Source: a virus. Taken from it: 21,986 bases of DNA. Both the position numbers and the translations under genes were made by a program. This document shows, in pieces, positions 1 to 21,986 of this stretch. Each line of letters begins with the position of its first letter. Within the stretch, counting starts at the first letter, position 1. The stretch covers positions 1-21,986 of IMG/VR virus record IMGVR_UViG_3300011432_000018; one strand, given 5' to 3'. The notes below the pieces were generated by a model. It was not told the origin of the DNA. It saw only the letters and a list, made by a program, of their open reading frames with translations, and did not search any database.

Positions 1-90
1 ACACCACCTGTATCCAACGGCTTAACGGCTCCTGATTTATTTAGTGCTGCATTTCAATGCATGGAAAGCGTTACTGGTCTATTCATGCCC
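1..90. repeat. Terminal direct repeat, left copy
   Basis: Bases 1-90 are identical to 21897-21986. One reading frame runs through the join without interruption, so the repeat most likely reflects a circular molecule linearised with overlap, giving a circle of 21,896 bp. A true 90-bp terminal redundancy of a linear genome is the less likely alternative, because a single gene crosses the join intact. Confidence 0.93.
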
Positions 91-162
91 TGTATTGTCA
101 TGTTTCTGGTTTCGGGGATTGCCCTAAGAATCACCAAATTTTTCAAGGATTCGCTCCGATGA
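1..162 (+). CDS. C-terminal part of join-spanning two-TM membrane protein
   Basis: This is the last 53 codons of the gene that begins at 21624, read in frame from base 1 and ending at TGA 160-162. The visible part carries the second membrane segment (about codons 27-42, around MPCIVMFLVSG) and a short basic tail. Three cysteines (CTPP, QCME, MPCI) sit in or near the segment between the two membrane helices. The next gene starts with ATG at 159, overlapping this stop in an ATGA arrangement, so the two are translationally coupled. No function recognised. Confidence 0.85.
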   Translation, partial: TPPVSNGLTAPDLFSAAFQCMESVTGLFMPCIVMFLVSGIALRITKFFKDSLR

Positions 163-548
163 ATAAAAACAAACGGACTAGGAAAGCAATCCCTAACATG
201 CTGCCCAGAGAACCCCTGACCAAAAAGGCGCGCTCTGCTATCGTGCTGTATGTCAAGCTCAGGGCAAAAAGTTTCACTGCATACGACATTGTTGACAAGA
301 CACTCAAAGCCGAGCGGATGTGTCGCGTTGACCTGTACCTCTATTTGCACAAGCGTGGGGTTCGGTGGGATAGCCGTCGCGCAGGTTGGCGTGAATTGAA
401 ACGTAAACCCGCAGCGCCTAAGCCTGTACCCGTCGCGGCGAAAAAGGCTACCACGTCGCCACGCACCACAGAGTCAGTCCCAGAGACACAAGACGACCTA
501 TTACAGTTCATTCGTGATAACGCTGCAAATATCCGAAGTGCCAGGTGA
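159..548 (+). CDS. Small basic protein with Ala/Pro/Lys linker, function unknown
   Basis: The product is 129 aa. The start at 159 is chosen over an in-frame ATG at 57 because it overlaps the upstream stop (ATGA), has an AAGGA about 9 bases upstream, and the 57 start would lie deep inside the upstream gene. The first 85 residues are rich in Arg and Lys and may form a helical nucleic-acid-binding fold around residues 40-75. They are followed by an Ala-Pro-Lys-rich linker (about 83-105) and a short acidic C-terminal helix. The basic charge and the place in the early operon fit a DNA- or RNA-binding accessory protein, but this is inference. No family recognised. Confidence 0.75.
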   Translation: MNKNKRTRKAIPNMLPREPLTKKARSAIVLYVKLRAKSFTAYDIVDKTLKAERMCRVDLYLYLHKRGVRWDSRRAGWRELKRKPAAPKPVPVAAKKATTSPRTTESVPETQDDLLQFIRDNAANIRSAR

Positions 549-554
549 TTGATC

Positions 555-956
555 ATGAAATTACTGGATAAGCGCGTTGTGTTCTTTTTTGGTCTGACCT
601 GGTTTATCTGCACTGCACTGGTTGTAGCAGGGATATTCCTTGTTATTGCAATTCTCGCTGGGCCGGAATATGAGATTGATTTACTTGATATTGCATCCGG
701 CGCGGCTCTGGTTGGTTTTGTCTGGGCAGCATGGCTCATGGATATGTTTTTCAATGTAAAGGGTATTGAGATGAATCCGATATTGATGCGACTCATGGGG
801 AAAGTTCGGTGCAAGCGCTGTAATGACAGACGCTTTGTAACCTATTGGTGGAAGCAGAATGGTAACTTTGTCGAGCGCAAAATGGCTTGTCCTGAGTGTG
901 GCAACAACAAGTTAGAGCCTGTCACGGTCACTTTTACGCCGAAAACAGAAGAGTAG
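555..956 (+). CDS. Two-TM membrane protein with C-terminal zinc ribbon
   Basis: The product is 133 aa. ATG 555 is preferred to TTG 549 because AGGTGA (544-548) gives a 6-base spacing to the ATG and none to the TTG. Two membrane segments are visible at about residues 10-34 and 48-66. A cytoplasmic zinc ribbon follows, with CxxC pairs at CKRC (about 84-87) and CPEC (about 109-112). The arrangement resembles a membrane-anchored zinc-ribbon adaptor. It lies between the basic 129 aa protein and the HNH nuclease, with 6 bases to the latter. The cysteines and helices are seen directly; the role is unknown. Confidence 0.8.
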   Translation: MKLLDKRVVFFFGLTWFICTALVVAGIFLVIAILAGPEYEIDLLDIASGAALVGFVWAAWLMDMFFNVKGIEMNPILMRLMGKVRCKRCNDRRFVTYWWKQNGNFVERKMACPECGNNKLEPVTVTFTPKTEE

Positions 957-962
957 GTTTCT

Positions 963-1331
963 ATGCCCATAGATAAGACGAAATACCCTGCTGAATGGGC
1001 AACGATTAGTCTCGAAATTAGGCATGATCGCGCTAACTGGCGTTGTGAATGGTGTGGAGCGGAACATGATCTACCTCATCCGATGACAGGTAGCAGGGTC
1101 GTGCTCACTGTAGCTCATCTGGGAAAAGATAAGCCAGATGGGACTCCGGGTGATAAAGATGACAAGCTGGATTGCCGTCCTGAAAACCTTGCTGCCTTAT
1201 GCCAGCGCTGCCATTTGAACTTTGATCGCCCTGAGAATGTCGAGAAAAGTATCCGAACACGTCACAGGAAATGTGCAGAGGATCGGCGTGTTTATGGGCA
1301 GCTATCACTTTTGAGTGATCTATCGGAGTAG
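963..1331 (+). CDS. HNH endonuclease family protein
   Basis: The product is 122 aa with the signature of the HNH (beta-beta-alpha metal) nuclease family. A zinc-binding pair CEWC is at 28-31, the first catalytic-type histidine is in VAHL (H52), Asn75 is in PENLAAL, and the second zinc pair plus final histidine is LCQRCH (C80, C83, H84). The length is normal for stand-alone phage and plasmid HNH proteins. In tailed phages such proteins often sit next to the terminase, but no terminase was found here. Its place just before the candidate origin and the helicase suggests a role in replication, recombination or DNA processing, which is inference. The family call is strong; the substrate is unknown. 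Confidence 0.88.
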   Translation: MPIDKTKYPAEWATISLEIRHDRANWRCEWCGAEHDLPHPMTGSRVVLTVAHLGKDKPDGTPGDKDDKLDCRPENLAALCQRCHLNFDRPENVEKSIRTRHRKCAEDRRVYGQLSLLSDLSE

Positions 1332-1539
1332 GAAGTATTAAGGCGAACATTGATTTTCAGATTCAACCAGGTACCTGGTTTTCAATACTAAATCAATCAT
1401 AAGTGCCCGATTTTGGGCGCTGCCCAGAGTGACTCGGACAACTATGCCAGCGTTATCCCCCTCGCTGGCAACCGGGTAGGGTTTAAGCGAGTCACTCTGG
1501 GCAGCGTCTAACGCTGACATTCAAAAAAGAGAGGTCTAT
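1332..1539. promoter_or_regulatory. Intergenic region with two complex inverted repeats; candidate origin or leader
   Basis: This 208-bp non-coding stretch precedes the helicase gene. First, a perfect 16-bp palindrome AACCAGGTACCTGGTT (1365-1380) is bracketed by ATTGATTT (1349-1356) and its inverse (1390-1397). Second, CGCTGCCCAGAGTGACTCG (1418-1436) pairs perfectly with 1488-1506, and with G-U pairs the stem can extend outward to about 1413-1511. The 51-base interior holds an 8-bp hairpin, TGCCAGCG (1445-1452) with 1463-1470. A competing GCCC/GGGC hairpin lies at 1404-1417. Such nested structure beside a replicative helicase fits an origin, an operator, or a structured leader or antisense control RNA. 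It ends with a GAGAGG ribosome site at about 1530. Confidence 0.7.
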
Positions 1540-3294
1540 ATGGAACCCGACACGCTCGAATTGCCGCAAACGATAAGCCCTACTGATATGCAAACTGCCT
1601 CACTAGAAGCAGAGGAAAACGTTTTAGGGTGCATTATCATGAGGGGCGATCTCATTCATGATCTGAAAAAATGGCTAAAACCTCATCATTTCTGGCGACT
1701 ACCGAACCAGTGGATTTATGAGGCAATGCTGGCTCTAGCGAATAGGCATGAGGATATAGATTATATAAGTCTGTCCGAGGAACTTAAAGCTAGAAATCAG
1801 TTTGACCAAATTGACCAAATTCACGGTGGCTCGGCATATCTCAATCTTATAAGTAACCAGGTGCCAAGTTCCTATCATGCCACAACGTATGGCAGGATCG
1901 TAAAAGAATACTGGCGACGGCGATCACTACTGTTAATAGCACAGCGAATCGCCCAGACAACAATCACGTTTTCCCCAGACGGCGGCGAAAGTGATTACGC
2001 TAAACGGCTTATTGAGGAAGCTCAGGAACTTTTCAACGATCCCTACGATCCCGATTCAGCGGACGGCCTGCGCCAGTACCTTGTACACGCCCGCGATCTG
2101 CACACATTGCCTGATGCGGGATGGCTAGTTCAGGGTGAAATTCCCGAATCCAGCCTAACTATTGTTTTTGGGCCATCCGGTGCAGGTAAGTCGTTTTTAG
2201 TATTGCATTACGGGTTGATGCTCTCCGAAAGGGTGAAGGTGTTGTATGTAGCCTCAGAGGGCGAGAGTGGCTACAAAAAGCGTGTCGCTGCATGGGAAAA
2301 GTATCACCAGAAGGAAGCTGGTGATATGCACTTTTACTTTAATGTAGCACAGCTACTTGATGAAAATGAACGAAAAGCGTTCATTTCCCAGATTGTAGAG
2401 CATGTAAAACCACGACTGATCATCCTTGATACGCTTGCACACTCCATGTTACCGGGTGACGAAAATTCCACACGGGATATGGGATTATTTATCAAAGCAG
2501 CAAAGCAGATTCAAAAACAATATGACTGCACAGTTCTACTTGTTCATCACACCAATAAGGGCGGTAAAGACGAACGTGGTAGTGTTGCACTGCGCGGTGC
2601 CACCGACAGCATCATTAAAGTTTTCAAAGAAGACGATCTGCTCGTAGTGGAGCACAGCAAGTTAAAGGACGGCCCGGAATTTGAGCCAAAATACATGAAA
2701 CTGCTTCCGGTGTTGCTTGGCACTGATGAATCTAATCCAGATCACTATGCCCCGGTCATAGTCCCCGCCGAAAAGATCATACGCTCAAAGACCGATCCCG
2801 TGACGAATCAACAGCGGAAGATTCTCCTCAGCCTTGCGGATGACTTTGCGTTTGGGGCTATGCCGTCTGACCTTGTTGAAACTACCAGCATCCAAAAGGG
2901 CAGCTTGCTTCGCTCCCTGGGTGAACTACGACGGCTCGGTTTTGTCACACAGGAAGAAAAAGGGGCACCTTACAACATCACGCCAGACGGCTTGGCTGCA
3001 ATTGATCGAAAAGCGGACTCGGACTCATCACGGACTCCTAAAGCTACGAGTCCTAATGTACCCGCTCAACGTGAACTGAATCTGACACAGGACTCGCGGA
3101 CTCCTTCACTTTATGAAATCTCGCAAATGAGTCCTGTGAGTCCCGCGAGTCCTATGAGTCTTGAGAGTCCTGGAGTCCATTCAAATTATGAGAAAGTGTC
3201 TCAAGGTGTATGTCCAGTCTGTGATAAGCCACTTGTGCAGAACGGTACGGGACTCAAGTGTCCAGACTGTGGCCTCAAGCCGAGAGTCAAATAA
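1540..3294 (+). CDS. Replicative helicase: DnaB N-terminal domain fused to RepA-like RecA ATPase, with wHTH and zinc ribbon
   Basis: The product is 584 aa. Residues about 18-140 match the DnaB N-terminal domain (a start like SLEAEENVLGCI, then HHFWRLPNQWIYEAM). From about 195 comes a RecA-fold ATPase of the RSF1010 RepA/AAA_25 type: Walker A GPSGAGKS (211-218), Walker B LIILDT (D297), the VHHTNKGG sensor (H336, H337) and the following RGSVALRGATD segment. A winged-helix region lies at about 428-485. It is followed by a Ser/Pro linker with SPx triplets (about 500-550) and a four-cysteine zinc ribbon (C558, C561, C574, C577). It should unwind the element's replication fork and may recognise the origin itself. 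The parts are known separately, but I do not recall this order as standard. The linker DNA also carries the GAGTCC array. The ribosome site is GAGAGG before ATG 1540. Confidence 0.88.
   Translation: MEPDTLELPQTISPTDMQTASLEAEENVLGCIIMRGDLIHDLKKWLKPHHFWRLPNQWIYEAMLALANRHEDIDYISLSEELKARNQFDQIDQIHGGSAYLNLISNQVPSSYHATTYGRIVKEYWRRRSLLLIAQRIAQTTITFSPDGGESDYAKRLIEEAQELFNDPYDPDSADGLRQYLVHARDLHTLPDAGWLVQGEIPESSLTIVFGPSGAGKSFLVLHYGLMLSERVKVLYVASEGESGYKKRVAAWEKYHQKEAGDMHFYFNVAQLLDENERKAFISQIVEHVKPRLIILDTLAHSMLPGDENSTRDMGLFIKAAKQIQKQYDCTVLLVHHTNKGGKDERGSVALRGATDSIIKVFKEDDLLVVEHSKLKDGPEFEPKYMKLLPVLLGTDESNPDHYAPVIVPAEKIIRSKTDPVTNQQRKILLSLADDFAFGAMPSDLVETTSIQKGSLLRSLGELRRLGFVTQEEKGAPYNITPDGLAAIDRKADSDSSRTPKATSPNVPAQRELNLTQDSRTPSLYEISQMSPVSPASPMSLESPGVHSNYEKVSQGVCPVCDKPLVQNGTGLKCPDCGLKPRVK
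3015..3177. repeat. GAGTCC/GGACTC iteron-like array inside the helicase gene
   Basis: Twelve GAGTC-type pentamers, most as GAGTCC or its inverse, lie within 163 bp. GGACTC starts at 3015, 3021, 3032, 3090 and 3098. GAGTC starts at 3048, 3129, 3138, 3147, 3156, 3165 and 3173. The last six are spaced 9, 9, 9, 9 and 8 bp, encoding an SPx triplet repeat. The same pentamer occurs in the arms of the inverted repeat upstream of the gene (1431-1435, 1489-1493). Origins with binding sites inside the initiator gene are known (phage lambda O), so this may be an initiator-binding array. A purely protein-driven Ser-Pro linker is the alternative. Confidence 0.6.
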
Positions 3295-3308
3295 GGGGGT
3301 GATGCGGG

Positions 3309-3337
3309 AAAAATAAAAAGCCGGGGTTAATCCCGGC
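3309..3337 (-). terminator. Terminator-like hairpin oriented leftward
   Basis: GCCGGG (3320-3325) and CCCGGC (3332-3337) form a 6-bp stem, with a possible additional G-U pair and a small loop. On the minus strand the stem is followed by TTTTTATTTTT, the classic intrinsic terminator layout. No leftward gene lies upstream of it on that strand, so it may instead block antisense transcription, or act as an mRNA end structure for the helicase transcript on the plus strand. Confidence 0.5.
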
Positions 3338-3388
3338 GGGTGCTCAACTGGTTAGAAAGTCAAGCTATAGAAAAGGATACCACAAATT

Positions 3389-4003
3389 ATGAAAATCTTG
3401 AAACATCTGGCAACTCAACCATTCATCGTAGCTACAGGACTTGCAGCCCTTGTGCATTCAACTTGGGCGCTTGCAATCTATTTCTCTGGGAATCTACCAG
3501 AGAACGCCGATATTTTTCAGGTTGTAGGCTATTACGCGCCAGCATTCCTGATCGCGTTCTCATTGGACATCGGGCAGATCGTGACCAGCATTGAAATTCG
3601 AGACGGTCACAGGACTTGGCAAAAGTATGCGACGTTCCTAACGTTCGCTGTAGCTACATTTTTCCTGCAATTCCTGTACATCAGTGCTCATTTACCTGAG
3701 ATTGCACTAGCCGCTGGCATTCGTTCGGAGTGGAAAAATGTCATTCAATGGCTACGCGATTGTGCAGTGTTCGTTCTACCGGCACTGTTGCCTATGTCAA
3801 CCTTGCTGTACACCTTCTCACACGATGAGGTCAAGCCCGCTGAGACTTCTACGGCGCTGATTCCGGTTGTTCAGCCTGATCAGCCTGAACAATCTCATCT
3901 CACTATTGAAACGCCAAAGAATGAGGTTGTGATAAAGGATGAAGTCCCTTTATCAGCGACTGTACACCCAAACGGGCACGGAAAACTTATCGAAATAAGT
4001 TGA
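3389..4003 (+). CDS. Multi-pass membrane protein with soluble C-terminal tail, function unknown
   Basis: The product is 204 aa, starting at ATG 3389 with AAGGA about 11 bases upstream. About four hydrophobic segments are visible: residues 10-32, 43-62 (YAPAFLIAFSLDIGQIV), 82-101 and 126-146. They are followed by a roughly 55-residue hydrophilic tail rich in Pro, Glu and Val. The second segment contains an Asp next to Gln (LDIGQ), unusual in a lipid-facing helix. It is separated from the helicase by 94 bases and overlaps the start of the tiny zinc-finger ORF downstream. No family recognised. Membrane location is well supported; the role is not. Confidence 0.75.
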   Translation: MKILKHLATQPFIVATGLAALVHSTWALAIYFSGNLPENADIFQVVGYYAPAFLIAFSLDIGQIVTSIEIRDGHRTWQKYATFLTFAVATFFLQFLYISAHLPEIALAAGIRSEWKNVIQWLRDCAVFVLPALLPMSTLLYTFSHDEVKPAETSTALIPVVQPDQPEQSHLTIETPKNEVVIKDEVPLSATVHPNGHGKLIEIS

Positions 4004-4107
4004 GGCATTGTGTCTGGTGTGGGAAAACGCTACCTAAAGGCAGCACAACACGCCGGAAATATTGTAGCGATACCTGTCGAGTTCATGGCTATAGACACGG
4101 AATGTAA
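4000..4107 (+). CDS. Tiny Cys4 zinc-finger protein
   Basis: This is a 35-aa ORF starting at TTG 4000, overlapping the upstream stop by 3 bases (TTGA), and ending at TAA 4105-4107. Cysteines are spaced CVWC then YCSDTC (C-x2-C-x14-C-x3-C), with basic residues around them. It closely resembles the C-terminal zinc finger of the methyltransferase at 6677-7603: both share C-x2-C, LPxG, RRKYC and a closing CR. The coding claim rests on that conserved pattern; the start codon is weak and no strong ribosome site is seen. It could be a free-standing DNA-binding finger or the remnant of a longer gene. It lies 34 bases before the integrase. Confidence 0.55.
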   Translation: MRHCVWCGKTLPKGSTTRRKYCSDTCRVHGYRHGM

Positions 4108-4141
4108 CGGAACGACCCGTAAATCAATGAAATGATACCTA

Positions 4142-5092
4142 ATGGTAACGGTTGAGATCGCGGTAAAGGAATTCATGTTGGCTCAAAAGGCAGATGGAAA
4201 TAAGCCTAATACCATTCGTTGGTATCGGCACATGCTTTCCCCTGTAGTTGCCCGATTCTATGGCAAACAGGTTGATCATGTGACTGTTGTTGCACTGCGT
4301 GAATATGTGGTTGATCTTCGGAGCCGGGGACACCGTTATATCAATGCAGCACAGCGCCCCGAACTAGAGGGTGGACTGAGCCACGAATCCTTACGCGATC
4401 ACATTCGTTCAATGAAGGTCTTTTTTAACTGGTGTATGCGTGAATACGAACTGTTGGTTAATCCAATGGACAAAATTCGTATGCCCGCCCGGATGAAACA
4501 GGAGCCAAAAGCGATAGCCCTTGACGATCTCAAGTGTTTGCTCAACACCTGCGATATGTCCACAGCGTCGGGTATCAGAGATCGTACAATGCTGGCGTTC
4601 TTGGCTGACACTGCTTGCCGTGCCGAAAGTATGCTCAGTTTACGTATGGAGAAATTACACCTGCGTGAGCTATATGCAACCGTGCTGGTCAAAGGCCGTG
4701 ATGTTCGTGACCTTGATGTTCCGATCAGTCCATATACCGCCGATCTATTGAGACAGTGGATTGCTGTACGACCAATTGAGGCCGATCCGACCTTTGTGTT
4801 CTGTTCGCTAGCAACCAATACCATTGGCAAGAGATTGACGCTATCAGGGCTACATCAGGCCATAAAACGACTGGCGCGACGGGCTAAAGTAACCGGGCGT
4901 GTCAATCCACATAGTTTCCGGCATGGTTTTGCGCGTCAATACCTTATGAATGGCGGCGATCTGGCAACACTGTCTCAAACAATGGGTCACAGCTCTATAT
5001 CAGTCACAGTAGAGTTCTATGCCCGTTTTGCCCGTCACGAACTTGCGCAACAGCACAAGAAATTCAGTCCAATTACGAATATAGAGGAGTAA
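4142..5092 (+). CDS. int: Tyrosine recombinase (site-specific integrase)
   Basis: The product is 316 aa. An N-terminal core-binding (SAM-like) domain spans about residues 5-105. The catalytic domain carries the full active-site set: Arg160 (ACRAES), Lys184 (VKGRDVRD), His257-x-x-Arg260 (HSFRHGFA), His283 (MGHSS) and nucleophile Tyr293 (EFYARF). The length is in the XerC/D and short-integrase range, without a large arm-binding extension. It catalyses integration and excision by strand exchange at a core site. A tRNA-Lys 3' fragment lies 237 bases past its stop, the usual int-attP arrangement. The start has only a weak ribosome site. The following gene begins 3 bases after its stop. Confidence 0.95.
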   Translation: MVTVEIAVKEFMLAQKADGNKPNTIRWYRHMLSPVVARFYGKQVDHVTVVALREYVVDLRSRGHRYINAAQRPELEGGLSHESLRDHIRSMKVFFNWCMREYELLVNPMDKIRMPARMKQEPKAIALDDLKCLLNTCDMSTASGIRDRTMLAFLADTACRAESMLSLRMEKLHLRELYATVLVKGRDVRDLDVPISPYTADLLRQWIAVRPIEADPTFVFCSLATNTIGKRLTLSGLHQAIKRLARRAKVTGRVNPHSFRHGFARQYLMNGGDLATLSQTMGHSSISVTVEFYARFARHELAQQHKKFSPITNIEE

Positions 5093-5095
5093 CCA

Positions 5096-5428
5096 ATGTT
5101 CAACCAGGAGATGCTTATTGAAATATTGAAGGAAACAGACAATGTGAAGGATCGCGTTGTGGTTTTCCAGTGTGGCGGTGTATGGTCAGTAGGTGTGCTG
5201 GCGTTTGATTTACAGGCCGATGATTTTTTCTATCTGCCTATCGAGTTGGATGCACAGCCAAATATCCCAGAATCAATTGCTGTGATGGGTGAAATGAAAA
5301 ATCCGCACGGATTGCGGATTTCTAAGAGTGACTCCGGTAGGACTCGAACCTACAACCAATTGATTAAGAGTCAACTGTCTTGCCGCGCTGCCCACTGCCG
5401 TAAATCCAACCGAAAGCAAATTGCATAA
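5096..5428 (+). CDS. Small protein coupled to integrase; reading frame runs through attP
   Basis: The frame is 110 aa, starting 3 bases after the integrase stop with GAGGAG just upstream, so it is co-translated with it. The first 67 or so residues look like a compact alpha/beta protein (VVVFQCGGVWSVGVLAFDL). The last 40 or so are encoded by a perfect 9-bp hairpin and the tRNA-Lys fragment, and are probably not part of an ancestral protein. After integration, everything beyond the crossover would be host DNA, so the C-terminus differs between the excised and integrated forms. It could be an excisionase-like or directionality partner, judged only from position; no family recognised. Confidence 0.6.
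   Translation: MFNQEMLIEILKETDNVKDRVVVFQCGGVWSVGVLAFDLQADDFFYLPIELDAQPNIPESIAVMGEMKNPHGLRISKSDSGRTRTYNQLIKSQLSCRAAHCRKSNRKQIA
5299..5323. terminator. Hairpin next to attP, possible bidirectional terminator
   Basis: AAATCCGCA (5299-5307) and TGCGGATTT (5313-5321) form a perfect 9-bp stem with a 5-base loop. It is preceded by AAAA and followed by TTTCT counting the stem end, so it could act in both directions. It lies just past the 3' end of the tRNA fragment, where a tRNA gene's own terminator would sit, and may have been captured with it. It also lies inside the 5096-5428 frame. Confidence 0.55.
5329..5375 (-). other. attP: attP core: 3' half of tRNA-Lys(CTT)
   Basis: Read on the minus strand this is a tRNA from the anticodon arm to the discriminator base. 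The anticodon stem GTTGA/TCAAT encloses loop CTCTTAA (anticodon CTT, Lys). The variable region is followed by T-arm GTAGG-TTCGAGT-CCTAC, then the 3' acceptor strand CGGAGTC and A; CCA is not encoded. The 5' acceptor strand GACTCCG and a proper D-arm are absent upstream, where unrelated sequence follows, so this is not a functional tRNA gene. Such a fragment beside a tyrosine recombinase is the classic attP of elements that integrate into a tRNA 3' end and rebuild it. Exact core edges are uncertain. Confidence 0.85.
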
Positions 5429-5441
5429 ACCTTTACCTTTA

Positions 5442-5470
5442 CGGGCCGTCGATAGGTAATCGACGGCCCG
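5442..5470. terminator. Strong 12-bp hairpin downstream of attP
   Basis: CGGGCCGTCGAT (5442-5453) pairs perfectly with 5459-5470 around a 5-base loop (AGGTA). It is very stable and GC-rich but has no clean T-run on either strand. It could be a Rho-independent-like end of the integrase transcript, or a structural element of the recombination site. It separates the integration module from the accessory genes. Confidence 0.5.
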
Positions 5471-5541
5471 CTTGTATTTCGATTCAATAAGGAATCTTAC
5501 AGGCTGCAATGTGTCTGATAATGCGCAAAGGAACTAATTGA

Positions 5542-5718
5542 ATGTCAAATGATACGTGCCCGAAGTGCGGGGCAGTAATGGAATACGAGGACGATCCCGA
5601 TCAGGAGTCATGGGGTAGCGATCTAGGAAATTGGGTCTGCGCCAATGGTCACATCATGTCTGACAACGAGATCAACAGTGACGATGATTATGATGACTAC
5701 GATTACGAGGATGAATAA
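5542..5718 (+). CDS. Small zinc-ribbon protein with acidic tail (58 aa)
   Basis: ATG 5542 has AAAGGAA about 10 bases upstream. A CPKC pair at 6-9 and a later Cys33/His37 form a minimal zinc ribbon. The last 18 residues are nearly all Asp, Glu and Tyr (DDDYDDYDYEDE). The stretch 5471-5541 before it should hold the promoter of the accessory block, but I see only a weak candidate (GATAAT at 5517-5522 without a good -35). It is the first of four adjacent Cys-rich small genes. Acidic tails of this kind occur in DNA-mimic and anti-restriction proteins, which is a guess here. Confidence 0.72.
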   Translation: MSNDTCPKCGAVMEYEDDPDQESWGSDLGNWVCANGHIMSDNEINSDDDYDDYDYEDE

Positions 5719-5721
5719 GCC

Positions 5722-5985
5722 ATGCCTTCAATATCTGGAAAGATTTATTACCTGCACAATTGTGGTCGCTGTGGTAGCGAAACAAAATTCGTTGAGACTG
5801 TTGAGAGTAACGACTCTGTGACTCACAACGGGATAGATGGAAAAGAAATGCACTTTTGTAGGTATCAGGAGCGGGCAGCATTGCACGAGTGTGTCCAGTG
5901 TGGGCAACGCTGGCGATACTACGCAACGATGCAAGCCTACGTTGATGTAGAGCCGTTCAGCCCTAATCGCAAGGATAGGTGGTGA
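5722..5985 (+). CDS. Small Cys-rich protein (87 aa), function unknown
   Basis: The gene starts 3 bases after the previous stop, with GAGGAT inside the upstream gene as ribosome site. Cysteine pairs CGRC (about 14-17, preceded by HN) and CVQC (about 57-60) make a split zinc-binding fold. The rest is polar with aromatic residues (QRWRYYATMQAY). It is co-directional and closely spaced with its neighbours, so it belongs to one transcript. No family recognised. The paired cysteines and the conserved operon setting support a real gene. Confidence 0.7.
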   Translation: MPSISGKIYYLHNCGRCGSETKFVETVESNDSVTHNGIDGKEMHFCRYQERAALHECVQCGQRWRYYATMQAYVDVEPFSPNRKDRW

Positions 5986-5987
5986 TT

Positions 5988-6269
5988 ATGAGTGAACATA
6001 TGATCTGCCAAGTGGCAGGATGTACAGCTCAGGAAAGTGCCTTTGCTTACAACAACCCTCACGGTGAACTGGAATGGCTGTGCGACGAACACGCAAAGGA
6101 AAGCGGGTACTGTCTCGGCTGCCACCTATTCGGCGCAGGAATCGAGTCGTTCGATTTCTCTGAGCTACCTGGATACTGCTATGAGTGTATTCAGGAATTG
6201 AAAGACGAAACGGGCGAGTTTGACGACACCGACGACGAATACGACTATGAGTATGATGAGGACTATTGA
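5988..6269 (+). CDS. Cys-rich protein with acidic Asp/Glu/Tyr tail (93 aa)
   Basis: ATG 5988 is preferred to the in-frame GTG 5979 because AGGTGG (5977-5982) is correctly spaced and the GTG lies inside the upstream gene. Cysteines occur as C-x4-C, then WLCDEH, YCLGC and YCYEC, which could bind two zinc ions in a cross-brace. The last 20 or so residues are almost entirely Asp, Glu and Tyr (DDTDDEYDYEYDEDY), echoing the tail of the 5542 gene. The shared tail suggests a common partner or a DNA-mimicking role. Function unknown. Confidence 0.72.
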   Translation: MSEHMICQVAGCTAQESAFAYNNPHGELEWLCDEHAKESGYCLGCHLFGAGIESFDFSELPGYCYECIQELKDETGEFDDTDDEYDYEYDEDY

Positions 6270-6271
6270 TC

Positions 6272-6634
6272 ATGGATGATTTACACCCTGCAAACCGTAA
6301 AGCGATTGATCAATTGAAGCGCTGGACTCGCACGCTGTTGAAGCCCGGACTCAATGACTTCTTTTCAACGTGGCGCTATTACCCTGAAATTGGTCGGTAC
6401 GTTGACGGTTACATTTGCCCGCCGTGCCCTAACTGCGGTGATGAGGTCATGTGGTATCGGGAATCTTGTTGGCAATATGGCGCGGACAACAATATTGAAC
6501 ACGGCTATCGCTGTGAGAAATGCTGGCATCACTGGAACTCTGACACTGGTGAAATCTGGTATCAGGGTATGAGCCGTGAGCAGTTTGTTAAGGAATGGAA
6601 TATCGAGCTAACAACGCTGGCGATGCCACATTAG
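6272..6634 (+). CDS. Zinc-ribbon protein (120 aa), function unknown
   Basis: ATG 6272 is chosen over TTG 6266; GAGGA at 6257-6261 fits the ATG. A helical N-terminus (residues 1-45) is followed by CPPCPNCG and CEKC, with Trp- and Tyr-rich surroundings (VMWYRESCWQYG, WHHWNSDTGEIWYQG). That pattern looks like a treble-clef or ribbon fold with an aromatic face. It is the last of the four Cys-rich genes and is followed by a 42-base gap and the methyltransferase. No family recognised. Confidence 0.72.
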   Translation: MDDLHPANRKAIDQLKRWTRTLLKPGLNDFFSTWRYYPEIGRYVDGYICPPCPNCGDEVMWYRESCWQYGADNNIEHGYRCEKCWHHWNSDTGEIWYQGMSREQFVKEWNIELTTLAMPH

Positions 6635-6676
6635 CTCCGACCATTATCAAAGGTAAATGTAACGATAAAGGTAGTT

Positions 6677-7603
6677 ATGTTAGCCAACAATGCACCCAAA
6701 TTACTTGACCTATTCTGTGGCGCTGGCGGTGCATCAGTCGGCTACTATTACGCTGGATTTGATGTTGTAGGGGTTGATCAACGTGATCAAACCTTCTACC
6801 CGTTTGAATTCATCAAAGCCGATGCTTTGTCACTGGATTATGAATTCCTTATGTCATTTGACGTGATCCACGCATCACCGCCCTGTCAGAACTACAGCAC
6901 CGGATCGGCGCTGGCTCGTATGCGTGGCAAGAAATATCCTGACTTATTCAAGCCAGTTCACCGTATGCTCATTGCGGCTGGAGTCCCTTATGTGATCGAA
7001 AATGTGGTAGGAAGTCCTGCAAAGGGGATCGGACTATGTGGTTCTATGTTCGGCCTGGGAGTCCGTCGCCATAGGATATTCCAGAGCAATATACCGCTCT
7101 CACTTCCAGATACACCATGCACATGCTCAGATCATCATGGGGAATACATCACAGTAGCGGGATCGTCGTTTTCCAAAGATGAGGGCGCGCTGGCAATGGG
7201 CATTGATTGGCCTATAGACAAGTTCCAGTTGAAGGAAGCAATTCCACCTGCTTACACAGAATGGATCGGAAAGCAGTTGATCGCATTCATTTCTGAGCCT
7301 CGATGGAATAACGTTTCTGAGTTACCGGTGCTTTCCATTTCTGAGAACCGGACAAATATCATTTCTGAGGCGCAGCGGGTTAGCGTTTCTTACGACCAGG
7401 ACGTTTGCGTTTCAAGAAACGATAATGACAAGCTGCTCATTTCCGTTTCTGAGTACCCAGGTGATACCGTTTCTGAGCGGCGCCTGCTTCCCGTTACACG
7501 CAGGTGTGGGCATTGCAGAGAGCCGCTTCCACAGGGCACGGCACGGCGCAAATACTGCGACGGCCTATGCAGATTGCGGGCATTCCGATCCATTAACCTC
7601 TGA
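6677..7603 (+). CDS. DNA (cytosine-5) methyltransferase with repetitive tail and zinc finger
   Basis: The product is 308 aa. C5-methyltransferase motifs appear in order: motif I LDLFCGAGGAS (about 10-20), motif IV ASPPCQ with nucleophile Cys70, motif VI ENV (E108), motif VIII RRHR (130-133), and a motif X-like PPAYTEWIGKQL near 190-200. The gap between motifs VIII and X is short, so the target-recognition part is reduced, as in compact phage-type enzymes. Residues about 204-270 are an 8-residue repeat starting I/V-S-E. The end is a Cys4 finger (C277, C280, C294, C298) like the free 35-aa ORF at 4000. No partner restriction enzyme is seen, so a protective or regulatory solitary enzyme is likely. 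The ribosome site is AAAGGT before ATG 6677. The tail is unusual for the family. Confidence 0.92.
   Translation: MLANNAPKLLDLFCGAGGASVGYYYAGFDVVGVDQRDQTFYPFEFIKADALSLDYEFLMSFDVIHASPPCQNYSTGSALARMRGKKYPDLFKPVHRMLIAAGVPYVIENVVGSPAKGIGLCGSMFGLGVRRHRIFQSNIPLSLPDTPCTCSDHHGEYITVAGSSFSKDEGALAMGIDWPIDKFQLKEAIPPAYTEWIGKQLIAFISEPRWNNVSELPVLSISENRTNIISEAQRVSVSYDQDVCVSRNDNDKLLISVSEYPGDTVSERRLLPVTRRCGHCREPLPQGTARRKYCDGLCRLRAFRSINL
7288..7477 (+). repeat. 24-bp-period repeat array (core CRTTTCTGAG) in methyltransferase 3' region, copy A
   Basis: The 10-base core CRTTTCTGAG begins at 7288, 7312, 7336 and 7360, with degenerate copies at 7384 (CGTTTCTTAC) and 7408 (CGTTTCAAGA). After a 36-base step it appears again at 7444 and 7468. 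Cores are separated by 14 variable bases, so the unit is 24 bp or 8 codons. Positions 7408-7421 also form the near-palindrome CGTTTCAAGAAACG. The part 7298-7449 has an inverted copy at 15834-15933. Confidence 0.88.
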
Positions 7604-7811
7604 GTAGGTTTTTTGCAATTTTGTAGAACAGTGATCCATAAAACAATATCAAGCACCCGATCCGAACCATAGGTAACAATCGCGGTGCCTGATATTTTGC
7701 GTAGAGCAAGTAGAGGAGAGCGAGTCCTGCTGATGCAAAGATGTTCAGCATAGCAAGATCACGTTCGGCTAGCATGGCAGTCCAGAGCTTGTAACCGGGG
7801 AATTCATTCAT
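7593..7811 (-). CDS. Small membrane protein (72 aa)
   Basis: The frame is leftward and overlaps the 3' end of the convergent methyltransferase by 11 bases. ATG at 7811 gives 72 aa and overlaps the stop of the upstream regulator gene. TTG at 7823 would add 4 residues and has AGGA 4 bases before it, so the start is uncertain. Two hydrophobic stretches are visible (NIFASAGLALLYLLY and MVRIGCLILFYGSLFY). It is co-transcribed with the winged-helix regulator; the pair might be a sensor or anchor with its regulator, but that is only position-based. No family recognised. Confidence 0.62.
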   Translation of the reverse strand: MNEFPGYKLWTAMLAERDLAMLNIFASAGLALLYLLYAKYQAPRLLPMVRIGCLILFYGSLFYKIAKNLLRG

Positions 7812-8064
7812 TGTGGGATTCAACCAATCCTATTTCCTGATAGGCTTTCTCAGTAATGTTGAAATCATAGGGCATACCAGGCCGTGCCCTGGTTGCTTGG
7901 AGCAGCCCAGCCGCCTCAAGATCATCAATGCAGCGCCGCACCGTGTTGATTGACAGTTCAGCTTTTACCGATATACGGGTAATGGGCAGTTTGGGCCGTC
8001 GTGACAGGTCTACGATAGCTCTGAGCACTCTTTTTCGGCTACGGCTTAATTGATTTGACTCCAT
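7804..8064 (-). CDS. Winged-helix transcriptional regulator
   Basis: The product is 86 aa from ATG 8064 (in-frame GTG at 8106 would give 100). The ATG is preferred because a TATAAT lies on the minus strand at 8103-8098, so transcription should start inside the longer version. The fold is a typical wHTH: helix RKRVLRAIVDLS, then ITRISVKAELSINTVRRCIDDLEAAGLLQATRA (recognition helix and wing), then a beta-rich end. This resembles GntR- or Lrp-like DNA-binding domains without an effector domain. It is read divergently from the structural operon that begins at 8225, so it likely controls that operon and itself. Confidence 0.82.
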   Translation of the reverse strand: MESNQLSRSRKRVLRAIVDLSRRPKLPITRISVKAELSINTVRRCIDDLEAAGLLQATRARPGMPYDFNITEKAYQEIGLVESHNE

Positions 8065-8097
8065 AGTTGCACCATGCACAAAAGTTCGATTTTTAGA

Positions 8098-8103
8098 ATT
8101 ATA
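8098..8103 (-). promoter_or_regulatory. -10 element for the leftward regulator gene
   Basis: A perfect TATAAT is read on the minus strand, 34 bases before the ATG at 8064. No convincing -35 is visible (CTCAGC at 17-bp spacing), so it may need an activator or extended contacts. Confidence 0.4.
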
Positions 8104-8106
8104 CAC

Positions 8107-8224
8107 CGGGTTAAATCATTGCTGAGTTCGTTGCTATAGAAAAAGTCCGCCCAAAAGAGCGAGCTTTTTCTGTCAGTGGGCGCACTTTGTTGTTTTTCTG
8201 TGGTTATATACTGCTCAGGGCTAA
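8107..8224. promoter_or_regulatory. Divergent intergenic region with imperfect hairpin before structural operon
   Basis: This 118-bp gap separates the leftward regulator from the rightward structural operon. AAGTCCGCCC (8143-8152) pairs with GGGCGCACTT (8178-8187) apart from one mismatch, and the interior can form a small AAAAG/CTTTT hairpin. The region should hold the operon's promoter and the regulator's operator. TATACT at 8207-8212 with TTGTTG upstream is too closely spaced to be convincing. AGGG at 8217-8220 is the likely ribosome site for the next gene. Confidence 0.5.
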
Positions 8225-8959
8225 TTGTTATGGTTGACTACTGTGTACAAAATTAGACACGTCATTCTCATAATCGCACTACTCGCAATCATTCTGATTA
8301 CCGGGGTAGTGTACGCATCTGGCACAACCACGATTACAGCAAATGGCAGTTCAATAATCGTTGGCAACAACCTTGTTGCTGAACAACGGGTAGCCCAAAG
8401 TTTTCAAGTTTCGACAGGTCATTTCAGTGAATTCACCGTAACGTTTATTGCCAATTCTGGTACTCCAAGCGGTACAGTAACCTATGAGCTTCGTCACAAT
8501 AACGCTGGCGATCCTGGCACGATCATTACCACTGGCACTTTCACACCTACTGCATCCACAGGCAACACAGTTAATGTTACAACGCTCCCTATCCTAGACG
8601 ACAGCACTACCTATTGGTTGGTGCTGCGATCAACCAATGCTCAGGATGTTGGTAATGGTTGGCAGGTTCAAACCTCATCTGCTGGTAACAGCACCTATGC
8701 CGACGGGGAATTTAAGCTCAGTACCAATGGTGGAAGTAGTTGGACAGGCGATACACGCGATATGCAGTCCAGTTATACAACGATTGATTCGACTCCTACA
8801 CCAACTCCCACACCAGATATGCACCTGCTCTATGAACTGCCTGATGGGAAATCAGGCGAGTTAGTTTACAGCGTCACAGCGGGCGAACTGGCACTGATTG
8901 TTCTCGCAGTAGCCATTCTCGGAATGCTGATCTATATGGCTATTAAGGAGAAGAAATGA
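8225..8959 (+). CDS. Secreted, C-terminally anchored beta-domain surface protein
   Basis: The product is 244 aa from TTG 8225; an ATG at 8230 is out of frame, and TTG 8234 or GTG 8243 are possible later starts. Residues about 12-35 are a signal peptide (VILIIALLAIILITGVVYA). Residues 40-190 form a Thr/Asn/Gly-rich beta-sandwich with AEQRVAQSFQV, YELRHN, DSTTYWLVLRS and TNGGSSWT, like the choice-of-anchor lectin-like domains of bacterial surface proteins. A TPTPTPTPD stalk follows, then a membrane helix (about 219-239) and a KEKK end. It is therefore probably displayed outside the membrane and could be a receptor-binding or spike protein. It overlaps the next gene by ATGA. Confidence 0.8.
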   Translation: MLWLTTVYKIRHVILIIALLAIILITGVVYASGTTTITANGSSIIVGNNLVAEQRVAQSFQVSTGHFSEFTVTFIANSGTPSGTVTYELRHNNAGDPGTIITTGTFTPTASTGNTVNVTTLPILDDSTTYWLVLRSTNAQDVGNGWQVQTSSAGNSTYADGEFKLSTNGGSSWTGDTRDMQSSYTTIDSTPTPTPTPDMHLLYELPDGKSGELVYSVTAGELALIVLAVAILGMLIYMAIKEKK

Positions 8960-9090
8960 TCCTGGTGTCCACTAGCATAGTCCTACTTGTGCTGCTTCCA
9001 CTAATCGCTGTAGTGAGCACTTTTGCATTGATGCTGGGGCTTTCATTTCTGCGTTGGATCGGTAAGAAAGTTTTGGAGTTATACGCCTGA
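8956..9090 (+). CDS. 44-aa single-TM protein
   Basis: ATG 8956 overlaps the upstream stop (ATGA) and has an excellent AAGGAG ribosome site 6 bases before it, so this tiny gene is very likely translated. Residues 4-32 are a long hydrophobic helix, followed by a basic amphipathic end (LRWIGKKVLELYA). Size and charge layout match minor coat or assembly proteins of filamentous phages, or Spd-like membrane proteins of conjugative elements. No sequence family recognised. Confidence 0.75.
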   Translation: MILVSTSIVLLVLLPLIAVVSTFALMLGLSFLRWIGKKVLELYA

Positions 9091-9215
9091 TGGATGCGCT
9101 TTTAGAGTTCGTGGCTGTAGCTATTTTACCTGCTGTAGTCATGGCTGCGGAAGCGCTTGTTGTGGTCATTGTAGTTGTGGAAGGTATTTCCTTCCTTGTT
9201 GAAATATTTAGCTAA
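9090..9215 (+). CDS. 41-aa hydrophobic protein
   Basis: ATG 9090 overlaps the preceding stop by one base (TGATG), with GGAG about 12 bases upstream inside the previous gene. The product is nearly all Val, Ala, Leu and Ile with four Glu/Asp spaced through it (MDALLEF, AAEALV, VEGIS, VEIF), so it is an acidic membrane-spanning helix. This is the second of three consecutive tiny membrane genes. Its stop begins a 15-base sequence also found at the helicase stop. Function unknown; a coat or holin-like role is possible. Confidence 0.7.
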   Translation: MDALLEFVAVAILPAVVMAAEALVVVIVVVEGISFLVEIFS

Positions 9216-9279
9216 GGGGGTGATGCGTGGTTGCGCGGGATACCAGTCCAACACACTGAAAGAAAGGAGGAAAGCGATC

Positions 9280-9441
9280 ATGAGTCTTGATTTAGCTCCG
9301 ATTATTGAAGGCGGTTTCGCACAAGCTAACGTATTTCTGGTTGGCTTTGCAGGCGTTCTCATGCTGGTCTTTGGCATTGGACTATTCAAATGGATATTCG
9401 GAATGCTAAGGAATATTTTTTCCAATCTTGGAGGGACATAA
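9280..9441 (+). CDS. 53-aa candidate major coat (pVIII-like) membrane protein
   Basis: ATG 9280 follows a near-perfect AAAGGAGG 9 bases upstream, the strongest ribosome site in the operon, implying high expression. Another in-frame ATG at 9223 would extend the protein but its GGGGGTG sits only 2-3 bases away. The layout matches filamentous-phage major coat proteins: a short acidic/amphipathic N-terminus (SLDLAPIIEGG), a hydrophobic core at about 18-41, and a C-terminus with Lys and Arg. It has no signal peptide, as in several inoviruses. A stable hairpin follows the gene, as after gene VIII of Ff phages. A small pilin or internal membrane protein of a vesicle-like virion is the alternative. 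Confidence 0.65.
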   Translation: MSLDLAPIIEGGFAQANVFLVGFAGVLMLVFGIGLFKWIFGMLRNIFSNLGGT

Positions 9442-9465
9442 CCCTCGTATCTGTTTCGTCATTTT

Positions 9466-9488
9466 GCGGCGGTTTGATCACCCGCCGC
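9466..9488 (+). terminator. GC-rich hairpin after the coat-like gene
   Basis: GCGGCGG (9466-9472) pairs with CCGCCGC (9482-9488) around a 9-base loop. There is no T-run after it, so it may be a partial terminator or an mRNA-stabilising 3' end that raises coat-like protein levels over the downstream genes. Confidence 0.5.
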
Positions 9489-9502
9489 GTTGAGTAGGTG
9501 AT

Positions 9503-11359
9503 ATGAAAGTTCGTTCATCTCGTGTGCTAGTTTTATCGGTAGTACTGCTCATTATTCTAAGCAGTCTTTTTGTGTTTCCCGGTACTGTTCGTTCGCAATC
9601 AGCGGATCACGATTATGATTTTCGTGCTTCGGCTGATGGGAGTTTTGATACAGATTGCGGAATTTATGATGATGGCTCGCCAATGGGTGGTAGCGATCCA
9701 AATTGGCAGGGCAGCGGGTTTGGTACGTGGGGTTCCGGTTCCGGTTATACCAATAATGTTCAGCTTAGTACCGCTGGTAATTCTTCCCAGAACGCTATAT
9801 CGGTTAACTGTTCAATTGGCACTACCACCTCTGCTTCAGGGATGACAATTGAATATACATCTAATGACGATGCTATTGCGTTTTCAGGGATTCAATTGTT
9901 TCACTCTGGTGGTCAGACTGATGATTATTTTACGTGGCCTAATACGTCTGGTACCCCTGATACGATAACCCGGACATTTTCGATTACTGGACTAACACAG
10001 TTCAATTTTGGTGCTTACAACTGTAGTGCTGCGGGCGCTACCACTTGCGACAATGGGTTTTCCATCACAATTCATAGAATCACGTTGCATGGTACGACGT
10101 TGGCTACAAATACGCCTACTCCAACGCTTACCCCAACAATCCCCCCACAGGGCGGCGGTGGAGTTCCGAGCTTATCTTGTCCCCTGTTAGGTCAGGATAG
10201 CGCCAATTTTAGAAACTTACCTGGTAACTGGAAACTTGCACCAACAACCCTTACCAATCCAGTAGGCACCACATCTGGACTAGCGTTCACAACTACAAAC
10301 GCAAACGCCCAGCTTCCTTTAACCCTGAGTAGGTTCAATCAGTACATCCTCACAGTTCGTTACCACATTACGAATACAACCGCTGGTGAAATTTATCTAG
10401 GGTTAGGGAACTCGCCATTATTGAGAGTTCCTATAGCTGGCACGCAGGACACTATTCAATCGTTTGAAGTTCCTTCATCCAATTACGAGCCGAATAGATT
10501 AGGGACTGGCTCAAATGCTGATAGCTATAACCTTATACTCATTGCGCCAACTACCGATGATCTGATCATAGATTTCATCTGTGTAAAAGATGCTTCTCCA
10601 AGCGGCGGTTCGACTGGTACAAGTGGCAATGGTAGTTGGAGTAGCTCAGGTTTTGTTGGTATTCAAGCTGCCGTAGACGGTTGTACTATTCCATACGATG
10701 ACACCAACAATGTATTCATATATGCCATTTCTCGTATCTGGCATTGTGGTTTGAAGCCAGCCCAAGAGGGTATATGGGCTGGTGTTACCAATACTTTCAG
10801 GTTTATACAGGTAGGCTGGGACTGGCTCAGTACTGTTGTTGGAAATTGGATTACATGGATAAGTAGAACGGCAGGTGTACTCTGGGCTTGGTTTTCGGGC
10901 GCTGCCGGAAATATATTAATTGCTGTTTTGAATGCTGCGGCCTCATTGTTTAATAGTCTTGGCTTATCTGACCTATTGAATCGCGTTGTTCAATTTATTA
11001 CCAATTTGCCAAGCATTATCAACGCTATCGTGCAAACCGGTATAGCTGTTATATCGATCATTGGCTATTGGATCGGCAGGTTTATTAATACTGTCCTGAG
11101 TGTCATTTTTGCTGTACCCGCACTGATTACCAGTATTATCACCGGGTTCAATACGTCCGCAGCAACAGTGCCAGTTTACGCTCCAAGTTGTAATTCCAGC
11201 AATCCAGTACTTTATGCTCCCTGTTTATCATTCTACGTATTGGATCATACCGTTTGGGATGGCCCAGCATTCTTTATCATGCCTGTGTTTATGGGCTTAA
11301 TTGCTTGGGATGTTCTGATGTGGGCGATAAACACGATTAAGGAGAATTTTAGCAAATGA
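9503..11359 (+). CDS. Large secreted two-domain stalk protein with multi-TM C-terminus
   Basis: The product is 618 aa with AGGTGAT before ATG 9503. A signal peptide covers about 1-32 (VLVLSVVLLIILSSLFVFPG). The first extracellular beta-rich domain spans about 35-198. A short TP stalk (TNTPTPTLTPTIPP) and glycines follow, then a second beta domain (about 225-363) and a Ser/Gly linker. From about 380 come long hydrophobic and Trp-rich segments forming several membrane helices (about 430-560 and 590-612), with a cysteine-containing loop between. The plan of exported domains, flexible linker and membrane C-terminus recalls the adsorption protein pIII of filamentous phages or the spikes of membrane viruses, but no sequence similarity is claimed. 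It overlaps the next gene by ATGA. Confidence 0.8.
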   Translation: MKVRSSRVLVLSVVLLIILSSLFVFPGTVRSQSADHDYDFRASADGSFDTDCGIYDDGSPMGGSDPNWQGSGFGTWGSGSGYTNNVQLSTAGNSSQNAISVNCSIGTTTSASGMTIEYTSNDDAIAFSGIQLFHSGGQTDDYFTWPNTSGTPDTITRTFSITGLTQFNFGAYNCSAAGATTCDNGFSITIHRITLHGTTLATNTPTPTLTPTIPPQGGGGVPSLSCPLLGQDSANFRNLPGNWKLAPTTLTNPVGTTSGLAFTTTNANAQLPLTLSRFNQYILTVRYHITNTTAGEIYLGLGNSPLLRVPIAGTQDTIQSFEVPSSNYEPNRLGTGSNADSYNLILIAPTTDDLIIDFICVKDASPSGGSTGTSGNGSWSSSGFVGIQAAVDGCTIPYDDTNNVFIYAISRIWHCGLKPAQEGIWAGVTNTFRFIQVGWDWLSTVVGNWITWISRTAGVLWAWFSGAAGNILIAVLNAAASLFNSLGLSDLLNRVVQFITNLPSIINAIVQTGIAVISIIGYWIGRFINTVLSVIFAVPALITSIITGFNTSAATVPVYAPSCNSSNPVLYAPCLSFYVLDHTVWDGPAFFIMPVFMGLIAWDVLMWAINTIKENFSK

Positions 11360-12633
11360 AATTCTCTGTTCGTCTTTTGTTGACCACGTTTATTGTAATG
11401 GGTGCATTGCTGGCATTACCTCATGTAGCTGCTGCCCAGAGAAATATTGATTGTGTAGATACACCTGAGTTTCCAAAATTTAACTTTGGTTGGCGAATCC
11501 TTGAAGGCCAGATCGATTCTGATGTTACACATGGTACGTTTCTAGCATCAGATGGTACGTCAATGCTTAATCCTTTACAGAGTCGCGCTGCTGCATACCT
11601 GGAATACGGCAGTGATGTAAGTGTTTATTCTGTCAAAGCAAAATTTTATAATGGCAGATTAAACAACACTGGCATATTTACAACACTGGAAGTTAAGGCG
11701 ACTGATAGTGTGCGAGGGTCTAGTGTTGTAAATGGTATTGGTTGGTGGGACGCAAAAATTTATTTAAAGTCGAATCTTACGAGTCGTCTCGAAGTTAGTG
11801 TTGTTCGCACAGGATCGGAACGGGTAGCAGTAGCGGTTGAGGAAATCTGCTACATCACTAATCCTATTCTTGATGCTGGTGGCACTCCTTCATTGACACC
11901 GACAATTAGTGCTACACCCACACCTACAGTTGGGCCAGGAACACCTCATCCTACCTTCACACCAACTCCAAGTAATACACCAACACCAGTTCCAGCTACT
12001 ATCACACCAGGCGGGCCAACCTTAACTAATACCTCTATACCTACGCTGGGTAGCGGTACAGGCAGCGCTGGCGTTATTCAAACACCGCGAGAGCCACCTG
12101 CTTGCGATGTTCCTGCTTTATGCGGTGATCCCATAGTAGTACCGGGATTTGGTGATATTGAACTGCCAAGTCCAACTGCTATGACGCAGGCCGCGTTTTT
12201 ACCAACCAGCACGTTTTATGCGTCAACGGGTACACCTGGCACACCTGGTACACCCACAACAACAGGGACATCTGCACCGATTGAAAACGACGTAATTTCC
12301 TATGCAACACAGATCGCTCATGTAGGAAATACAGTAGGGGAAGGCGGTACAGGTGGCGCTGGCTTTGGACTAGAAGGTGAGGATGGATTCTACGTTGATA
12401 TACAGAACGGCGGCAACCAGATCGGTGGATACATCGGGGTTTTGTTCGGCGCTGCCAGGGCTGTTCAATCATTCTTTCTGGGAAAAACAGGGTCAATCGT
12501 AGCGTTCCTGTTATTGCTGGTCGGATTCTACTTTGTGCTCAAGTTGCTACTGTGGCTTGTTTCAGTCATTAAATCGCTATTCACATTTTTTTTGCAGGTC
12601 ATTTCAGTAGTGAGGTCATTCTTTAGCATATGA
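11356..12633 (+). CDS. Secreted stalk protein with two C-terminal TM segments
   Basis: The product is 425 aa. The start overlaps the upstream stop (ATGA). A signal peptide spans about 1-28 (LLLTTFIVMGALLALPHVAAA). A beta-rich globular domain covers about 30-175, then Thr/Pro linkers at about 178-240 and 282-312 flank a short Pro-rich CDVPALCGDP segment. The C-terminus has two hydrophobic helices (about 350-370 and 380-402) and an amphipathic end ([11 protein letters not shown]). Organisation and neighbours match the 618-aa protein, suggesting both are parts of the same surface structure. No family recognised beyond this architecture. Confidence 0.78.
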   Translation: MKFSVRLLLTTFIVMGALLALPHVAAAQRNIDCVDTPEFPKFNFGWRILEGQIDSDVTHGTFLASDGTSMLNPLQSRAAAYLEYGSDVSVYSVKAKFYNGRLNNTGIFTTLEVKATDSVRGSSVVNGIGWWDAKIYLKSNLTSRLEVSVVRTGSERVAVAVEEICYITNPILDAGGTPSLTPTISATPTPTVGPGTPHPTFTPTPSNTPTPVPATITPGGPTLTNTSIPTLGSGTGSAGVIQTPREPPACDVPALCGDPIVVPGFGDIELPSPTAMTQAAFLPTSTFYASTGTPGTPGTPTTTGTSAPIENDVISYATQIAHVGNTVGEGGTGGAGFGLEGEDGFYVDIQNGGNQIGGYIGVLFGAARAVQSFFLGKTGSIVAFLLLLVGFYFVLKLLLWLVSVIKSLFTFFLQVISVVRSFFSI

Positions 12634-12983
12634 AGTGGCTTGCACTATGCTCAGTTCTCGCCCTGCTTTTGTTTTTCCCTGGAGCGGTACATGCTGCCGA
12701 TCCTACACCGACTCCAACATTGCGCCCGATACCACCTACACCAACATCTGCATTTCTGTATTTCAGGAATACGCCAACACCCTGGGCAATAGGGACGGTG
12801 CCACCTGAGTTCAATTTAAACGTTGCCCTGGATAGTGCAGAGGTAGCTGACACGGCGATCAATGCTTATCGATGGATTAACAGTGACCATCTGCTAGACA
12901 TGATTACTACAGGTATGTTAGCAGCGGTTACGTTCGGGTTACTGCTGTCCACTATTCGGCGGGGTACAAAGAATCAGGGATGA
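12630..12983 (+). CDS. Small exported protein with TP segment and one C-terminal TM
   Basis: The product is 117 aa. The start overlaps the upstream stop by ATGA. A signal peptide at 1-23 ([19 protein letters not shown]) is followed by a Pro/Thr-rich stretch ([17 protein letters not shown]). A short helical region and one membrane helix (about 92-108, [17 protein letters not shown]) precede a basic RRGTKNQG tail. The topology resembles small type-I membrane phage coat proteins. It is the third member of the stalk-protein series in the operon. Function unknown. Confidence 0.75.
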
Positions 12984-13918
12984 AACGCGCTCCCATTAAG
13001 AACTGGCCCGCTGGTTATGATCCAACCAGCAATGAATATCCACACCAGCGCCCGTCAATTACAAGCTGCCTGAGTGGTTGTCTCGCTGTGCTGGCTATTA
13101 TCTTCTGTATGGTTGGTGTAGGGATAGGGCTTTATTCATACTCCGATCTCAGGGGAAAAAGTACCCTGCCTTCTGTATTACAGATTCCTACTGAGACACC
13201 AACTGAGACTCCGGGGCCGAGTCCAACGGGTGCAACAAGTACACCAACAATTACTCTGACAATAGAAGCAGGTACAGCCACTCAGCTAGCAGCAACGCGG
13301 ATCGGTGTTTTAACTGCCACGCACGGTACACGTTATCCTACATTCACCCGTACATTTACTAAAACATTGCTGCCCACAAAGCGCCCGCCAAGTACATTCA
13401 AACCCGTGCAGCCTCGTAACAATTCAGGAGGTCAACAATCCAGGCCGGGGAATCCGCAATTACCACCTGTCAGCATCGATCCACCTATGCAGCCGCAACC
13501 GCAGATATTCCCCATTGTAACAGCAACGCCACTGCCTACACCTGTACTCACCAGTACAAGTACTTTCACTCCGACGGTTACGCTAACTGAAACAGCCACA
13601 CCAACTGAGACTCTAACGTTCACAGAAACGTTGATCGAAACCAGTACGCCAACTTATACGGAGACTCCAACCAATGAGCAAACGCAGACGGAAACGCCAA
13701 CACCCACTGACACGATTGTTCCGACCCTTACGCCAACTCCTACGGATACACCGACTGATACTGCCACTGTTACGCCTACTGACACGGCAACGTTAACGCC
13801 CACATTTACCGAAACACCTACACCGACACCGACTGACACACCAACGGCAACACCGACATTTACATTTACACCCACTGAAACATGGACTCCCACACCAACG
13901 GAGACTCCAACGCCATGA
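12980..13918 (+). CDS. Type-II membrane protein with long Thr-Pro stalk
   Basis: The product is 312 aa. The start overlaps the upstream stop by ATGA. A Pro-rich cytoplasmic N-terminus (about 1-30) is followed by one membrane helix (about 33-53). About 255 extracellular residues come next, mostly Thr, Pro, Ser and Glu/Asp, ending in nearly pure TPT/TET/TDT repeats (about 190-312) with no terminal domain. The repeats are typical of Chloroflexota surface proteins and would form an extended rod. Thr density makes it an obvious O-glycosylation target, and a GT39-type transferase is encoded downstream in the same operon. It could be a tether through the host envelope or a fibre. The stop overlaps the next start by ATGA. 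Confidence 0.82.
13573..13914 (+). repeat. Low-complexity Thr-Pro-coding DNA tract
   Basis: Imperfect short repeats of ACN-CCN and ACN-GAN codons encode the TPT/TET/TDT stalk. Codons vary (ACA, ACG, ACT, ACC), so the repeat is kept at protein level rather than by recent DNA expansion. Long antisense frames here are artefacts of this composition. Confidence 0.85.
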
Positions 13919-14217
13919 GGTTCAAATTCAAGAGCATTCTACGGGATATATTCCCGATACGACCTATACAGGACAAGCTCCCGAAATTGACCAGGCGGTA
14001 TTCAAGTCCCTATGGTTTGGAGGTCAGGCCAGACCAGGAACATGCAGCGAACTACCTTAAAGTTCATGGTGTGGCTAAATCAAGGTCAGATGCGGCGCGG
14101 TTGTTGAGAATTCACCCTGACAAATCGTTGAAACAGATCGTGAAGTTGGAAAAACCGAAGCGTCGAAAAATGGCAGCAATTGAACGTTCATGGGAGCGAC
14201 TTAAAAAATGGCTATGA
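13915..14217 (+). CDS. Small basic cytoplasmic protein (100 aa)
   Basis: ATG 13915 overlaps the stalk-protein stop by ATGA. An in-frame start further upstream (13882) would lie inside that gene and is rejected. The product is strongly basic ([34 protein letters not shown]), with a helical middle ([22 protein letters not shown]) that has a helix-turn-helix-like rhythm. No signal peptide or membrane segment. Lying among surface-protein genes, it might bind DNA during packaging or export, by analogy with virion DNA-binding proteins; that is inference. Confidence 0.7.
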
Positions 14218-14336
14218 CACGAAAACAGAGAAAGCGATTTGAAAAGCAGGTTGCACGTCAATCCGCTCATCGCAAACGCAGGAATACATACCGGGCAGTA
14301 CGTCATTGGGGGCGAAATTGGTTTGATCTATTTTGA
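14214..14336 (+). CDS. Tiny Arg/Lys-rich protein (40 aa)
   Basis: ATG 14214 overlaps the previous stop (ATGA). About 16 of 40 residues are Arg, Lys or His ([31 protein letters not shown]) and the end is aromatic (NWFDLF). The composition matches small DNA-condensing proteins packaged with viral genomes, or simple nucleic-acid binders. It is too short for family assignment. The tight overlap with both neighbours supports it as a gene. The next gene starts 11 bases after its stop. Confidence 0.6.
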   Translation: MTRKQRKRFEKQVARQSAHRKRRNTYRAVRHWGRNWFDLF

Positions 14337-14347
14337 TTGGAGTGAGT

Positions 14348-15835
14348 ATGTCTATTGACTTTGAAATGATCCCTGGATACCAAACTTTAATGCGTATCCC
14401 ATCATGGTTCAATCTGGCTGTTACTGCTGCTATTCTCCGGTTGATCAACATCGGGCAAGAGTCACTCTGGTACGACGAATCATTCACAGCATGGCTTTCA
14501 AAACTTGAGTGGCCTAACCTATGGGCAGCTATTCGTGGCGATGTTCACCCGCCGCTCTGGTACATCATTGAATGGATCAATGTTCGGCTGTTTGGTACAT
14601 CTGAGATAGCACTTCGCATTCCCGCTGCATTGCTCAGTGTGATTGCTGTCCTGTTAGTTCGTAAGCTGGCTTTATCGGTTGGCTTCCAACGCGGTACAGC
14701 ATTCCTTGCAGGACTGTTTGCAGCCGTGCTACCTGCGGCGGTTTACTATGGGCAGGATGCAAGGATGTATCCGCTACTGGCTTGCTGTGTATTGGTCGCT
14801 GCACTGGCTGCAATCCGTGAGAACTGGATTGTATTCACAGTGGCAAGCATTGCAGCGGTCTACACCCAAAATCTGGGTTTATTCTATGTACTAGCTATTG
14901 GAGCCGCGTCTACGCTTTCACGCTGGCACACATGGCGATCATTAATCCGCCCGGTGCTGGCAGGTGGTGCAACTGTAATAGCCTGGTTGCCCTGGAGTCA
15001 GGTTGTATTACACCAGGTCAAACAGATCAGTAATGGGTTCTGGATACAACCAATCACTACCGGTAGTTTGCTTTGGCCTATTGAAGCCATGACAGCGGGA
15101 GTCCGGTTGCCGGAAACTTTTACATTACATATCTATGGAGCGGTAGCAGGTGTAACCCTGGTTGGGCTGATTTCATGCCGCAAATGGGTATTCACTCGAT
15201 CCGGCCTGATTGTGATGTCTGTTATCTTAGGGACTCCGCTGCTTATAGCTGCTATGTCTCTTGTTTGGCGAACCGTGTATTTGCCCAGAGCTATGCTGCC
15301 ATCGGCTCTAGCATTGTGTCTATTGTGGGCTTATCCATTGCGGCATTTGTCACGGCCTAATCGGAGCATTGCACAGGCTATTGTTACCCCGATGATATTG
15401 ATCGCGCTCTGGTCACACTATTTCCCAGCGATCAACGGGCGCTTTCCAGTGCGAGAATGGGCGAACACTATTCAAAGCAATTGGCAGCGCAATGATGTGA
15501 TCTATTACATTGCCATCGATGCTTGTCTGTTGTTTGAATACTACCTGCCTGATAAACCCTATGCACTGCTTCCCTATGCTGGCGACCTCAACCAATCACT
15601 GACAGAAGAAACCAAAGCAGCAATGCAAATTGAGGCTAGATCGTTCGACTGGCTTAAACAACAGGGCTACGAACGAATCTGGCTCATTGTGGCAACAAAT
15701 CCATTGACCAACGCTCAACAATACCAGCAAATAGCCAGCATACTGCTTAACCACGCCTGGAAAGTTGTTAAGCATGAGGATTTGAATGTTGGTACACGCA
15801 CTATCTATCTGGTTGACCTGGTAGCAGAGATTTGA
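14348..15835 (+). CDS. GT39/PMT-like membrane glycosyltransferase
   Basis: The product is 495 aa. ATG 14348 has GGAG 5 bases upstream; TTG 14333 lacks a site. About ten membrane helices are visible. The first extracytoplasmic loop holds the family's acidic pair in WYDES (D43, E44) and then DVHPPLWY (65-72), hallmarks of the GT-C transferases of families 39/83 (protein O-mannosyltransferase, ArnT and bacterial relatives). A soluble domain follows the last helix from about residue 375. These enzymes move a sugar from a polyprenyl-phosphate carrier to an acceptor outside the membrane. Placement after four Thr-rich exported proteins suggests it glycosylates them, or alters host surface glycans for exclusion of relatives. 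Donor and acceptor cannot be read from sequence. Confidence 0.85.
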   Translation: MSIDFEMIPGYQTLMRIPSWFNLAVTAAILRLINIGQESLWYDESFTAWLSKLEWPNLWAAIRGDVHPPLWYIIEWINVRLFGTSEIALRIPAALLSVIAVLLVRKLALSVGFQRGTAFLAGLFAAVLPAAVYYGQDARMYPLLACCVLVAALAAIRENWIVFTVASIAAVYTQNLGLFYVLAIGAASTLSRWHTWRSLIRPVLAGGATVIAWLPWSQVVLHQVKQISNGFWIQPITTGSLLWPIEAMTAGVRLPETFTLHIYGAVAGVTLVGLISCRKWVFTRSGLIVMSVILGTPLLIAAMSLVWRTVYLPRAMLPSALALCLLWAYPLRHLSRPNRSIAQAIVTPMILIALWSHYFPAINGRFPVREWANTIQSNWQRNDVIYYIAIDACLLFEYYLPDKPYALLPYAGDLNQSLTEETKAAMQIEARSFDWLKQQGYERIWLIVATNPLTNAQQYQQIASILLNHAWKVVKHEDLNVGTRTIYLVDLVAEI

Positions 15836-15933
15836 AACGGTAATGAGCAGCTATTATCGTTTCCAGAAATGATATTTGTCCGGCTCTCAGAAACGAAAAG
15901 CACCGGGTACTCAGAAACGCTATTACATCGAGG
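15834..15933 (-). repeat. Inverted copy B of the methyltransferase 24-bp repeat array
   Basis: Read on the minus strand, this 100-bp stretch matches 7298-7449 at 92 of 100 aligned positions, apart from two gaps in B: 48 bases (exactly two 24-bp units, 7368-7415) and 4 bases (GACA at 7427-7430). The cores CGTTTCTGAG lie at 15919-15910 and 15895-15886, again 24 bp apart, with a third, partly degenerate CATTTCTGGA at 15871-15862. It starts within the glycosyltransferase stop codon and fills the gap before the translocase operon. The 4-base gap breaks the frame, so B is not a usable coding copy. It may be a binding array, a decayed duplicate or a recombination scar. Confidence 0.88.
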
Positions 15934-15951
15934 TTCATATTAGAGGTGACA

Positions 15952-16125
15952 ATGATTGAACTTCAATTTTTGACAATGGGTATTGGAATATTCGTGATCG
16001 GTGCCTTATCTGGCGCAAGTATAACAATGATCGCGGTTAAGGTGCGTGAATGGATGGTAGTTCGGCACCGCATTGCATGGCTACAAGAAAATCAGCCACA
16101 TAAGTTTCTCAGGCGGAATGAATAG
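15952..16125 (+). CDS. 57-aa single-TM protein preceding the translocase
   Basis: ATG 15952 has GAGGTG (15943-15948) as ribosome site. One hydrophobic helix at about 7-30 (TMGIGIFVIGALSGASITMIAV) is followed by a basic, helical cytoplasmic end (KVREWMVVRHRIAWLQENQ). It ends 3 bases before the FtsK-like gene. That gene lacks its own membrane segments, so this protein could be its membrane anchor, analogous to the N-terminal helices of FtsK/SpoIIIE. The coding call rests on the ribosome site, the coupling and the clear topology. Confidence 0.72.
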   Translation: MIELQFLTMGIGIFVIGALSGASITMIAVKVREWMVVRHRIAWLQENQPHKFLRRNE

Positions 16126-16128
16126 GCA

Positions 16129-18180
16129 ATGAAGGTCAAGCCTTTAACTGGTTTTGAGCAAATGCTGCTGCCCTTACTCCAACTGGTCAGTTGGGGTGAT
16201 AGACGGATCATGCTCGACTCCAGGATAGCTCATACACGCGAGTTGGCCCGTATGCGTAAAGAGCAACGCGAAATGACTAAGTTGCTCAACAAGGAAGCCC
16301 GCATGTTTGAGGAAATACTCATTAAACGCCTGCAATATCGCGGCGCTGCCCACATACAACGCCATGCAGATATATCTACAGGCGGTAAGCCTGTACAGGC
16401 CAAGAAAAAGCCTGTGCAGCGAGTGAAGTTTGTAGAAATCGGCACCGAAGCAGGTGGTGAGGTTATTTACTATCGTATCGCGGTTGGCAGGTGGACATAT
16501 TTTGGCTACCAGAATCAGATACCGTTCGGTGTTGATGTTGAGTGGTTGGTAAGTCCTGAGATGCTGGCAGAATTGACCTTTGCTTGCCAACGTAGGGTTA
16601 CAGTGCGAAAAGATAAACCACAGAACGGCGTTTGGTACAGGGTACATCGACTCAGCGGCGTAGATGGTATTCCAACGCTGGTCAATATCTCTGATTTGCT
16701 GGACAAATATCCAACGGACTATAGCAAAGCACCTATCCTGGTTGGCATCGGTGAACACCGTGAACCTCACTTTGTAAACCTTGTGGACATCCACCATGTG
16801 CTCATTGCAGGCCGGAGCGGGGGCGGTAAGTCCAACTTTCTAAGAGCTATCATCTGCGGCATGATGCGATTCACTCATCCTGAGCAGTATCGCTTTATCA
16901 TGATAGACCTTAAAAAGCTGGAATTAGGCCCGTATATGGAGTCGCCGCACTTACACAGTATTGATATAGACGGCACTCAGGTTGGCCCCATTATCTTTAA
17001 CATTGACGAAGCGGTGCAAATGCTGCAATGGGCAGTGCGGGAAATATTGCGCCGTACCGATATATTGTTAGCTAAGAGACTCAATAACCTGGATAAGTGG
17101 AATAGCCTTTATCCAGATCGATCAATGCCGCACCTGGTCATTACGATTGATGAGTTTGCCCAGCTTACCTATATGAGTGAGGACAAAAGACAGGCAGACC
17201 TTGCACAGAAGTTAGTTATCCAAGTAGCACAATTAGGCCGTGCTCTGGGAGTTCATCTCATCCTGGCTACACAATACCCACTTAAAGAAGTTATCCCTAA
17301 CAGTATTAAGGTCAACGTCGGATTAACAATGGCAGCACGTACTGAAGACTCGGTGCAATCCGTTGTTATTCTGGGCAGCAACGAAGCTGCCTTATTACCT
17401 CACGATGTTCCTGGCAGAATGATTGCCAAGCTAAACGAGAAAATTCCAGTGCAGACTCCCTACATATCAGATGAATTCATGTGGGAAAGCATTGCTATCA
17501 GTAAAGGTGTAGCCGCTGGCTTTATCGTGGTTGAAGAAGGCCAACCAGTCCTGCGCCGTGATCAGATTGTTCACTACATTGCAGATTGTGTTGACGGTTG
17601 GCTCATAGTGTCCAGAATGCAGGCATTACGTGAGCATGGCATACCTCTACAGGAACTAAGATTATTCCTGGCAAAGCTCATCAAGGCCAAGGAAATAAAC
17701 ACTGAGACACGTCGCTTTAGCATTGCAAAGCAGGGTGAACGCTATCGACTGATTGAGTGGGTGAATGAAGAAATCAAAGAATACGATCCTAACCCGTACA
17801 AGTTCGCTCAACCACTACCAGCGTTACGTGAATTACCACAGGTGCCATTGTTGGAAGCAGGGGAAATGCCTGCACAGACTGAACAAATGATAATTGAGAT
17901 CACTGCTGTACCTGTAGAGGAATCAACAGAGGTTGATCTCGGTGTAATCCACTTCATTGAAAACTGCTGTACCTGCAATAAGCATTTACGCTCTACAGCC
18001 AGTGAATTATATACAGCTTACAAAGCATGGTGCTTTAAGCAGGATTTTGAGATTTTGAGTAAACGCAGTTTCGGTATGGCATTAAAGGCTAGAGGGTTTA
18101 GACCAAAAGCTACCAACGGAGCGCGGCTCTGGGCAGGATTAGCGTTGAAATCGAATGATCCTGTAGCAGAAGTAGCATAA
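16129..18180 (+). CDS. FtsK/SpoIIIE-type DNA translocase with D5/P4-primase-like C-terminal domain
   Basis: The product is 683 aa. Residues about 30-75 are a charged coiled coil. The motor domain has Walker A GRSGGGKS (228-235), the FtsK-type MIDLKKLELGPY element, Walker B ITIDEFAQL (D341, E342), QLGRALGVHLILATQ, and the later MAARTEDSVQSVVILGSNEAALL region. This is the dsDNA-pump fold of FtsK, SpoIIIE and the TraB/TraSA proteins of actinobacterial conjugative elements. It is longer than and different from filamentous-phage Zot ATPases. The last 80 residues (about 605-683; STASELYTAYKAWC, LSKRSFGMALKARGF, GARLWAGLAL) match the C-terminal domain usually found on P4/D5-type primase-helicases, which I do not know as an FtsK partner. 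No membrane helix, so anchoring probably comes from neighbours. Likely moves the element's DNA across the envelope. Confidence 0.9.
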   Translation: MKVKPLTGFEQMLLPLLQLVSWGDRRIMLDSRIAHTRELARMRKEQREMTKLLNKEARMFEEILIKRLQYRGAAHIQRHADISTGGKPVQAKKKPVQRVKFVEIGTEAGGEVIYYRIAVGRWTYFGYQNQIPFGVDVEWLVSPEMLAELTFACQRRVTVRKDKPQNGVWYRVHRLSGVDGIPTLVNISDLLDKYPTDYSKAPILVGIGEHREPHFVNLVDIHHVLIAGRSGGGKSNFLRAIICGMMRFTHPEQYRFIMIDLKKLELGPYMESPHLHSIDIDGTQVGPIIFNIDEAVQMLQWAVREILRRTDILLAKRLNNLDKWNSLYPDRSMPHLVITIDEFAQLTYMSEDKRQADLAQKLVIQVAQLGRALGVHLILATQYPLKEVIPNSIKVNVGLTMAARTEDSVQSVVILGSNEAALLPHDVPGRMIAKLNEKIPVQTPYISDEFMWESIAISKGVAAGFIVVEEGQPVLRRDQIVHYIADCVDGWLIVSRMQALREHGIPLQELRLFLAKLIKAKEINTETRRFSIAKQGERYRLIEWVNEEIKEYDPNPYKFAQPLPALRELPQVPLLEAGEMPAQTEQMIIEITAVPVEESTEVDLGVIHFIENCCTCNKHLRSTASELYTAYKAWCFKQDFEILSKRSFGMALKARGFRPKATNGARLWAGLALKSNDPVAEVA

Positions 18181-18266
18181 CTTACACAGGTAACACAAGG
18201 CGGGTTTTCTCGCGTGAATGCGAGTTGGTGATATTAAAAGTGACGGTTAGTACAGGAGTACGGTAA

Positions 18267-18476
18267 ATGCAAAGTGAAGCGGTATTGATGACATGTGGAC
18301 TGTGCTGCATATGGCCTGCTTTAATCGGGTTCGGATGTTTTTATCTGGGCCGCAATTGGGGACGGATCAAACTGCAATCACCATTGGTGGTTAACCAGGG
18401 AGCGAAGCAAGCGCCGAAACAAGGTGCATCTGCACCGCGCGATTCTATTGGCTATGGCAGGGCTAAGGTCGATTGA
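18267..18476 (+). CDS. 69-aa single-TM protein with Cys-rich N-terminus
   Basis: ATG 18267 follows AGGAG 9 bases upstream. One membrane helix lies at about residues 7-27 with four cysteines (TCGLCCIW, GFGCF). A hydrophilic tail rich in Gln, Lys and Ala (KQAPKQGASAPRD) follows. The 86-base gap before it holds only a small CTCGC/GCGAG hairpin (18209-18224). The gene is coupled by a one-base overlap to the next. Function unknown; part of the translocase operon. Confidence 0.7.
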   Translation: MQSEAVLMTCGLCCIWPALIGFGCFYLGRNWGRIKLQSPLVVNQGAKQAPKQGASAPRDSIGYGRAKVD

Positions 18477-18718
18477 TGGTAGCAGAGGAAAAGGTAAACG
18501 ACTGGCAGGCTGTGCTGATAGCTGGCGTTGTAATGTTGCTGCTTTCAATCGTGGGCGAGTTACGACATCCAGTATATGACCGTGCCTTTGAGAATGCAAT
18601 TCAAATCTTTGTGTTGCTGCCCTTTAACTTCCCTGCTATCTGGTTAGTGCTCAAGATGGAAGAAATGGAAATAACTCGACGATTAGAAATGGAGCATGGA
18701 AATGATCTATCAGCCTAA
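18476..18718 (+). CDS. Two-TM protein (80 aa)
   Basis: ATG 18476 overlaps the preceding stop by one base (TGATG); TTG 18473 is an unlikely alternative. Membrane helices lie at about 10-26 (QAVLIAGVVMLLLSIVG) and 41-59 (IQIFVLLPFNFPAIWLVL). They are followed by an acidic, Met-rich cytoplasmic tail (KMEEMEITRRLEMEHG). The next gene starts within its last codons. No family recognised. Confidence 0.7.
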   Translation: MVAEEKVNDWQAVLIAGVVMLLLSIVGELRHPVYDRAFENAIQIFVLLPFNFPAIWLVLKMEEMEITRRLEMEHGNDLSA

Positions 18719-18920
18719 CACTGGATTCTCTGATCTGGAGTGGATTGTAGTCATGATATGTTTTACATTCGCTTTCAGCCTCATGGCAATATTTAGTTCA
18801 CCACCACTTGGAGGCATCATTTTTGGTATTTTAGGTGCATTCTATGGACTGGTATTTACTTTGATCGTCCTGGCTTTTGTAGGGTATCAGATAGATTATC
18901 GAACAAATAAAGCGAGGTAA
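18702..18920 (+). CDS. Hydrophobic membrane protein (72 aa)
   Basis: ATG 18702 is chosen over ATG 18696 because GGAG at 18691-18694 is 7 bases from it and only 1 from the other. Two or three membrane segments are visible (LEWIVVMICFTFAFSLMAIF and GGIIFGILGAFYGLVFTLIVLAFVG), with a short basic end. It overlaps the previous gene by 17 bases in another frame. The three consecutive small membrane proteins after the translocase may form or line its membrane channel, which is inference from position. Confidence 0.7.
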   Translation: MIYQPNTGFSDLEWIVVMICFTFAFSLMAIFSSPPLGGIIFGILGAFYGLVFTLIVLAFVGYQIDYRTNKAR

Positions 18921-18922
18921 TA

Positions 18923-19477
18923 ATGAGTATTCAAGACGCAATCAATGAGCCTATATCTAAGAATTCAGACCTGGAAACAATTCAGGAAGCAATTAAGAAA
19001 TCCTATCGGGGGAAACGTAAGGTCAACGTTCGTTGGATCAACTCCGGTGATTCAGAGCCTAACACACGTTATTTCATGATACGTCCTAAGCAAAGATTTT
19101 TAGCGGCTAAAGGCAATGGGATTGCGACACTTTGCATCGGTTTGAGTGCGCTGTATCAGCTTTTTTCTGGTAAAACAAAGTCAGCACCTTGTACTGGTTG
19201 GTATGCTCAGAGTGACAAGAACGAATACAGCTTTATCGGCAGTGTAGACCAAGTACTCAAGTGGCTGAATATCCGTTCAAAAACTCTATATGAATATGTC
19301 AGAATTATCAATGTGGACAGCGGAAATAGCTTTAAGCGCCAGATTCGGAGACTCGAAGATGCTGGTTATCAACTGCACATGATTATCCCTGGTACAATAT
19401 GGGTGCCAACGAAACTTGTATACACTATTCCCTATGAGGATCATCCGAACATGCAAGAGCGATATTTATTTGTCTAA
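18923..19477 (+). CDS. 184-aa protein of unknown function ending the translocase operon
   Basis: ATG 18923 starts 2 bases after the previous stop, with GCGAGG 9 bases upstream. It appears mainly soluble, with one moderately hydrophobic stretch (GIATLCIGLSALYQLF, about 70-85). The second half (VDQVLKWLNIRSKTLYEYVRI, RQIRRLEDAGYQLHMI) has alternating helices that could be winged-helix-like. No catalytic motif recognised. It is the last gene before a terminator-like hairpin. A replication, partition or transfer accessory role is possible but unsupported. Confidence 0.68.
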   Translation: MSIQDAINEPISKNSDLETIQEAIKKSYRGKRKVNVRWINSGDSEPNTRYFMIRPKQRFLAAKGNGIATLCIGLSALYQLFSGKTKSAPCTGWYAQSDKNEYSFIGSVDQVLKWLNIRSKTLYEYVRIINVDSGNSFKRQIRRLEDAGYQLHMIIPGTIWVPTKLVYTIPYEDHPNMQERYLFV

Positions 19478-19573
19478 ATCTTAATACTTTGGAGGTCGAA
19501 TTTCACCTTCAAAAGACAAATGCTTTGTTCTGACACGGACTTTTTATCGGAAGTTTTTAGAAGGGCAACAAAA

Positions 19574-19604
19574 GGCCGCAACAGGTCAGGTTTTGCGGTC
19601 TTAT
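19574..19604. terminator. Terminator between translocase operon and leftward gene
   Basis: GGCCGCAA (19574-19581) pairs with TTGCGGTC (19593-19600), with one G-U pair, around an 11-base loop. It is flanked by AAAA on the left and TTATAAAT on the right, so it can end transcription from both convergent sides. The rest of 19478-19665 shows a ribosome-site-like TGGAGG (about 19491) with no ORF after it. Confidence 0.6.
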
Positions 19605-19665
19605 AAATTGATGTAGAGTTGATTGCCCAGCTCACCGGTGAGAGTGAAATTAATTCTATTGAGGC

Positions 19666-20106
19666 TTAACGCTTTTTAGTACGAGCAATCACGACCTTGC
19701 GACCTGGAAGCAATGCAACGTTTCGCCCCGGTAGCACAGGCAGCTTTCTCACAGGTTTCGGACTTCGTTTGTCATTTTCAGGCGCATGAAGAGTCGCCGG
19801 ACTGTCATCTGGTTTCGGGGAAACAATCTTGATACGAAACTCTATTGGCTCCCGGTTGAAATATATCTTATACAATGTTTTACCATCTGGATTTTCAATA
19901 GTACCCGTAATCAGCCCTGTAACAAGATCGTTTAATTCATCGGATTTGCTGTGAACACTTAACATAAAGCGCTTTCCAACGCGCCACATTGCAACGATAG
20001 AGCAACTTAGAAGATCACGCAATGCAGGCCGTCCGGGGTATTGCTCTATACCCCATTTGCGCTCATGAAATTCGACCCATTCCAGGAATGTTTTCTCTGT
20101 TGCCAT
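19666..20106 (-). CDS. 146-aa leftward protein, function unknown
   Basis: ATG 20106 has GGGGGCG just upstream on the minus strand, and a TATAAT-like -10 inside the inverted repeat at 20122-20145. The N-terminal 95 residues appear to be a folded alpha/beta domain (FLEWVEFHERKWG, ALRDLLSCSIVAMWRVGKRF). The end is a basic Pro-rich tail with a repeated LPGRxV pattern (VLPGRNVALLPGRKVVIARTKKR). It lies downstream of the repressor gene on the same strand with its own promoter region. No family recognised. Confidence 0.7.
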   Translation of the reverse strand: MATEKTFLEWVEFHERKWGIEQYPGRPALRDLLSCSIVAMWRVGKRFMLSVHSKSDELNDLVTGLITGTIENPDGKTLYKIYFNREPIEFRIKIVSPKPDDSPATLHAPENDKRSPKPVRKLPVLPGRNVALLPGRKVVIARTKKR

Positions 20107-20121
20107 ATCGCCCCCTGCAAT

Positions 20122-20145
20122 ACCATCAATTCATTATATGATGGT
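20122..20145. promoter_or_regulatory. Inverted repeat ACCATCA/TGATGGT over a leftward promoter
   Basis: ACCATCA (20122-20128) and TGATGGT (20139-20145) are separated by 10 AT-rich bases. The minus strand of that gap reads CATATAATGA, so the repeat brackets a likely -10 for the 19666-20106 gene. This is a typical dimer-operator layout. Confidence 0.5.
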
Positions 20146-20200
20146 TTATATATGCAGAAAATCACAACAATGTTATTGATTTGGTTATATTTTTCTAACC

Positions 20201-20515
20201 TTAATGACCGGAGGAAATGATCGCTACGGCAGCCATACGATCCCCACGCCGCATTGCTGCAATAACCTTCTGCTCGATTGGACTCAGTTCATTGGATTGA
20301 AACTTCGGAGTAGGATCGTCTGTTAATCCTAATAGCCAGTCGGTAGATGTTTCCAGAGCTTGCGCAAGACCAGCTAAAGTATCGCCTGTAGCGTCACTTT
20401 GTCCCTTTTCGTATTTTGATATTCTCTTTTGATCGGTACGCGCCTTTGCAGCTAATTCCTCCTGAGTGAGATTCAGCAGAATCCGACGCTCCCGAACACG
20501 ATCCCCACGTATCAT
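20201..20515 (-). CDS. XRE/cI-family repressor
   Basis: The product is 104 aa. A canonical five-helix HTH_3 domain covers residues 6-63: VRERRILLNLTQEELAAKA, then RTDQKRISKYEKGQSDATGDTLAGLAQALETSTDWLLGL. A short C-terminal helix (LSPIEQKVIAAMRRGD) follows. There is no protease-like (S24) domain, so induction would need an antirepressor or partner rather than RecA-driven self-cleavage. AGGATAGG precedes ATG 20515. It is read divergently from a near-consensus promoter with direct-repeat operators, the usual lysogeny or quiescence switch of temperate and integrative elements. Confidence 0.9.
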   Translation of the reverse strand: MIRGDRVRERRILLNLTQEELAAKARTDQKRISKYEKGQSDATGDTLAGLAQALETSTDWLLGLTDDPTPKFQSNELSPIEQKVIAAMRRGDRMAAVAIISSGH

Positions 20516-20562
20516 AGACCTATCCTATGGCCTTTACACCTAATAATATATCCAATAAGTTA

Positions 20563-20590
20563 TTGACACTACATTTAAAAGGCGTATAAT
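20563..20590 (+). promoter_or_regulatory. Rightward sigma-70 promoter of the early operon
   Basis: TTGACA (20563-20568) and TATAAT (20585-20590), both perfect consensus hexamers, are separated by 16 bp. It drives the genes from 20665 through the join to the helicase and is the strongest promoter visible in the window. Confidence 0.85.
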
Positions 20591-20608
20591 AGGTCGAAAA
20601 GGCGTATA
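20577..20608 (+). promoter_or_regulatory. Paired 12-bp operator-like direct repeats
   Basis: AAAAGGCGTATA occurs at 20577-20588 and 20597-20608, exactly 20 bp (about two helical turns) apart. The first overlaps the -10 element and the second the start of transcription, ideal for repression. A partial inverse match (GGCCTTT, 20529-20535) lies nearer the repressor gene. The XRE repressor encoded at 20201-20515 is the likely binder. Confidence 0.7.
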
Positions 20609-20664
20609 TCAAAAAATTTTAATAATCTCTAGGGTGTTTAGGAGTATTGGAGGGTCAGTAGACC

Positions 20665-20880
20665 ATGACGAAAATGATTGACATCGAACGAAAGAATAAT
20701 GGTCGCCCCATTGTAGAGGTATTGAAAGAACTCTACACATTGCATGGTTCACAGGTTGAAGTAGCGAAAGCTCTGGGCATTAGCCAGGGGACTCTATCTG
20801 TCTGGCTGATCAAGCTGAATTTAGAGCAGAAAACTATCTTAGTACCACGCAATCAACAAGATGCAGCGCGTACAGCCTAA
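20665..20880 (+). CDS. Small helix-turn-helix protein (71 aa)
   Basis: ATG 20665 is used (a second in-frame ATG at 20674 is possible), with GGAGGG about 12 bases upstream. Residues about 19-50 form an HTH of the Fis/resolvase or Cro type (ELYTLHGSQVEVAKALGISQGTLSVWLIKLNL). It is the first gene behind the main rightward promoter, the usual place of a Cro-like or early activator protein. No other domain. Family assignment below HTH is not possible. Confidence 0.8.
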   Translation: MTKMIDIERKNNGRPIVEVLKELYTLHGSQVEVAKALGISQGTLSVWLIKLNLEQKTILVPRNQQDAARTA

Positions 20881-20894
20881 TCCCAGGCTTTTAA

Positions 20895-20920
20895 TGGTGC
20901 GACCCGGTGAAAACGCACCA
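20895..20920 (+). promoter_or_regulatory. Hairpin in the leader of the second early gene
   Basis: TGGTGCG (20895-20901) pairs with CGCACCA (20914-20920) around a 12-base loop, 20 bases before an AGGAGG ribosome site. No T-run follows. It could be an attenuator, a protein-binding hairpin or an mRNA processing site. Confidence 0.4.
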
Positions 20921-20952
20921 GGCCGCAAAAGTAGACACAGGAGGTTACCCAC

Positions 20953-21174
20953 ATGTCTACGAGAAATATTGTACTCGACTTTGAACCTATGGAATCACTA
21001 CGACGCGAGATTGAAGCCCGAATTTCTCAGCTATCCCACGATGATCAGCGCGAAGCAAGGTCAACCGTTCGGATTGCCCTAGCTGATCTCAGCACATGGA
21101 ATCAACTGGTCTACCTGAAAAGGTGGATTGAAGGCTTTGACTACAACACCACTCCTAATGGCGGTGCCGAATGA
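20953..21174 (+). CDS. 73-aa helical protein of the early operon
   Basis: ATG 20953 has a perfect AGGAGG 8 bases upstream, which decides against the overlapping frame beginning at 20861. The product is charged and helical (MESLRREIEARISQLSHDDQREARSTVRIALADL) with no motifs. The next gene overlaps its stop by ATGA. Function unknown. Confidence 0.75.
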   Translation: MSTRNIVLDFEPMESLRREIEARISQLSHDDQREARSTVRIALADLSTWNQLVYLKRWIEGFDYNTTPNGGAE

Positions 21175-21417
21175 CCACACGCGACTACAAACAAACCCGC
21201 GAATTGATGCAACGCACCAGTGTTCTCTCTGATCGGATTTCAGGGCGTGTATGCCACAGCATTACCAATCTCAAGGACACACACAAGCTGAACTCGCTGT
21301 TTGACCTTCACAGCAAGACCATGACGCTCTACAAGAAATTACATCAGCAGTATGAGGACTCAAAGCCTCAATTCTTACGTGACTTGTGGATCGGCGGTGA
21401 CGAATGACCACACGCGA
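21160..21417 (+). repeat. 25-bp direct repeat at two coupled gene starts
   Basis: Positions 21160-21184 and 21393-21417 are identical except for one base (C/A). Each copy spans the end of one small gene and the first codons (MTTRD) of the next, containing the overlapping ATGA. They are 233 bp apart, suggesting a duplicated translational-coupling junction or a past gene duplication. The proteins diverge after five residues. Confidence 0.8.
21171..21407 (+). CDS. 78-aa helical protein, function unknown
   Basis: ATG 21171 overlaps the preceding stop (ATGA), with GGCGGTG as a modest ribosome site. It is mostly alpha-helical and charged (YKQTRELMQRTSVLSDRISGRV, HSKTMTLYKKLHQQYEDSK), possibly a coiled coil. 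It shares its first five residues and start region with the following gene. No family recognised. Confidence 0.7.
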   Translation: MTTRDYKQTRELMQRTSVLSDRISGRVCHSITNLKDTHKLNSLFDLHSKTMTLYKKLHQQYEDSKPQFLRDLWIGGDE

Positions 21418-21637
21418 TCAATACCGCAAAGCATATCATCTGCTTCGTGCTAAGAATCGCTTCCGCACTTGGAAGGCAATGTGTGCCATGCTGCAATTAG
21501 GGCTGAACGGTTTACCACCTGTGGTAGTTCTTAATGCTCAGAAATCTCTCAAGGCTCGATGTGCATTTCCAATGTGGGATGTCGAGGGCATTGCAGATCA
21601 GGTCGCACCTGTGGAGGTCAACCGTGAGCAAGTCTAA
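21404..21637 (+). CDS. 77-aa protein, function unknown
   Basis: ATG 21404 overlaps the preceding stop (ATGA). The N-terminus is basic and helical (RKAYHLLRAKNRFRTWKAMCAML), the middle hydrophobic (LGLNGLPPVVVLNAQKSL) and the end acidic. The next gene starts with GTG 21624 inside its last codons, with GGAGG at about 21612. No family recognised. Confidence 0.68.
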   Translation: MTTRDQYRKAYHLLRAKNRFRTWKAMCAMLQLGLNGLPPVVVLNAQKSLKARCAFPMWDVEGIADQVAPVEVNREQV

Positions 21638-21986
21638 GTATCAGGTTAGCCTAACAGATGACGGTGAATTGGTTGAAGCGGTAGAAGTAACCGAATCCCC
21701 TGACATTGATGATAGTTACAAGCCCAAAGAAAAGCGCACTCGCGTTCAACGCTATCTATATTCAGGCGTTGGCACCGGAGTCGGTTTAGGTATTGTGGCA
21801 CTGATCGTCATTGGCATTGTGCTGCTAGTTCAGCATATTCAACACCAGATCGTCGTGAGTGAGTGGAAGCTGCCTGAGTTCACATCAATTCAATGCACAC
21901 CACCTGTATCCAACGGCTTAACGGCTCCTGATTTATTTAGTGCTGCATTTCAATGCATGGAAAGCGTTACTGGTCTATTCATGCCC
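21624..21986 (+). CDS. N-terminal part of join-spanning two-TM membrane protein
   Basis: GTG 21624 has TGGAGG 7 bases upstream and overlaps the previous gene's end. The frame stays open to the window end and continues at base 1 (bases 21897-21986 repeat 1-90), ending at 162. The full product is 144 aa. An acidic then basic cytoplasmic N-terminus (about 1-42) precedes the first membrane helix (about 47-68, GVGLGIVALIVIGIVLLV). A loop of about 45 residues with two cysteines and the second helix follow. The uninterrupted frame is the best evidence that the element is circular. Function unknown. Confidence 0.82.
   Translation, partial: MSKSKYQVSLTDDGELVEAVEVTESPDIDDSYKPKEKRTRVQRYLYSGVGTGVGLGIVALIVIGIVLLVQHIQHQIVVSEWKLPEFTSIQCTPPVSNGLTAPDLFSAAFQCMESVTGLFMP
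21897..21986. repeat. Terminal direct repeat, right copy
   Basis: This is an exact copy of bases 1-90 and lies inside the coding sequence that starts at 21624. The natural coordinate system of the element therefore ends at 21896. Anyone counting genes should count this region only once. Confidence 0.93.

Follow-up and report, generated by a model that had tools for sequence, protein, structure and literature searches.

Why should a circular viral contig carry the 3′ half of a tRNA-Lys(CTT) gene directly behind its integrase gene? The locus lies in IMG/VR virus record IMGVR_UViG_3300011432_000018, a stretch of 21,986 nt that was analysed whole and is referred to here as the window. Because a 90-nt terminal direct repeat joins its ends (1–90 on the plus strand, repeated at 21897–21986), the contig is read as a closed circle of 21,896 bp. 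The original prediction took the tRNA fragment for a phage attachment site (attP) that would allow the host to be found through its tRNA-Lys gene. We consider it very likely, with a probability of about 0.94, that 5328–5377 on the minus strand is the attP of a temperate or integrative circular element whose integrase recombines with the tRNA-Lys(CTT) gene of an Anaerolineae host, and that the tRNA is rebuilt in the process.

Results

The tyrosine recombinase (integrase) gene occupies 4142–5092 on the plus strand (PF00589, E 6.6e-27, together with a PHROG integrase match), and residues R160, K184, H257, R260, H283 and Y293 of its product are invariant in a 13-sequence integrase alignment. The tRNA-Lys half is convergent with this gene, beginning 235–236 nt past the stop codon that ends at 5092 and oriented towards the integrase; the adjacency first noted is therefore real, at a distance marginally below the 237 bp proposed. 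Read directly, the minus strand from 5377 to 5328 is CAGTTGA-CTCTTAA-TCAATTGGTT-GTAGGTTCGAGTCCTAC-CGGAGTC-A-C (unbroken, CAGTTGACTCTTAATCAATTGGTTGTAGGTTCGAGTCCTACCGGAGTCAC), which comprises the anticodon stem and loop (CTT), the variable region, the T-arm (GTAGGTTCGAGTCCTAC, 5337–5353, minus strand, also seen in the ARAGORN fold of the reconstituted gene), the 3′ acceptor strand and a discriminator A. The 7-nt anticodon loop, CTCTTAA (5364–5370, minus strand), is bordered by the anticodon stem as an imperfect inverted repeat (CAGTTGA/TCAATTG). The attP core had been placed correctly at 5329–5375, but 47 bases is too short: identity to a host tRNA-Lys(CTT) gene (see below) extends over 50 bp, from the 5′ strand of the anticodon stem to the base after the discriminator. 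Since the next-best ungapped match to this core anywhere in the window is 26/50, its presence is not due to chance.

The missing 5′ acceptor strand and D-arm bear on a different explanation, in which the phage encodes a tRNA gene here, whether functional or decayed, and no attachment site is involved. ARAGORN called no tRNA gene anywhere in the window, and thus no complete functional tRNA at this position, while the Rfam tRNA model matched 5329–5392 on the minus strand narrowly above its cut-off (32.7 versus 29 bits), as a tRNA gene might. Most of the D-arm is missing from that match, and its 5′ segment pairs with the acceptor strand at only 5 of 7 positions, a level that shuffled flanks exceed (6 of 7) in roughly every second trial; the 5′ half is therefore absent, as predicted. 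A D-armless tRNA was rejected on the same pairing result. Coupled with the recurrence of this position beside the integrase in relatives with different tRNAs, described below, these observations make a phage tRNA gene extremely unlikely, and we return to the attP.

The tRNA 3′ end is closely followed by a hairpin whose 3′ side is T-rich (5297–5323, minus strand; fold −13.0 kcal/mol). The hairpin could plausibly serve as an element-supplied replacement terminator for the reconstituted tRNA; a simple consensus scan does not flag it. Neither convincing repeats near attP of the kind expected for arm-type integrase sites nor an excisionase was identified. Seven bases from the 5′ strand of the anticodon stem are also present in the window, so identity to the host reaches 7 nt upstream of the loop, and these bases may represent a retained left integrase arm.

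The host was sought with a 42-nt probe running from the anticodon loop to the discriminator, which was scanned against one genome per species for 84,980 bacterial and archaeal species. The only exact match was in PABP01000038.1, a contig of the metagenome-assembled genome Anaerolineaceae bacterium NAT117, where it lies in a complete, unoccupied tRNA-Lys(CTT) gene with an encoded CCA and a hairpin behind it; extended, the identity to the element is 50 bp. The suggested comparison of the core with Chloroflexota genomes thus returned a single exact match, in a tRNA-Lys(CTT) gene of that phylum. Among 98 genomes of Anaerolineaceae there were one exact match, seven more at 98% and lower values in the rest, and among 396 genomes sampled from the class no other exact match was found, those at 98% all being in family members already seen. 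The exact core had no match in IMG/VR. On this sequence evidence, a host group within Anaerolineae, near the family Anaerolineaceae, is well supported. Because the matches run from one exact to seven at 98% and then downwards, the expectation that the host could be found through its tRNA-Lys gene holds at the level of the family but not of the species. At 46.8%, the GC content of the window is lower than at the host loci (~50–56%), so the actual host could be a different member of this group that has not been sampled. Tetranucleotide composition, also tried for host choice, was uninformative on loci so short. In the matched genome the site is empty and no close copy of the integrase was found.

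Relatives of the integrase were collected from genomes of the same family, order and class, and from IMG/VR. Single-sequence searches of IMG/VR with the integrase, a 618-aa protein and an FtsK-like protein gave no relatives, and the integrase relatives there were recovered only with the integrase alignment as query. In phage records the integrases were distant (<30% identity among the matches listed), and nothing was found for the 618-aa and 425-aa proteins.

The closest integrase, 50% identical, is encoded on a 49,388-bp IMG/VR contig (L084), which carries a tRNA-Lys(CTT) 3′ half that agrees with that of the window in position and orientation, plus a similar hairpin. It retains five (GTTGA) of the seven 5′ anticodon-stem bases, a stretch not retained in the families at tRNA-Gly and tRNA-Arg. 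An 81-aa open reading frame after its integrase gene resembles the start of a 110-aa frame in the window (5096–5428, plus strand; 14 of 48 residues identical, pair E 4e-6), which follows the integrase gene immediately and runs antisense through attP in its last third. Integration would alter the C-terminus of the 110-aa protein (to a predicted 123 aa), and an integration-dependent C-terminus was considered and rejected: the homologue covers only the first ~50 aa and ends before attP. With the N-terminal part alone conserved, the extension through attP is probably a frame left open by accident.

Most of the relatives examined, with integrases 25–50% identical, adjoin tRNA genes or tRNA halves, and those found integrated are 10–22 kb in length and bounded by 42–44-bp repeats that start at the anticodon loop. 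They include a 22,351-bp insert at tRNA-Gly(CCC) with 44-bp repeats (G137), whose integrase is 44% identical in the alignment and which also carries protein-mannosyltransferase-like (PMT-like; 47%), FtsK-like (32%) and 618-aa-like proteins, a 22,375-bp insert at tRNA-Arg(ACG) with 44-bp repeats (G010), and a 10,098-bp insert at tRNA-Gly with 42-bp repeats (G017). Elsewhere, two elements stand in tandem at tRNA-Gly (G013), a displaced tRNA-Gly half lies just 181 bp behind the gene (G014), and the halves of a tRNA-Lys(TTT) are 22,022 bp apart (G023). A contig in a bacterial genome assembly (G034:C65, holding L053 and L066) overlaps itself by 5,198 bp and so closes into a circle of 18,066 bp. Its integrase gene is followed, 80 bp on, by the 3′ half of a tRNA-Gly gene, which makes this circle a direct analogue of the window. 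The anticipated inserted element with a duplicated core has accordingly been seen in related elements, but no integrated copy of the exact element was found in the genomes searched. Insertion at an unrelated site, which would have told against an attP here, was seen in no relative with a readable attachment site.

The ends of these repeats locate the probable crossover. In the Gly relatives the repeat begins exactly where the anticodon loop does (nt 32) and in the Arg relative one base earlier (nt 31), with unrelated sequence upstream in both. One relative (G144; integrase 46% identical) holds the opposite half, the 5′ half of a tRNA-Cys(GCA), and its repeat ends at the last loop base (nt 38), so that the loop boundary is unchanged; in contig G144:C2 (L114–L115) this half and some 50-odd bases of promoter-like upstream sequence are present in three copies (at 1163201, 1164404 and 1184716). 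The window differs from the Gly, Arg and Cys relatives in that its identity to the target reaches a further 7 nt upstream of the loop, a point that counts against the model. As repeats that start at nt 32 and repeats that end at nt 38 overlap there, we infer that strands are exchanged within the 7-nt anticodon loop. This narrows the attP reading, itself supported, from the whole core to a probable crossover at 5364–5370. Cleavage by the SSV1 integrase has been measured at the borders of the anticodon loop, and it is established that the anticodon stem and loop resemble a lambda-type core site (PMC8371274); the anticodon is one standard sublocation of tRNA-gene integration (PMC4383910).

Next to the integrase of some relatives (for example G063, L086, L088, L090, L095 and L098) a tRNA half could not be recognised, and the rule is therefore documented for most, though not all, of the members examined. 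A supported split in the integrase tree (99/97) largely separates relatives whose tRNA half runs against the integrase gene from those in which it runs along it; G023, G144 and L097 depart from this in position or type. Contigs from two further genomes of Anaerolineaceae (G026:C148, from 51334 onwards, and G036:C52, from 8585 onwards) have FtsK-like and PMT-like genes directly behind a tRNA-Lys(CTT) gene, and insertion at the same site was considered for them; neither a related tyrosine integrase nor a second repeat was found on them.

These comparisons also weigh on the idea that the tRNA fragment was acquired by accident, or marks a former attachment site that this integrase no longer uses. 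Such an origin would accord with the lack of a known integrated copy of the exact element and with its difference in GC content from the matched host. Against it stand the exact 50-bp identity, the intact catalytic residues and the nearest integrase relative, which has the same geometry at the same isoacceptor; we regard it as very unlikely.

For a working attP, the integrase (4142–5092) would exchange strands between this site and the tRNA-Lys(CTT) gene of its Anaerolineae host within the 7-nt anticodon loop. A functional tRNA gene would result, its 5′ half from the host and its 3′ half from the element, with the hairpin terminator of the element behind it. The 3′ half that the host gene had before would come to lie at the opposite end of the insert and form the second direct repeat. 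In line with this scheme, ARAGORN calls a tRNA-Lys(CTT) in the predicted junction attL and none in attP or in the reciprocal junction. The predicted junctions would link the host tRNA-Lys 5′ half to window positions ≤5327, and window positions ≥5378 to host sequence after GGAGTCAC. As the new junction has CACTCTTAG, not CACCATAG, and encodes no CCA, the CCA would have to be supplied by the host CCA enzyme after integration; the matched host genome holds two PF01743 genes (CCA-adding/poly(A) polymerase type).

Discussion

The attP described here is ordinary in kind. A tDNA-targeting attP with an anticodon-centred crossover was reportedly described by Williams in 2002. The fragment in the window reaches the end of the gene, the predicted junction folds as the same tRNA, and a tyrosine integrase lies beside the site. 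The closest match is Islander site class ‘A’ (PMC4383910), in which likewise the 3′ part of a tRNA gene is carried by the element and restored on integration, a displaced fragment marks the other end, a tyrosine integrase adjoins attP, and the anticodon loop forms the overlap with the stem as core arms. There is no difference in principle, and the mechanism is textbook; the element and its link to an Anaerolineae host group are what appear to be new.

tRNA-dependent lysogeny also employs a tyrosine integrase at a tRNA-Lys gene (PMC10865867), and by analogy integration might here break the host tRNA while an element-borne tRNA compensates. In that system the tRNA is destroyed around a core of ~10 bp and the phage brings a whole tRNA, whereas in the window the core spans 50 bp to the 3′ end and rebuilds the tRNA, and the element has no tRNA of its own; the probability of such an arrangement is close to negligible.

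Actinobacterial integrative and conjugative elements (AICEs, PMC3218068) resemble this group in their tandem insertions. They belong to another phylum, and the element, which has an integrase and an FtsK domain, encodes a DnaB-like helicase rather than RepSA or RepAM, as well as a module of coat-like and secreted proteins. Immediately upstream of the DnaB-like helicase gene, a 24-nt inverted repeat (1413–1511; 92%, arms 51 nt apart) is possibly an origin or a regulatory structure. A second inverted repeat of 74 nt (arms 7294–7367 and 15864–15937, 89% complementary, 8.5 kb between them) has one arm in the 3′ part of a methyltransferase gene and the other between the PMT-like and FtsK-like genes. 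A small helix-turn-helix repressor is encoded at 20201–20515 on the minus strand, and its top NCBIfam match, the RstR family of phage repressors (E 1.9e-12), is below the curated cut-off.

The module occupies 8225–14217 and 14333–18180 of the window and is common to G137 (L081), G144 (L114) and G142 (L080). It comprises a secreted protein with a C-terminal transmembrane segment (TM), a single-TM coat-like protein of 50–55 aa (in 2–3 tandem copies in G137), secreted Thr/Pro-rich membrane proteins of 600–700 and 425–600 aa, a PMT-like glycosyltransferase and an FtsK-like ATPase. In the window the short single-TM frame is 53 aa, and similar 50–55-aa proteins precede the large secreted proteins in the relatives; one of these short proteins has weak matches to Phage_coatGP8 (E 0.013) and to a PHROG major coat protein (E 0.0067). 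Inoviruses, some of which have attachment repeats in tRNA genes (PMC6813254), likewise combine large secreted proteins with a C-terminal TM and an FtsK-HerA type ATPase, and their short (30–90 aa) single-TM structural protein may have a counterpart in the coat-like protein. They differ from the element, in which no Zot-type pI was detected, the 683-aa ATPase has no predicted TM, and a DnaB-like helicase is encoded. A pI/Zot-type ATPase (PF05707) was found neither in the window nor in six genomes with relatives; an FtsK/SpoIIIE-type ATPase stands in its place. Since the named matches are weak and Zot is absent, we do not file the element as an inovirus.

Instead, we raise the tentative suggestion, which we hold to be somewhat less than an even prospect, that the element belongs to an undescribed lineage of ~20–22-kb temperate filamentous-phage-like elements of Anaerolineae. 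Its members would share a 50-aa single-TM coat-like protein, large Thr/Pro-rich secreted membrane proteins, a PMT-like enzyme and, substituting for Zot, an FtsK-type ATPase. Their related integrases would insert at the anticodon loop of various tRNA genes, with the 3′ half coming from the element in most cases, and at least one member (G144) giving the 5′ half. The literature results listed contained no relevant earlier description from Anaerolineae.

In conclusion, a near-unique 50-bp match connects this orphan viral contig with a group of uncultured Chloroflexota as host. Sibling elements are known in integrated as well as circular form, which opens both this connection and the mechanism to direct testing. 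A virus-like lineage in Anaerolineae, if it proves to be true, would matter more than the attachment site itself.

Follow-up and report, generated by a model that had tools for sequence, protein, structure and literature searches.

A circular, integrating element of Chloroflexota that combines a filamentous-phage-like gene order with an FtsK-type motor

Filamentous phages have been found largely through their Zot/pI ATPase, and some known inoviruses lack a rolling-circle replication initiator. Inoviruses have circular single-stranded DNA genomes of ~5-15 kb and filamentous virions, and the genes of filamentous phages follow the order VII-IX-VIII-III-VI. In Paulinoviridae (Tubulavirales), represented by Thermus phage OH3 (LC035386) and Propionibacterium phage B5 (AF428260) with genomes of ~5.7 kb, two tiny one-helix proteins precede a coat protein of ~50 aa without a signal peptide and an exported adsorption protein of ~500+ aa, and there is a single ATPase of the FtsK-HerA superfamily. 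A published criterion for inoviruses is a pI-like ATPase whose closest domain is Zot and which has one or two transmembrane domains (TMDs) (PMC6813254). The other close comparison is with small integrating transfer elements. In the passages cited here, actinomycete AICEs are characterized by an integrase, FtsK, and Prim-Pol and are reported only from Actinomycetales (PMC3218068), and ICEth1 of Thermus is described as a tRNA-integrated element of ~15 kb whose FtsK/HerA pump, TdtA, serves DNA donation (transjugation) (PMC5365140).

We analysed the whole of a 21,986-nt IMG/VR record, IMGVR_UViG_3300011432_000018, hereafter the window. Comparison of both ends revealed an exact 90-bp direct terminal repeat (1..90 identical to 21897-21986), and because the two ends share it, the record represents a complete circle of 21,896 bp. 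The window encodes a tyrosine integrase (4142..5092, + strand; PF00589, 6.6e-27) and carries an attP core (5328..5377, - strand) that corresponds to the 3' part of tRNA-Lys(CTT), with 50 nt identical to the tRNA-Lys of an Anaerolineaceae MAG (L003). The Rfam tRNA model matches the window at 5329-5392, and ARAGORN called no tRNA at this attP. A 39-nt stretch of attP has a single exact match among the genome contigs, namely the tRNA-Lys of this MAG, in line with the Chloroflexota host proposed in a first-pass annotation of this DNA. The integrative nature proposed there is borne out by three relatives, which lie between direct repeats in tRNA genes (tRNA-Cys, tRNA-His, and tRNA-Pro). The window represents, in full, a circular and integrating DNA element from a Chloroflexota bacterium, and its own insertion would be directed by the integrase into the 3' end of tRNA-Lys. 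Its completeness and circularity, as well as the attP, had both been missed by that annotation.

The replication genes look plasmid-like. A replication protein with a DnaB N-terminal domain and an AAA_25 (RepA-like) helicase domain (1540..3294, +; PF00772, 8.3e-23; PF13481, 8.3e-32) was found in the window, L154, and L155, and Prim-Pol only in L041 and L153. Compared with the AICE set, in which replication relies on RepSA, RepAM, or Prim-Pol, the window has FtsK and an integrase but the DnaB_N+AAA_25 protein rather than Prim-Pol; RepSA was not found by Pfam names in the elements, although RepSA has no Pfam model. No rolling-circle Rep family was present in the Pfam matches of the window proteins scanned and, unlike in OH3 and B5, neither such a Rep nor a single-stranded DNA-binding protein was found in the elements. 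Six exact copies of an iteron-like unit, TTTCTGAG, form an array at 7288..7477 (+) with a spacing of 24 nt and one gap of 84, in the 3' half of a C5-methylase ORF; replication may start from this array. Two further copies, 24 nt apart, are located at 15886-15917 (-), just upstream of the ftsK operon.

The gene content that the first-pass annotation had listed for 8225-19477 (exported anchored proteins, three single-helix proteins of 41-53 aa, a glycosyltransferase, and FtsK) is as it had claimed, with all genes on the + strand. At 8225..8959, an exported adhesin-like protein combines a choice-of-anchor R domain (NF041539, 3.2e-10) with a T/P linker and a TM at the C-terminus; it is followed by single-TM proteins of 44 aa (8956..9090) and 41 aa (9090..9215), which by position relative to OH3 and B5 take the place of genes VII/IX. 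Next are a candidate pVIII-like major coat protein of 53 aa (9280..9441) and, in the pIII-like place, an exported protein of 618 aa with several TMs at its C-terminus (9503..11359), a candidate tip/adsorption protein whose AlphaFold model was unusable (pLDDT 34.8). Thus the window matches the filamentous order over VII-IX-VIII-III. Further downstream are a T/P-rich stalk of 425 aa, exported and with C-terminal TMs (11356..12633), a 117 aa exported protein with a C-terminal TM that is related to part of a 555 aa protein of L036 (12630..12983), a 312 aa T/P-rich stalk anchored by an N-terminal TM (12980..13918), two small basic proteins of 111 and 42 aa, neither with a Pfam match (13882..14336), and a PMT-like membrane glycosyltransferase (PMT_2, 14333..15835; PF13231, 4.1e-6, above its cut-off). 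The operon of ftsK also contains genes for two small proteins with 2 TMs each and for one protein of 184 aa (18473..19477); Pfam gave no match for the 72 aa and 184 aa proteins and none convincing for the 81 aa protein. TM segments of the small window proteins were called by a hydropathy window only.

The 44, 41, and 53 aa proteins correspond to an inovirus trait, namely short structural proteins of 30-90 aa with a single TMD, and runs of such proteins occur in the relatives too. As the first-pass annotation had stated, no terminase, capsid, portal, relaxase, or Zot was matched by Pfam in the window proteins scanned, nor was a VirB4-type ATPase; the scan covered 23 of the 31 called genes and four other ORFs, the eight remaining called genes encoding at most 146 aa each. 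PHROGs searches with 11 window proteins gave only incidental terminase matches (large subunit on FtsK, 1.6e-5, and on the helicase, 0.086; small subunit on an HNH protein, 0.042). Known virion protein families are matched by none of the structural proteins.

The gene of the candidate coat protein has the strongest computed Shine-Dalgarno sequence among the 31 called genes, which upholds a judgement previously made by eye. In an alignment of 23 coat sequences, the N-terminal part is acidic in all 23 and the tail basic in 20. Against the coat profile, pVIII of OH3 ranked 1 (its score tied with one decoy) and 2 of 2,322, pVIII of B5 13 and 10, and pVIII of Pf3 276 and 54, and the tiny VII/IX proteins of the first two phages were unremarkable (ranks 35 to 690). 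The best PDB match of the profile was M13 pVIII (G8P) at E 0.067, which is not significant alone; the signal peptides in alignment A9 may help this match. With a smaller profile of 8 sequences there was no pVIII among the PDB matches listed, and a mature coat of L039 had no phage match better than E 3. The coat similarity to OH3 and B5 is only suggestive. Three tandem coat genes occur in L192 and two each in L201 and L215, which fits a part needed in many copies. The profile matched 18 of 154 genomes, 16 of which carry the family FtsK (16 of the 18 carriers); the two weak matches were among 136 FtsK-negative genomes. The small proteins of clade B were not clear matches to it.

FtsK searches in Chloroflexota yielded 29 further loci of one apparently undescribed element family, 17-23 kb in size and four of them circular. 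Within one Chloroflexota order, 18 of 154 genomes carried it. Since the gene set sits in circular or tRNA-integrated elements of this size, ordinary chromosomal surface genes are ruled out. The conserved operon consists of two proteins of ~32-54 aa, a one-helix protein of ~50 aa in one to three tandem copies, and an exported tip of 600-1060 aa, often with a 3-TM protein next; the latter takes the place of gene VI in 11 relatives, where the window instead has its 425 aa stalk. This order rule was fixed on the first elements, 9 of 12 of which followed it, and was then applied to 17 new loci, where 9 followed it, compared with none of 89 background records (1.54 Mb), so the layout is non-random. 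With the same gene finder, one of three known inoviruses followed the rule. A PMT-like gene adjoins the family FtsK gene in 15 of 30 loci, and some relatives have ParA, ParB-like, and actin-like genes. When two close circular elements were compared, the stalk was the most diverged matched protein (69.5% compared with 75-100% for others), which fits receptor binding. The multi-TM protein of clade B carries NlpC/P60 according to Pfam, which would be useful for wall crossing on entry; tail PHROG matches of L152:797-2083 fall on the stretch that Pfam calls NlpC/P60 and were rejected. Tape-measure PHROG matches of the L036 tip were likewise discarded as matches to hydrophobic helices, and tblastn gave no phage match to the L203 tip at E 0.01.

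The element has no established relative, as had been suspected: the window has no DNA match in 50,697 phage records, and among phage and plasmid records none reaches 80% coverage of its FtsK protein. As single queries against viral contigs, its FtsK and helicase found no relatives. Of 261 viral relatives, 80 were retained in alignment A2, each a motor-only match that was reused as background, and the two relatives in A6 (L167 and L168) also matched by the motor only. Alignment A7 added L169 (L204 once completed), a true second member from IMG/VR; L170 from the same alignment was rejected, as its record lacks the family FtsK.

The motor (16129..18180, +; PF01580, 2.3e-32; PF03288, 7.2e-6) is not of the Zot/pI type but a genuine FtsK that has a winged helix and a D5-like C-terminal domain. 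Its predicted model aligns to FtsK (Z 35.1; sequence E 4e-74) and to TcpA, the coupling protein of pCW3, which has the same fold (Z 32.9; sequence E 6e-51). The best 50 fold matches listed comprised FtsK, TcpA, EssC/EccC, HerA, VirB4, and TrwB motors, and BFVD gave matches to viral FtsK/packaging ATPases; inovirus pI was absent among the listed fold matches, which excludes nothing. The closest Pfam family is FtsK_SpoIIIE, without a Zot match. Among 29 family FtsKs, 27 have no TM outside the motor core; the exceptions, L036 and L041, have candidate N-terminal TMs. The motor is about twice as long as the ATPases of OH3 and B5, and those of OH3, B5, and Pf3 match the family FtsK profile only marginally (hhalign 21, 8, and 1.5%).

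Taken together, we favour, at a probability of roughly 0.55, a temperate virus of Anaerolineae that resembles filamentous phages and would be extruded by an FtsK pump, known so far from its genes. The DnaB/AAA_25 protein would copy the circle, probably from the iterons, and the operon at 8225-13918 would encode a filament of one-helix major coat, two tiny end proteins, and the large tip. The acidic part of the coat would lie outside and its mostly basic tail would face the DNA, and the tip, with exported N-terminal domains, would be held in the membrane until assembly. The T/P-rich stalks might aid attachment, and the PMT-like enzyme may O-mannosylate them. An FtsK hexamer would bind the circle by its winged helix and drive it through the membrane, where coat subunits would wrap it, so virions would leave without lysis. 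The window circle exceeds the inovirus size range, as do the 17-23 kb elements of the family; OH3 and B5 are smaller and also lack the extra stalks and PMT. A strand-composition test found no consistent bias, which is weakly against single-stranded DNA packaging and not decisive. That the family forms a new high-rank group of filamentous viruses extruding double-stranded DNA via an FtsK hexamer is possible, and we advance it tentatively.

The same parts could serve cell-to-cell transfer, and a serious though rather unlikely alternative is an integrative and conjugative element driven by FtsK, the equivalent in Chloroflexota of AICEs or ICEth1. Streptomyces Spd proteins are thought to build a transfer channel; here the small membrane proteins would form one, the stalks would be mating adhesins, and the hexamer would pump double-stranded DNA into a neighbouring cell. 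The alignment of the motor with TcpA speaks for such transfer, as do the partition and actin-like genes of some relatives and the tRNA integration and FtsK_SpoIIIE protein shared with AICEs, which together with the Prim-Pol of L041 and L153 recall the AICE set. The host is not an actinomycete, however, and the coat-tip block is not among the AICE modules in the cited part of PMC3218068. ICEth1 offers a small tRNA-integrated precedent with such a pump, but, compared by description, its TdtA adjoins NurA and restriction-modification genes, with no surface operon in the cited part of PMC5365140. Unlike pCW3 TcpA systems, the window proteins scanned include no VirB4-type ATPase or relaxase family above its Pfam cut-off, and neither was among the 25 of 44 Pfam families listed for 92 proteins of relatives. 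Tandem, strongly translated coat-like genes would be unexpected for a channel. AICEs also have a cis-acting transfer site whose short repeats are bound by the FtsK protein. When repeats were searched for such a site, the iteron-like clusters lay mostly near replication genes and not near ftsK, although two of the copies in the window are situated just upstream of its operon.

Of the particles suggested in the first-pass annotation, the filamentous one gained from the gene order and the coat-like protein, and the membrane vesicle gained nothing. A pleolipovirus- or plasmavirus-like virus with spikes on a lipid vesicle (or another non-filamentous particle) loaded by FtsK would suit the several anchored spikes, the many small membrane proteins, and a circular, integrating genome whose size is roughly right, but we regard it as improbable: a conserved ~50 aa protein before the tip better suits a filament, and none of the PHROG matches listed for the proteins scanned was named for Pleolipoviridae or Plasmaviridae families. 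Least probable is a domesticated surface fibre or pilus, a filament without DNA whose FtsK only segregates or excises the element. FtsK proteins do segregate chromosomes in cells, and partition genes of some relatives would accord with this; against it stand the co-occurrence of coat and FtsK and the complete, circular elements in different tRNA sites.

If confirmed, the filamentous-phage-like reading would add a mobile group carried by 18 of the 154 genomes from one Chloroflexota order, and would link a filamentous body plan to an FtsK double-stranded DNA pump, making packaging of such DNA by a filament coat directly testable. If the family does extrude double-stranded DNA with an FtsK hexamer, a body plan built on coat, tip, and export would not be bound to single-stranded DNA or to a Zot/pI motor. 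If the family instead proves to be a transfer element, it would represent a kind of FtsK conjugation with surface fibres outside Actinobacteria.

The window is an entire IMG/VR record (21,986 bp), and because an exact 90-bp direct terminal repeat is present at both ends, it would most simply be a complete circle of 21,896 bp. Behind a tyrosine integrase gene (4142-5092), the opposite strand carries the 3' part of a tRNA-Lys(CTT), where a tRNA was called by Rfam and none by ARAGORN. A 39-nt piece of this part had a single exact match among genome contigs, in the Anaerolineaceae MAG NAT117, where ARAGORN called a full tRNA-Lys(CTT); 50 nt of the window (5328-5377) are identical to that tRNA. Such a site is typical of an attP and indicates the host group. 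Scans with Pfam, PHROG and NCBIfam identified a DnaB_N+AAA_25 replication protein, an HNH protein, a C5 methylase, helix-turn-helix regulators, a choice-of-anchor R domain, a PMT_2 glycosyltransferase and an FtsK_SpoIIIE protein with a D5-like C-terminus, and gave no convincing match for the stalk, the large exported pIII-like candidate (hereafter the tip) or the small membrane proteins. Pfam searches of 23 of the 31 called genes plus four other ORFs found no terminase, capsid, portal, relaxase or Zot; the eight remaining called genes are each at most 146 aa.

Using the window FtsK as query against 396 genomes of the host class, we obtained five matches far over the chromosomal FtsK background; a sixth locus (L041) was picked by gene neighbourhood. 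An FtsK profile matched six loci in 400 Chloroflexota genomes (E <1e-91), four of them new. Within the order of one carrier, 18 of 154 genomes held the family FtsK (20 genes, E ≤1e-88), and this search supplied 17 new loci (L187-L203). Further members are one IMG/VR record (L169, completed as L204) and L217. The family thus counted comprises 30 FtsK loci including the window, and a PMT-like gene adjoins FtsK at 15 of them.

Several relatives are circular or integrated in tRNA genes. Contigs C3 of genome G592 (17,116 bp) and C33 of G631 (18,286 bp) are circular with a 77-bp repeat. On the 23,275-bp contig C65 of G799 (L187, L218), the element's own genes appear again 18,066 bp further on, suggesting either a circle or two copies in tandem; G799 also holds a second family member (L191). 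Integration was found in tRNA-Cys in G263 (94-bp repeats 20,312 bp apart, with an additional 81-bp copy 1.2 kb beyond the element), in tRNA-Pro in G667 (24-bp repeats 22,639 bp apart) and in tRNA-His in G203 (several tandem copies of 18-39 bp repeats; about 20.6-21.0 kb). One end of the G203 element (L158+L037+L159, joined 23253-23623) holds several partial tRNA-His 3' ends in tandem, spaced about 71-76 nt, as if integration events had been stacked. G377 carries a 100-bp repeat with copies 22,022 bp apart, and no terminal repeat was present on the L152 and L041 contigs.

The structural operon resembles that of filamentous phages in layout. In the window it encodes, in order, a 244 aa adhesin and proteins of 44, 41, 53 and 618 aa, and in L036 proteins of 33, 36, 50 and 630 aa; the Thermus phage OH3 has VII (30), IX (34), VIII (46), III (506), VI (142) and an ATPase (318), and the Propionibacterium phage B5 has 32, 27, 57, 485, 90 and 308 aa. 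We expressed this order as a rule: at least two genes on one strand, each encoding 25-100 aa and 1-2 TMs, with an exported protein of 350 aa or more encoded immediately downstream. Genes were called by our own codon and ribosome-site scoring and TMs by a Kyte-Doolittle window, in place of standard tools. The arrangement was found in 9 of the first 12 elements, in one of three inoviruses with genes called by the same finder, and in none of 89 background records (1.54 Mb; 80 FtsK-bearing viral contigs and nine host loci, unmatched for host and coding style). With no change, the rule recovered nine of the 17 later loci. Among those missed, L190, L193, L195 and L200 are on short contigs or have FtsK close to a contig end; L187, L188, L199 and L202 have the small genes and a coat candidate but failed on length or signal.

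The coat candidate, a pVIII-like one-helix protein of about 50 aa (window 9280-9441, 53 aa), could be aligned across 23 sequences selected by position and likeness. In the mature forms, the N-terminal part is net negative in 23/23 and the tail net positive in 20, with zero charge in three; for seven coats the leader was taken as a signal peptide and trimmed by eye. Ten of the 17 new loci have a coat detected at E ≤1e-3 by a profile of the first eight coats. Tandem coat copies occur in L192 (three), L201 and L215 (two each). The coat gene has the strongest Shine-Dalgarno of the 31 window genes and of the 29 G203 genes, and falls outside the top five in several other elements. Among 2,322 ranked sequences, the pVIII of OH3 came first with the first of two coat profiles (its score tied with a decoy) and second with the other, that of B5 13th and 10th, and that of Pf3 276th and 54th; of 1,000 within-segment shuffles, 2 and 10 reached OH3, 39 and 25 B5, and 594 and 223 Pf3. 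Against 177,635 PDB sequences, the best match of the 23-sequence alignment was M13 G8P (E 0.067), in an alignment running from the signal peptide to within the helix; the PDB matches listed for the 8-sequence alignment included no pVIII. Relatedness to pVIII is suggested but unproven.

Coat and FtsK also co-occur. The coat profile matched 18 of the 154 genomes, 16 of them among the 18 FtsK carriers (Fisher p 1e-17); the two matches in genomes without FtsK were weak (2.6e-4 and 7.6e-4). Because 14 of the 16 shared genomes supplied profile sequences, the positive side of this association is partly circular; this does not apply to the near absence of the coat from the other 136 genomes. G785 and G809 contributed no sequence to the profile; in both, the coat lies on a separate contig from FtsK and precedes tips of 990 and 1,028 aa and a 3-TM protein of 188-190 aa. 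In both coat-negative carriers, G783 and G814, FtsK lies at the start of its contig.

A short aromatic/acidic/threonine motif, read by eye, precedes the last TM of the window and L036 tips and of the 201 aa (L039) and 715 aa (L040) proteins. Single-sequence hhalign gave 97.6% for window-L036 and just 2% for L039; among later tips, eight show a 21-26% match to L036, L039 or the window, and five a 30-41% match to L040. The gene after the tip, in the place of gene VI of filamentous phages, encodes a 3-TM protein of 149-192 aa in L187-L189, L194, L196-L199, L203, L215 and L216, and a 425-588 aa stalk instead in the window, L036, L191, L192 and L201. In a comparison of G592 with G631, the least conserved matched gene is the stalk (69.5% identity, against 90.3% for FtsK, 94.9% for the NlpC/P60 protein and 75-100% for others). 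Clade B (L152-L155) has small proteins that differ from those of other members, and a multi-TM protein with NlpC/P60 in L152 and L155. A duplicated 61 aa two-segment membrane protein of this clade (L155:1530-1945) resembles, at 36-38% over 48-56 aa, a stretch of a ddrB-ParB-domain protein of about 650 aa located behind FtsK (L155:8061-10001; also L154:7747-9741).

FtsK moves dsDNA. From residue 54 on, the AlphaFold model of the window FtsK (mean pLDDT 70, motor mostly 83-96) could be superposed on the FtsK motor at Z 35.1 (317 residues, rmsd 4.6) and on TcpA at Z 32.9 (344 residues, rmsd 9.1); the predicted secondary structure of residues 477-544, after the motor, may be read as a winged-helix-like region. 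The family FtsK profile scored the OH3 ATPase at 5.3 bits and those of B5 and Pf3 below 0, and hhalign gave 21, 8 and 1.5%, respectively. From these structure alignments and poor phage ATPase scores, the family motor is therefore an FtsK-type pump.

The replication genes and iterons are plasmid-like, in contrast to OH3, where gene II carries the annotation of a replication endonuclease. DnaB_N+AAA_25 occurs in the window and L154, with a homologue in L155, Prim-Pol in L153, and Prim-Pol with VapE in L041. Iteron-like clusters are present in several elements. In the window, a 24-nt spaced TTTCTGAG array (7288-7477) lies within coding sequence, in the 3' half of the C5-methylase ORF, and two more copies 24 nt apart (15886-15917) lie just upstream of the ftsK operon; the array may mark an origin or a site of packaging or transfer. 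Inverted and direct clusters of CGATCCCA and ATGTGACA near replication genes (L155:12935-13139; G631 joined 10027-10252; G667 element 3684-3963) are likely origins. Two elements encode actin-like proteins of the ParM/MreB type (L038:14934-15965; L157:2067-3185), which would give them plasmid-style partition alongside an integrase.

Our search of the open-access literature found no description of this element family; the main text of PMC6813254 lacks the string 'Chloroflex', and of 56 coat-bearing inoviruses in a 2021 gut-circle survey, 54 are reported to have Zot (PMC8530359). On account of the layout, the coat, its tandem copies and the specificity, the most likely product of the family is a filamentous-phage-like virion. 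Its FtsK and replication genes set the family apart from described inoviruses and place it close to FtsK transfer elements.
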